NCBI RefSeq assembly: GCF_023806625.1
Contig: NZ_JAMTDX010000003.1
Coordinates: 1 to 51,658, forward strand
Source: Accumulibacter sp.
GTDB taxonomy: Bacteria > Pseudomonadota > Gammaproteobacteria > Burkholderiales > Rhodocyclaceae
Direction: 5' to 3'
DNA: 51,658 nucleotides
The translations under genes and the position numbers were made by a program. Under the pieces are notes generated by a model. That model was given only the letters and a program-made list of their open reading frames with translations. It searched no databases and was not told where the DNA came from. This document shows, one piece after another, positions 1-51,658 of this stretch. How positions within the stretch are numbered: position 1 is the first letter of the stretch; every line of letters begins with the position of its first letter.

Positions 1-296
1 GCGTTGGGTGCCAGTACGCCGTAGTACCGATGCCGATGTCGGCGCGGCGGCGGAATCAGCGCCGCGAGACGCTCGATCAGTTCGAGCGGCGTGAGCATCA
101 AGCTGACGCTGCCGCCGGGACCTGGCTTGACGCTCTCATAGACCAGGTGTTCAGCGTCGATTTCACGCAAACGCTCCAGAGCGAAGGCCGGTCGAGCGCA
201 GTAGCGCAACAGCCTTTCCAGGCCCTGGTGGTCGGCCCCTTCCACGCGCATGCTGGCGTCGAGTGAGAAGCCGCCACCGTGCTCCCAGTTCGCCAT
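1..296 (-). pseudogene. IS91-type (Y2) transposase, C-terminal fragment
   Basis: Reading the minus strand from about 296 to the left edge gives an uninterrupted frame of about 98 codons that resembles the C-terminal part of IS91-family transposases: a HGGGFSLDA segment, then GLERLLRYCARP, ALERL, YESVKPGPGGS and PPPRRHRHRYYG. The catalytic N-terminal part with the zinc-binding and HUH/tyrosine motifs is absent. Homology stops close to 296, just before the BrnTA promoter region, so the gene is 5'-truncated. Its 3' end runs off the window. It is a remnant rather than an active element, and suggests that the neighbouring toxin-antitoxin pair lies in a mobile-element scar. Confidence 0.8.
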
Positions 297-319
297 CGAC
301 GCATTCCCCGGCGGCTGAT

Positions 320-367
320 GTGTATGCACAGAAACTCCTTGACTCCCTGTGTTTGTGTGCATACACT
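320..367 (+). promoter_or_regulatory. brnTA promoter with overlapping inverted-repeat operator
   Basis: TTGACT (339-344), a 17-bp spacer and TACACT (362-367) make a good sigma-70 promoter for brnT. Two 16-nt arms, 320-335 (GTGTATGCACAGAAAC) and 351-366 (GTTTGTGTGCATACAC), are inverted repeats with one mismatch and bracket the -35 element. The right arm runs into the -10. BrnT-BrnA complexes are known to repress their own promoter, so this palindrome is the likely operator. The predicted start of transcription falls at about 373-375, on the brnT start codon. Confidence 0.65.
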
Positions 368-374
368 CATTCAC

Positions 375-641
375 ATGGAAATCGTCTACGACCTCGCCAA
401 GGACGCCGCCAACATGGCCAAGCACGGCGTATCGCTCGCGCTGGCTGCTGAAGTGGAGTGGGAATCGGCGGTGGTCTGGCCTGATGTCCGGCGCGAGTAT
501 GGCGAAACGCGCATGGCCGCCATCTGCTACATCGGGCTTCGTCTGTACTACGTGGCCTTTGTGGACCGCGCCGAGGTTCGGCGCATCATCAGCCTGCGCA
601 AGGCCAATCAGCGAGAGGTGAAACGCTATGCCGAAGCTTAA
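375..641 (+). CDS. brnT: BrnT family type II toxin
   Basis: This 88-residue protein matches BrnT toxins in size and pattern: an N-terminal YDLAKDAANMAKHGVSL segment (family form D-x-x-K-x-x-x-N-x-x-KHG-v-s-f), a central strand-rich part ending YYVAFVDRAEVRRIISLRKAN, and an E-x-x-R-Y-A terminus. BrnT is a small RelE-like ribonuclease that inhibits growth. The ATG at 375 is chosen because the family begins at this point; no Shine-Dalgarno is visible and the promoter predicts a leaderless or nearly leaderless message. It overlaps brnA by 14 bp, so the pair is translationally coupled. Confidence 0.85.
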   Translation: MEIVYDLAKDAANMAKHGVSLALAAEVEWESAVVWPDVRREYGETRMAAICYIGLRLYYVAFVDRAEVRRIISLRKANQREVKRYAEA

Positions 642-915
642 GCCCGGAACCATCATGCCCACGTCGGAAGAGGACACCGCTATCACGGCAGCGGCGATGT
701 CCGACCCGGATGCCGTTCCCTATACCGATACCGATTGGGAGGTCGCCAAGCCCACGCTCAAGCGCGGCAGGCCGCTGTCCACCGTGACCAAGGTGCGCAT
801 CACCATTCGCCTGTCCCCGGATGTCGTGCAAGCCTTCCGTGCCTCAGGTGAGGGCTGGCAAACCCGCGTGGATGCTGCTTTGCGCGACTGGCTCAAGACG
901 CATTCACCGGCTTAG
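628..915 (+). CDS. brnA: BrnA family antitoxin
   Basis: This 95-residue protein has the two-part BrnA layout: an acidic, probably flexible N-terminal half (residues 1-55, including SEEDTAITAAAMSDPDA) that would wrap the toxin, and a C-terminal ribbon-helix-helix-like segment (KVRITIRLSPDVVQAF, then WQTRVDAALRDWL) for DNA binding. Its start lies inside the end of brnT, the usual toxin-first order of BrnTA. It should neutralise BrnT and repress the promoter through the palindrome at 320-366. Both genes look intact, in contrast to the remnants around them. Confidence 0.85.
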   Translation: MPKLKPGTIMPTSEEDTAITAAAMSDPDAVPYTDTDWEVAKPTLKRGRPLSTVTKVRITIRLSPDVVQAFRASGEGWQTRVDAALRDWLKTHSPA

Positions 916-966
916 TCTCTGGCGTTCCCGCCGAAACCGGCACCCCACGACGCCACCGCGCGCCCG

Positions 967-1197
967 TCAGATCGTCACTTCCCCCTTGAAGATCACGACG
1001 CCGCATAGGGTGGCGTTGCCGTCGATGGCCAGGATGGGCTCTGGCCACGCCGGGTTCAGCGCGCGCAGGTAGCGCCGATCTCCTTCGACGACCAGCTTCT
1101 TGAAGGTCGCTTCCCTCTCGTCATCCCGGCGAACGACGACTAGCGAGCCATGCCCAGCCGTGCGGTCAGGATCGACGAAGATCAGATCGCCATTCCG
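967..1197 (-). pseudogene. S24/LexA-like repressor peptidase, C-terminal fragment
   Basis: The minus strand reads NGDLIFVDPDRTAGHGSLVV, then VRRDD and ATFKKLV, and ends VIFKGEVTI before a stop at 967-969. This is the C-terminal half of an S24 (LexA/UmuD/phage repressor) peptidase, including the conserved D-G-D-L-I-x-V-D start of the catalytic domain and the TFKKL stretch that carries the catalytic lysine. In frame, an amber codon appears at 1198-1200, and the DNA-binding domain and catalytic serine are missing. The break coincides with the start of the IS3 remnant on the other strand, so the gene was probably cut by that element. Confidence 0.75.
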
Positions 1198-1421
1198 CTA
1201 TCCGCTATGTCACCCCCGAGCAACGTCATGCCGGCGATGATCGGGCCCTCCTCGCCGCACGCCATCTGCTCTACCAGGCCGCCCGCGCGAAGAACCCGGC
1301 CCGTTGGAGTCGACACACCCGGAACTGGTCGCCCATCGACACCGTGACGCTCAACCCGGAACGCGATGTCGTCGTGAATGCGGCAACCACGATGACCAAC
1401 AGTATGCCATTGGCAGCATGA
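1197..1421 (+). pseudogene. IS3-family transposase OrfB, 3' fragment
   Basis: The frame from about 1197 to the stop at 1419-1421 reads IRYVTPEQRHAGDDRALL, AARHLLYQAARAKNP, RWSRHTRNW and VTLNPERD. This is the typical extreme C-terminus of IS3-family OrfB, after the DDE integrase core (the region following the H-S-G-I motif). The catalytic core is absent. The fragment begins precisely where the S24 repressor remnant ends on the other strand. The right inverted repeat of the element follows directly (see 1426-1479). Confidence 0.75.
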
Positions 1422-1425
1422 ACTC

Positions 1426-1479
1426 AGGCGACAACTATCTTGACACGCACCACCCTCTGCGTCAGACCAGTTGCCGCCT
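1426..1479. repeat. IS3 right-end/left-end inverted repeats in head-to-tail arrangement
   Basis: AGGCGACAACT (1426-1436), just after the OrfB stop, is the inverted complement of AGTTGCCGCCT (1469-1479), just before the OrfA remnant, with one mismatch. Extending outward to about 20 bp on each side, I count 14 of 20 paired positions. Because they sit after an OrfB tail and before an OrfA head, they look like the right end of one copy and the left end of another of the same family, about 14 bp apart. The right end carries a perfect TTGACA (1440-1445) pointing into the next copy. Confidence 0.5.
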
Positions 1480-1540
1480 CGTTAGGATCTGAAGCGAGGG
1501 GGCGATCAGGAGACGACACAGATCGAGATACGGACAAGCG

Positions 1541-1804
1541 ATGAAGGATCGGGTGCTGGGGCGGCTGCTGCCACCGGAGAGCGCGGTGATCGAGGAGGTT
1601 TCGCGGGAGGTCGGAATTTCGGTCACGACCCTCGAGCGTTGGCGGGCAGAGGCGCTGTCCAGGCCCGCTCGGGAGCGGGCCTGGACAGCGGCGGCGCGGC
1701 TGCAGGCGGTGATTGCGATGGCAGCGAAGCGACGATCGAATGCCTCCCGACGGGAGCCGGGTCGTCGCTTGCGCTGTGGACCCTGCGCACGACGGCTTCG
1801 GTGA
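1541..1804 (+). pseudogene. IS3-family transposase OrfA, 5' fragment
   Basis: The frame reads MKDRVLGRLLPPESAV, VSREVGISVTTLERWRAEA and RERAWTAAARLQAVIA, the helix-turn-helix OrfA of an IS3-type element (family form LLPPE-x-x-x-v-x-x-l-S-r-e-x-G-i-S-x-x-T-L-x-x-W-R). The family probably starts a few codons upstream, near 1523, where no ATG survives. Recognisable similarity ends around 1719; after that the frame becomes arginine-rich and uninformative, and no OrfB follows. It is therefore a truncated head. A long perfect hairpin lies inside it at 1654-1689. Confidence 0.6.
1654..1689. repeat. Perfect 17-bp-arm palindrome inside OrfA remnant
   Basis: The left arm GCTGTCCAGGCCCGCTC (1654-1670) and its exact complement (1673-1689) are separated only by GG. 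As RNA this would fold as a stem of about 16 pairs with a tiny loop. It encodes the SRPARERAWTA stretch of OrfA, so it may be a coding coincidence, but it is the strongest hairpin in the left end. No T-tract follows it. Confidence 0.8.
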
Positions 1805-1997
1805 TCGCCGGTCACCACGACCTCTACGGCCCGGCGCTCTGGAAGTTCATCGTCCGGATGGCCAACGGAGACGCGCGCAGCCTGTGCTTCGGCGAGCCAG
1901 CGGCGGGCGCCGCTGCGTCTCGCTGAGCCTCGCCGGTCGCCGCGTACCCGCCGGTCTCACCGGCTGGCGCGAAAATCGACCGCGCGACGAGGCGAGC
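1805..1997. other. Spacer between IS remnants and ureG; no gene recognised
   Basis: No frame here resembles a known protein. A short plus-strand open stretch (LWKFIVRMANGDARSL) ends at about 1926 and has no visible start signal. A small inverted repeat (GCCGGT, CTC, ACCGGC) lies near 1951-1965, just beyond the 3' end of ureG, but lacks a T-tract in either direction, so I do not call it a terminator. Confidence 0.4.
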
Positions 1998-2627
<630 letters not shown>

Positions 2628-2635
2628 GCCTTCCT

Positions 2636-3322
2636 TCACGATCGAAAGAGCCGCGAATACTGCGTCTCGTGCCTCATCGAGGCCAGAGCCAGACCCGGAG
2701 CGAAGTTGCTCCACCGCTCTTCGGGCAGATCGAGCGCGGCGTAGACGATTCGCGGAATCCGCGCGCCGAGCGCGAGCAGGATCCGCTGACCGGCAGCCTG
2801 GCCGAGCGGGACGGCCTTCAGCGCGGCCATCACCTGATTCTCGGCCCACGACCACAGATAGCCGGTCAGCGAATCGCCCGGCGGGACCTGCCAGACGCAG
2901 GCTGCGAGCGCCCAGCCGGCGGGAAACGACGCTTCCGGAAGCGCGCGGTAGAAGCCGGGCAAGGCGAAGGCGTCGAGATCGCCGAGCAGCCGGCGCAGCG
3001 AGTAGCCCATCTGGACCGCCTCGGCGCGCAGTTCGGCGGATTCGCGACTGGCCAGGAAGTCGCCGTTGAGGCGCTCGACCTCGCGCCGGTCGTTGCCCCG
3101 CCAGGCTTCGTGCAGGCGCGCGAGCAGCGGCAGTTCGAAGCGCCCGAGCGATTCGCCGAGCACCCCGCCGATCCACTCGCCGGCGCTCTCGGCATCGCCG
3201 ACGATCCCCGCGTCGATCGCCCACTCGAGTCCCTGCGAGTAGGTGTAGGCGCCGACCGGCAGCGCCGGACTGGCGAGCTGCAGCAGGCGCGGCAGGGCGA
3301 GACGCGGCGAGCCGATGGTCAC
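2636..3322 (-). CDS. ureF: Urease accessory protein UreF
   Basis: UreF bridges UreD-bound urease and UreG and acts as a GTPase-coupled gate for nickel insertion. The 228-residue protein is all-helical and shows the family signature [19 protein letters not shown] near the N-terminus, then LEWAIDAG, and a C-terminal [15 protein letters not shown] matching the conserved R-H-E-x-x-Y-s-R-L-F-r-S end. A GTG start at 3322 is chosen because homology begins there and GGTGAG precedes it. The upstream extension in the same frame overlaps ureE and looks non-coding. Confidence 0.95.
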
Positions 3323-3329
3323 CCGAAGC

Positions 3330-3860
3330 TCACCTGAACTCGTGGATCTTCGCCGGTGACCGGTGCGGCCCGTGGCCCGGGTCGTGCGCCGCGGATCCGG
3401 CGACTCGCGGCTCGTGGTCATGCCCGTCGGCGTGCGCGTGGGCGCGGTAGGCGCCTCCCTCGGGGTCGAACGGCGCCTCGACCGCGACGACCTGGCAGCC
3501 GAGCCGGGTGAGCATCTCGCCGAGCACATGGTCGGGCTGGAAACGCAGGCAGTCCTCGCCGATCTGTACCGGCACGTGGCGGTTGCCGAGATGGTACGCG
3601 GCGCGGATCAGCAGCAGGCGATCGGCCGTGCGCACCTCGAGCAGTGCCTCGGGCGCGGCTTCGACGGCGACCACCCGACCCTCCTCGGTGAGCAGCCGGT
3701 CCCCGTGCCGCAGCACGGTCCCGGCGGGCAGCACGTAGCCGAGTTCGTCACCGCTGACCAGCCGGACCCGCTGGCGGCTCCGGCAGCGTGCGTCGAAGGG
3801 CAGGACCAGGCGGTCGCTGGCCGGGGTGTCGGGCGTCGTCAGGGATTCGGCGACGAGCAT
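3330..3860 (-). CDS. ureE: Urease nickel metallochaperone UreE
   Basis: UreE binds nickel and passes it to the UreDFG complex. The 176-residue protein has the N-terminal peptide-binding domain, the C-terminal metal-binding domain (AAYHLGNRHVPVQI, with the conserved G-N-R-H histidine) and a histidine-rich tail rich in H-x-H pairs (HAHADGHDHE, then PGHGPHRSP). Such tails store extra nickel in the family. The ATG at 3860 lies 2 bp from the ureC stop, and its 3' end is 7 bp from the ureF start, so the three are one transcription unit. Confidence 0.95.
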   Translation of the reverse strand: MLVAESLTTPDTPASDRLVLPFDARCRSRQRVRLVSGDELGYVLPAGTVLRHGDRLLTEEGRVVAVEAAPEALLEVRTADRLLLIRAAYHLGNRHVPVQIGEDCLRFQPDHVLGEMLTRLGCQVVAVEAPFDPEGGAYRAHAHADGHDHEPRVAGSAAHDPGHGPHRSPAKIHEFR

Positions 3861-3862
3861 CG

Positions 3863-5580
<1,718 letters not shown>

Positions 5581-5584
<4 letters not shown>

Positions 5585-5889
5585 TGCAGCGCCCCCATGA
5601 CCAGGCCGTTGAAGCCGTACACCCGGCGCGCGCCGGCGAAGGCGACGAGCTGCACGCTGCGCGTCTGACCGGGCTCGAAGCGCACCGCGGTTCCCGCCGG
5701 AATGTCGAGCCGGAAGCCGATCGCCGCCTGGCGATCGAAGGACAGCGCGGCGTTGGTCTCGGCGAAGTGGTAGTGCGAGCCGATCTGGATCGGCCGGTCG
5801 CCGGTGTTGGCCACGCTCAGGCGAATCGTCGGCCGACCTTCGTTGAGTTCGACGTCGCCGGGCTCGATGCGCAATTCTCCGGGAATCAT
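5581..5889 (-). CDS. ureB: Urease beta subunit UreB
   Basis: This is the small beta subunit that packs with UreA and UreC into the urease trimer. The 102-residue product begins [19 protein letters not shown], the standard family start, and contains SHYHFAETN and the conserved [10 protein letters not shown] near the C-terminus. The frame is open upstream of 5889 but the family start fits the ATG here. It lies 10 bp after ureA and overlaps ureC by 3-4 bp, which favours stoichiometric translation of the subunits. Confidence 0.97.
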
Positions 5890-5899
5890 GCTCGTCTCC

Positions 5900-6202
5900 T
5901 CAAATGATCGGCTGGTGCACGGTGACCAGCTTGGTGCCATCGGGAAAGGTCGCCTCGACCTGGATCTCGTGGATCATCTCGGGGACGCCTTCCATGACCT
6001 CGTCGCGCGTCAGCAGCGTCGTCCCGTAGCTCATCAGCTCGGCGACCGTCCGCCCGTCGCGGGCCCCTTCGACGATCGCCGCGCTGATCAGCGCGACGGC
6101 TTCCGGGTAGTTGAGTTTCAGGCCGCGCGCGCGGCGTCTTTCGGCGAGCAGCGCGGCGGTGAACATCAGCAGCTTGTCCTTCTCTCTCGGCGTCAGTTCC
6201 AT
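5900..6202 (-). CDS. ureA: Urease gamma subunit UreA
   Basis: The product is 100 residues, the standard length of the separate gamma subunit of proteobacterial ureases. It starts [20 protein letters not shown] and contains [18 protein letters not shown] and the C-terminal [14 protein letters not shown], all family hallmarks. The gene sits 9 bp after ureD and 10 bp before ureB, giving the canonical ureDABC order. Confidence 0.98.
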
Positions 6203-6211
6203 CGCTCTTCC

Positions 6212-7072
6212 TCACGTATTCCAGATCCGGGGCGGGTCGGCGACCCGCCCCAGCGCCCGCGGACGCAACTGCTGCCAGAGCTCGCTCAACCAGCCGCGCG
6301 CGGCTTCGGCCGCCGGGGCCAGGCAGCGGGCGACGAGGACCTCGGGGAGCATGCTCACCCCGCCGAGCACGCCGTCGGCGAGCGGGATCGCCCGGCAGGC
6401 GTCGATCCATTCGCCGTCGATGGCCCGGCCGGCGAGCAACAGCGTCGCACAGACCGGCCGCCCGGCGAGGCCCGGGGCTGCCGCGAGCCACGACGAGCCG
6501 CCGGCGAGCTGCCCGCGTTCGACCCACAGCGGCGCGCCGGCCCGCTCGATCCGCGTGGCCAGCGCCAGACGGCCGCGGCTGAAGGTCTCGCCGGCCGCGG
6601 TCCGGCCGAGACAGAGAATCTCCCAGCCGCAGTAGAGCGCCGCATCGGCGAGTTCGACCCGCGTGCCCATCGACGCCTCGCAGCCGTCGAAGACGATCGT
6701 CTCCTGGGGCAGCCATTCGACCACCGCCTGCGGCTCGACGCGCACGGTCAGCGCCTGGCGCGCCGCGCGTCCGCCCGCGCGATACCACTTGCCGGCACCG
6801 GGCGTGGTCAGCAGTGCGTGGGCGCCGGTCGCCGCCGAGACGTCGATCTCGAGGCTGTCGCCACCGGCGACGCCGCCCGGCGGATGCACGACGATCACCT
6901 GACAGACGCCCGGACCTTCCGGATGGAGCGCCTTCTGCACGCGCAGCGGTCCGTGGTGCGCCCGGCCGACGAGGACCGACCGCTCGCCGCGCCTGGCGAA
7001 AGCCAGATCGAGGCGCGCCGCCCAGCCCGGCCGCGCCGCCTCGTCCGCCGCGACGGACCACCGCCCGACCAT
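6212..7072 (-). CDS. ureD: Urease accessory protein UreD
   Basis: UreD scaffolds the apo-urease-UreF-UreG complex through which nickel travels to the active site. The 286-residue protein shows the UreD pattern: GPLRVQKALHPEGP near residue 45, the HPPGGVAGGD motif, TTPGAGKWYRA, and WLPQETIVFDG. The start ATG overlaps the urtE stop codon by one base (TGATG), which joins the urea transporter and urease operons into one unit. Confidence 0.95.
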   Translation of the reverse strand: MVGRWSVAADEAARPGWAARLDLAFARRGERSVLVGRAHHGPLRVQKALHPEGPGVCQVIVVHPPGGVAGGDSLEIDVSAATGAHALLTTPGAGKWYRAGGRAARQALTVRVEPQAVVEWLPQETIVFDGCEASMGTRVELADAALYCGWEILCLGRTAAGETFSRGRLALATRIERAGAPLWVERGQLAGGSSWLAAAPGLAGRPVCATLLLAGRAIDGEWIDACRAIPLADGVLGGVSMLPEVLVARCLAPAAEAARGWLSELWQQLRPRALGRVADPPRIWNT

Positions 7073-7764
7073 CAGACGGCGAGGGCCGCCAGCACCCCAT
7101 CCTTGTCCATGTCTTCCCCGCGCCCGCGCATGATGATCTCGCCCCGCTCCATGACCAGGTACTGGTCGGCCAGCGAACGGGCGAAGTCATAATACTGCTC
7201 GACGAGCAGGATGGCCATCTCGCCGCCCTGGGCCAGCGAGCGGATCGCCCGCTCGATGTCCTTGATGATCGACGGCTGGATTCCCTCGGTCGGCTCGTCG
7301 AGGATCAGCAGCTTCGGTCCCATCGCCAGCGCCCGGCCGATCGCCAGCTGCTGCTGCTGACCGCCCGAGAGGTCGCCGCCGCGCCGGCGCAACATCTGCC
7401 GGAGCACCGGAAACATCGTGAACACCCGCTCGGGCAAGTCGCTCCCGCCGGGACGCGAGGCGAGCCCCATGAGCAGGTTCTCGTGGACCGTCAGGCGCGG
7501 AAAGATCTCGCGGCCCTGCGGCACGTAGCCGATTCCCGCCCTGACCCGCTGATGCGGCGCGGCGCGGGTCAGGTCGTTCCCGGCAAACTCGACCCGACCA
7601 CTGGCCAGCGGCAGGAGGCCCATCAGCGACTTGAGCAGCGTCGACTTGCCGACGCCATTGCGCCCGAGGATCGCGGTCACCTTCCCCGCTTCGGCCGCGA
7701 AGCTCAGATTGCGCAGGATGTGGCTGCCGCCGTAGTACTGGTTGAGACCATTGACCGTCAACAT
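7072..7764 (-). CDS. urtE: Urea ABC transporter ATPase UrtE
   Basis: UrtE is one of two cytoplasmic ATPases of the high-affinity urea importer. The 230-residue protein belongs to the branched-chain amino acid (LivF) type: Walker A GRNGVGKST at about 34-42, GYVPQGREIFP (the LivF-type Q-loop), the LSGGQQQQLAIGRAL signature, and Walker B LLILDEPTEGIQPS. The P-T-E-G-I-Q-P sequence is typical of UrtE. Its 3' end overlaps ureD, and it follows urtD by 12 bp. Confidence 0.96.
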   Translation of the reverse strand: MLTVNGLNQYYGGSHILRNLSFAAEAGKVTAILGRNGVGKSTLLKSLMGLLPLASGRVEFAGNDLTRAAPHQRVRAGIGYVPQGREIFPRLTVHENLLMGLASRPGGSDLPERVFTMFPVLRQMLRRRGGDLSGGQQQQLAIGRALAMGPKLLILDEPTEGIQPSIIKDIERAIRSLAQGGEMAILLVEQYYDFARSLADQYLVMERGEIIMRGRGEDMDKDGVLAALAV

Positions 7765-7776
7765 GATCTGATCGCC

Positions 7777-8619
7777 CTATCGCCCGAGATAGACTTCGAT
7801 GACCCGCGGATCGCCCTGCACCTCCTCGAGGCTGCCTTCGGCGAGCACGCTGCCTTCGTGGAGCACGGTCACCCGCCCGCCGAGCTGCCGGACGAAGGCC
7901 ATGTCGTGTTCGACGACGACCAGCGAGTGCAGCCCGGCCAGCGAGAGGAACAGCTCGCCGGTTCGCTCGGTCTCCTCGTCGGTCATCCCGGCGACCGGCT
8001 CATCGAGCAGCAGCAGCCTCGGCTCCTGCATCAGCAGCATGCCGATCTCGAGCCATTGCTTCTGGCCGTGCGAGAGCAGACCGGCCTGCCGATCGGCGGC
8101 GCCGGCCAGGCGGATCAGCTCGAGCGTCTCGGCGATGCGGTCGGCGGCCGCCGAGTCGAGGACCGAAAAGAGGCTGCGCCGCACGCGCTTGTCGGTCTTC
8201 ATCGCCAGTTCGAGATTCTCGAAGACGCTGTGGTTCTCGAAGATCGTCGGCTTCTGGAACTTCCGGCCGATTCCCGAGCTGGCGATCTCGGCCTCCGAAA
8301 GGCGGGTCAGGTCGATCGTCTGCCCGAAGAACGCGCGGCCCTCGTCGGGTCGGGTCTTTCCGGTGATCACGTCCATCATCGTCGTCTTGCCGGCGCCGTT
8401 CGGGCCGATGATGCAGCGCAGCTCGCCCGAGTCGATGGTCAGCGATAGACGGTTGAGCGCCCGGAAGCCATCGAAGCTGACGCTGATGTCCTCGAGGTAG
8501 AGGATGACCTTGTGCGAGAGGTCGAGTTCGCCCGGATGGAGGATGTGCCCGAGCTCGGCCGTGCCACTGTCCCACGGGGAGTTCTCGCCGTTCGCGAGAG
8601 GCAGATCGACGGCCTTCAT
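7777..8619 (-). CDS. urtD: Urea ABC transporter ATPase UrtD
   Basis: UrtD is the LivG-type ATPase partner of UrtE. The 280-residue product has a roughly 30-residue N-terminal extension before the ABC domain, Walker A GPNGAGKTT at 72-80, GIGRKFQKPTIF (a Q-loop with the R-K-F-Q-K-P form seen in UrtD), an unusual signature LLSHGQKQWLEIGM in place of LSGGQ, and Walker B LLLLDEPVAGM. The H-G-Q-K-Q-W-L-E signature is a UrtD trait rather than a defect. The ATG at 8619 overlaps the urtC stop (ATGA). Confidence 0.95.
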   Translation of the reverse strand: MKAVDLPLANGENSPWDSGTAELGHILHPGELDLSHKVILYLEDISVSFDGFRALNRLSLTIDSGELRCIIGPNGAGKTTMMDVITGKTRPDEGRAFFGQTIDLTRLSEAEIASSGIGRKFQKPTIFENHSVFENLELAMKTDKRVRRSLFSVLDSAAADRIAETLELIRLAGAADRQAGLLSHGQKQWLEIGMLLMQEPRLLLLDEPVAGMTDEETERTGELFLSLAGLHSLVVVEHDMAFVRQLGGRVTVLHEGSVLAEGSLEEVQGDPRVIEVYLGR

Positions 8620-9764
8620 GCGCGCGCTCCTTTCGTCGCCGGCGAGACGGGATTTTCGGCACGCGCCGCTCGCGCACGCAGCTTCAGCCATAGACCGACG
8701 ACCCCCTGCGGCAGGTAGAGCGTGGCGACGACGAACATTGCGCCGAGGAAGAACAGCCAGTACTCGGGGAAGCTGACGGTGAACCAGCTCTTCGCGAGGT
8801 TGACCAGGAAGGCACCGATGAGCGGCCCGATCAGCGTGCCGCGCCCGCCGACGGCCACCCAGATGGCGATCTCGATCGAGTTGCCGACCGACATCTCGGA
8901 AGGATTGATGATCCCGACCTGCGGGACGTAGAGCGCCCCGGCGATCGCGCAGAGCATCGCCGAGAGGGTCCACACGAAGAGCTTGTACCACAGCGGCTGG
9001 TAGCCGAGGAACATCACCCGTGACTCGGCGTCGCGAATCGCGGTGAGCACGCGCCCGAAGCGCGAAGCCACCAGATAGCGGGCGAGCAGCAGCGTGGCGA
9101 GCAGCGCCATCGCCGAGAGCGCGAAGAGGACGACCCGCGTCTCGGGGGCGGTGATCGAGAAGCCGAGGATGCGCTTGAAATCCGTGAACCCGTTGTTGCC
9201 GCCGAAGCCCGTCTCGTTGCGGAAGAATAGGAGCATCGCCGCGTAGGTCAGCGCCTGGGTGATGATCGAGAAGTAGACGCCGCGGATTCGCGAGCGGAAG
9301 GCGAAGTAGCCAAAGACGAAGGCGATCAGCGCGGGAACGGTGAGCACGACCAGCACGGCCCAGATGAAGCTGTCGCTGCCGGCCCAGAACCAGGGCATGT
9401 CCTTCCAGTCGAGGAAGACCATGAAGTCGGGCAGATCGCTCTGGTAGCTGCCGTCGCGTCCGATCTGGCGCATCAGGTACATCCCGAAGGCATAGCCGCC
9501 GAGGGCGAAGAAGAGGCCGTGACCCAGCGAGAGGATCCCCGCGTAACCCCAGATCAGGTCCATCGCCACGGCGACGATCGCGTAGCAGAGGATCTTGCCG
9601 GTCAGGGTCACGAAATGGGTCGACAGATGCAGCGGACTCCCGGATGGAACGACGAGGTGCATGACCGGAACGGCGACCAGCGTCAGCGCGGCGAATAGCG
9701 CCGCGAACTGCCAGCCGCGCCGGTCGAAAGCGCCGAGGAAACGGACGATCAGGGGGGTAGGCAT
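8616..9764 (-). CDS. urtC: Urea ABC transporter permease UrtC
   Basis: UrtC is an inner-membrane permease of the LivM type. The 382-residue protein has about ten hydrophobic segments, starting at residues 18-38, and family motifs DLIWGYAGILSLGHGLFFALG, IRGVYFSIITQALTYA and AIRDAESRVMFLGY, then the EAA-like loop AVGGRGTLIGPLIGA. The G-N-N-G-F-T-D segment after TGFGG is typical of UrtC. It lies 15 bp after urtB and overlaps urtD. Confidence 0.95.
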   Translation of the reverse strand: MPTPLIVRFLGAFDRRGWQFAALFAALTLVAVPVMHLVVPSGSPLHLSTHFVTLTGKILCYAIVAVAMDLIWGYAGILSLGHGLFFALGGYAFGMYLMRQIGRDGSYQSDLPDFMVFLDWKDMPWFWAGSDSFIWAVLVVLTVPALIAFVFGYFAFRSRIRGVYFSIITQALTYAAMLLFFRNETGFGGNNGFTDFKRILGFSITAPETRVVLFALSAMALLATLLLARYLVASRFGRVLTAIRDAESRVMFLGYQPLWYKLFVWTLSAMLCAIAGALYVPQVGIINPSEMSVGNSIEIAIWVAVGGRGTLIGPLIGAFLVNLAKSWFTVSFPEYWLFFLGAMFVVATLYLPQGVVGLWLKLRARAARAENPVSPATKGARA

Positions 9765-9779
9765 CGGCGTCTCCGCGGC

Positions 9780-11378
9780 TCAGGACTCGACGAAACGGCC
9801 CTTGAGGGCAAACAGGCCCTGCGGACGCTTCTGGATGAACAGGATGATGAACACCAGGACGACGATCTTGGCGATGACCGCTCCGGTCCACCCTTCGAGG
9901 AACTTGGTGACCACCCCAAGGCCGAGCGCGGCCCAGACCGCCCCGGCGAGTTGTCCGACGCCGCCGAGGACGACGACCATGAACGAATCGACGATGTAGC
10001 CCTGGCCCATGTCCGGGCCAACGTTGGCGATCTGCGACAGCGCCACACCACCGAGCCCGGCGATTCCCGCGCCGAGGCCGAAAGCCAGCGTGTCGACGCG
10101 CCCCGTCGGAACACCGACGCAGCCGGCCATCGCGCGGTTCTGCGTCACCGCCCGGACGAACATGCCCAGACGCGAAAGGTTGAGCATCGCCCACATCGCC
10201 GCGAGAACGGCGATCGAGAAGGCCACGATGATGATCCGGTTCCACGGCAGGACGAGGTTCGGCAGCAGTTCGACGCCGCCGGCCATCCACGCCGGGTTGG
10301 CGACCTCGACGTTCTGGGCGCCGAACAGGCTGCGTGCCACCTGCATCAGGAACAGCGAAATGCCCCAGGTGGCGAGCAGCGTTTCGAGCGGCCGACCGTA
10401 CAGATGGCGGATCACCACCCGCTCCATCAGCACGCCGACGAGGGCCGCGGAGACGAAGGCGACCGGCACCGCCGCCGGCAGGTACCAGTCGACGGCGCCC
10501 GGGAAATGGGTGCGGAAGACGCCCTGGACGAGCCAAGTCGAATAGGCGCCGACCATCAGCAGTTCACCGTGGGCCATGTTGATCACCCCCATCACGCCGT
10601 AGGTGATCGCCAGGCCGAGCGCGGCGAGCAGCAGGATCGAGCCAAGCGACAATCCGGTGAACGCACGACCGAGGCCGTCAGCCCAGGCGAGACGCCGTTC
10701 GATCTCGCGGATCGACGTTCCGGCCGCGGCGCGCACCGCGCCGTCCGGCTCGACCCAGCCATCGCCGCGCTTCTCGGTCAGCGGCAGGAGCAACTGGCGA
10801 ACTCGCGGATCGCTGCTCTCGCCGAGGGTGCGCACCGCCGCCTGACGAACGCCGGCGTCGGACGAAGTCAGGCTGGCCTGAGCGTGGGCCATGCGCAGCC
10901 GCCCGACGATCTCTGGGTCGGTCTCGGCGGCGAGCGCCTTGTCGAGCAACGGCAGCAGGCTCGCGTCGGCGCCGGCCGCGACTTCGTGGGCGGCCTGCAG
11001 GCGCTGGTCGCGGTCGTTCGAGAACAGCCGCAACGCGGCCAGCGCACTGGCCAGTTCCCGGCGCACGCGGTTGTTGATGTTGATCGCTTCGAGGTTCGCC
11101 GGAGGCGGGGTGATCTCGCGCCCGGTCGCCGCGTCGACAACCCGCTGGCCATCGATGATCACCAGCCGATTGCCTGCGGCGACGGCCAGCGAGTCGCTGG
11201 CCAACGCACCGAGCACGGGCAGCGCCTCATCGGGGGCGCTGCGCGCCAGCGCGCCGATCGCCTCGATCCGCTGCTCGGAATCGTCGGCGGCCAGCGGCGC
11301 GAGCAGGGCCGGATCGATCGCCGCCTGGCACGAGCCGCCGAGCAACCAGCCACAGAGCAGTAGTCCGGTGATGCGCAT
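9780..11378 (-). CDS. urtB: Urea ABC transporter permease UrtB
   Basis: UrtB is the LivH-type permease. The 532-residue protein has the two-part layout of proteobacterial UrtB: a signal peptide (residues 1-19) and a helical, HEAT-like periplasmic N-terminal region to about 230, then the membrane domain beginning GLSLGSILLLAALGLAITYGVMG, with NMAHGELLMVGAY, RAVTQNRAMAGCVGV and the EAA-like loop VLGGVGQLAGAVWAALGLG. GGAAGAG-like purines (GGAAGAGAC) precede the ATG. A hairpin separates it from urtA. Confidence 0.95.
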   Translation of the reverse strand: MRITGLLLCGWLLGGSCQAAIDPALLAPLAADDSEQRIEAIGALARSAPDEALPVLGALASDSLAVAAGNRLVIIDGQRVVDAATGREITPPPANLEAININNRVRRELASALAALRLFSNDRDQRLQAAHEVAAGADASLLPLLDKALAAETDPEIVGRLRMAHAQASLTSSDAGVRQAAVRTLGESSDPRVRQLLLPLTEKRGDGWVEPDGAVRAAAGTSIREIERRLAWADGLGRAFTGLSLGSILLLAALGLAITYGVMGVINMAHGELLMVGAYSTWLVQGVFRTHFPGAVDWYLPAAVPVAFVSAALVGVLMERVVIRHLYGRPLETLLATWGISLFLMQVARSLFGAQNVEVANPAWMAGGVELLPNLVLPWNRIIIVAFSIAVLAAMWAMLNLSRLGMFVRAVTQNRAMAGCVGVPTGRVDTLAFGLGAGIAGLGGVALSQIANVGPDMGQGYIVDSFMVVVLGGVGQLAGAVWAALGLGVVTKFLEGWTGAVIAKIVVLVFIILFIQKRPQGLFALKGRFVES

Positions 11379-11397
11379 GTCTCTTCCGATCGAAAAG

Positions 11398-11424
11398 CCC
11401 TCTCCCGGGGGGGTCGGGAGAGGG
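11398..11424 (-). terminator. Attenuating stem-loop between urtA and urtB
   Basis: In the direction of transcription the sequence folds as CCCTCTCCCG, a 7-nt C-rich loop, CGGGAGAGGG, followed by CTTTTCG. The 10-bp perfect stem with a short T-run fits a weak intrinsic terminator. A partial terminator after the first gene would keep the periplasmic binding protein in excess over the membrane components, a common arrangement in ABC import operons. Confidence 0.65.
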
Positions 11425-11468
11425 AGTGTGCCGAGTCACCCGGACGGCGACTCGTGAAACGCGGGCGA

Positions 11469-12737
11469 TTACTTGCCTTCCGGCTCGTCCTTCTTCTTGT
11501 CGTTACCCGGAATGAACGGGCTCCACGGCTGGGCGCGGATCGGGCCCTTGGACTTCCAGACCACGTTGAACTGGCCGTCGGCGCGGATCTCGCCGATGAA
11601 CACGGGCTTCCACAGATGGTGGTTGGTTTCGTCCATCTTGAGCGTGTAGCCGGACGGGGCGGCGAAGTTCTGGCCCGCGACCGCCGGAATCACCTTGTCG
11701 ACGTCGGTCGACTTGGCCTTCTCGACGGCCTGCTTCCACATGTGGATGCCGACGTAGGTCGCTTCCATCGGGTCGTTGGTGACCACCGTCTTGGCGTTCG
11801 GCAGCTTCTGCTTGATCGCCCAGTCCTTGTACGCCTTGACGAACTTCTCGTTCTGCGGGTTCTTCAGCGACATGAAGTAGTTCCAGGCCGCGAGGTGGCC
11901 GACCAGCGGCTTGGTATCGACGCCACGCAGTTCTTCCTCGCCGACCGAGAAGGCGACGACCGGGACGTCGGTGGCCTTCAGGCCGGCGTTGCCAAGTTCC
12001 TTGTAGAACGGCACGTTGGAGTCGCCGTTGATGGTCGACACGACGGCGGTCTTCTTGCCCTCGGAAGCGAACTTCTTGATCTTGGCGATGATCGTCTGGT
12101 AGTCGCTATGCCCGAAGGGCGTGTATTCCTCCATGATGTCGGCCTCGGCGACGCCCTTCGACTTGAGGAAGGCGCGCAGGATCTTGTTCGTCGTCCGCGG
12201 ATACACGTAGTCGGTACCGAGCAGGACGAAGCGCTTGGCTTCTCCGCCCTCCTTGCTCATCAGGTACTCGACCGCCGGAATCGCCTGCTGGTTTGGCGCC
12301 GCGCCGGTATAGAAGACGTTGCGCTCGAGTTCCTCGCCTTCGTACTGCACGGGATAGAAGAGCAGTCCGTTGAGCTCCTTGAACACCGGCAGGACCGACT
12401 TGCGCGAGACCGAGGTCCAGCAGCCAAAGACCACCGCGACCTTGTCCTTGGTCAGCAGCTGGCGCGCCTTCTCGGCGAACAGCGGCCAGTTCGAGGCCGG
12501 GTCGACGACGACCGGTTCGAGCTTCTTGCCGAGCACGCCGCCGGACTTGTTGATCTCGTCGATGGTCATCAGCGCGGTTTCCTTGAGCGCCGTTTCGGAA
12601 ATGGCCATCGTTCCGGACAACGAGTGGAGGATGCCGACCTTGATCGTTTCGGCTGCGTGCGCGGTGAACGAAACGAGGCCGAAAGCGGCGGTGACGGCGG
12701 CAGCACCGACGGTCTTCATGAAGTGGCGACGGATCAT
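11469..12737 (-). CDS. urtA: Urea ABC transporter substrate-binding protein UrtA
   Basis: UrtA is the periplasmic urea-binding protein that feeds UrtBC. The 422-residue product starts with a Tat signal: RRHFMK at residues 3-8, a hydrophobic stretch and AHAAE, so export is probably after folding. Family motifs include IKVGILHSLSGTMAISE, VFGCWTSVSRKSVLPV, LFYPVQYEGEE and LLGTDYVYPRTTN, characteristic of UrtA rather than LivJ/K. The ATG at 12735-12737 is preceded by AGAGGAG. It is the first gene of the urt-ure unit and has a sigma-54 promoter about 60 bp upstream. Confidence 0.96.
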   Translation of the reverse strand: MIRRHFMKTVGAAAVTAAFGLVSFTAHAAETIKVGILHSLSGTMAISETALKETALMTIDEINKSGGVLGKKLEPVVVDPASNWPLFAEKARQLLTKDKVAVVFGCWTSVSRKSVLPVFKELNGLLFYPVQYEGEELERNVFYTGAAPNQQAIPAVEYLMSKEGGEAKRFVLLGTDYVYPRTTNKILRAFLKSKGVAEADIMEEYTPFGHSDYQTIIAKIKKFASEGKKTAVVSTINGDSNVPFYKELGNAGLKATDVPVVAFSVGEEELRGVDTKPLVGHLAAWNYFMSLKNPQNEKFVKAYKDWAIKQKLPNAKTVVTNDPMEATYVGIHMWKQAVEKAKSTDVDKVIPAVAGQNFAAPSGYTLKMDETNHHLWKPVFIGEIRADGQFNVVWKSKGPIRAQPWSPFIPGNDKKKDEPEGK

Positions 12738-12795
12738 TTTCTGAACTCCTCTAGGGTTGGGAACCGGGAAGATCTTCTTCCTCGGTGGAGTCAAA

Positions 12796-12810
12796 GCAAT
12801 CGCCGTGCCA
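12796..12810 (-). promoter_or_regulatory. Sigma-54 (RpoN) promoter of urtA
   Basis: On the minus strand the bases read TGGCACGGCGATTGC, a match to the sigma-54 consensus TGGCACG-N4-TTGC at every fixed position, continuing TTTG as is often seen. Transcription would start near 12784, leaving an untranslated leader of about 47 nt before urtA. Sigma-54 control is the expected mode for nitrogen-scavenging urea transport. Confidence 0.85.
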
Positions 12811-12895
12811 GAAAGTCTCGAGGCTGTCCAACGACACGCCAAAGCGGCGTCCACAGGCCGCGGCAAGCCCCCCGAGACACCGGCAAGGCGTCGTG

Positions 12896-12935
12896 CGCAC
12901 CATTCCGGGGCACCGTCGAGCACCACCATGAGGCA
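12896..12935. promoter_or_regulatory. Two NtrC-like enhancer sites upstream of urtA
   Basis: CGCACC-ATTCC-GGGGCA (12896-12912) matches the NtrC dyad TGCACC-N5-GGTGCA at 10 of 12 half-site positions. AGCACC-ACCAT-GAGGCA (12919-12935) matches at 9 of 12. Their centres are 23 bp apart, about two helical turns, and lie about 120 and 143 bp upstream of the predicted sigma-54 start, the usual enhancer distance. The assignment rests on this positional logic; no binding data exist. Confidence 0.5.
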
Positions 12936-13190
12936 TCGCCCCCCGCCGCCGAGAACGAGCCGCAGCAGCGGGGTTCTCCGAGCGCTCCGCGCTTTCCGGT
13001 GATCGCCAGCCGAAGCCGTCTGCGCGCCACTTGAAGCCGGCGCTTCCGCCCCCAGATTCCGGACTGGAACGAGCTACCGCGAAGCGCATTGGCGATCTTC
13101 CCGCTCAGGCCCGCAACCAGGACAGGCGCGCGCCTGGGTGGGCCTGACGGCGCGAGCCCCGCTCGCAGACCACGCACCGACCCGCGGGGA
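12936..13190. other. Divergent spacer between urtA regulatory region and Hsp70-like gene
   Basis: No coding frame here is convincing. GGGGA sits directly before the ATG of the Hsp70-like gene at 13191. I saw no clear sigma-70 or heat-shock (CTTGAA / CCCCAT) promoter in it for the plus strand. Confidence 0.4.
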
Positions 13191-16001
13191 ATGATGAACA
13201 AAGCGTACATCGTCGGGATCGACCTCGGCACGAGCAACACGGTCGTCGCGTACAGCGCGCCAGGCACCGGGCAGATCGAGCTGCTGGCGATCGAACAGCT
13301 CGTTGGCCTCGGGCAGGTCGCCGCCAAACCTCTCCTGCCCTCGGCACGCTACCACCCGGCAGCGGGAGAAATCGGCACCAGCGAGGCGCAGCTTCCGTGG
13401 ACGCCGGCGGAGAGCGCCGAGGCGGCGATCACCGGCCAGCTGGCGATCGAGCTCGGCGCCCGGGTACCCGGCCGCCTGGTCGCCAGCGCCAAGAGCTGGC
13501 TATCGCACGCCGCGGTCGATCGCCTGGCGCCGATTCTCCCGTGGGGGGCCGACGAAAGGATCGCCCGGATCTCTCCGGTCGAGGCCAGCGCGAGCTACCT
13601 CGCACACGTCCGGGCAGCGTGGACCCATCGTTTTCCCGAGGCGCCGCTCGAAGACCAGCAGGTGGTCCTGACCGTCCCGGCGTCCTTCGACGACGGCGCG
13701 CGCGCGCTGACCCTCGAAGCCGCGCGGCTCGCCGGGCTGCCGCGCGTGCGCCTGCTCGAGGAACCGCAGGCCGCGTTCTACGACTGGCTGTTCCGCCACC
13801 AGCAGCGGGTCGCCGAGGAACTCGCCGGCAGCCGGCTGCTGCTCGTCTGCGACGTCGGCGGCGGAACGACCGATCTGACGCTGATCGAGGTGTCGACCAA
13901 CGACGGCGAGCCGGAGCTGACGCGAATCGGCGTCGGCGACCATCTGATGCTCGGCGGCGACAACATGGACCTGGCCCTCACGCATCTCGTCGAGTCGCGT
14001 CTTCCGGCCAGTGACGGGCGACTGTCGGCGGCGCGCTTCTCGCAACTGAACGCGCGCTGCCGCGTCGCCAAGGAAGAACTGCTCGCCGATGACGCGCCGG
14101 CCTCGGTCCTCGTGACGCTCCTCGGCGGCGGCTCGCGACTGATCGGCAGCGCGCGAACGATCGAACTCGCTCGCGAGGACGTCCGCGAGCTGCTCGTCGA
14201 CGGTTTCTTCCCGCACTGCGCGCCCGACCAGCCGTTGCAGCAGCGACGGGCGGCGATCGTCGAGTTCGGCCTGCCCTATCCGGCGGATCCGGCGATCACC
14301 CGGCACATCGCCGCCTTCCTTCGCCGTCACGCCCATGCCGCGCAGCACGCGCTCGGCGGCGAGGCGAGCGACGGCGTGCTGCCCGTGCCCGACACGCTGC
14401 TGCTCAACGGCGGCGTCTTTCGTGCGGCGGCGCTCGCCGAGCGCGTCTGCCGGACGCTCGGCGACTGGCGCGGACAACCGTTGCGCCTGCTGCACAACGA
14501 CGATCCGGACGTTGCCGTCGCGCGCGGGGCGGTCGCCTTCGCGCTCGTTCGCCAGGGCCACGGCCGACGCATCGGCGGTGGATCGGCGCGCAGCTACTTC
14601 CTCGTTCTCGACGAACAGGGAGAGCGCCGCCGGGGCATCTGTCTGCTGCCGCGTGGCACCGACGAGGGCCAGGAGATCCGCCTCGCCGAGCGCAGCTTCA
14701 GCCTTCGTCTCGGCCAGCCGGTGCGCTTCCACCTCGCCTCGTCGGTCGGCGACACGGTTTATCGGCCAGGCGAAATCGCCAGCCTCGGCGACGATGACTT
14801 CGTTCGCCTGCCGCCGATCGCCAGCGTCGTCCAGCCGCTCGCCGGCAGCAGCCAGCGCGACGTCCGCGTCGAGCTGATCGCCGCGATGACCGAGGTCGGC
14901 ACACTCGAACTGCACTGCGTGAGCAGCGAGGACGCCACTCGCCGCTGGCTGCTCGAATTCCAGCTCCGCCAGGCGGCTGACCAGCAGGCGATCGTCTCGG
15001 CCGCGCTGCCGGCGCGTTTCGCCGACGCCCAGCAGGCGATCGACCGCCTTTTCGGGCCGAGCTCGCAACCCATCGACAGCCGCGAAGTGCGGCGCCTGCG
15101 CGGTTATCTGGAGCACCTGCTGGGCAAGCGCGACGACTGGGAGATGCCCTTGCTGCGGGCGCTGTTCGACACGCTGATGCAGCGCGCCCGTCGCCGCAGG
15201 CGCTCGTCCGAGCACGAACGCGTGTGGCTCAATCTCGCCGGATTCTGCCTTCGCCCGGGCCTCGGCTACCCGCTCGACGACTGGCGAGTCGAACAACTCT
15301 GCGAACTGCTGGCGCAGCGCCTGCAGTACGTCAACGACAGCCAGAACTGGTCGGAATGGTGGACACTCTGGCGGCGTGCGGCAGGTGGACTGCCCGCGCC
15401 GATCCAGGAGGAGATCCTCTCCGAACTCACGCCGTGGCTGCGCGCCGACACGGCACGGGTTCGCGGCCGACTGCCGACGGCCGTCGCCGGGAGTCACGAC
15501 GACATGCTGCGCCTCGTCGCCTCGCTCGAAAGACTGTCGGTCGAACGCAAGATCGAGATCGGCGACTGGCTTCTCGGACGCTTGCGCCGCTCATCCGAGA
15601 GACCGCTCGGCTGGTGGGCGCTCGGCCGCATCGGCGCGCGTCAGCCGCTCTACGGCAGCGCCCATCAGGTGGTGCCACCCGAATCCGCGAGCGGCTGGCT
15701 CGCGGCACTGCTCGAAACCGACTGGAAGAAGGTCGAACCGGCCGCCTTTGCCGCGACACAGATCGGTCGGCTGACCGGCGACCGCCTGCGCGACATCCCC
15801 GAAGCGCTGCGCCAGACGGTGATCTCGCGACTGGCCGCGATCGGTGCGCAGGCCGCGTGGACGGCGCAACTGCAGACGGTCGTCGAACTCGACAGGGCCG
15901 ACGAGCGCCGCGCCTTCGGCGAGTCGCTGCCCGCCGGTCTGCGCCTCGTCGAATCGGCAGTCGCGCCGGGCGATGCCGGAACGCGCAGCCGGCCGGGCTG
16001 A
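13191..16001 (+). CDS. Hsp70-like (DnaK-family) protein with long C-terminal region
   Basis: The 936-residue protein has an actin-like Hsp70 ATPase domain: phosphate-1 VGIDLGTSNTVVAYS near residue 9, phosphate-2 LLVCDVGGGTTDLTLIEV near 220, and the adenosine motif LLNGGVFRAAA near 405. After about residue 560 there is no standard DnaK substrate-binding domain; instead a long helical, arginine- and leucine-rich region runs to the end, resembling the DUF3731-type tail of large proteobacterial Hsp70-like proteins. The role is unknown beyond probable ATP-dependent chaperone activity. Two ATGs are adjacent (13191 and 13194). No DnaJ or GrpE gene is nearby. Confidence 0.85.
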   Translation: MMNKAYIVGIDLGTSNTVVAYSAPGTGQIELLAIEQLVGLGQVAAKPLLPSARYHPAAGEIGTSEAQLPWTPAESAEAAITGQLAIELGARVPGRLVASAKSWLSHAAVDRLAPILPWGADERIARISPVEASASYLAHVRAAWTHRFPEAPLEDQQVVLTVPASFDDGARALTLEAARLAGLPRVRLLEEPQAAFYDWLFRHQQRVAEELAGSRLLLVCDVGGGTTDLTLIEVSTNDGEPELTRIGVGDHLMLGGDNMDLALTHLVESRLPASDGRLSAARFSQLNARCRVAKEELLADDAPASVLVTLLGGGSRLIGSARTIELAREDVRELLVDGFFPHCAPDQPLQQRRAAIVEFGLPYPADPAITRHIAAFLRRHAHAAQHALGGEASDGVLPVPDTLLLNGGVFRAAALAERVCRTLGDWRGQPLRLLHNDDPDVAVARGAVAFALVRQGHGRRIGGGSARSYFLVLDEQGERRRGICLLPRGTDEGQEIRLAERSFSLRLGQPVRFHLASSVGDTVYRPGEIASLGDDDFVRLPPIASVVQPLAGSSQRDVRVELIAAMTEVGTLELHCVSSEDATRRWLLEFQLRQAADQQAIVSAALPARFADAQQAIDRLFGPSSQPIDSREVRRLRGYLEHLLGKRDDWEMPLLRALFDTLMQRARRRRRSSEHERVWLNLAGFCLRPGLGYPLDDWRVEQLCELLAQRLQYVNDSQNWSEWWTLWRRAAGGLPAPIQEEILSELTPWLRADTARVRGRLPTAVAGSHDDMLRLVASLERLSVERKIEIGDWLLGRLRRSSERPLGWWALGRIGARQPLYGSAHQVVPPESASGWLAALLETDWKKVEPAAFAATQIGRLTGDRLRDIPEALRQTVISRLAAIGAQAAWTAQLQTVVELDRADERRAFGESLPAGLRLVESAVAPGDAGTRSRPG

Positions 16002-16024
16002 GTGCCGCTCACCACCGGCAGCCG

Positions 16025-16513
16025 TCAGACGCTGCCAGCTCCCGACTGTGGAGACTTGCGCGGCGCGCCGTCGGTTGCCGGAAGCTGCAGGTCGCCGCGC
16101 CGCTCGAAAGGCAGCGCGCCGATGCCGGAGAGCTGCAGGCGGCCGCTGATCCGGTAGTCGATCCGCCCGCCCTTCTGCAACTCACGCAGCTGCTTGAGCG
16201 CGCTGCCCGCCGTGCTCGTGGCCATCACCTCGAGTATCGCTTCGCCGAAGCGCGGGACGGTCACCGGCTTGTCCGAGAGACCGGTGATGAACGGCTGTCC
16301 ATTGATCTCGACCTCGAAGCTGAGACCATTGACCGGGAGATCGACGTCGTTCGGGTTGGAAATGCGCAGCCGCAGCGCGAAACGCTGTTCGAACAGCCGC
16401 GCCTGGACGAGACTGAGTCCGGCGATGCTCACTTCGGGCTTGCGCGCGAGGCTGCCGAGACCCGCGCAACCGCCGAGGGCGACGAGGCAGAGGACGATCA
16501 GGAAGCGCTTCAC
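16025..16513 (-). CDS. LEA14-like (LEA type 2) lipoprotein
   Basis: The 162-residue product starts with a lipoprotein signal (MKRFLIVLCLVALGGCAG, lipobox L-G-G-C) and then has a single WHy/LEA14-type beta-sandwich: EVSIAGLSLVQARLFEQRF, LRISNPNDVDLPVNGLSFEV and GRIDYRISGRLQL. The N-P-N motif is typical of the family. It is probably anchored to a membrane facing the periplasm; its function is not known. The GTG start at 16513 overlaps the stop of the preceding dehydrogenase gene (GTGA), an odd pairing of an envelope protein with cytoplasmic dehydrogenases. Confidence 0.8.
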   Translation of the reverse strand: MKRFLIVLCLVALGGCAGLGSLARKPEVSIAGLSLVQARLFEQRFALRLRISNPNDVDLPVNGLSFEVEINGQPFITGLSDKPVTVPRFGEAILEVMATSTAGSALKQLRELQKGGRIDYRISGRLQLSGIGALPFERRGDLQLPATDGAPRKSPQSGAGSV

Positions 16514-17379
16514 CGGCTGCCGGCCTCGAGCACCCGGAGCAGTGCCGCGCTGTCGCAGCGGCCGAGACCCATGGCCATCAGCGCATTGAGCTGCTGGCTG
16601 ACCTGCGCCGAAACGGGCATCGGCAACCCTCGGCGATGCGCTTCGTCGAGGACCACCGCGTAGTCCTTGTGATGCAGTCGCGCTTCGACACCGGCCACGA
16701 AATCGCGCTCGACCATCTTGCCGCCCATCACCTCGAGCACCCGGCTGGCCGCCGAACCGCCGGCCAGCGCGAGGCGCACACGATGCGCGTCGGCGCCTGC
16801 GCAACGGGCGAAGTGCAGCGCCTCGGCGATCGCCTGGAGCGTACCGACCATGACCATCTGATTGCAGACCTTGGCGACCTGACCCGCACCACTCTCGCCG
16901 ACATGGACGATCGTCGTGGCGAGGCGTTCGAAGAGCGGTCGCACGCGATCGAGTGCGCGCTTCGGCCCGCCGACCATGATCGACAGGCTTGCCGCGAGCG
17001 CCCCCTGCTCGCCGCCCGAGACCGGCGCATCGAGCATGTCGACGCCACGCGCCGCCAGCCGCCGGGCCAGCGAACGCGCCGTCTCGGGGGCGATCGAACT
17101 CATGTCGACGACGATCGAACCGACGACCAGGCCTGCGTCGAGGCCGTCGCGCCCGAAAACGACCTGCTCGACGTCACTCCCCGCAGTGAGCATCGTGAAC
17201 ACGACCTCGCAGCGATCGGCCACGGCCGCCGGCGTCGCGCACCCGACGGCTCCAGCATCGACCAGCGGTGCCGCGGCCGCCGGCCTTCTCGCCCAGACCG
17301 CGAGATCGTGCCCGGCGGCCAGCAGGTGCCCGGCCATCGGCCGCCCCATCACGCCGAGGCCGATGAAGCCGACGCGCAT
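16510..17379 (-). CDS. 3-hydroxyisobutyrate dehydrogenase family NAD(P)-dependent oxidoreductase (copy 2)
   Basis: The 289-residue protein is a beta-hydroxyacid dehydrogenase: dinucleotide motif VGFIGLGVMGRPMAGHLLAAG at the N-terminus, the substrate signature DAPVSGGEQGALAASL near residue 120, and the catalytic lysine in GAGQVAKVCNQM near 170. Members reduce tartronate semialdehyde or oxidise 3-hydroxyisobutyrate; sequence alone does not decide. It follows a close paralogue with a one-base TGATG overlap, so the two are co-translated. No glyoxylate carboligase or valine pathway gene is visible nearby to fix the substrate. Confidence 0.88.
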   Translation of the reverse strand: MRVGFIGLGVMGRPMAGHLLAAGHDLAVWARRPAAAAPLVDAGAVGCATPAAVADRCEVVFTMLTAGSDVEQVVFGRDGLDAGLVVGSIVVDMSSIAPETARSLARRLAARGVDMLDAPVSGGEQGALAASLSIMVGGPKRALDRVRPLFERLATTIVHVGESGAGQVAKVCNQMVMVGTLQAIAEALHFARCAGADAHRVRLALAGGSAASRVLEVMGGKMVERDFVAGVEARLHHKDYAVVLDEAHRRGLPMPVSAQVSQQLNALMAMGLGRCDSAALLRVLEAGSR

Positions 17380-18257
17380 CAACTCGCTGCGCCGGACAGG
17401 CGTTCCAGCAGCTTGAGAACGGCGATCGAATCCTCTTCGCCGAGTCCGGAACCGACCATCGCGTTGTACATCTGCGCGGTCGCCGCAGAAACCGGCAGGC
17501 ACAGGCCCAGTTCGTGCGCGCTCTGCATGACGATGTTCATGTCCTTCTGGTGCATCCACGACTTGAAACCAGGCCGGAAGTCGCGGTCGAGCATCCGCTG
17601 CCCATGGTTCTCGAGGATCCGCGAATAGGCGAAGCCGCCGAGCAGCGCCTCGCGGACGCGAGCGGGATCGACGCCGCTGCGCGCGGCGAAGTTGAGCGCC
17701 TCGGCGACGGTCAGCACGCCGACACCGGTGACGATCTGGTTCGCCGCCTTGGCCACCTGGCCGGCGCCCGACTCGCCGACATGGACGATGTTCCGTCCGA
17801 TGCTCGCGAAGGCTGGCCGGGCCCTTTCGAAAGCGGCCGCGCTGCCGCCGACCATGATCGACAGCGTGCCGGCAACCGCGCCGACCTCGCCGCCCGAGAC
17901 CGGGGCGTCGAGGAAATCGATGCCCTGCTCGAGCAGCCGGGCCGCGATCGAGCGCGCCGCCGCCGGGCGGATCGTGCTCATGTCCACGGCGACCAGTCCG
18001 GCCTTGCCGGCACTGGCCACGCCGCGCTCGCCGAGCATCACCTGTTCGACGTCCGGCGCATCGGCGACCATCGAAATCACCAGGTCGACCCCGCCGGCCA
18101 GCGCCGCCGGGCTCGCTGCGCCCCTCGCTCCGGCGTCGAGCAGCGGCTGCATCGATTCGGCTCGCCGCGCCCAGACGGCGAGCTGATGACCGCCGTTCAG
18201 CAGGTTTAGGGCCATCGGGCGCCCCATGATTCCCAGACCGATGAATCCGATTTTCAT
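17379..18257 (-). CDS. 2-hydroxy-3-oxopropionate reductase-like dehydrogenase (copy 1)
   Basis: The 292-residue protein has IGFIGLGIMGRPMALNLLNGG for NAD(P) binding, FLDAPVSGGEVGAVAGTLSIM as substrate signature, the catalytic lysine in GAGQVAKAANQI, and KSWMHQKDMNIV, a pattern common in tartronate semialdehyde reductases (GarR/GlxR). Copy 2 downstream is a clear paralogue with the same motifs but a changed DF-x-x-G region (FVAGVEARLHHKDYAV). The arrangement suggests a tandem duplication with divergence of substrate range. Confidence 0.88.
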   Translation of the reverse strand: MKIGFIGLGIMGRPMALNLLNGGHQLAVWARRAESMQPLLDAGARGAASPAALAGGVDLVISMVADAPDVEQVMLGERGVASAGKAGLVAVDMSTIRPAAARSIAARLLEQGIDFLDAPVSGGEVGAVAGTLSIMVGGSAAAFERARPAFASIGRNIVHVGESGAGQVAKAANQIVTGVGVLTVAEALNFAARSGVDPARVREALLGGFAYSRILENHGQRMLDRDFRPGFKSWMHQKDMNIVMQSAHELGLCLPVSAATAQMYNAMVGSGLGEEDSIAVLKLLERLSGAAS

Positions 18258-18347
18258 TGACTCTCTCCGCTCGACCGCCAGACGACACCGACCGGCGAGT
18301 TTAGCAAGAATCGACCGGGACCGGTCGGGCGGACGAGCGACTGCGCG

Positions 18348-18761
18348 TCAGCCGACAACGGTGACCACGACACGCCGGCGATGGGCGATCGTCCGGTGTT
18401 CCCAGAGATAAATCCCCTGCCAGGTCCCGAGGAGCAGGCGGCCATCGGCGACCGGGACCGACACCGCGGCCCCCGCGACGATGTTCCGGCCATGCGCGGC
18501 CATGTCGTCGTCGCCTTCGTCGTCGTGCCGATACGCCGGATCACCGTCCGGCGCCCAGCGCGCGGCCAAGGTTTCCAGGTCGCGGCGCACCGACGGGTCG
18601 GCGTTCTCGGTCAGCACCACCGAGCAGCTGGTGTGCTGGACGAAAACGTGGGCCAGCCCGCAGCTCACGCCGGCCGCGCGCACGACCCGCGCAACCTCGC
18701 CGGTGATCTCCAGCGTTCCGCGGCCGTGAGTATGAAATTCAAGGCTTTGCTGATGGGTCAC
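18348..18761 (-). CDS. UPF0047/YjbQ family protein (complete motif set)
   Basis: The 137-residue protein is a YjbQ-type single-domain enzyme with all family motifs: [20 protein letters not shown], the histidine- and acid-rich loop [13 protein letters not shown], and [12 protein letters not shown] near the C-terminus. The family is annotated as secondary thiamine-phosphate synthase after a genetic rescue activity; the true role is unsettled. It is 57 bp downstream of the DUF924 gene. A second, divergent member lies at 20767-21174. Confidence 0.88.
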
Positions 18762-18818
18762 GGGGCCCTCTCCTCGAGGCGAGTGCGGCAGTTGTGCACT
18801 CCGGCAGGCGGCCGATGC

Positions 18819-19361
18819 TCAGAAGGACGATCCTGGACGCTTCAGGAATTCGATCTCCTCGGGCGTGGACGGTCGACCGAGAATCGCGTTGCGGTGCGGG
18901 TAGCGCCCAAAGCGCTCGATGATCGCCCGGTGCTGCATCTCGAAGCGCAGGTTGTCCTCGAGACCTGCGGCGGCGAACAGCCGGACCGCTTGGCGATGGA
19001 TCAGCCGCGACTCGCTGTGCATGTACGGCAGATAGAGGAAGGCGCGGCGCGAGACGTCGAGCAGCTCGTCGAGTCCTCGCGCAACGGCTTCCTGGGCGAG
19101 GACGAGGGCCATTCCGTCGGCGGCAAAGGCCTCCGGACGGCCCCGGAAGATGTTCCGCGAGAACTGGTCGAGGACGATGATCTCCGCGAGCCGACCCTCG
19201 CCGCCATCGCGCCAGCCGTGGAGTTCGCCGCGCAGCGCCGCCGAATGCACGGCGGCGAAACGCCCGGCGATCTGCCGGTCGAAAGCCTCGTCCTTCGCCC
19301 ACCACTGCGACGGACTGATCTCCTCGAACCAGAAACTCAGGACTTCAGCGCTGGTCGTCAT
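18819..19361 (-). CDS. DUF924 family protein
   Basis: The 180-residue helical protein begins [21 protein letters not shown] and contains the DUF924 hallmarks [21 protein letters not shown] and [14 protein letters not shown]. The fold is a TPR-like helical bundle; a partner or activity has not been established that I know of. The frame is open for another 35 codons upstream, but the family start fits the ATG at 19361. Confidence 0.88.
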
Positions 19362-19555
19362 CTCCGCCTCCGCAACCTGATCGTCGCCCGCGACCGACCC
19401 CGTCGCCGACCCGGCCCTGGTCATCCGGCCCTGCGCACGATGCGGCAGCGCCTGCCGGACGCCCACGACCGACAGTCTAGCGGCTCACCCCGCCGAGCGC
19501 CAGACGCCACCGGCAGCGAGCGCTCGCGCTTGCGCTCTGCGCACCGCAGACGGAC

Positions 19556-19561
19556 TACAAT
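19556..19561 (+). promoter_or_regulatory. Possible -10 element for the LhgO-like gene
   Basis: TACAAT at 19556-19561 would place transcription start near 19568, 22 bp before the TTG start codon. No good -35 is found at the normal spacing (a TTGC lies 20 bp upstream), so this is tentative. Confidence 0.35.
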
Positions 19562-19589
19562 TGGCCATCGACAGAGGGAGACACGAGCC

Positions 19590-20720
19590 TTGGAGAAGGT
19601 CGGAGCGGCGGTGATCGGCGCCGGAGTCGTCGGTCTCGCCTGCGCACGCGCGCTCGCGCAGCGCGGCATCGAGACGCTGATCGTCGAGCGGCGCAACAGC
19701 TTCGGCAGCGAAACGAGTTCGCGCAACAGCGAGGTGATCCACGCCGGAATCCATTACCCCGAAGGCTCGCTCAAGGCGCAGCTCTGCGTCGCCGGACGGC
19801 ACGCGCTCGACGATTACTGCGCCCGCCACGTCGTCGGGTATCGCCGCTGTGGCAAGCTGATCGTCGCCACCGCGCGCAGCCAGCATGCGAGGCTCGAAGC
19901 CCTGCTCGCTCAGGGCCGGGCCAACGGCGTCGAAGATCTGCGCCTGCTCGACGCTGAACAGGCACGCAGGCTCGAACCCGAGCTATGCTGCACGGCCGCC
20001 CTGCTCTCTCCGTCGACCGGAATCGTCGACAGCCACGGCCTGATGCTCTCGCTCCTCGGCGATGCGCAGTCGGCAGGCGCACTGCTGGCCGTGAACAGTC
20101 CGCTCAGGCGTGGCTGGGTCGAGACGGCGGGATTCGTCCTCGAAACGGGTGGTGCTGCCGGCGTCCGTTTTCGCGCCGACCTGGTGGTCAACGCCGCAGG
20201 ACTGTGGGCACCCGCAGTCGCAGCGTCGCTCTCGGGATTCCCGGCCGGACGGCTGCCGACGACTTACCTGGCCAAGGGCAACTACTACGCGCTGAGCGGA
20301 CGCTCGCCGTTTTCGCGGCTGGTCTATCCGCTCCCGGAACCCGGTGGCCTCGGCGTGCACCTGACCCTCGACCTCGCCGGCCAGGCGCGTTTCGGACCCG
20401 ACGTCGAGTGGCTGCCCGGACCCGTTCGGGATGGCGAGATCGGCTGGCCCGATTACCGCGTCGACCCGGCGCGAGCCGACGCCTTCTACGCGGCAATCCG
20501 TCGCTACTGGCCAGCGCTTGGCGACGGCACCCTCGTGCCAGCCTATTCGGGAATCCGTCCGAAGATCGCCGGGCCGGACGATCCGCCCGCTGACTTCCTG
20601 ATCCAGGGACCCCGCGACCACGGCATCCCGGGCCTGGTCAACCTGTTCGGGATCGAATCGCCGGGCCTGACCGCGTGCCTGGCGATCGCCCGGCAGGTCG
20701 CCGCGATCATCGGCAGCTGA
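19590..20720 (+). CDS. LhgO-like FAD-dependent oxidoreductase
   Basis: The 376-residue protein is a DAO/GlpD-type flavoprotein: FAD motif [19 protein letters not shown] at the N-terminus, [15 protein letters not shown] (the family form of the L-2-hydroxyglutarate oxidase group), [11 protein letters not shown] in the middle and [26 protein letters not shown] at the end. It probably oxidises a 2-hydroxyacid such as L-2-hydroxyglutarate to the 2-oxoacid. A TTG start at 19590 is chosen because AGAGGGAG lies 10 bp upstream and homology begins at once. It stands divergent from the DUF924 gene. Confidence 0.85.
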
Positions 20721-20766
20721 ACTCCGTCACCGACTGCCGGCGGCCCGACTCGGTCGGGCGCCGCGT

Positions 20767-21174
20767 TCAGCGGTCGGCGATGATCGTGCACACGATCCGC
20801 CGCTCGCGCCGCGGTCCGTCGAACTCACAGAGGAAGATGTTCTGCCAGCGCGAAAGACCGAGTCGGCCGTCGATCAGCGGCAGCGTCTCGGAAGGTCCGA
20901 CGAGCCCGGCCTTCAGATGCGCGTCGCCGTTGCCGTCCTGCTCGTCGTGCGACCAGACGCCCCGCGGGATCAACCGCTGGAGAAAGTCGACGACGTCGGT
21001 CTGCACGCTTTCATCCCAGTTCTCCTGGATCATGATCGCGCAGGTCGCGCCCTGGGCGTACAGCGAGACCAGACCATCGCGAATGCCGCTGCGCGTAACC
21101 ACCGGCTCGACGAGGCGGGTTATGTCGACGAGTTGCTCGCGGCGCTGCGTGCTGACGATCAGCGTCTCGCGCAT
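20767..21174 (-). CDS. Divergent UPF0047/YjbQ family protein
   Basis: The 135-residue protein has the UPF0047 fold pattern (LVSLYAQGATCAIMIQENWDESV, WSHDEQDGNGDAH, SRWQNIFLCEFDGPR), but the H-T-S motif of the canonical branch is replaced by G-A-T and G-T-W-Q by S-R-W-Q. It is therefore a distinct sublineage from the copy at 18348-18761. The start MRETLIVSTQRREQL at 21174 fits the family; the upstream part of the frame is arginine-rich and unlikely to be translated. It is convergent with the LhgO-like gene. Confidence 0.82.
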   Translation of the reverse strand: MRETLIVSTQRREQLVDITRLVEPVVTRSGIRDGLVSLYAQGATCAIMIQENWDESVQTDVVDFLQRLIPRGVWSHDEQDGNGDAHLKAGLVGPSETLPLIDGRLGLSRWQNIFLCEFDGPRRERRIVCTIIADR

Positions 21175-21289
21175 CGCCGTTCTTCGGCGTCCTGCCGGTG
21201 ATCGCCGGCCGCGTGACCGGCGGCTGCAAAGCGCAGCCGCTGGCCGGCGCGACCACACCGCGCGCGGGTGCGCTCCGCAACACCGCGCG

Positions 21290-21312
21290 GAGTCGGCCGA
21301 TCCGGCCGACTC
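21290..21312 (-). terminator. Strong stem-loop after the PsiF-like gene
   Basis: GAGTCGGCCG (21290-21299), ATC, CGGCCGACTC (21303-21312) is a perfect 10-bp stem with a 3-nt loop, 16 bp beyond the stop of the PsiF-like gene. No T-tract follows, so it may act as an RNA 3' end stabiliser or a factor-assisted terminator. Confidence 0.4.
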
Positions 21313-21328
21313 GCGGTACTCTTCGCGG

Positions 21329-21739
21329 CTACTTGCCCGACTCGCACTTCTTGATGAACGCGGTCTTGGCCGCGCCGGTCAGCGGCTTGCCGTCCTTGCT
21401 CACCGCCTTGGCTTCACAGCCCGAAGCCGCCTCGCCCTCGCACTTCTTCATGAACGCGGCCTTTGCGGCACCGGCCAGCGGCTTGCCGTCCTTGCTGACG
21501 GCCCTTGCTTCGCAACCACCCGCCGCGGGCGCTGCCGCATGCGCTTCCGCCTTCGCCGCCGGAACGGCCGGCGTTGCCGGAGTCGCCGGGACCGCAGCAG
21601 CCGGAGCCGCCGGCATCGCCGCCGGAGCTGCCGGCATCGCCGCCGGCTTCGCCGGAGCGGCCGGCTGGGCAGGGGCCTGAGCGTGGGCCAGACCGGCGGA
21701 CAACAACACAGCCATTGCCACAGTCAATACTTTACGCAT
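21329..21739 (-). CDS. Secreted protein with two PsiF-like repeats
   Basis: The 136-residue precursor has a signal peptide (MRKVLTVAMAVLLSAGLAHA), an alanine-proline linker with AAPAAMPAAP-type repeats (about residues 21-70), and two tandem copies of a cysteine-paired PsiF-like unit, each C-E-A-(R/K)-A-V-S-K-D-G-K-P-L-(A/T)-G-A-A-K-(A/T)-A-F-(M/I)-K-K-C. PsiF is phosphate-starvation inducible in enterobacteria but of unknown function. The two cysteines of each unit probably form a disulphide in the periplasm. AAGGAGAAG precedes the ATG. I saw no Pho box upstream. Confidence 0.8.
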   Translation of the reverse strand: MRKVLTVAMAVLLSAGLAHAQAPAQPAAPAKPAAMPAAPAAMPAAPAAAVPATPATPAVPAAKAEAHAAAPAAGGCEARAVSKDGKPLAGAAKAAFMKKCEGEAASGCEAKAVSKDGKPLTGAAKTAFIKKCESGK

Positions 21740-21920
21740 AACCTTCTCCTTGCAGATGGACAGGCGGATCGCCTGTGTCGAACAACGCCCAGGCAGCGTA
21801 CGCGTTGACAGGAGCATCGCAGAGGCGGCAGCGGAGGCCCGAACCGCTTCTGGAAGAGCATCCCGAAATGCCGAGGGTGCCGCGCAGCGCCGCTTCCCGA
21901 GGGCCCAAGGAGAAAGGACC

Positions 21921-22265
21921 ATGGCAGGATTCGAGAACTACGACAACGACACTCGCGAGATCGAACTCGAGATCGAACGCAAGGGCATCGCGCTGGGCAT
22001 CGACTGGTCGGACGAGGTGCAGGTCCGGAGCCTCGCGCGCGAGGCGCTCGACCACCTTCAGGAACGGGTCAGGATGGCCGCATCGGGCCCGGTCGACCAC
22101 CAGCTGCTGGCCAGGGTCGAGCTCTTCGGCCTGGCCGGGATCATGTTGCGGACGCTCGAAGAAAGCGCGACGGTCGGCATCGAGAGCCACGGCGGTCCGG
22201 CGTGGAAGGCCTTCGCCCGGGCGTTGTGGGCCGAGGCGCAGCAGCGCAAGGCTCCGGCTGGCTGA
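21921..22265 (+). CDS. Conserved hypothetical protein, 114 residues
   Basis: I do not recognise this protein. It is acidic at the N-terminus (FENYDNDTREIELEIERKG), mostly helical by composition, with no signal peptide, membrane segment or cysteine. AGGAGAAAGGACC directly precedes the ATG, and third-position GC is like its neighbours, so it is a real gene. It is divergent from the PsiF-like gene and about 257 bp upstream of the symporter. A cytoplasmic soluble protein is all that can be said. Confidence 0.7.
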   Translation: MAGFENYDNDTREIELEIERKGIALGIDWSDEVQVRSLAREALDHLQERVRMAASGPVDHQLLARVELFGLAGIMLRTLEESATVGIESHGGPAWKAFARALWAEAQQRKAPAG

Positions 22266-22362
22266 CACCGACGACGACCGGGATGCGGCCGGCCACCAGC
22301 CGGCAGGAAGGCGACCACCGGCCGGAGCCGGCAGTCGCTGCGCGACGCGCCGCAGCCCGCTT

Positions 22363-22522
22363 TCTGGGATAATTCCCGGACATCCCCGCGGATCGGCCGC
22401 GGGAGTCCGCCAAGCTGCCCGGGACTGCAGCAGGCCGCGGACGGCGTCATTCCGGCGGGGCCCGGGGGCCTGGCAACCGTGGCGTCGTCGCGAGAAACCA
22501 AACCGGCTCCCGGAGTGTCTCG
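22363..22522 (+). promoter_or_regulatory. Extended -10 promoter and structured leader of the symporter gene
   Basis: TGGGATAAT (-10 GATAAT at 22368-22373 with an upstream TG) is a plausible extended -10 promoter without a good -35. The roughly 140-nt leader that follows is rich in pairing: CCCGCGG-ATCGG-CCGCGGG, then GTCCGC paired with GCGGAC around a 25-nt insert, and a conserved-looking GCCTGGCAACCGTGGCG. I could not match it to a known riboswitch class. Confidence 0.3.
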
Positions 22523-24019
22523 ATGCTGATCTGGTTCGTGGTCATCTACCTGCTGCTGTCGATCGGCATCGGGCTTTACGCCGCGACGCGGGTGCACAAC
22601 ACCAAGGACTTCGCCGTAGCCGGCCGCAGCCTGCCGCTGCCGGTGGTCACGGCGACCGTCTTCGCCACCTGGTTCGGCGCGGAGGCGGTGTTCGGCGTCT
22701 CGGCCACCTTCGTCCGCGAAGGTCTGCGCGGCGTCGTTGCCGACCCGTTCGGCGCCAGCCTCTGCCTGGTCATCGCCGGGATTTTCTACGGCACGCGGCT
22801 CTACCGGCTCAACGTGCTGACCCTCGGCGACTTCTTCAGGATGCGCTTCAACCACACGGTCGAGGTTCTGACCACGGTCTGCATCGTCGCTTCCTACCTC
22901 GGCTGGGTATCGGCCCAGATCAAGGCGCTCGGCCTCGTCTTCCACGTGGTCACCGATGGCGCGGTACCGCAGACTGCGGGAATGATCCTCGGCGCGGCGA
23001 TCGTGCTGACCTACACGACCTTTGGCGGCATGCTCTCGGTGGCCATCCTCGACTTCGTCCAGATGGGCGTGGTCATGGGCGGCATGCTCTACATCGGCTA
23101 CCTCGTCTCGGCAATGACCGGCGGCGTCGCGGCCGTCCTCGATCAGGCAGCGAGCGCCGGCCGGCTGGATTTCTTCCCCGGGGGTACGGCGACCGAATGG
23201 CTGGGCTTCATCGGTGCCTGGGTGACGATGATGCTCGGATCGATTCCCCAGCAGGACGTCTTCCAGCGGGTGACCTCGGCGAAGAGCGCACGGGTGGCCA
23301 TCCAGGCCTCGATCCTCGGCGCAGGTCTCTATTTCTGCTTCACCTTCATCCCGATGTTCATCGCCTATTCGGCGACGCTGATCGATCCCGCGAGGTTCAA
23401 CGGCCTGATCGAGAGCGATTCGCAACTCGTGCTGCCGACGCTGGTCCTCGAACACACGCCGGTGGTCGCGCAGGCGATCTTCTTCGGTGCGGTTCTCTCG
23501 GCCATCATGAGCTGTTCATCGGCCACGCTGCTCGCGCCTTCGGTCGCCTTCTCGGAGAACATCGTGCGCAGCCATTTCCCCGAACTCGGCGACCATGCCT
23601 TCCTGCGCATCATGCGGCTGACCCTCGTCGGCTTCACGGTCCTCGTCCTCGGCTTTGCGCTGAACTCAGAGGCGTCGATCTTCAAGATGGTCGAGAACGC
23701 TTACAAGGTGACCCTCGCCGGCGCCTTCGTGCCGCTCTTCTTCGGGGCCTACTGGAAGCGTGCCACGACCCAGGGGGCGCTGACCGCGATCCTTGGCGGT
23801 CTCGCGTCCTGGTTGCTGATCGAGGTGCTGGTCGAAGAGCCGCCCGTGCCCGCGCAGCTGATCGGGCTCGGCGTGAGCCTGCTCGGAATGATCGCCGGAT
23901 CGTGCCTGCCGCAGCGTTTTGGCCGCCCGACGCCGAGGGTCGACAGCCACGCCACGCTTCACCACCATGCCGCCGCTCTGACGCATCATTCCGAGGCGCC
24001 GCACCGGCATCCCCATTGA
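22523..24019 (+). CDS. Sodium:solute symporter (SLC5 family)
   Basis: The 498-residue protein has about 13 hydrophobic segments and SLC5 motifs: TKDFAVAGRSLPLP after helix 1, TWFGAEAVFGVSATF, and the family signature region GSIPQQDVFQRVTSAKSA in the loop near residue 245. It should import an organic anion or related solute with sodium. The substrate is not evident. The C-terminus is an unusual histidine-rich tail (SHATLHHHAAALTHHSEAPH). It is followed after 26 bp by a 66-residue single-span protein. Confidence 0.88.
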   Translation: MLIWFVVIYLLLSIGIGLYAATRVHNTKDFAVAGRSLPLPVVTATVFATWFGAEAVFGVSATFVREGLRGVVADPFGASLCLVIAGIFYGTRLYRLNVLTLGDFFRMRFNHTVEVLTTVCIVASYLGWVSAQIKALGLVFHVVTDGAVPQTAGMILGAAIVLTYTTFGGMLSVAILDFVQMGVVMGGMLYIGYLVSAMTGGVAAVLDQAASAGRLDFFPGGTATEWLGFIGAWVTMMLGSIPQQDVFQRVTSAKSARVAIQASILGAGLYFCFTFIPMFIAYSATLIDPARFNGLIESDSQLVLPTLVLEHTPVVAQAIFFGAVLSAIMSCSSATLLAPSVAFSENIVRSHFPELGDHAFLRIMRLTLVGFTVLVLGFALNSEASIFKMVENAYKVTLAGAFVPLFFGAYWKRATTQGALTAILGGLASWLLIEVLVEEPPVPAQLIGLGVSLLGMIAGSCLPQRFGRPTPRVDSHATLHHHAAALTHHSEAPHRHPH

Positions 24020-24045
24020 CTCACCCCCAGGAAGAGGAGACCGAC

Positions 24046-24246
24046 ATGAACCCGACATCGCCCGCCAACTCGCTGGCCAGCCTCGACTGGGGGGCCGTCG
24101 CCCTGGTCGCCGTGCTCGCCCTCGCCCTGCTCGGGGCTCTCGTCCTGTTCCTGCGTCAGAACAGGAAGGACCTCGAGTCGCTCGAAGAGACCATCGAGGA
24201 AGAAAGGGCCGAGGACGGCGAGGCGGCCGACCGGCCGCGCCCCTGA
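24046..24246 (+). CDS. Small single-span membrane protein linked to the symporter
   Basis: The 66-residue product starts MNPTSPANSLASLDWGAV, has one transmembrane helix (about residues 19-37, ALVAVLALALLGALVLFL) and a charged helical tail (RKDLESLEETIEEERAEDG). GAAGAGGAGA precedes the ATG. Its position 26 bp after the symporter suggests an accessory subunit, as small membrane proteins are known to accompany other SLC5 transporters; I do not recognise the family. The tail is acidic and could form a coiled coil. Confidence 0.7.
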   Translation: MNPTSPANSLASLDWGAVALVAVLALALLGALVLFLRQNRKDLESLEETIEEERAEDGEAADRPRP

Positions 24247-24270
24247 TCGCCCGATCGCTCCGCAAGGCCT

Positions 24271-24285
24271 CGCCGGCGACCGGCG
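24271..24285. terminator. Small stem-loop between convergent genes
   Basis: CGCCGG-CGA-CCGGCG lies in the 43-bp gap between the small membrane protein and the convergent GGDEF-EAL gene. There is no T-tract, so terminator function is only a possibility. Confidence 0.25.
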
Positions 24286-24289
24286 GCGA

Positions 24290-27200
24290 TCATCCGCCCG
24301 CCCTCGCTTGCTGCGCGTCGAGGAAACGTTCGAGGTCCGCGGCGACCAGCGGCGGGCTGAACAGGTAGCCCTGGTACGCGTCGCATCCCTGCGCCTTGAG
24401 CAGGTCGCGCTGCGCGACGCTTTCGACCCCTTCGGCGATCACCGCCAGGCCCAGACTGCTGGCCAGGGCGACGATCGTCCGCGCGATCACCTCGTCGTTG
24501 GGGTCGGTGAGCAGGTCGCGAACGAAGGACTGGTCGATCTTCAGCTGATCGAGAGGGAGCTTCTTGAGATAGGAGAGCGACGAGTAACCAGTACCGAAGT
24601 CGTCGAGCGAGAAGCAGACGCCGCGATCCTTGAGCGCGCTCATCTTGGCGATGATCTCCTGGACGTTGTCGAGCAGCATGCTCTCGGTGAGCTCGAGCTT
24701 CAGGTTGTGCGGGTTGGCACCGCTGCTGGCCAGGACGCCGAGGACCTGCTCGACGAAATTCGCCTGGCGCAGCTGCCGCGCGCTGACGTTGACCGAGACG
24801 GTCAGCCGTTCCCGGCCGGGGCACTCCGCCCAGACGGCAACCTGCGCACAGGCGGTTTCGAGGACCCACAGCCCGAGCGGCAGGATCAGCCCGGTCTCCT
24901 CGGCGAGCGGGATGAACTCGGCCGGAGAGACCAGACCGCGTTGCGGGTGCTTCCAGCGAACCAGCGCCTCGACGCCGACGACACAGCCTGAGCCATCGAC
25001 CTGCGGTTGATAGCAGAGGAAGAACTCCCGCCGCTGCAGCGCTTCGCGGAGGTTCTTCTCGAGCGCCGCGCGCGCCGTGACCACGGCCTGCATCTGCGGA
25101 TCGAAGAAACGCAGCGTGTTCCGCCCGGTCGCCTTGGCCTCGTACATCGCCAGATCGGCCCGCTTCATCAGTTCGTCGAGCGCATCCCGCTCGCCGCTGA
25201 ACAGCGTGATGCCCACGCTCGGCGTGTTGTGGTATTCGTGGCCAGCCAGGTCATAGGGGCGATTGAGGACTGCAAGGATCTTCTCGCCGACGATCCGGCT
25301 CTGGGTCACCGCTTCATCGATCCGCTCGCCGAGGTCCTCGAGCATGACCACGAACTCGTCCCCGCCGAGACGCGCGACCGTATCGCGACTGCGAATGCAG
25401 TCGGAAAGGCGGCGAGCGGCCTGCTGCAGCAGGAGGTCGCCCTTCTCGTGCCCGAGCGTGTCGTTGAGCGTCTTGAAATTGTCGAGATCGATGAACAGCA
25501 GCGCACCCTGGCGACCGCGCCGGGCACTCGTGGCCATCGCCAGACGCAGGCGCTCGTGCAGCAGGCGACGATTGGGCAGCCCGGTCAGCGCGTCGTAGAA
25601 GGCCAGATGCCGAATCTCCTCCTGAGCAGCCTTGCGCATCGTCAGGTCGGTCAGCGTCGCGACATAGTGCGTCACCCGGCCATCACTGTCGGTCACCGCC
25701 GAGATGGTCAGCCACTCGGGATAGATCTCGTCGCTCTTTCGCCGGTTCCAGATCTCGCCCTGCCAGGCGCCGGTACGCTCGAGGCTTTCACGCATCTCCG
25801 CATAGAAGGTCGCGTCGTGCCGACCCGAGCGGAGCAGCGACGGGTTGCGCCCGACCGCCTCCTCGGCCGAATAACCGGTAATCTCGGTGAACGCCTGGTT
25901 GACCCGCAGGATGATCCCGAACGCGTCGGTGATGAACATCCCCTGCTGCGATTCGAAGGCGGTCGCCGCGATCCTCTCCCACTGCTCGGCGTGCTTGCGA
26001 TCGGTGATGTCATGCGAGACGACGACGATCCGCACCGGCTGTCCCTCGCTGTCGCGGATCACCTTTCCCGACGACGACATGTGCCTGACGCTGCCGTCTC
26101 GACGCACCAGCCGATACTCGATTTCCTGGCCGACGCCGCTCTGTGCCGTCTCGTGAAACACGCGCTGGACGAGATCGCGGTCCTCGGGATGCACGTCGGC
26201 GAACGAGTCGCTGCCGCGCAGGTTCCTCGCGTCGCCGAAGAACTGCCGGTAAGACGGACTGTTGTAGAGTCGCCGGCCTTCGAGGTCGAGCACGGCGATG
26301 TGCTCGCCGATGCTCTCGGAAATCAGCCGGAAAAACTCGCGCTGGTCACGCAGGCTCGCTTCGAGTTCCTTCCGCGCGGTGACATCCTGCGCCGTCCCGA
26401 CGCTGCGCACCGGCCGCTCGTCGACGTCGAACTCGACTTCGGCACGCAGCACGATCCAGCGAACCGCACGGTCGACGACGATGCGCAGCTCGATGTCGAA
26501 GGTGTCTCCATGAAGCGCCGAATCGCTCGCCTGCTTCAGTGCAGCCCGATCGTCGGGATGCACGATAGCCAGAAACGACTGCATATCCCCGGTGACCCCC
26601 TCGGGCAGACCGAAGATCCGGCAGGTCTCGGCCGACATCTCGATCCGCCCGCCGATCAGGTCATAAATCCAGCTCCCGACGTGGGCAACGCCCTGAGCCC
26701 GGTTCAGGTCGGCCTCGCTGGCTTGCAGTTCGGCGGTCCGCTGGGCGAGGTCACGGCCGAGCTGCCGAACCTCGTCGATCCGGCTGCGGTACGAGCCGAC
26801 CAGATGAATGATCAGCAGCGCGGCGACGACGACCGCAGCGGTCTGGACGACGCCGAACATCAGCGCCGGGGTCGGCGGCCGAGGCGGCAGCCAGGCCCAG
26901 AGGTCACCGGCGACGAAGCCGACGATCGCGGCGACGGTCAGCGCGGCGATGACCACCGCCGTTCTCGGGCCGAGCAACCAGCCGCCGGTGAGGATCAGTA
27001 GCGGATAGACGATCACCAGCAGGCCGCGGACCCCGCCGAAGAAGGCGGTGATGCCGATCACCGTGAGCCAGGTTCCCCAGACGAGGACGGCCAGCGCGGC
27101 GCGTACGCGCCCGGCACGAAGCTGACGCAGCGAGATCGTCGCGACGACCGCGAGAAGCGCGGGCCCGACGGCACGCAGCGGCTGGTCGGGGATGACCAGC

Positions 27201-27334
27201 AGGATCGTCAGCAGCACGCCGAGCGCGCCGCAAAGGATCGCCCGGCTCGCCGCGCGCAGGAAAGTCAAGGACGGCGCCCAGAACATGGGCTGATCCTCGC
27301 GCGTTTCAGTCACCGCACCCCGCTCCCTGAGCAC
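24290..27334 (-). CDS. Membrane PAS-PAS-PAS-GGDEF-EAL protein (c-di-GMP metabolism)
   Basis: The protein has 1014 residues. Five or six membrane helices occupy about 30-180, then a helix, three PAS domains (about 205-325, 335-450 and 455-570), a GGDEF domain with intact GGDEF at 657-661 and an RxxD inhibitory site (RSRD, 648-651), and an EAL domain with EAL at 789-791, ELTES, DDFGTGYSSL, KIDQSFV and EGVES, all intact. Both synthase and phosphodiesterase activity are possible. The GTG at 27334 is chosen because GAGGAGGG lies 5 bp upstream. It follows the receiver-GGDEF gene by 33 bp and closes the signalling cluster. Confidence 0.93.
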   Translation of the reverse strand: MLRERGAVTETREDQPMFWAPSLTFLRAASRAILCGALGVLLTILLVIPDQPLRAVGPALLAVVATISLRQLRAGRVRAALAVLVWGTWLTVIGITAFFGGVRGLLVIVYPLLILTGGWLLGPRTAVVIAALTVAAIVGFVAGDLWAWLPPRPPTPALMFGVVQTAAVVVAALLIIHLVGSYRSRIDEVRQLGRDLAQRTAELQASEADLNRAQGVAHVGSWIYDLIGGRIEMSAETCRIFGLPEGVTGDMQSFLAIVHPDDRAALKQASDSALHGDTFDIELRIVVDRAVRWIVLRAEVEFDVDERPVRSVGTAQDVTARKELEASLRDQREFFRLISESIGEHIAVLDLEGRRLYNSPSYRQFFGDARNLRGSDSFADVHPEDRDLVQRVFHETAQSGVGQEIEYRLVRRDGSVRHMSSSGKVIRDSEGQPVRIVVVSHDITDRKHAEQWERIAATAFESQQGMFITDAFGIILRVNQAFTEITGYSAEEAVGRNPSLLRSGRHDATFYAEMRESLERTGAWQGEIWNRRKSDEIYPEWLTISAVTDSDGRVTHYVATLTDLTMRKAAQEEIRHLAFYDALTGLPNRRLLHERLRLAMATSARRGRQGALLFIDLDNFKTLNDTLGHEKGDLLLQQAARRLSDCIRSRDTVARLGGDEFVVMLEDLGERIDEAVTQSRIVGEKILAVLNRPYDLAGHEYHNTPSVGITLFSGERDALDELMKRADLAMYEAKATGRNTLRFFDPQMQAVVTARAALEKNLREALQRREFFLCYQPQVDGSGCVVGVEALVRWKHPQRGLVSPAEFIPLAEETGLILPLGLWVLETACAQVAVWAECPGRERLTVSVNVSARQLRQANFVEQVLGVLASSGANPHNLKLELTESMLLDNVQEIIAKMSALKDRGVCFSLDDFGTGYSSLSYLKKLPLDQLKIDQSFVRDLLTDPNDEVIARTIVALASSLGLAVIAEGVESVAQRDLLKAQGCDAYQGYLFSPPLVAADLERFLDAQQARAGG

Positions 27335-27367
27335 TTCATCCCTCCTCGTCGTTCCCCGCTCCGGTGG

Positions 27368-28687
27368 TCAGGCCCTCGCCGTGTCGGTGATTTCCCGGAA
27401 GAACCGGTAGCAGTTGCGGCCGGCCTTCTTGGCCAGGTACATCGCCAGGTCGGCGTTCTTCAGCAGGCTGTTGGCGTCTTCGCCATGTTGCGGATAGACC
27501 GCGATGCCGATGCTCGCCGAAACGACGATCTGATGCGGTCCGATACTGAATGGCCGATTCAACGCCGCGAGGATCTTGCCGCCAACGAGAACCGCATCGA
27601 CGGCCTTGTCGATCTGCGCCAGCAGGATGACGAATTCGTCGCCACCGAGGCGCGAGATCGTGTCCGATTCCCGGGGCACGCAGTTCTGCAGGCGCAGAGC
27701 CACTTCCTTCAGCAAGAGGTCCCCGACATCGTGACCCAGCGTGTCGTTGACCGGCTTGAACTGGTCCAGATCGAGGAACATCAGCGCCAGTGTGCTGCGT
27801 TCGCGCCGCGCCTGGGCCAACGCCTGAAACAGACGGTCAGTCAGCAGCACCCGGTTGGGCAGATCGGTCAGCTGGTCGTGGTGGGCGAGATGCTGAACCC
27901 TTTCCTCGGCGGCCTTGCGCTCGGAGATGTCCTGCTTGATGGCCACGAAATGGCGAATCCGGCCATTGACGTCAGTCACCGGAGAAATGGTCAGCGCCTC
28001 GTCGTAGAGGCTGCCGTCCTTGCGCCGATTGATCAGTTCACCGCTCCACACGCGACCGTCCAGTATCGTTTCCCACATCCGCTGATAGAAAGCGGCATCC
28101 TGCTTGCCGGAGTTGAGCATTTCACTCGTCGTTCGCCCGACCACCTCATCGAGCGTCAGACCGGTCATCCGGGTGAACGCCGGGTTCACCCACTCGATCC
28201 GCGAATTGACGTCGGTAACCAGGATGCCGTTCGCCGCCGAGTTCAGGGCCGCCTCGAAGAGTCGCAGGCGGGACTCGAGCTTCTGCCGGACGAGCGCGTG
28301 GCGGATCGCCCTGCCGAGTGCGTCGTGGTCGAACTGGCCCTTGACGAGGTAGTCCTGAGCCCCGGCTTCGAGCGCCGCTTCGGCCAGCTGATGATCGTCC
28401 TGGCCCGTCAGGACGATGACCGGCACATCCGGAACGACCGAGCTCATCACCTGAACCGTCGCCAGTCCCGCCGAATCGGGCAAGGAAAGGTCGAGCAGCA
28501 CGACGTCGGGCGCGACACTCACCGCCAGCGCAGCGCCGTCGACCAGCGTCGACGCGGTCGCCACGGAGCCCCGGTCACCCCCACGCCGCAGGCCGGCCAG
28601 GCGGAGGTACGCCTGGATCAATCCAAGGTCGCCCGGATCGTCCTCGACCACGAGAATCGCGATCTGCGACTGCGCTGGCTTGCTCAT
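27368..28687 (-). CDS. Receiver-PAS-GGDEF diguanylate cyclase
   Basis: The 439-residue protein has a complete receiver domain (acidic pair EDD at 15-17, phospho-acceptor D66 in VVLLDLSLP, T94, K116), a PAS domain (about 140-260, WVNPAFTRMTG) and a GGDEF domain with intact GGDEF at 348-352 and RESD I-site at 339-342. It is likely a phosphorylation-controlled c-di-GMP synthase. Its ATG overlaps the stop of the degenerate receiver gene (ATGA). It is the natural output for one of the kinases at 29811-34845. Confidence 0.93.
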   Translation of the reverse strand: MSKPAQSQIAILVVEDDPGDLGLIQAYLRLAGLRRGGDRGSVATASTLVDGAALAVSVAPDVVLLDLSLPDSAGLATVQVMSSVVPDVPVIVLTGQDDHQLAEAALEAGAQDYLVKGQFDHDALGRAIRHALVRQKLESRLRLFEAALNSAANGILVTDVNSRIEWVNPAFTRMTGLTLDEVVGRTTSEMLNSGKQDAAFYQRMWETILDGRVWSGELINRRKDGSLYDEALTISPVTDVNGRIRHFVAIKQDISERKAAEERVQHLAHHDQLTDLPNRVLLTDRLFQALAQARRERSTLALMFLDLDQFKPVNDTLGHDVGDLLLKEVALRLQNCVPRESDTISRLGGDEFVILLAQIDKAVDAVLVGGKILAALNRPFSIGPHQIVVSASIGIAVYPQHGEDANSLLKNADLAMYLAKKAGRNCYRFFREITDTARA

Positions 28688-29172
28688 CGACGGTCCTCCG
28701 TTCCCCCCAGTCTGCCCGGCGACCACCCGCCATCGTGCGGCAGACACACCAGTCCGAACCAGTAGTCGCCAAGTGCGTCGATGACCGCCAAGAGATCCTC
28801 CGCCTCCTCCCCTCGCGGCAGGCAACTCGCTGCGCCAGCCCGGTAGGCGGCACGCACGTCGTCGTCGGGCAGCAATGGAGCGACGACGATCACCGGGACC
28901 GCGCGCAACGCTTCGTCCTGCTTCAGCGCGCAGAGGCATTCGAGGGCGCCGGACGCCGGGCTGCCCAGGTCGAGCATGATCAGGTCCGGGCACTCCCTGG
29001 CCGTAAGGTCGTCTCGCCTGGCGGACAACCAGCCGCGCGCCTCTGACCCATCCTGCGCTGCGTGAATCTCGACCTCGCACATCCTGCACAGCAGAGACTG
29101 CCGCGCGCGACTCGCCTGGTCGGCGTTCCGGGTGACGATCAGCATTCGTCTGCTACGCAGCCGCTGATTCAT
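28684..29172 (-). CDS. Degenerate receiver-domain protein
   Basis: The 162-residue protein folds like a receiver (MLIVTRNADQ, DLIMLDLGSP, VPVIVVAPLL, YRAGAASCLPRGEE) but the acidic pair is lost (TRNAD), the conserved Thr/Ser is alanine (A98) and the conserved lysine is arginine (R120); the acceptor Asp (D68) remains. It ends YWFGLVCLP, like the YWGSVVRLP end of the Rcp1-like receiver at 29321-29773, so the two are probably paralogues. It is likely a non-phosphorylated docking partner for the downstream receiver-GGDEF protein, with which it is translationally coupled. Confidence 0.8.
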   Translation of the reverse strand: MNQRLRSRRMLIVTRNADQASRARQSLLCRMCEVEIHAAQDGSEARGWLSARRDDLTARECPDLIMLDLGSPASGALECLCALKQDEALRAVPVIVVAPLLPDDDVRAAYRAGAASCLPRGEEAEDLLAVIDALGDYWFGLVCLPHDGGWSPGRLGGTEDRR

Positions 29173-29257
29173 GAACTCGGACCAGCCGCTGTGAAAGAAT
29201 CTGCCGCGCGACCGATCCGCGCTGTTGCCCGCTCGCTCACTTCCCGCCCATCGCTCT

Positions 29258-29263
29258 AATATA
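29258..29263 (-). promoter_or_regulatory. Possible internal promoter of the signalling cluster
   Basis: TATATT on the minus strand lies in the only AT-rich patch of the 148-bp gap upstream of the degenerate receiver gene. No convincing -35 is present, so it may be activator-dependent or not a promoter at all. Confidence 0.25.
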
Positions 29264-29320
29264 CAATCGTTTCGCTCACGCGCGCGGCCGCGGCCATGCC
29301 GGCGATCTGCTCACCGCTTC

Positions 29321-29773
29321 TCACTGTCGCTCCGGAAGTCGCACGACGCTGCCCCAGTAGGTCGTCAGCTTGCGTATGTCACGGATGAACTCGGTGACGT
29401 CGGGCGACTTGGCGAGATAGCCGGCGGCACCCAGCCGATACGCGGCGACGACGTCGCGCTCTGCGCGGGAGGTGCTCAGGACGACCACCGGAATCTCGCG
29501 CAATTCGCCATCTTCCTTGATCGCTGCGAGAAACTCCCGGCCGTCCATGCGCGGCAGGTTGAGATCGAGCAGGATCAGGTCCGGACGCACCGCAGCGGCG
29601 AAGCGCAGACCCTGGCGGCGCAGGTACTCGAGCGCTTCCCGGCCGTCGACGACGTGCTGCACGTCGGCAGCGACGTGGTTCTCCTTCAGCGCCAGCCGAA
29701 ACAGGTGGGCATCGGCCGGCTCGTCCTCGGCCAGCAGAATGACCAGTTGAGGGGCCGGGGTGTGGGCTGTCAT
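29321..29773 (-). CDS. Rcp1-like single-domain response regulator
   Basis: The 150-residue protein is a stand-alone receiver with all key residues: acidic EDE at 16-18, D70 in DLILLDLNLPRMDG, S100/T101 and K122. The layout (VILLAEDEPADAHLFRLALKE, YLRRQG, YWGSVVRLP) matches the Rcp1 family that pairs with phytochrome-type and PAS-type histidine kinases. It follows the CHASE kinase by 37 bp and may shuttle phosphate between the kinases and other receivers. The frame is open far upstream but that part overlaps the kinase. Confidence 0.9.
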   Translation of the reverse strand: MTAHTPAPQLVILLAEDEPADAHLFRLALKENHVAADVQHVVDGREALEYLRRQGLRFAAAVRPDLILLDLNLPRMDGREFLAAIKEDGELREIPVVVLSTSRAERDVVAAYRLGAAGYLAKSPDVTEFIRDIRKLTTYWGSVVRLPERQ

Positions 29774-29810
29774 CGTCTTGCACGCGATCCAGCAATGCGC
29801 CGATACATGG

Positions 29811-31463
29811 TCACGACCGGCCCTCGGGCGCCAAGTTCTCCTCCCCTGCCGGCAATTCCAGCACAACTTGGCAACCTCCGCCAGGGGCTTCCTCGATCCA
29901 GGCGTGGCCACCGATGCTCTCGGCAATGCGCTGCAGCAGCGCGAGCCCGATACCGGTTCCCTCGCCGCTGGCCGAGAGGCGCTCGAAGACCCGGAACACC
30001 CGCGCCCGATACTCTGGTTCGACCCCGGGGCCGTTGTCGCTGACCCGGTAGCGGACGAGGTCCCCGCTGCGTGATCCATCGATCTCGATGCACAGCGCAT
30101 TCTCGCTTCGGCCGTGGTCCAGCGCGTTTTCGAGCGCCACCCGGAACATGTCGCCGAGGCGCGGTGCATCGATCCGGGCACGCGGCAGCGGACCCACCCG
30201 AACGCGCGCGCCGGCTTCGCCAATCGACTCGGCGAGCCTGCTCAGCAGCGCGGCCACGGTCTGTTCCGCGTCACAGGACTCGACCCGGCCACGCGGCTGG
30301 TCCGCGGCCAGGTACAGCTCGACATCGCGCAGCAGTTCCTGAAGGCGGCCCGCCTGCTGGCCGATGAAGTCGAGTGAGATGTTCGCCTCGGGGTCGTCGA
30401 GTCGTCCGGCGAGCTGGCCCTTGAGCCGACCGGCGTAACTGACCATGCGGCGCGCCGGTTCCTGAAGGTGATGCGCAGTGACTTCGGCGAAGCGCTGCAG
30501 GTCCGCCGTGCGCTGTGCGACCCGGCGTTCGAGATTGCGCTCGTGCGCCTTGGCGGTTGCGGCGAGTCTCGTCTGCCATCCGGCCTGCCAGGCGAGCAGT
30601 GCGCAGAACAGCAGACCGACCAGCGACTGCCAGAGCAGCCCGGGCACATCGCCCCAGCCAACCGGTGGCGCGAGCCGCAGGATCAGGCTGGCGTTGGCTA
30701 CGGGAACGACCCTTTCCACCGGATCGCTCCCGACGGCGCTGGCCGACCTGGCAATCAGTTGCGCGCCGTGGCTATCCGGCGACGACCAGAGCACTTCGTA
30801 GCCATAACCATGCTCCACCAGTTCCGCGAGGCGCACCGGCGCGGCGATCTCGTGAACAGCGATGACCGCGATCGCCAGCCCCCAGAATCCGTGCTGACCG
30901 TGGGCCTCGTCGACGAAGATCGGCAGACAGCCGGCGAGTGCCAGGCCGCCGTCCATCGCGTAGGGGCCAGCGATCGTCAGCTGGCCGGTGTCGCGGGCGC
31001 GCCGCGCGGTCGCACCGAGCAGCGGGTCGCCGAGCAGATCGTGCGCGATCGCCGCCTCGTGGCCATCCGCTGGCGCCACCTGCCTGACTACTCCCCCGCG
31101 AGCGAGTTGGAGCATCGTCGACCCCGGAAAATCCCGCAGCAGGCCAGCGATCGCCGGCAGGCGGTCTTCGCTACCACTCCTCCAGCCCTGGCGAACGATC
31201 GCCGACAGCGCATAGGTCGCCGACAACGCACGCTCGAGGCCCGACTGCATCGCGAACGCCTGTTCGGCGGCAAGAGTCGCGGCCAGGCCGCGAGCATCGC
31301 GCAGGCGGTAGCGCTCCTGGCGCCAGATCAGCCCGGCGACGAGCGCTGCGGCGAGGACGAAGACGGCCAGCGCGATGCTGATCGGCTGACAAACCCGGGC
31401 CGCGAGCAGCGCCCGGATCTGCGACGGCCGTGCGGCCACGCCGCGGCTGATCCGCGCGATCAC
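29811..31463 (-). CDS. CHASE-type membrane sensor histidine kinase
   Basis: The 550-residue protein has a first membrane helix at about 27-47, a periplasmic CHASE-like sensor (about 65-260, beginning LAAEQAFAMQSGLERALSATYAL), a second helix at about 276-296, a coiled coil, a HisKA region with the phospho-acceptor histidine at 331/332 (AEVTAHHLQEPAR) and an HATPase domain with ENALDHG, SDNGPGV and GTGIGLAL. All kinase motifs are present. It starts with GTG overlapping the upstream kinase stop (GTGA). Confidence 0.88.
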   Translation of the reverse strand: MIARISRGVAARPSQIRALLAARVCQPISIALAVFVLAAALVAGLIWRQERYRLRDARGLAATLAAEQAFAMQSGLERALSATYALSAIVRQGWRSGSEDRLPAIAGLLRDFPGSTMLQLARGGVVRQVAPADGHEAAIAHDLLGDPLLGATARRARDTGQLTIAGPYAMDGGLALAGCLPIFVDEAHGQHGFWGLAIAVIAVHEIAAPVRLAELVEHGYGYEVLWSSPDSHGAQLIARSASAVGSDPVERVVPVANASLILRLAPPVGWGDVPGLLWQSLVGLLFCALLAWQAGWQTRLAATAKAHERNLERRVAQRTADLQRFAEVTAHHLQEPARRMVSYAGRLKGQLAGRLDDPEANISLDFIGQQAGRLQELLRDVELYLAADQPRGRVESCDAEQTVAALLSRLAESIGEAGARVRVGPLPRARIDAPRLGDMFRVALENALDHGRSENALCIEIDGSRSGDLVRYRVSDNGPGVEPEYRARVFRVFERLSASGEGTGIGLALLQRIAESIGGHAWIEEAPGGGCQVVLELPAGEENLAPEGRS

Positions 31464-33100
31464 GAACGTTCCCCGGGAACGGGCAGGACGAGGTGAAAGC
31501 AGCTGCCCAGCCCTTCACCTGCGGATTCGACCCAGATCCGCCCGCCGTGGTGCTCGGCGATCTTCCGGCACAACGCCAGACCCACTCCGCTGCCCTCGAA
31601 CGATGCGCGCCCCTGCAGACGCTGGAAGACGTGGAACAGCCGTCCGATCTGTCCGGGGTGAATGCCGATGCCGTTGTCCGCGACCGACACCTCCCATTCG
31701 TTGCCCGACAGCCTGCTGACCACGGTGATCTCGGGAGTCCTCCCGCTGACGCGAAACTTGGTCGCATTGCCGATCAGGTTCTGGAACAGGCGCAGCATCT
31801 CGTCGGGGCGAACATAGACCCGGGGCCACCGGCCACGCACGCTGACTCGGGCCTCGGCCTCGGCAATCGCCGGCTGCAGAAACAGCAGCGCCTCGTCGAG
31901 AACCACCCGGCTGTGCAGCCAGACCGGTGGCTCGCCCAGACGGCCGACTCGCGAGTATTCGAGCAGCGCGACGAGCATCCGGTCGAGGCGCCGCGCACCG
32001 TCGATCGCGAAGCTGAAGTAGTCGTTCTGCTCGGCGTCGAGCCGACCGGCGAGGCTGATCCCGAGCAGCTGCAGGTAACTGGAGATCATCCTCAGCGGCT
32101 GGCGCAGGTCGTGCGAGATCGCGTAGCTGAACTGTTCGAGTTCGGCATTCGACCGACGCAGCTCCTCTTCGGCCTGCTTGCGTTCGGTGATGTCCTGCGT
32201 GGTGCCCAGGCTGCGCAGCGGTCGACCCTGCCCGTCGCGGGTCAGGTCGGCCTGATGACGGACGTGACGCGGCTTTCCACCGACGATGATCCGGTGTTCG
32301 TGCTCGAACTCCTCGCCGCTGCCCAGGAACTCGTGCCAGGCCTCGATGAACGCCTCGCGGTCTTCGGGGACCAACCTGTCGAGATAGGTCTGGCAGCTGC
32401 CGACCGTCCCCTCGGGAACGCCGAATATCCGGCAGCTCTCGGCCGAGAGCTGCATCTCGTCACTGACCAGCTCATAGTTCCAGCTCCCGACGTGGGCCAC
32501 CGACTGCGCCCGAATCAGCATCGCCTCGCTTTCGCGCAGGGCCTGCAACGCGCGATCGCGTTCGCTGACCTTCTCTTCGAGATCGCGCTGCAGGCTCTCC
32601 TGTTCGCGCATCAGCCGATAGGTGCGGATCGCCGAATAGACCTGAACGAATATCCGGTTGGCGCTGAGTTCCGACTTGAGCCGATAACCGTCGATCGCGT
32701 AGCCGCTGACCACCTCGCGCTGCGGGGCATAGCCCGGCTGCCCGGTGAGCAGGACGATCTGGATGCAGCGATTGCCGAGTTCATCGCGCACGTGGCGGAC
32801 GAGTTCAAGCCCGGCCTGGTCGGACTCCATGACCACGTCGAGGAGGATCAGGGCAACGTCGGGATACTCGGCCAGCAGGGTCTTCGCCTGACTCGCCGAG
32901 CGGGCGTCGAGCAGCCGCAACCGGCGGCCTTCGACGAGCACGTCGTGTAGCGCCAGGTGCAAGACGGCATGGACGTCCTGCTCGTCATCGACGAGCAGGA
33001 CTCCCCAGCAGGGAAGATCGCGCTGCAACACCTCGTCGGCCGGATCGGGGGCGAAAAGCACCGGAAAGTCGTCGCCATCGCCAGGCAGACCGCTGCTCAT
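31460..33100 (-). CDS. Receiver-PAS hybrid histidine kinase
   Basis: The 546-residue cytoplasmic protein has an N-terminal receiver (VDDE at 37-40, acceptor D88, T119, K142), resembling the receivers that precede DUF3369, a coiled coil (about 165-195), a PAS domain with PAC tail (about 200-310), the HisKA histidine H330 (FSYAISHDLRQPLRM, a phytochrome-type H-box) and an HATPase domain with NLIGNATKF, DNGIGI and GSGVGLAL. The architecture suggests it receives phosphate from the DUF1638-like kinase and passes it on. Start and stop overlap both neighbours by 4 bp. Confidence 0.9.
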   Translation of the reverse strand: MSSGLPGDGDDFPVLFAPDPADEVLQRDLPCWGVLLVDDEQDVHAVLHLALHDVLVEGRRLRLLDARSASQAKTLLAEYPDVALILLDVVMESDQAGLELVRHVRDELGNRCIQIVLLTGQPGYAPQREVVSGYAIDGYRLKSELSANRIFVQVYSAIRTYRLMREQESLQRDLEEKVSERDRALQALRESEAMLIRAQSVAHVGSWNYELVSDEMQLSAESCRIFGVPEGTVGSCQTYLDRLVPEDREAFIEAWHEFLGSGEEFEHEHRIIVGGKPRHVRHQADLTRDGQGRPLRSLGTTQDITERKQAEEELRRSNAELEQFSYAISHDLRQPLRMISSYLQLLGISLAGRLDAEQNDYFSFAIDGARRLDRMLVALLEYSRVGRLGEPPVWLHSRVVLDEALLFLQPAIAEAEARVSVRGRWPRVYVRPDEMLRLFQNLIGNATKFRVSGRTPEITVVSRLSGNEWEVSVADNGIGIHPGQIGRLFHVFQRLQGRASFEGSGVGLALCRKIAEHHGGRIWVESAGEGLGSCFHLVLPVPGERS

Positions 33101-34845
33101 CTTGGAACCTCGAGGTGAAAGCCGAGACCCTGGCCCGAATCGTCGCAGCACCTGATTCGACCGCCAAGGCGATGGGTGACCAGATTGTGCACCATGAACA
33201 GCCCGAGCCCGGCCCCGTGCTCGTGGTCGGTGGTGAAGAAGGGCTCGAAGACCCGGCCCGGCTCGGTCCCCTGAAGCCCGCGACCGTCGTCCCGATAATC
33301 GAGGTGCAACGATCCACCGACGACGACGACGCCGATCATGATCTGCCCGCGGGCGCGCCCGACGAAGGCGTGGCGCAACGAGTTGCCGATCAGGTTGACC
33401 AGGACGCACACCCAGTCGGCGAAGAAGCTCTCGATCTCGATCCGCGGATCGCATTCCAGCCGCACGGCCACGCGGTCTCCCGACAACGCAGCGCCGAAAC
33501 TGCGCACCACCTGATCGAGGCAGTCCCGCAAGCTGAAGCGCAACCTCTCGTCGGGACGCTCGTCGAGGGCCACCTGGTGGAAGCTGTCGACCAGCCTGGC
33601 GATCCTTTCGAGGCTCGACCGGACGAGCCGGTTCGCCGACCTCGCCCGGTCGAGGTGTCGAGTCAGGTCGGACCGGCTCAGACAGCCGGCAGCCAGCCGC
33701 TCCACGATCTCCCGGGATTCTCCGTGCATGGTCGACGACGCGGTCAGGGCGATGCCCAGCGGCGTATTGATCTCGTGTGCGACTCCGGCGACGAGAGCGC
33801 CGAGCGAGGCCATCTTTTTCGCCGCCAGCAACCGCTCACGCGCCCGGGCATTCTCGATGGCCAGCGCGCAGACTCCGCTCATCGCCAGCGCATGGTTCAG
33901 GTAGCGTTCGCGATGCTGCGGACAGGCCAGTTCATCGACGGCCAGCAGACCGAGCACCTCGCCCCGTCGGGCGATGCGCAGCATGAAGCCGCGACCCGAG
34001 GGCGTCCAGTCGTAGTCGTCCTGCAACGCCAGCAGCGGTCCCAGCAGGTCCTGCGGCACCGTGGCGTCGGGATTGGCAACGCTGTTCTCCACCGTCACAT
34101 GATAAAACCTGCCGGGGGCAAAGAGCATCCCGAAGAGTTCGCCGATCGTCGTGAGCACCTCGGCTTCGTTGCTGCTGCGCGCCAGCCGGGCGAAAAGATC
34201 GATCGCCGCGAAATGCTCGGCAAGATTGCGTGCGATCCGCGCATCACGCTCGCCGATGGTCGCTCGCGCCTCGTCGAGGCGCCATTCCAGGACGCTCCTG
34301 GCGAATGTCTGGCGACACTGCCCGAGTCCGACGGACAGGCGACCCGCCGGCAGACCCAGGCTCTTGGCCATCTCGGCAAGCAACGCCGGGGCTGCGGAAT
34401 CGATGCCGGTGTCGAGGAGCACGATGCGCCGGGCGAACTCGGCGAAGAACTCCGCCGCGCCATTGGCGCCGAATCCCATCCGTGAAAGATGGCCTCGCCA
34501 GTCGGCCAGCCAGCCGGGACTGACCAGATAAGCCCCCTCGGCCAGGGCCTGGTCGACGACCCCTGGGTCGGCAACCAGGTGGAAGCACTGGTCGAGCACG
34601 CGGCGCCGCAGCGGCCCGCAATCCGACAGCCGATCGAGGCCGACGAGGCAGGGTCGTCCGAGGACGAGCAGGGCAGCACCGGCGTCGCCGATCGCCGGCT
34701 GGAGCTCGTCCCAGCCAAGCGGCGGGCAGCCACAGCGCGCGCACACGCTGCTCACCTGGACGTCGTCCCAGCCCTCGGCGGCAACGGCTGCGACGGCCTC
34801 GCCGGCGAAGTGCCGGCAGACGACCAAACGAAGAGCACCGGCCAT
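33097..34845 (-). CDS. Histidine kinase with DUF1638-like cysteine-rich sensor and GAF domain
   Basis: The 582-residue protein has an N-terminal region (1-190) resembling DUF1638, a family often encoded beside corrinoid methyltransferases: LRLVVCRHFAGEA, a Cys cluster CARCGC (C35, C38, C40) with further Cys at 10, 66, 76, 87, then YLVSPGWLADWRGHLSRMGF and FARRIVLLDTGID. A coiled coil and GAF domain (about 210-335) follow, then HisKA with H357 (AGVAHEINTPLG) and HATPase with NLIGNSLRHAF, DDGRGL and GAGLGLFM. No membrane segment is seen. The DUF1638 assignment is by pattern recognition. The ATG overlaps the stop of the UroD-like gene (TGATG). Confidence 0.82.
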   Translation of the reverse strand: MAGALRLVVCRHFAGEAVAAVAAEGWDDVQVSSVCARCGCPPLGWDELQPAIGDAGAALLVLGRPCLVGLDRLSDCGPLRRRVLDQCFHLVADPGVVDQALAEGAYLVSPGWLADWRGHLSRMGFGANGAAEFFAEFARRIVLLDTGIDSAAPALLAEMAKSLGLPAGRLSVGLGQCRQTFARSVLEWRLDEARATIGERDARIARNLAEHFAAIDLFARLARSSNEAEVLTTIGELFGMLFAPGRFYHVTVENSVANPDATVPQDLLGPLLALQDDYDWTPSGRGFMLRIARRGEVLGLLAVDELACPQHRERYLNHALAMSGVCALAIENARARERLLAAKKMASLGALVAGVAHEINTPLGIALTASSTMHGESREIVERLAAGCLSRSDLTRHLDRARSANRLVRSSLERIARLVDSFHQVALDERPDERLRFSLRDCLDQVVRSFGAALSGDRVAVRLECDPRIEIESFFADWVCVLVNLIGNSLRHAFVGRARGQIMIGVVVVGGSLHLDYRDDGRGLQGTEPGRVFEPFFTTDHEHGAGLGLFMVHNLVTHRLGGRIRCCDDSGQGLGFHLEVPR

Positions 34846-35897
34846 CAGCCTGCCCGAGCCGCGCTGGGAATCCAGTCGAGCGGATAACGGCCCCAGCGCT
34901 CGACGGCGTCGCCGATGGCCATCAGGACCTGGTCGGCGACCTGCCAGGGAATCTCGCCGTGGTTGTCGGAAAGGATGAAGCCACCACCCCGCGCCGCACC
35001 GGCAATCGCCCGCCTGACCTCGGCTTCGGCGCGCACCGGCGTCCACCGGCGCATCTCGACCCCGTTCAGATTGCCCAGCAGGGCCACGCGATCGCCGGCC
35101 GCCGCCTTGAGAACACGCAGGTCCTCGAGCGCGCTGACGCCGACGGCGAGCGTCCCGGTGTCGGCGAGGTCGCCCATGATCGGCAGCGCGCGCCCCGAAG
35201 CCAGATGCGTTGCCGTTGGGCCCGTGATCCGGGCGAGGGTCCGCCGCGCAACCCGCCGGCCAGTCTGCCGGTAGAGCGCCGGCGGAATGACCGAAGCCGC
35301 AGACAGCGGATCGAAATAGCAGATCGCCGTCGCCCCGGCGGCCAACTGTGCGTTGGCCCAACTGACGGTGAATTCCTCGTTGACGCGCATCAATTGCTCG
35401 AAGCGCGCCCGGTCGTCGTGGATCAGGTCGAGGTACGCGGCGAATCCCATCTGCATCACGGGCAACGAAAACGGAGAAATCGCCACCCCGATGACCGGCA
35501 CGCGGTCGCCGGCAAAGTCGCTCAGCCGGCGAATGGTCTCGATGACCCGCAGCAGACCCGGAGCGTCGTCGATCGCCGGCGGATCGAGCCTGTCGATCAG
35601 TGACGCGCTGCCGATCACCGGTTCGCCGCAGGCCGGCGGCCCATCGGCCCGGAAGTGTGTCGATCCACCCCAGGCCTCGGCCTCGATCGCTGCATAGAAG
35701 AAGGCGTAGAGGCAATCGCCGCGGTACTTCCTGAATAGCCGCAACTGCCCCTCGACGACGTGCTCGGCCGCCGAAAAGTACTCGGCGATCGGCATGCCCA
35801 GTTCGCGGGCGCCGTGCAACGTGGCCAGCAGGAAGAGCGGAACGCGGTCGGGCTCCTGGTGCGCCAGCGCAGCCAGGCAGCGCTGCATCGAATTCAT
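34845..35897 (-). CDS. UroD/MtaA/CmuA-family methyltransferase-like protein
   Basis: The 350-residue protein has the TIM-barrel pattern of uroporphyrinogen decarboxylase-type methyltransferases: RCLAALAHQEPDRVPLF at the N-terminus, PFSLPVMQMGF, ICYFDPLSA, PIMGDLADTG and VALLGNLNGVEM. Methylcobalamin:thiol methyltransferases bind zinc through H-x-C plus a distal Cys; here the first site reads H231-L-A233-S and the distal loop reads SDNHGEIPW, with no Cys. The enzyme may use other ligands (H231, D311, H313) or have become a binding protein. It overlaps the corrinoid protein gene (ATGA) and the sensor kinase gene. Confidence 0.85.
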   Translation of the reverse strand: MNSMQRCLAALAHQEPDRVPLFLLATLHGARELGMPIAEYFSAAEHVVEGQLRLFRKYRGDCLYAFFYAAIEAEAWGGSTHFRADGPPACGEPVIGSASLIDRLDPPAIDDAPGLLRVIETIRRLSDFAGDRVPVIGVAISPFSLPVMQMGFAAYLDLIHDDRARFEQLMRVNEEFTVSWANAQLAAGATAICYFDPLSAASVIPPALYRQTGRRVARRTLARITGPTATHLASGRALPIMGDLADTGTLAVGVSALEDLRVLKAAAGDRVALLGNLNGVEMRRWTPVRAEAEVRRAIAGAARGGGFILSDNHGEIPWQVADQVLMAIGDAVERWGRYPLDWIPSAARAG

Positions 35898-36526
35898 CGC
35901 CCCTCCTCGAGCAGCGCACGAACGATTCCCGGCGCGTCGCCGGCAGTGCGCCCCATGGCGTGCGCACCGACTTCGCGCCAGAGTTCGGCATCGAAGTGGA
36001 AGGGCGCCCCGCCGACGGCCACCCGGACCGGCAGGTCGCGCGCCCGCAGGGCCGCAGTCAGCGCTCCGACCTGGAGCGCGGCGGGCAGCATGAGCACCGA
36101 GATCAGCAACACCTCGAGGCGATCCGCAGCGACGCGCGAGACGAGCTCATCGACGTCCATTCGGCCGTAGTCGAGGACCGCGATCCCGCTGGCGCGCAGC
36201 ACCGCGCTGACGATTCGCTTGCCGAGGAAATGGTAGTCGTTGAGCACGACGATCGCCGTCCGTGGCCGCTCACCGCCGGCTTCAATGCCTGCCGGGAAGA
36301 CCCCGGAGACCAGCCGTTCGCAGAAGCGGCCGGCCACATAGACCTGCGACAGCGCCGTCCGTCCCTCGTCCCAGCCCCGGCCGATCGCTTCGAGCGCCGG
36401 AACGATCAGCTGCTCGACGGCTTCGATCGGGGCACGGTCGGCAAGCGCCAGGCGAAAGAGTGCGTCAGCCCGAAGCTGATCGAGTTCCTCGAGGGCCGCG
36501 AGAAAACTCTGCGGCAAGTCGCTCAT
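35894..36526 (-). CDS. Corrinoid (B12-binding) methyltransferase-type protein
   Basis: The 210-residue protein has the two parts of MtaC/MtbC-type corrinoid proteins: an N-terminal helical bundle (LFRLALADRAPIEAVEQLIV, then GWDEGRTALSQVYVAGR) and a Rossmann-like B12 domain with all three motifs: D97-Y-H99-F-L-G102 (axial histidine H99), S143-V-L145, and G172-G173. It should bind cobalamin base-off/His-on. Two ATGs are possible; the one at 36526 has GAGGTG 6 bp upstream, the other (36532) abuts it. It heads the operon that continues into the UroD-like and kinase genes. Confidence 0.9.
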   Translation of the reverse strand: MSDLPQSFLAALEELDQLRADALFRLALADRAPIEAVEQLIVPALEAIGRGWDEGRTALSQVYVAGRFCERLVSGVFPAGIEAGGERPRTAIVVLNDYHFLGKRIVSAVLRASGIAVLDYGRMDVDELVSRVAADRLEVLLISVLMLPAALQVGALTAALRARDLPVRVAVGGAPFHFDAELWREVGAHAMGRTAGDAPGIVRALLEEGR

Positions 36527-36937
36527 CGCCATCACCTCGCGGCAACCGGGTAGTCGACCAGGCGACTCCGGCGGCCAGTCGTTCCTGCTCGCGGCGTCGG
36601 CGACCACCGGCCAAAGCGATTCGGCACGGGCTTCGCGCTGCTGCGCGAAGCCGGTCGCGGACGCTCCGCGAGCGCAGAGCATTTCCATGAATTTTCGTAT
36701 ACGGCAGGCACCCGGCCGGGCTTGAGATCTCGCCGCAGATGGTTGGCGCGAGTTCGCCCCGGCGGCCGGGTCGGAAAGCGATGAAGCTCGCCGACGGCAC
36801 CCACGCACTGCCGGCGGCGCGGCGCTGTCAGCCGGACCCCCGGCCCGCGAAGCCGCCAGGATCTGTGTCAGTATACGGGCCTTGTCAGGGCGGCGCCGAG
36901 GGCCGCCAACCAGGAGACCCGTTGGCGAGGAAATGCA
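36527..36937. other. Divergent intergenic region between corrinoid operon and iorA, with two GTATACGG sites
   Basis: No gene is recognised. The octamer GTATACGG occurs twice, at 36697-36704 and 36871-36878, both on the plus strand and both in the few AT-containing patches of the region; each contains the palindrome GTATAC. Neither is accompanied by a clear -35. They could be -10-like elements or operator half-sites serving the divergent genes. I looked for a cobalamin riboswitch on the minus strand and saw none. GAGGAAA precedes the iorA ATG. Confidence 0.4.
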
Positions 36938-38842
36938 ATGAGTGCTGAAGCAGTGATGTCCGGGCGGCCAGTGGCACCGGCAAGCCGATTGCTGATGTCG
37001 GGAAACGAGGCCGTGGCGAGGGCGGTGTGGGAAGCGGGCGGCCGCGTTGCGGCAGCGTACCCGGGTACACCATCGACCGAGATGCTCGAGGCATTGTCTG
37101 CCTATCCGGACATCTACAGCGAATGGTCGGTCAACGAGAAGGTCTCGCTCGAAGTCGCTTTCGGAGCGGCAATGGCCGGTGCCCGAAGCTTCTGCGCGAT
37201 GAAGCACGTCGGGATGAACGTCGCCTCGGATGCACTGATGACCATGACGCTGACCGGCGTCGTCGGCGGGCTGGTCATCGCCATCGCCGATGACGTGGGT
37301 CTGTCGTCTTCGCAAAACGAGCAGGATTCGCGCTTCTGGGGCCGCTTCGCGCACGTTCCGCTACTCGAACCGGCCGACTCGCAGGAAGCATACCGGTTCA
37401 CGCTGGCCGCTTTCGACCTGTCCGAGCGCTTCGAGGTGCCGGTGATCGTGCGCATGACGACACGGATCTGTCACGTCAAGGGATTGGTCAGCACCGGCGA
37501 ACGCAGCGCGCGACCGACCGCCGGCTTCGCCAAGGACGCCAGCCGCTGGGTGATGGTGCCCAGCGCAGCCGGTCGCCGCCTGCCGCTGATGTTCGAGCGC
37601 GAACGACGTCTGCGCGCCGAGGCCGAAGTCTCGCCGCTCAATTTCGCCGAGTCCGGAGGTGACCGCCGGATCGGCTTCGTCACCTCGGGGCCGGCCTACA
37701 TGCACGTCCGCGAGAGTTTTCCCGACGCGCCGGTGTTCAAGCTCGGTCTGTCGCATCCGCTGCCATTCGACCGCCTGCGCAGCTTCGCCGCCGAGTGCGG
37801 GCAACTGGTCGTCGTCGAGGAAGTCGAACCGCTGATCGAGAACGAGCTCAAGGCGCAGGGAATGAAGGTGATCGGCAAGGACATCCTGCCCTTGTCGGGC
37901 GAACTCTCGCCGCAGGTGCTCAAGCCGGCGATCGCTCGCCTGCTCGGCGACGCGGCGCCCGAACCGTCCCGCGCTCAACCGATGCCGGTCTTCCCGCGTC
38001 CACCGACGATGTGCGTCGCCTGCCCACATCTCGGCGTCTATTACACGCTCTCGCAGCTACGCAACGTGACCATTTCGGGCGACATCGGTTGCTACACGCT
38101 CGGCTTCGGACAACCCTGGAACGCCCTCGATGCGTGCATCTCGATGGGCGCGTCGATGGGCATGGCGCTCGGTCTCGACAAGGGACGGAGTGAATCCGAG
38201 AAGGACCGCAAGGTGCTCGCCGTGATCGGCGACTCGACCTTCCTGCACATGGGTATGCAGGGACTGCTCGACATCGTCTACAACCGCGGCAACGTCACCG
38301 TCCTGCTGCTCGACAACCGGGCAGTGGGCATGACCGGCGGTCAGGACAATCCGGGAAGTGGCCGGGACATCCACGGCAACGACGCTCCGCGAGTCGATTT
38401 CGCCCAACTGGTCAGGGCGCTCGGCGTGCGCGAAGAGCGCGTCCACGTGGTCAACGCCTACGAACTGCCGGTGCTGCTGAAGACCCTGCGCGAGGAAACG
38501 AAGATCCCCGAACCCTCGGTGATCATCACCAACCAGCCGTGCGTGCTGATCAAGGACTACCACCCGCTGAAGCCCTACAAGGTGCTCGACGAGCGGTGCA
38601 CCGGCTGCGGCAACTGCATCGACGTCGGCTGTCCGGCGATCCATGTCACGCGTCGCGACCGGGTCAGGAAGGCCAGCGGCCGCGAGGTCGACCTGGCCTT
38701 CGTGCGCATCGAGAGCGCCGCCTGCACCGGCTGCGGACTGTGCCTCAAGCCCTGCGCGCCTGACGCGATCGTCCATGTCGACACGCTGGCGATGCCGATC
38801 AAGGTGGTCCGCAAGGAGGCTGCAGCACCGACGAGCGCGTAG
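36938..38842 (+). CDS. iorA: Indolepyruvate:ferredoxin oxidoreductase alpha subunit
   Basis: IorA is the thiamine-diphosphate subunit that decarboxylates arylpyruvates (from Trp, Phe, Tyr) to acyl-CoA and reduces ferredoxin. The 634-residue protein has MSGNEAVARAVWEAGGRVAAAYPGTPSTE at the N-terminus, the TPP-binding region GDIGCYTLGF and IGDSTFLHMGMQGLLD, and a C-terminal ferredoxin-like domain with two 4Fe-4S motifs, CTGCGNCIDVGCPA and CTGCGLCLKPCAP. It is followed 241 bp later by iorB. The divergence from a corrinoid operon may be relevant, since ferredoxin reduces corrinoid proteins in other systems. Confidence 0.95.
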   Translation: MSAEAVMSGRPVAPASRLLMSGNEAVARAVWEAGGRVAAAYPGTPSTEMLEALSAYPDIYSEWSVNEKVSLEVAFGAAMAGARSFCAMKHVGMNVASDALMTMTLTGVVGGLVIAIADDVGLSSSQNEQDSRFWGRFAHVPLLEPADSQEAYRFTLAAFDLSERFEVPVIVRMTTRICHVKGLVSTGERSARPTAGFAKDASRWVMVPSAAGRRLPLMFERERRLRAEAEVSPLNFAESGGDRRIGFVTSGPAYMHVRESFPDAPVFKLGLSHPLPFDRLRSFAAECGQLVVVEEVEPLIENELKAQGMKVIGKDILPLSGELSPQVLKPAIARLLGDAAPEPSRAQPMPVFPRPPTMCVACPHLGVYYTLSQLRNVTISGDIGCYTLGFGQPWNALDACISMGASMGMALGLDKGRSESEKDRKVLAVIGDSTFLHMGMQGLLDIVYNRGNVTVLLLDNRAVGMTGGQDNPGSGRDIHGNDAPRVDFAQLVRALGVREERVHVVNAYELPVLLKTLREETKIPEPSVIITNQPCVLIKDYHPLKPYKVLDERCTGCGNCIDVGCPAIHVTRRDRVRKASGREVDLAFVRIESAACTGCGLCLKPCAPDAIVHVDTLAMPIKVVRKEAAAPTSA

Positions 38843-39083
38843 CCTGGCGACGCGCTGCCGGAGACGAGCCCGACGGCGGCCGAGGCGCAGCAGTCGCGTG
38901 GCACCGACGGCGGTCGGCAGGACGGAGCACCCCGCGGCAGGGTTACCGGCGAACCAGCCGAGTGGTCCACCGGCCTGCCGGGGCAGCACCCCCGAGGACC
39001 CCGCCGCACTGCTCCGAGGGCAGGTCGGATAACCGCCTCGGGCGCCGTTTCACCTCATTCTGACCGACGGAGACTCCAGCCCC

Positions 39084-39719
39084 ATGGCTCAAGAAGCAGC
39101 TTTCACCACCACCAACATCCTGGTCGTCGGTACCGGTGGCCAGGGCGTGATGACCGCCACCGAGATTCTCGCCGAAGCGGCGATCGCCCTCGGCCACGAC
39201 GTCAAGAAGACCGAAGTCGCCGGAATGGCCCAACGCGGCGGGGTCGTCTCGTCGCACCTGCGTTTCGGCCAGCGCGTCCTCTCGCCGCAGATCACCCCGG
39301 GAACGGCTGACGTCCTGCTCGGCTTCGAGGCTGCCGAAGCGATGCGCTGGCGGCACATGCTGCGCCCGCAAGGGCTCGTGCTGATGAACAGCGGACGTCT
39401 GGTGCCGCCGGTCGTCGAACTCGGACTCTACGACTATCCCGCCGACCCGGTCGGCGCCATGCGCGCCGCCGGGACGCACGTCGTCTCTTTCGACGGGTCG
39501 GCGATCGCTCTCGGGCTCGGCGACGTTCGGCTGGGCAACACGGTGATGCTCGGGGCGATCTCCGACCATCTCCCCTTCCCGGCGGAAGTGCTCGAGCAGT
39601 GCATCCTGAAGCGCTTTGCGCACAAGAAGCCGGAAATCGTCGAGCTCAACCGGCGCGCGTTTGCCGCCGGCCGAGCGGCTGCCGAGGAAGCAGAGCGCGT
39701 ATCGGCCGCGGCCGACTGA
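39084..39719 (+). CDS. iorB: Indolepyruvate:ferredoxin oxidoreductase beta subunit
   Basis: The 211-residue protein is the gamma-type subunit (2-oxoacid:acceptor oxidoreductase family) that binds Co[25 protein letters not shown] at the N-terminus, [22 protein letters not shown], then a C-terminal [14 protein letters not shown]. It pairs with IorA to make the active heterodimer. The 241-bp gap from iorA contains no other gene or clear terminator that I can see. Confidence 0.93.
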
Positions 39720-39739
39720 AGCGCTTCGCGAATGTGCGC

Positions 39740-39745
39740 TAGAAT
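39740..39745 (+). promoter_or_regulatory. Possible -10 element for folD
   Basis: TAGAAT at 39740-39745 lies just after the iorB stop, about 87 bp before folD. The -35 at 17-bp spacing (TGAAGC) is poor. It is listed only because it is the best candidate in the 112-bp gap. Confidence 0.25.
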
Positions 39746-39831
39746 CGATTCCCTGGCGCAGGCCGCTTCGTGCCGGCTCCGCCACCGTTCGGCCAGTGCC
39801 GGGCGCTGGCCTCTTTCCCCGGATTCAGACC

Positions 39832-40683
39832 ATGACCGCAAGAATTCTCGACGGCAACGCGCTCGCCCAGAAGCTCCGTGCCGATTTCCGCGCACGCGCC
39901 GACGCGCTGGCTGAGCGGGGCAAACGCCCCGGCCTCGCGGTGATCCTCGTCGGCGAAGACCCGGCGTCGCGGATCTATGTGCGCAACAAGGTCAACGCCT
40001 GTGCGCAGGCCGGTCTTCATTCCGAAAGGATCGGCTTCGCGGCTGACGTCGCGCCGGAAGTCGTACTCGCGAAGATCGGCGAACTCAACGCCGACCCGCG
40101 AATCCACGGCATCCTGGTGCAACTGCCGCTGCCCGGACATTTCGACAGCGACGCGGTCCTCAAGGCCATTTCCCCGGCCAAGGACGTCGATGGTTTCCAC
40201 GCCGAAAACGTCGGTGCGCTCGTCCAGGGCCACCCGCGCTTCATCCCGTGTACACCGTACGGGGTGATGCAGTTTCTCGCCGACTCGGGAATCGACCCGA
40301 AGGGCAAGGAGGCCGTCGTCCTCGGTCGCTCGAACATCGTCGGCAAACCGATGGCCATGCTGCTGATGCAGGCCAACGCGACGGTCACGGTCTGCCATTC
40401 GCAGACACGCGACCTCACCTTCCACACCCGGCGCGCCGACATCCTCGTCGCCGCGCTCGGCAAGCCGCGCTTCGTCACCGCCGAGATGGTCAAGCCGGGG
40501 GCCGTGGTGATCGACGTCGGGATCAACCGCCTGCCCGACGGCAGGCTCTGCGGCGACGTCGACTTCGGCCCGGTCAGCGAGATCGCCGGCGCGATCACCC
40601 CGGTTCCCGGTGGCGTCGGCCCGATGACGATCACCATGCTCCTCGCCAACACGCTCGAAGCCGCGGAACGGGACGTGCACTGA
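39832..40683 (+). CDS. folD: Methylenetetrahydrofolate dehydrogenase/cyclohydrolase FolD
   Basis: FolD interconverts 5,10-methylene-, methenyl- and 10-formyl-tetrahydrofolate, supplying formyl groups for purine synthesis. The 283-residue protein has [18 protein letters not shown] at the start, the catalytic lysine in [12 protein letters not shown] (Y-x-x-x-K), [12 protein letters not shown], the PAKDVDGFH motif, and [17 protein letters not shown] for NADP binding; it ends [18 protein letters not shown]. The ATG at 39832 fits the family; the frame is open upstream into iorB. It stands upstream of purE and purK, consistent with one-carbon supply to purines. Confidence 0.97.
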
Positions 40684-40772
40684 GAAGTGGTGAAGAAATC
40701 GGCGCGAGCAGGCCGACACACCGCGCGCCCGAACGAGGAGACAGCGCGAATCGATGAGCGAGGAGTGAGCGA

Positions 40773-40823
40773 ATGAGCAAGACCGCAGATTGGCCACGCA
40801 GCAGATTCATTTACAGACTCTGA
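40773..40823 (+). CDS. Leader mini-ORF translationally coupled to purE
   Basis: A 16-codon frame [16 protein letters not shown] begins at an ATG with AGGAG 8 bp upstream (40761-40765), and its TGA overlaps the purE ATG by one base (TGATG). purE itself has no Shine-Dalgarno of its own, so ribosomes finishing the leader peptide would restart on purE. Whether the peptide has a role beyond coupling is unknown. Confidence 0.5.
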
Positions 40824-41320
40824 TGGATCAGCCGCAACCGCTGATCGGAGTGGTCATGGGCTCCGACTCCGACTGGCCGACGATGCAGGCGGCAGCCGTA
40901 CTGCTCAAGGAGTTCGGGGTCGGCTTCGAGGCGCGCGTCGTCTCTGCGCACCGCACGCCGGACCTGCTCTTCGACTATGCAGAAAGCGCCCGCCAGCGCG
41001 GGCTGCGGGCGATCATCGCCGGCGCCGGCGGTGCGGCTCACCTGCCGGGAATGCTCGCCGCGAAGACCACGGTACCGATTCTCGGCGTTCCGGTTCAGTC
41101 CAAGGCTCTGTCCGGACAGGACTCGCTGCTGTCGATCGTCCAGATGCCCAGGGGAGTCCCCGTCGCCACCTTCGCCATCGGTGAGGCCGGAGCGGCCAAC
41201 GCGGCGCTGTTCGCGATCGCCATGCTCGCCGGTGACGACGCCGACCTCGCCAGGCGGCTCGACGAGTTCCGTCAGGCCCAGGCGAGGAAGGTCATGGCCA
41301 TGAAGCTCCCCGAAGTCTGA
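40823..41320 (+). CDS. purE: N5-carboxyaminoimidazole ribonucleotide mutase PurE
   Basis: PurE converts N5-CAIR to CAIR in purine biosynthesis, following PurK. The 165-residue protein has the class I motifs [12 protein letters not shown] (phosphate binding), SAHRTPD with the catalytic histidine, and [16 protein letters not shown]. The frame could begin at a TTG (40790), but homology starts at [17 protein letters not shown], so the ATG at 40823 is preferred. It has no Shine-Dalgarno of its own and overlaps a small upstream ORF. Confidence 0.96.
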
Positions 41321-41512
41321 CCGGCCAGTGCGAGGTTCAGAGGTTGTGAATCAATCCACTGCGCAGCCGACCTGCAGCGTCGCTCGCTCCGTTCCCGCCT
41401 ATCGATCCGCCATGTCACGTGGTTCGCTGCAGGAGGGAAAGCAGAGGACGCTGCCCTTCCTTCGCGCCGGGCCTCTCGGCCGGCCCGCGACGATTTCTTC
41501 ACGCCCTCTGCG

Positions 41513-42670
41513 ATGATCCTCCCTCCGGCGACTCTCGGCATGCTCGGCGGCGGCCAACTCGGCCGTTTCTTCGTCGCCGCGGCGCACGAGATGGGTTATC
41601 GCGTCTGGGTTCTCGACCCCGACCCCAACAGCCCCGCCGGTCGAATCGCCGACCGTCACCTGCCGACCGCCTACGACGACTACCCGGCGCTCGACGAACT
41701 GGCGCAGATCTGCGCGGCGGTGACCACCGAGTTCGAGAACGTTCCGTCGGGTGCGCTCGACTACCTCGCCAAGTTCGTCGTCGTCCGACCGTCCGCCGCC
41801 GCGGTCGCCGTCTGTCAGGACCGCATCGCTGAAAAGAACTTCCTCCGCGACCAACGCCTGCCCCACGCGCCCTTCTCCGCAATCCACGACGAACACGAGT
41901 TGGCGCAAGCCGGCGACGACCTCTACCCGGGAATCATCAAGGTCGCCCGCTTCGGCTACGACGGCAAGGGACAGGCCGTCGTAGCCGGCCGCGATCAGGC
42001 GCTCGCCGCATTACGGCAGTTCAACGGCGAAGCCTGCGTCCTCGAGCGCCGCCTCGACCTCGAGCGTGAAGTTTCGGTCGTTCTCGCCCGCGACGCAGCC
42101 GGACGGGTGGCGAGCTTCCCGGTCGCCGAAAACAGCCACCGCAACGGGATCCTCGATCTGTCGGTAGCACCGGCTCGAGTACCCTGCGCGTTGCGCGAGC
42201 AGGCGGCCGAACTCGCCGCCGAGATCGCCGCGAGTCTCGACTATGTCGGCACGCTGGCCGTCGAGTTTTTCATCGTCGCCGGCCGCCTGCTGATCAACGA
42301 AATCGCTCCACGGCCGCACAACAGTGGCCACTACACGCTCGACGCCTGCCTCAACAGCCAGTTCGAGCAACAGATCCGCGCGCTCTGCGGACTGCCGCTG
42401 GCCCTCGGCGACGCACACTCGGCGGCGGCGATGGTCAATCTGCTCGGCGACCTGTGGTTCGACCCCGCCGCCGGCCATCGCTCGCGCGAGCCGGACTGGT
42501 CGAAGCTGCACGAAGTACCGGGCCTGAAGCTCCACCTCTATGGCAAGCATCACGCGCGCCCCGGCCGCAAGATGGGTCATTTCACGGTGCTCGACGCCGA
42601 CCCCGAGCGCGCCCGGCAGACCGCGCTGGCCGCCCGTGCGGCGATCGGGATCGTCGATGCCGGTTGCTGA
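41513..42670 (+). CDS. purK: N5-carboxyaminoimidazole ribonucleotide synthetase PurK
   Basis: PurK is the ATP-grasp enzyme that carboxylates AIR with bicarbonate to give N5-CAIR for PurE. The 385-residue protein has LGMLGGGQLGRFFVAAAHEMG at the start, TTEFENVPSGAL, VARFGYDGKGQAVV (the ATP-grasp loop), FPVAENSHRNGIL and NEIAPRPHNSGHYT. No clear Shine-Dalgarno is present. The 192-bp gap from purE holds no recognisable gene. The end overlaps the next gene by 14 bp. Confidence 0.96.
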   Translation: MILPPATLGMLGGGQLGRFFVAAAHEMGYRVWVLDPDPNSPAGRIADRHLPTAYDDYPALDELAQICAAVTTEFENVPSGALDYLAKFVVVRPSAAAVAVCQDRIAEKNFLRDQRLPHAPFSAIHDEHELAQAGDDLYPGIIKVARFGYDGKGQAVVAGRDQALAALRQFNGEACVLERRLDLEREVSVVLARDAAGRVASFPVAENSHRNGILDLSVAPARVPCALREQAAELAAEIAASLDYVGTLAVEFFIVAGRLLINEIAPRPHNSGHYTLDACLNSQFEQQIRALCGLPLALGDAHSAAAMVNLLGDLWFDPAAGHRSREPDWSKLHEVPGLKLHLYGKHHARPGRKMGHFTVLDADPERARQTALAARAAIGIVDAGC

Positions 42671-43676
42671 CGCCGACGAGATCGGCCTCGCCGTCGCGCT
42701 GCTCCAGGCTGGCGAACTCGTCGCCTTTCCGACCGAGACGGTCTATGGCCTCGGCGCCGACGCGGCCAACCCGCTGGCAGTGGCGCGGATTTTCGCAGCC
42801 AAGGGACGGCCGGCGAACCATCCGCTGATCGTCCATCTGCCCGGCGACGCCTACCTCGAGCGCTGGGCGCGCGAGATCCCGGACTGCGCGTGGGAACTCA
42901 GCGAGGCGTTCTGGCCAGGTCCGCTGACGCTGATTCTCAGGCGCGCACCCGGCGTACCCACGGCAGTCACCGGCGGCCAGCAAACCGTCGGCCTACGCGT
43001 CCCGGCGCACCCGCTGGCGCTCACCCTGCTCCGTGCCTGGGCCGAGGCCGGTGGCGGAGTCGGCGGGCGCAGCGGCATCGCCGCACCGTCCGCCAACCGC
43101 TTCGGCCGGATCAGTCCGACCGAGGCGACGCACGTGCGTCAGGAACTCGGCGAGCGGGTCGGGCTGGTACTCGATGGCGGCCGGTGCCCGGTCGGCATCG
43201 AGTCGACGATTCTCGACCTGAGTCGGGGCGACGACCAACCGCCAAGGCTGCTGCGGCCGGGACGCATCAGCGCCGCACAGATCGCGCTGGTCACCGGCCT
43301 CTGGCCGGAGCCGGCCGGCCGAGAGACTGGAGACGACGCGCCGCGAGTCCCGGGGTCGCTGGCCGCGCATTATGCGCCGGCCACCCCGCTGCGCATCGTC
43401 CCCGCCGAGCGGCTCGGCGAGGTCGTCGAGCGCCTGCGCGGCGGCGGCCGGCGTTGCGCGCTGCTCTGCCACAGCGCCTCACTGCCGGCCGGCGACGTCA
43501 CCGCGCTGAGCCGGCTTCCCGACGAGCCCTGGGGCTACGCGCGCGGGCTGTACGCGACGCTGCGCGAGCTCGACGAGGCCGGGGTCGATCTGATCCTCGT
43601 CGAGGAGCTTCCCACCACGGCGGCCTGGGCGGCGATCGCCGACCGCCTCGCCCGGGCGGCGTGCGCACCGCGCTAG
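42657..43676 (+). CDS. L-threonylcarbamoyladenylate synthase, Sua5 type
   Basis: The enzyme makes threonylcarbamoyl-AMP from threonine, bicarbonate and ATP for the t6A37 tRNA modification. The 339-residue protein has the YrdC/TsaC domain (FPTETVYGLGADA, KGRPANHPLIVH, FWPGPLTLIL, APSANRFGRISPTEA, GIESTILDL, LLRPGRI) and the extra C-terminal Sua5 domain (PRVPGSLAAHYAPATPL, then EPWGYARGLYATLRELDEAGVD). The length fits Sua5 rather than the short TsaC. The ATG lies 14 bp inside the end of purK, so translation is coupled. Confidence 0.94.
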   Translation: MPVADADEIGLAVALLQAGELVAFPTETVYGLGADAANPLAVARIFAAKGRPANHPLIVHLPGDAYLERWAREIPDCAWELSEAFWPGPLTLILRRAPGVPTAVTGGQQTVGLRVPAHPLALTLLRAWAEAGGGVGGRSGIAAPSANRFGRISPTEATHVRQELGERVGLVLDGGRCPVGIESTILDLSRGDDQPPRLLRPGRISAAQIALVTGLWPEPAGRETGDDAPRVPGSLAAHYAPATPLRIVPAERLGEVVERLRGGGRRCALLCHSASLPAGDVTALSRLPDEPWGYARGLYATLRELDEAGVDLILVEELPTTAAWAAIADRLARAACAPR

Positions 43677-43733
43677 CCGGCATGCGGCCGCTTGCCGTTG
43701 GTTGCTGAACGGTCCACGCGCCAGGAGATGTCC

Positions 43734-44195
43734 ATGCACAAGAGACTGCTGACCCTGCTGCTGCTGCTCGTCGTCGGAGACAGCTCGGCAGCGAGCATCT
43801 ACCGATGGGTCGACGAGAATGGCGTCACGCACTTCTCGGAAACGCCTCCAGTGACGCGCAAGGCCGAGGCGATCGACAGCGCAGCGTCGCCGTCGACGAG
43901 CGGCCAGACCCCCCGGCCAGCGGCAAAGACCTGGCAGGAAAAGGAGGTCGAGTTCCAGAAGCGGCAGATCGAACGTCGCGAGCAGGAGCGGAACCAGCAG
44001 GCCGAAGAGGAAAAGGCGAAGGCGCGCAGAATGAGATGCGTCGCTCTCAAACACGACCTGGCGCTGGCGGAGAGGTCGTCGGCCACGTACTCGCTCGACG
44101 AAAGCGGCAAACGGCTCTACTGGAGCGAAGAGAAGCGCGCCGCGCAGCGGGAGGCGCTGCGCAAGGAAGTCGCCGCAACCTGCGACGGCCAATGA
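43734..44195 (+). CDS. DUF4124 domain-containing secreted protein
   Basis: The 153-residue precursor has a signal peptide (MHKRLLTLLLLLVVGDSSAA), the DUF4124 domain ASIYRWVDENGVTHFSETPP, and a charged helical region (about 60-110, EKEVEFQKRQIERREQERNQ) that probably forms a coiled coil. DUF4124 proteins are common periplasmic proteins of unknown role. AGGAG ends 6 bp before the ATG at 43734, which is preferred over the ATG at 43728. It is convergent with ppc. Confidence 0.88.
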   Translation: MHKRLLTLLLLLVVGDSSAASIYRWVDENGVTHFSETPPVTRKAEAIDSAASPSTSGQTPRPAAKTWQEKEVEFQKRQIERREQERNQQAEEEKAKARRMRCVALKHDLALAERSSATYSLDESGKRLYWSEEKRAAQREALRKEVAATCDGQ

Positions 44196-44211
44196 TCGCC
44201 GACCGCGCCGG

Positions 44212-47004
44212 CTAGCCGGTATTGCGCAGCCCGGCGGCAATCCCGTTGATCGACAGGTGAATCCCCCGCCGGACACGTTCCAGTCCTGGATCGCCAGCCA
44301 CCAACCCCGCCCGGTAGCGGCGCATCAGTTCGACCTGCAAATGATGCAACGGGTCGATATACGAGAAACGATGTTCGATCGAGCGGGCCAGCGAAGGATT
44401 CGACGCCAAGAGCCGGCTTTCGCCGGTGATCAGCGCCAGCGCCTCGCGGGTTCGCCGCCACTCGGCCTCGATCAGTCCGAAAATCCGCTCGCCCAATTCA
44501 CGATCTTCGACGAGTTCGACGTAGCGGCGCGCGATCCGGAGGTCGGTCTTGGCCATGACCATGTCGAGATTCGAGAGCAAGGTCCGGAAGAACGGCCACT
44601 GCGCGTACATCCGGCGGAGCAGCTCGAGCCGTGACTCGCGGTCTGCCGGCCGGCTGGCGAGATAGGCCTCGACAGCCGAGCCGAAGCCGCACCAGCCGGG
44701 AAGCGCGACGCGGCACTGGCCCCAGCTGAAGCCCCAGGGAATCGCTCGCAGACTCTCGATCGACCGACCCGCCTTGCGCGAGGCTGGACGCGAGCCGATG
44801 TTCAGCTCGGCGATTTCGCGGATCGGCGTGGCCGAGAAAAAGTAGTCCGCGAAACCCGGCGTCTCGTAGACCAGCCGGCGGTACGCGGCCATGCTCGCCG
44901 TGCTGAGTTCCTCGGCCACGTCGACGAATCGCCCGGGAACAGCCCGCTTCGGCGGCAGCAGGGTCGCCTCGAGCGTCGCCGCAACCAGCGTCTCGAGATT
45001 GCGCCGCCCGATGTCGCGATTGGCGTACTTGGAGGCGATCACCTCACCCTGCTCGGTCAGGCGGATCTGGCCGTTCAGGGTTCCCCGCGGTTGAGCGAGG
45101 ATCGCTTCGTAGCTCGGGCCCCCGCCACGACCCACCGTGCCGCCACGGCCATGAAACAGGCGCAAGGTGATTCCCCGGACTTCGCGCCGCTCTTCGAACA
45201 ACCTGGCCAGTGCCGTCTCGGCCTTGTACAGTTCCCACTTGCTGGTCAAGGTGCCGCCGTCCTTGTTGCTGTCCGAATAGCCGAGCATGATCTCCTGTTC
45301 GGCGCCCGAGCGACGGATCAGCGCAGCGACGCCGGGAATCGCGAAGAAGCTGCGGATGATCGCCGGCGCGCGCCGCAGGTCACCGATCGTCTCGAACAGC
45401 GGGACGACGATCAGCTGGCTCGTCGCCTCGGCGTCGAGCGCCCCGCTCAGCAGCCCCGTCTCCTTGAACAACAGCAGCACCTCGAGCAGATCGCTGACCG
45501 CCTCGGTGTGCGAGATGATGTACTGGCGGATCGCCCGCTGCCCGAAGCGCTGCCGCAGCGACCCGGCTTCCTCGAAAACCGCGAGCTCGGCGCTGGTCTG
45601 CGCGCTGTACACGGCGCCGCGGACACGCAAGGGGCGCACGTCGCCGAGCAGCCGGACGAGCAGCGAACGGCGCGCCGCTTCGCCGAGCGCCGCGTAGTCC
45701 GCCTCGATCCGCGCGACGCGGAGCAGCTCGGCCAGCACACTCTCGTGCTGATCGGAACTCTGGCGAAGGTCGACGGTCGCCAGATGAAAGCCGAAGACCT
45801 CGACCGCCCGGATCAGCGGAGCGAGCCTGAGCCCGACCAGCGAATCGCCGTGGTGCGCGCGCAGCGATCGCTCGATTGCTCCGAGGTCGCCGAGAAACTC
45901 GTCTGCCGAGGCATAGGGTGGAGCCGGCGCAAGCGCATCGCGCGCGGCCGACTGCCCGGTGAGTCTCCGCAGGCTGGCTGCGAGACGCGCATAGATGCCG
46001 ATCAGCGCGCGCCGGTAGGGCTCGTCGCGGCGGTGCTCGCTGGTGTCCGGCGAGTGCTCGGCGAGCGCCTCGACCTCGGCGCTGACCTGCGCCCAGAGCG
46101 CCGAGATCGACAGCTCGCTGCCCAGTTCGTGGAGCTCGGCGAGGTAGTGGCGGATCGCCGTCTCGGCCTGGCGCCGCAGAGCCAGGCGCAACGTCTCGGC
46201 GGTGACGAAGGGATTGCCGTCGCGATCGCCGCCGATCCAGCTGCCCATCCGGAAAAAGGGGGCGATCGGCTCGCCCGGAAGTTCGTCCTCGAGATTCCGG
46301 TAGATCTGCGGAACCTCGGCGAGGAAGGTCATCCCGTAGTACTGAAGCGAGCTCTCGATCTCGTCGGCGACGCTGAGCTTGGCCAGGCGGAGCATCCGCG
46401 TCTGCCAGATCTGCGTCACCCGCGCCTTGATCGCAGCTTCGTTGAGCGCACGCTCGCGCGGGCTCGACAGCCCGTCACGGCGCTCGACGAGTTCGGCGAT
46501 CGCCCGCTGTGCGGCGAGGATGCTCTGCCGCTGGACTTCGGTCGGATGAGCCGTGAGCACCGGCGAGACATGCGCGTCGCGGAGCGTCCCGGCGATCGTC
46601 TCGGGCGGCACTCCGGCGTCGGCCAGCCGCTTCAGGGTCAGCGCCAGCGAGCCCTCCTGCAGGTGCCCGGCGTTTTCGTGATGCAGCCGGCGGCGGACGT
46701 GGTGACGATCTTCGGCGATGTTCGTGAGATGCGAGAAATAGCTGAACGCGCGGATGACGCTGACCGTCTGCTCGTTGCTCAGGCTGCGCAGCAGTGCGTC
46801 GAGATCCCGCCCGGCCTGCTCGTCGCTGCGCAGCCGGTAGGCGATCGACAGCTGGCGCACCCGCTCGACGAGAGCGAAGGCCTCCGACCCGTCCTGCTCG
46901 CGGATCACCTCGCCGAGTATGCGGCCGAGCAGGCGGATGTCTTCGACGAGTGGCTGGTCCTTGTCGTCCGCGGAAGGCGCCTGGTGGGGAACTGGTCTGG
47001 GCAT
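44212..47004 (-). CDS. ppc: Phosphoenolpyruvate carboxylase
   Basis: PEP carboxylase fixes bicarbonate onto PEP to give oxaloacetate, the anaplerotic entry to the TCA cycle. The 930-residue protein has the catalytic [13 protein letters not shown] near residue 155, [43 protein letters not shown] near 600, and the characteristic C-terminus ending R-N-T-G (Q-N-T-G in most relatives). The ATG at 47004 is chosen by homology and a sigma-70 promoter just upstream. It is divergent from sbtA, which would supply its bicarbonate. Confidence 0.97.
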
Positions 47005-47034
47005 GGCCTGCTGAAGCGAAGGGTTCGCGCGAAT

Positions 47035-47063
47035 GTTATCAGGATCGGCGCCAGGCGCGTCAA
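47035..47063 (-). promoter_or_regulatory. Sigma-70 promoter of ppc
   Basis: On the minus strand TTGACG (47058-47063), a 17-bp spacer and GATAAC (47035-47040) form a good sigma-70 promoter. Transcription would start near 47028, giving a leader of about 24 nt before the ppc ATG. Confidence 0.65.
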
Positions 47064-47182
47064 GGCCGCTCGGGCGACGATCCGGCGACCCGACGCCGTC
47101 GGCAGGTTTTCTCGCGATCACCGGGAACCCGACCACCGGCGCGCGGTCGAAGGTCGCCGATACTCACCGAGCGAGCCCGCCC

Positions 47183-48109
47183 ATGGATGCAGCAGTGATG
47201 TTCTTCATCGTCGGCGCAGTCGCGCGCCTGATGCGTTCGGACCTGCGGATTCCGGCGCCGCTCTACGAAGCGCTGTCGATCTACCTGCTGCTGGCCATCG
47301 GGCTCAAGGGAGGAGCCGAACTGGCCAAACAGGACCCGCTGGCGATCCTCCCCAAGGCCCTTGCCGTGGTTGCGCTCGGCGCGCTGATTCCGTTGCTCGC
47401 CTACCCGGTCCTGCGGGCGATCGGCCGTTTCTCACGCAGCGACGCCGGAGCGATCGCCGGCCACTACGGATCGGTGAGCGTCGTCACCTACGCCGTCGGC
47501 GTCAATTTCCTCGTCCAGCAGGCGATGCCACACGAAAGCTACATGCCGCTGCTGCTCGTCCTGCTCGAGGTTCCCGGGATCGTCGTCGGCGTGCTTCTCG
47601 CCCGCTCGGGCGGCAGCGTCGCGTGGAGCAAGCTGCTCCACGAAGTTCTGCTCGGCAAGAGCGTCGTCCTGCTCGTCGGCGGCCTGCTCGTCGGCTGGGC
47701 CGCCGGCCCCAAGGGAATCGAGCCACTGACCCCGTTCTTCTTCCAGCTGTTCAAGGGCGTGCTCTGCCTCTTCCTGCTCGAGATGGGTCTGGTCGCGGCG
47801 AGCCACTTCGGCGACCTGCGCAAGACCGGCTTCTTCCTGATCGGCTTCGGCGTCGGCATGCCGCTGGTCGCGGCCGGCCTCGGCATCCTGCTCGGCACGG
47901 TGATCGGTCTCAGCCCGGGTGGCACGGTGCTGCTCGCGACGCTGGCCGGCAGCGCGTCGTACATCGCTGCGCCGGCGGCGATGCGCATCGCCGTTCCCGA
48001 AGCCAATCCGGCGATCTCGATCACCGCAGCGCTGGCGATCACCTTCCCTTTCAACATCGTCGTCGGCATTCCGCTGTACTTCCAGCTGACCCAGCTGCTC
48101 AGGAGCTGA
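47183..48109 (+). CDS. sbtA: Sodium-dependent bicarbonate permease, SbtA family
   Basis: SbtA imports bicarbonate with sodium. The 308-residue protein has about ten hydrophobic segments in two inverted halves, LRIPAPLYEALSIYLLLAIGLKGG near residue 20, GAIAGHYGSVSVVTYAVGVNFL, LLVLLEVPGIVVG, FFFQLFKGVLCLFLLEMG and TLAGSASYIAAPAAMRIAVPEANP, all typical of the family. It is shorter than cyanobacterial SbtA but like proteobacterial members. The ATG at 47183 precedes the first membrane segment. The sbtB-like gene follows after 3 bp. Confidence 0.9.
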   Translation: MDAAVMFFIVGAVARLMRSDLRIPAPLYEALSIYLLLAIGLKGGAELAKQDPLAILPKALAVVALGALIPLLAYPVLRAIGRFSRSDAGAIAGHYGSVSVVTYAVGVNFLVQQAMPHESYMPLLLVLLEVPGIVVGVLLARSGGSVAWSKLLHEVLLGKSVVLLVGGLLVGWAAGPKGIEPLTPFFFQLFKGVLCLFLLEMGLVAASHFGDLRKTGFFLIGFGVGMPLVAAGLGILLGTVIGLSPGGTVLLATLAGSASYIAAPAAMRIAVPEANPAISITAALAITFPFNIVVGIPLYFQLTQLLRS

Positions 48110-48112
48110 CCC

Positions 48113-48421
48113 ATGCAGACTCATCCATGCAGGCTTCTCGTCATCCTCGCCGAGGCGGCGCTCGAGTCCCGGCTCGTCGAGGACGCGCTGCGGCTCGGCG
48201 CGCACGGTTACACGATCGTCGATGCCCGTGGGGGCGGCAGCAGCGGCGCACGCGAAGCGCTCTGGGACGCCGACCGCTGCATCCGCATGGAGGTCCTCTG
48301 CGACGCGCACACCTGCGAGGTGCTCGGCGAACACCTGCAGCAGAGCTACTTCGCGCATTACAGCATCTGCCTCTACGTCTGCGAGGTCGGCGTGCTGCGC
48401 CCGGAGAAGTACAGGGCGTGA
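48113..48421 (+). CDS. sbtB: PII-like regulator SbtB family protein
   Basis: The 102-residue protein is a PII-like trimeric signal protein by size and pattern (CRLLVILAEAALESRLVEDALRLGAHGYTIV, a glycine-rich T-loop GGGSSGAR, and IRMEVLCDAHTCEVL). SbtB binds adenine nucleotides, including cAMP in cyanobacteria, and gates SbtA. The C-terminal cysteine-containing redox loop (C-G-P-x-G-C) of cyanobacterial SbtB is absent here; the protein ends YVCEVGVLRPEKYRA. The 3-bp spacing from sbtA supports joint function. Confidence 0.85.
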   Translation: MQTHPCRLLVILAEAALESRLVEDALRLGAHGYTIVDARGGGSSGAREALWDADRCIRMEVLCDAHTCEVLGEHLQQSYFAHYSICLYVCEVGVLRPEKYRA

Positions 48422-48455
48422 CCGGGCGCGAAACGATCCTGTCCCGAGTCGGCGA

Positions 48456-49274
48456 TCAGCTTCGCGGATCGGGCGTGAACCCGCCAGGGAACGGGTCGGG
48501 AACCGGTTGCGGCTTGGCCCGCGGAATGATCCCTTGCGCGACGAGCCGCGGGTAGCTGTCGTAGTAGATCGTGACCACCTCGGCGGGGGCGTCACTGGCC
48601 CGGCGAAAGTCGGTGTATTGTGTCGGAGCGCTGACTCGTTCGCCGTGCCCGGTTCCGAGACGGCTTTCGGATCGCTTGGCTGCCGCCTGGTCGGCCGCTG
48701 CCGGAGCCGGAGCCGTGGCCTGCCCAGCGGACGCCGGGGGTGCGGCTGCTTCGTTTGCTGCGGCGCCGTCGGCAGAAGCGGTGCTCTTCTCCTGGCGGGT
48801 CGACAGCCCGACCGGTGGCGGGGCGACCGGCGCGGCCTCGCGATAGACGGCGACACCGATCACCCCGACGTTCTGCGGGCGGTCGGACCGCGCCGCGTAG
48901 CTGTCGGGGAGCGCGGTGAAATAGAACGCGGCCACCTCGTCCAGGCTCTTGCGCCAACCCGAGATTCCGGCCTCCTGTCCGGCATGGAGGACGTAGCCCG
49001 ACTGGTCGACAGACGCCGTCTGACCGTTGAGGACATTCAGGCCATCGACCGAGACGACGGTCAGCAGGCGCCCGCCAGTCCGGTTGCGGAGCACGACCGC
49101 GTAGCGATTGCCCGGCGTACCGGCAACGTACAGGCGGCCGTCGTGGCGATAGACGCGCAGCTTCTGGCCGGTCGTACGGTCGACGACGCCGACATCGACG
49201 AGTGAACCGGCGTCAGCGAAGCTGATGCACGCGGCAAGCGGAAGGGCGGCAAGCAGGGCGGCGAATCGTTTCAT
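48456..49274 (-). CDS. Envelope protein of unknown function (putative lipoprotein)
   Basis: The 272-residue precursor starts MKRFAALLAALPLAACISFADA, which could be read as a lipobox (L-A-A-C) or as a signal peptide cut after ADA. The middle part is strand-rich (LYVAGTPGNRYAVVLRNRTGGRLLTVVSVDG, SGYVLHAGQEAGISGWRKS, NVGVIGVAVYRE), a pattern I associate with uncharacterised proteins of Rhodocyclales; the region 150-215 is an alanine-proline-rich linker. It lies downstream of an ECF sigma and anti-sigma pair and may be a target of that system. Confidence 0.75.
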   Translation of the reverse strand: MKRFAALLAALPLAACISFADAGSLVDVGVVDRTTGQKLRVYRHDGRLYVAGTPGNRYAVVLRNRTGGRLLTVVSVDGLNVLNGQTASVDQSGYVLHAGQEAGISGWRKSLDEVAAFYFTALPDSYAARSDRPQNVGVIGVAVYREAAPVAPPPVGLSTRQEKSTASADGAAANEAAAPPASAGQATAPAPAAADQAAAKRSESRLGTGHGERVSAPTQYTDFRRASDAPAEVVTIYYDSYPRLVAQGIIPRAKPQPVPDPFPGGFTPDPRS

Positions 49275-49389
49275 GGCATTCTCCTCGATTGGGCAGGGGG
49301 ATGAGTCCATAAACGCAGCGCGCGCGAAACCGGGGTCAAACGCGACCAGCGAATCTTGCGCGCATCCGCACCGCGGCGCTGCCCCGCGT

Positions 49390-50223
49390 CTAGCGCAACA
49401 GGTCCTCGGGCACCGGGAAGTCGGGGTTCAGGCGGCGGAACTCGGCAAGCTGGTGGTCGGCCTCATCGATCTGGCCCTCACGGCGCAGCCTGCGGATTTC
49501 CTCGAGCCACGCGGCCGGCGAACGCTCGGCCTTCTTCTCCGTCCGCGCCGCCGACGGCGCGGACGGGGCCGGCGCAGGGGCCGTCTCGGCGCGCGCAGAC
49601 TCGCGCGTGACGCCCAGCCCACGGGGAGCGGCCGCTGCAGGAAGCGCTCTGTCCGCGCCGGCCGCCGGCGAAGCATTGGTCGCAGCGCCTGTCTCTCTTT
49701 CGGCGCCTCCCTGCGCCGCCGGCCCGGCAAAGGCTCCTTCAGCGCGCCTTCGGTCACCTTCGCCTGGCCGTTCGGTCGCCGTCCGCGCCGGTGCTCGAAC
49801 GTCGGCTGCCGCCGGCGAACCTGACCGAAGCTCCGCCTTCGCTGCCGGACTCGGCGCGAGCGGTCGAGGCTCGGCGACGCTGGCTCCGGACTTGACCGGG
49901 CCCCGCGCGGCCTGCCCGACCGACGCCGGTCCGCTCCCGGCAGGGGCCTCGACCGGCTCCTGCGCCGCCCGCTCGCCGGTCTGCCGTTCATGAAGGATCG
50001 ACAGCGTCAGGGTCAGTGCGGCGGTCGTCGCCAATGCCAGTGGCGTTCGCCAGCGCAGCCACCAGCGGCTCGGCGGCACGCCGGGGCGCTGCTTCGACAC
50101 GGCGGCGTGCGCCAGGGCGAGGATTCGCCGGTCGACGGCTGCCGACGGCTCATCGGTCGCGTACCGCCGGTAGAGCCCGGAGACCTGCGGATCGTGCGGC
50201 ATTTCGATGCTCGGGTCGCTCAC
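49390..50223 (-). CDS. Putative membrane anti-sigma factor
   Basis: The 277-residue protein has an N-terminal cytoplasmic part (1-53), one membrane helix (about 61-77, PLALATTAALTLTLSIL), a long alanine-, proline- and glutamate-rich low-complexity region (80-225) and a conserved C-terminal helical end AWLEEIRRLRREGQIDEADHQLAEFRRLNPDFP. This layout and the 4-bp overlap (GTGA) with an ECF sigma gene suggest an anti-sigma factor. No zinc-binding H-x-x-x-C-x-x-C motif is present, so it is not of the ZAS type. GTG start at 50223. Confidence 0.7.
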   Translation of the reverse strand: MSDPSIEMPHDPQVSGLYRRYATDEPSAAVDRRILALAHAAVSKQRPGVPPSRWWLRWRTPLALATTAALTLTLSILHERQTGERAAQEPVEAPAGSGPASVGQAARGPVKSGASVAEPRPLAPSPAAKAELRSGSPAAADVRAPARTATERPGEGDRRRAEGAFAGPAAQGGAERETGAATNASPAAGADRALPAAAAPRGLGVTRESARAETAPAPAPSAPSAARTEKKAERSPAAWLEEIRRLRREGQIDEADHQLAEFRRLNPDFPVPEDLLR

Positions 50224-50816
50224 AGCAGATCCTGCAAGGAGTGCCTGAGCTTGTTCAGCGCGTAGCGCAGGCGGCTTTTCGCCGTTTCACGCCCCGAATC
50301 GGTGGCCAGCGCGATTTCATCGAGAGTCAGGCCAGCCTCTTCGGCGAGCAGGAACGCCTCGCGCTGCGGCGCCGGCAAACTGGCCAACGCTTCGCTGATC
50401 CGCCTGGCCTTGTCGTGCCGCTCGACGAGCGCATCCGGTCTTTCGTGGTCGGGCGCACACAGACCGGCGAAGCACGCTTCCTCCTCGTCGGGATCGTCGT
50501 CTTCGGGGCTCGCCCTGGTCGTCGCGCTGGCCACGGGCTGCGACGACTGCCTGCGGTAGTGGTCGATCAGACGGTTGCGCGCGATCCTGAAAAGCCACGT
50601 CGAGAAACGGGCCAGTGGCTCGTAATCGGCGCGCGCGTTGACCACCTTGATCCAGACATCCTGATAGAGATCCTCGGCGACCGCCGGGCTGCCGCAGTGA
50701 TGGACCAGATAACGGTGCAGCGAGCCCCGGTAGCGCCCGTACAGCGCGGTGAAGGCATCCGCATCCCCATCCCGGTAGGCCATCATCAGTCTCTCGTCGC
50801 TCCAGTCGGCGTGCAT
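50220..50816 (-). CDS. ECF-type RNA polymerase sigma factor
   Basis: The 198-residue protein has region 2 (DADAFTALYGRYRGSLHRYLV, EDLYQDVWIKVVNARADYEP, RFSTWLFRIARNRLIDHYRR) and region 4 (SEALASLPAPQREAFLLAEEAGLTLDEIA, then SGRETAKSRLRYALNKLR), separated by an acidic linker (PEDDDPDEEE). These are sufficient for an extracytoplasmic-function sigma factor directing RNA polymerase to stress promoters. It is the first gene of a three-gene set with the putative anti-sigma factor and an envelope protein. Confidence 0.92.
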   Translation of the reverse strand: MHADWSDERLMMAYRDGDADAFTALYGRYRGSLHRYLVHHCGSPAVAEDLYQDVWIKVVNARADYEPLARFSTWLFRIARNRLIDHYRRQSSQPVASATTRASPEDDDPDEEEACFAGLCAPDHERPDALVERHDKARRISEALASLPAPQREAFLLAEEAGLTLDEIALATDSGRETAKSRLRYALNKLRHSLQDLL

Positions 50817-51000
50817 GCACGCAGTCTAGCCGGCCCGCGCTCAAACGCAAGCCGTCTCGAGAAACCGGGGAGATGGACGTCGGCAGCGGCGAGAGGAACG
50901 AGGTGGCGCTCTCCCGCTGGCTGCCGGTCGAGGTCCGGGCGCCGCCCGGCACACTTGCCGCCGGCTTTGCGCCGGCTGGCCACGGTGCCCGGGCCGGATC

Positions 51001-51348
51001 TCAGGCGGCGCGCTGCTCGTTGCCGAAGAACTGGTTCCAGTTCGCCTGCCACAGGCGGAAGACGTTCTGGGCGGTGATCAGGTTGAGCCTGGAGATTCGG
51101 TTCTGATAACGGCAGAGCCACGAAACGCAGGTCCGCGCGGCGACGGTTTCTCGTTCGACCGAGCATTGACCCTCGGCTTCCGCGTAGTCGATGAAACGCT
51201 CGACGGCCAGCCGGCAATACTCCGAGCTGGTGCAGCTGCCGGTGACGTATTCGGCCTCGCCGGCCGCGCGCCGCCACAGTTTGAGCGCGAGTTCTTCGCT
51301 GATCCCGGTCTTGTGGGCGATCCAGGGCAGGATTTTTGGTGCTTTCAT
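51001..51348 (-). CDS. Conserved hypothetical protein, 115 residues
   Basis: I do not recognise this protein. It starts MKAPKILPWIAHKTGISEELALKLWRRAAGEAE, has three cysteines in a short span (TGSCTSSEYCRLA, GQCSVE) and a further one in WLCRYQ, and ends with an aromatic, asparagine-rich helix (NVFRLWQANWNQFFGNE). The N-terminal helix pair has the look of a DNA- or protein-binding segment. GAGGAG lies 7 bp before the ATG. A good -10 is found 85 bp upstream. No membrane segment or signal peptide is seen. Confidence 0.75.
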   Translation of the reverse strand: MKAPKILPWIAHKTGISEELALKLWRRAAGEAEYVTGSCTSSEYCRLAVERFIDYAEAEGQCSVERETVAARTCVSWLCRYQNRISRLNLITAQNVFRLWQANWNQFFGNEQRAA

Positions 51349-51432
51349 GCGGGTACTCCTCTTGTTCTGGCTGGGCCAGGCGTCGCGCAGTCTGCCGAGC
51401 CTCGTAAGCCGGGATATGCTGCAACGCAACAA

Positions 51433-51449
51433 ATTATACCGAATATTCG
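51433..51449 (-). promoter_or_regulatory. -10 element and palindrome upstream of the 115-residue protein gene
   Basis: A perfect TATAAT lies at 51433-51438 on the minus strand. Directly upstream is CGAATATTCG (51440-51449), a perfect 10-bp palindrome in the promoter spacer. No good -35 is visible, so an activator or a repressor acting at the palindrome is conceivable. Confidence 0.45.
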
Positions 51450-51658
51450 ACCGCCGAATTAGACTTTTCTCTCGGATTCCGGTGTCCCGGCAATCCGCCG
51501 ACGCGCTCCCCGCCATTCCGGGCCGTAGCCTCATCGGCCGACCATCGTCGCTCGCCTGCGAGCGCTTCCTCGATCGTCGGCGCCTGCACGAGCAGGCCTC
51601 CCGAAACGCGACCAGCCTAACCAATCATGAGTGGGCCCACTCGCCCCCGACCATGAAA
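51450..51658. other. Right-edge sequence with no recognised gene
   Basis: Frames in this stretch are short and arginine-rich with no recognisable similarity. A minus-strand frame reading LVQAPTIEEALAGERRW is open but has no clear start signal. I saw no RNA gene or repeat. Confidence 0.35.

Follow-up and report, generated by a model that had tools for sequence, protein, structure and literature searches.

Corrinoid, UroD-fold and DUF1638-kinase genes in an Accumulibacter genome form a conserved set that looks like an undescribed sensing device

The window, by which we mean the whole 51,658-nucleotide stretch of Accumulibacter sp. DNA analysed here, carries on its minus strand adjoining genes for a corrinoid protein, a UroD-fold protein and a sensor kinase (P0001, P0002 and P0003, together the trio), followed by further signalling genes (Table 1). 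A first-pass annotation had described three co-directional genes with overlaps of 4 bp and 1 bp, and both the coordinates and the overlaps are borne out on the minus strand, where the P0001/P0002 junction reads ATGA and the P0002/P0003 junction TGATG. The genes and motifs of that three-gene operon were correctly given, but the overlapping chain is longer and extends into P0004 and the CHASE-domain kinase. Residues D38, D39, D88, T119 and K142 of the P0004 receiver are invariant in all five sequences aligned. A search of positions 36300-37200 for a sigma-70 promoter or terminator pattern found none. Divergent from the trio lie iorA and iorB, the alpha and beta genes of indolepyruvate ferredoxin oxidoreductase (36938-39719, plus strand), with the alpha match at 617.9 bits, just below the model cut-off of 650.9; the only other locus among 86 with a counterpart has it about 5 kb before its trio (L091:200-2667). 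Elsewhere in the window, an Rfam match to 5_ureB_sRNA (5148-5429, plus strand; 109 bits, cut-off 40) lies antisense inside the urease-alpha gene (3863-5584, minus strand), and coding conservation of urease may be its sole cause.

Table 1. Genes and domains of the trio and the signalling genes that follow it, in window coordinates.
Feature	Position	Strand	Basis
Corrinoid protein P0001, 210 aa; helical cap and B12-binding domain, stand-alone	35894..36526	-	Pfam, invariant motif residues
UroD/MtaA-fold methyltransferase-like protein P0002, 350 aa	34845..35897	-	
Sensor kinase P0003, 582 aa: DUF1638-related (1-175), long helix (175-223), GAF-fold (~227-335), HisKA/HATPase_c	33097..34845	-	
DUF1638-related domain of P0003, with C10, C38, C66 and C87	34321..34845	-	Cys conservation
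Dedicated GAF-fold domain of P0003	33832..34248	-	Locus conservation; no Pfam GAF match by sequence
Receiver-PAS-histidine kinase P0004	31460..33100	-	Pfam; 4-bp overlap with P0003
CHASE-domain sensor kinase	29811..31463	-	CHASE and HATPase_c, ORF; 4-bp overlap with P0004
Single-domain response regulator	29321..29773	-	Response_reg 7.4e-18 on part 29321-29725; ATG at 29773
Weak receiver-like protein	28684..29172	-	Response_reg 5.7e-06, 26.9 bits, below cut-off
Receiver-PAS-GGDEF protein, diguanylate cyclase by family	27368..28687	-	Pfam; ATG at 28687
PAS-GGDEF-EAL protein; possible end of signalling cluster	24290..27334	-	Pfam

P0001 has the sequence features of a methyltransferase corrinoid protein, and cobalamin binding is predicted. 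It matches both B12-binding_2 (38.1 bits) and B12-binding (49.9 bits) above cut-off, and the three cobalamin motifs that had been noticed at first pass (DxHxxG, SxL and GG) are all there, as D97-x-H99-x-x-G102, S143-x-L145 and G172-G173, and do not vary in any of 75 rows, taken from the window and 74 of 80 related loci (in the remaining six the gene is split, cut or weak). The corrinoid profile finds methylamine corrinoid proteins as its best matches, with CarH and a B12-GGDEF protein as distant ones. According to the part of PMC11796333 available, an EH pair ten residues past a conserved Trp is the signature of B12 light sensors; at this position all 75 rows have V/I/L/T62-Y/F63, and the EH pair is absent. 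The same genome appears to encode a MetH-type B12 protein elsewhere, so the organism probably uses cobalamin.

P0002 has a UroD-type barrel (Pfam URO-D, 173.6 bits) with the methylcobalamin:CoM methyltransferase MtaA as its nearest fold, in agreement with the first-pass assignment. It falls below the curated cut-offs of the MtaA/CmuA models (85.0 against 235.4 bits for TIGR01463; 66.6 against 400 bits for NF040654) and below those of NCBIfam across the MtaA/MtbA/CmuA models. Uroporphyrinogen decarboxylase HemE was considered and rejected, with TIGR01464 at 41.7 against 302.95 bits and the fold closest to MtaA. The protein is highly conserved, with 73% mean column identity over 81 rows and H313, G314, E315 and W285 kept in all 81. 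The HIC of the MtaA chain 4ay7 aligns with H231, L232 and S234 of P0002 (S234 in 79 of 81 rows), and the second MtaA Cys falls outside the alignment. The HxC residues of MtaA, which we take to be zinc ligands, are thus not conserved, so that an MtaA-like thiol-methylating reaction by P0002 is doubtful. The UroD fold also includes enzymes that are themselves substrate methyltransferases, namely CdmB, MtvB, OdmB, VdmB and CmuA, some of which, such as CdmB, work without zinc (as given in the available part of PMC13222342). By analogy with these, the second gene could itself encode the substrate-specific methyltransferase, and the earlier argument that such an enzyme is missing from the locus fails.

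In P0003, HATPase_c scores 55 bits, above its cut-off, and HisKA (23.0 bits, cut-off 26.9) and DUF1638 (22.8 bits, cut-off 27) lie just below theirs. H357, the putative H-box histidine, stands in the motif HEINTPLG, and N and G boxes are present; a role in phosphorylation is predicted. The resemblance of the N-terminus to DUF1638, on which the first-pass annotation had staked its reading, withstands profile comparison: residues 2-183 align with canonical DUF1638 at an hhalign probability of 98.4% (E 6.8e-15), 62 of the 64 proteins scanned match PF07796 at E<=1e-3, and several homologues pass its curated cut-off (for instance L101, at 56.1 bits). Four cysteines, C10, C38, C66 and C87, are kept in 57, 56, 56 and 56 of 58 rows. 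Three of them, C10, C66 and C87, align with three cysteines of canonical DUF1638, each present in 30 of 30 rows (the 30 best of 58 matches), and C38 lands one residue off an invariant His of the canonical family. Searched with phmmer against solved structures, the N-terminal 200 residues of P0003 had no match; in the structure comparison the matches of P0003 were taken up by its GAF domain, so that the DUF1638 fold was barely probed by it.

That GAF-fold domain, at residues ~227-335, was absent from the first-pass annotation, and Pfam GAF models match none of 46 rows of it. Its distribution indicates that it is dedicated to the corrinoid-UroD system and is a specific marker missed by Pfam. A search of 369 class genomes, own genome included, gave six matches at E<=1e-5, in five genomes, and all six lie beside a UroD gene of the system. 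The UroD gene itself occurs in six of the 369, five of them being the genomes with the GAF domain; in the sixth, the DUF1638 gene ends about 50 bases from the contig end and the downstream sequence is missing.

The set is conserved well beyond this class. Genomes were scanned with nothing but the UroD alignment, so that the partner genes were not selected for; of the 206 relatives found, the best 80 loci were kept. Within these best 80 of 206, a corrinoid gene adjoins the UroD gene in all 80, the DUF1638 domain follows in 69 of the 77 loci with room for it and is lacking in eight, and the GAF-fold domain follows in 71 of the 73 with room, the two without being L063 and L064. Seven of the eight loci without DUF1638 keep the GAF domain, alone or on a kinase (L068, L071, L080, L085, L097, L099 and L103, not L064). 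Record titles of the 80 loci name beta-, gamma- and alphaproteobacteria, desulfobacteria, Chloroflexi, Riflebacteria and Thermodesulfovibrio, and further Verrucomicrobia, Bacteroidales, Spirochaetales, Aminicenantes, SAR324 and a Methanomicrobiales bin, with the reservation that most are metagenome bins, so that single taxon assignments may be wrong. The loci of the scan include two cultured species, Zoogloea ramigera and Z. oleivorans. Between loci, the distances of each protein of the trio correlate with those of the other two (Mantel r 0.74-0.84 with 55 loci, none of 999 permutations as high), which fits joint inheritance and partly reflects shared species history. Closer to home, the trio is missing from at least 20 genomes of the same genus and is therefore accessory there. 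Among 150 relatives, own genome included, the UroD gene occurs in five and a DUF1638-GAF query matches six, the extra match being an orphan DUF1638 gene. This orphan (L014:1703-2344) is of the trio type, at 345 bits against a profile built partly from it, and adjoins a gene that looks glutamate-dehydrogenase-like from its sequence, with no corrinoid or UroD match in the 14 kb read. Scores for L024, L027, L034, L042 and the orphan are inflated, since these are the contigs that, as L010-L014 and together with the window, supplied the sequences for our DUF1638 and corrinoid profiles. Duplications occur as well: a tandem corrinoid-UroD-corrinoid-UroD-DUF1638 array lies at L109:7352-11399, in a genome (G366) with a third set on contig L106, and L103 has a second dedicated GAF copy (13478-13915) about 4 kb past the first.

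What varies between loci is the output. Among 64 complete DUF1638 proteins, HATPase_c is present in 48, a receiver in 14, GGDEF in seven and Hpt in three (counted without the five duplicate loci L010-L013 and L105, proteins truncated where a contig stops, the split protein of L054 and, in L063, the second DUF1638). Five of the seven GGDEF-type proteins were read singly, and no ATPase domain is listed in them. Because the output domain is swapped between kinase and GGDEF while the input stays, the trio reads as an input to signalling. The neighbourhood is rich in signalling genes too: 59 of 140 neighbour positions hold a co-directional gene within 150 bp, and 43 of these 59 are signalling genes (kinase, receiver, GGDEF, EAL, CheB, HD), 12 are other or unmatched and four belong to the system itself. 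These counts exclude the 81 positions on the other strand or more than 150 bp away, and the labels come from Pfam for 26 of the 59 and from kinase, receiver, UroD, DUF1638 and corrinoid profiles for the other 33. A receiver related to that of P0004 scores above 100 bits in 26 of the 80 loci. Common metabolic neighbours, considered as a clue to the ligand, were rejected: when the unlabelled genes of 86 loci were clustered, only seven clusters were common to three or more loci, and the largest, spanning 25 loci, strings together response regulators, GGDEF proteins and stand-alone GAF genes among its annotated members.

Classical partner methyltransferases are mostly missing from the carriers, as the first-pass annotation had observed for this stretch. 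The Accumulibacter genome itself has no match to MTTB, MtaB or RACo (RACo_C_ter). In a search of 45 carriers, this genome and the genomes behind 44 of the 80 loci, 37 gave no MTTB match, 43 no MtaB match and 18 no match to the RACo activator, own genome included each time; many of these are metagenome bins of unstated completeness, which makes any single absence weak. RACo is present in the other 27 and lies near the trio in only one locus. Tblastn near the trio in 92 loci (five of them duplicates) found MttB in none, MetH in none and RACo in one, with two MttB, two RACo and one MetH query, by which distant relatives can be missed. Regular presence of a substrate methyltransferase and an activator at such loci was not seen with these queries, and the trio co-occurs largely without MtaB or MttB, which is the pattern that had been proposed for checking. 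A plain catabolic cluster was rejected as an explanation, as the partner enzymes are mostly not found genome-wide or near the trio. One locus stands apart: in a Hyphomicrobiales bin (L063:567-9627), a RACo-like gene, a corrinoid-UroD fusion, a canonical DUF1638 gene (91.7 bits) and a hybrid kinase gene directly precede a trio in which DUF1638 is stand-alone and the GAF domain is lacking. A genuine methyltransferase system may here sit next to the sensor that serves it, in which case the trio might be expected to read a substrate of methyl transfer; a single locus proves nothing.

A sensory role for the trio is, on this evidence, very probable. The first-pass annotation had proposed that the corrinoid pair senses and signals through the kinase; of this, the trio as a signalling input stands, given a set conserved across phyla, swapped outputs and classical partner methyltransferases mostly missing, whereas the argument from the lack of a methyltransferase does not. 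As the best explanation, with a probability of roughly 0.7, we propose a three-protein cytoplasmic sensory input module in which the state of cobalt is read by DUF1638-GAF. P0001 would carry cobalamin with its cobalt held by H99; P0002 would dock on P0001 and move a methyl group between a small molecule and cobalt; the DUF1638-GAF part of P0003 would recognise whether P0001 is in the methylated Co(III) or the Co(I)/Co(II) state; and this recognition would switch the attached kinase, which would pass phosphate to receiver proteins encoded alongside and, in the window, probably on to c-di-GMP enzymes. This scheme is weakest at the reduction of cobalt to Co(I), because no RACo-type activator gene turned up in the own genome or in 17 of the 44 further carriers. 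Whether methyl transfer itself is the signal or trigger is a narrower matter, and judging from the sequences we rate it slightly below an even bet. At slightly lower odds again, this may be a categorically new input principle, with corrinoid methyl transfer used only to read the environment: the UroD protein would load a methyl group from a signal molecule onto the corrinoid protein, and DUF1638-GAF would turn the state of cobalt into phosphorylation or c-di-GMP. In the boldest form we propose, the DUF1638 cysteines would themselves take the methyl group, by analogy with Ada, which accepts a methyl group itself in DNA repair.

The main rival, which we consider unlikely, is a sensor of redox or cobalamin state that works without methyl transfer. 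The corrinoid protein would then report the supply of cobalamin, or a redox state (oxygen, low-potential electron donors), with the UroD-fold protein as a docking or gating partner that has ceased to turn over. The carriers in which activator, MTTB and MtaB were not found (18, 37 and 43 of 45) and the altered MtaA HxC ligands speak for it, and the four near-invariant DUF1638 cysteines would fit a metal or redox site. However, P0002 looks like a protein with a working active site, given its 73% mean column identity and the four residues kept in 81 of 81 rows. Far less probable is ordinary methyltransferase metabolism, in which the DUF1638-kinase fusions would reactivate the corrinoid, the GHKL ATPase replacing RamA, and pass on no signal. 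The many carriers in which an activator was not found would be explained in this way, and DUF1638 has been linked to B12 reactivation in Phaeobacter in the part of PMC5764234 available; but seven of 64 proteins match GGDEF, with no ATPase domain listed in the five read singly, P0003 has a putative H-box histidine at 357 and N and G boxes, and receiver and GGDEF/EAL genes adjoin. A light sensor of the CarH or photocobilin kind with adenosylcobalamin is disfavoured and the least probable of all, for although the corrinoid profile does reach CarH and a B12-GGDEF protein at a distance, methylamine corrinoid proteins match better and the EH pair is replaced in 75 of 75 rows.

If the proposed cobalt-reading input module is real, parts of corrinoid methyltransferases act as sensors besides catabolic enzymes in many phyla, and the DUF1638 family gains a testable role, the recognition of corrinoid-protein state. 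Annotations such as 'MtaA-like' or 'corrinoid protein' in such genomes would then need not imply methylotrophy.

In the open-access literature we found no description of a corrinoid-UroD-DUF1638/GAF system, and the set looks like an undescribed sensing device rather than a substrate-catabolising pathway. MtaA/MtbA and the MT I enzymes CdmB, MtvB, OdmB and CmuA resemble P0002 in fold and in having a corrinoid-protein partner; unlike their systems, the operon in the window has no gene for a tetrahydrofolate methyltransferase or an activator. The type 1 mlp clusters of Kountz & Balskus (PMC10418091) are like the trio in combining UroD-family and corrinoid proteins, in being widespread and in having no folate methyltransferase, but, as far as the available part of that paper goes, each has genes for two or more Mlps and for a Ram/RACE activator, whereas the own genome has no RACo_C_ter match, and a sensor kinase and DUF1638 are not mentioned there. 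CarH and the photocobilins share with the trio the use of a corrinoid domain in signalling, including diguanylate cyclase output, yet they are single-protein adenosylcobalamin light sensors with the EH motif that the trio lacks (available part of PMC11796333). MsmS of Methanosarcina acetivorans, a PAS and GAF kinase regulating methyl-sulfide genes, is like P0003 in kind, but it is a heme-based sensor, and a corrinoid or UroD input is not mentioned in the accessible portion of PMC6944256. As to DUF1638 itself, Phaeobacter inhibens requires a stand-alone gene of the family alongside its split B12-dependent methionine synthase, with no specific function proposed by the authors in the part of PMC5764234 available, and Ruegeria makes more DUF1638 protein on methylated osmolytes, according to the available part of PMC12478193. 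In the split methionine synthase of Phaeobacter and Ruegeria, as in the trio, DUF1638 stands beside a B12-binding protein, and three cysteines are common to the canonical family and ours. Members of the canonical family are short, with 51 of 58 matches scoring 83-114 bits in frames of 200-337 aa, whereas the DUF1638 domain of the trio is divergent, is usually fused to GAF and output domains, and has a UroD partner.
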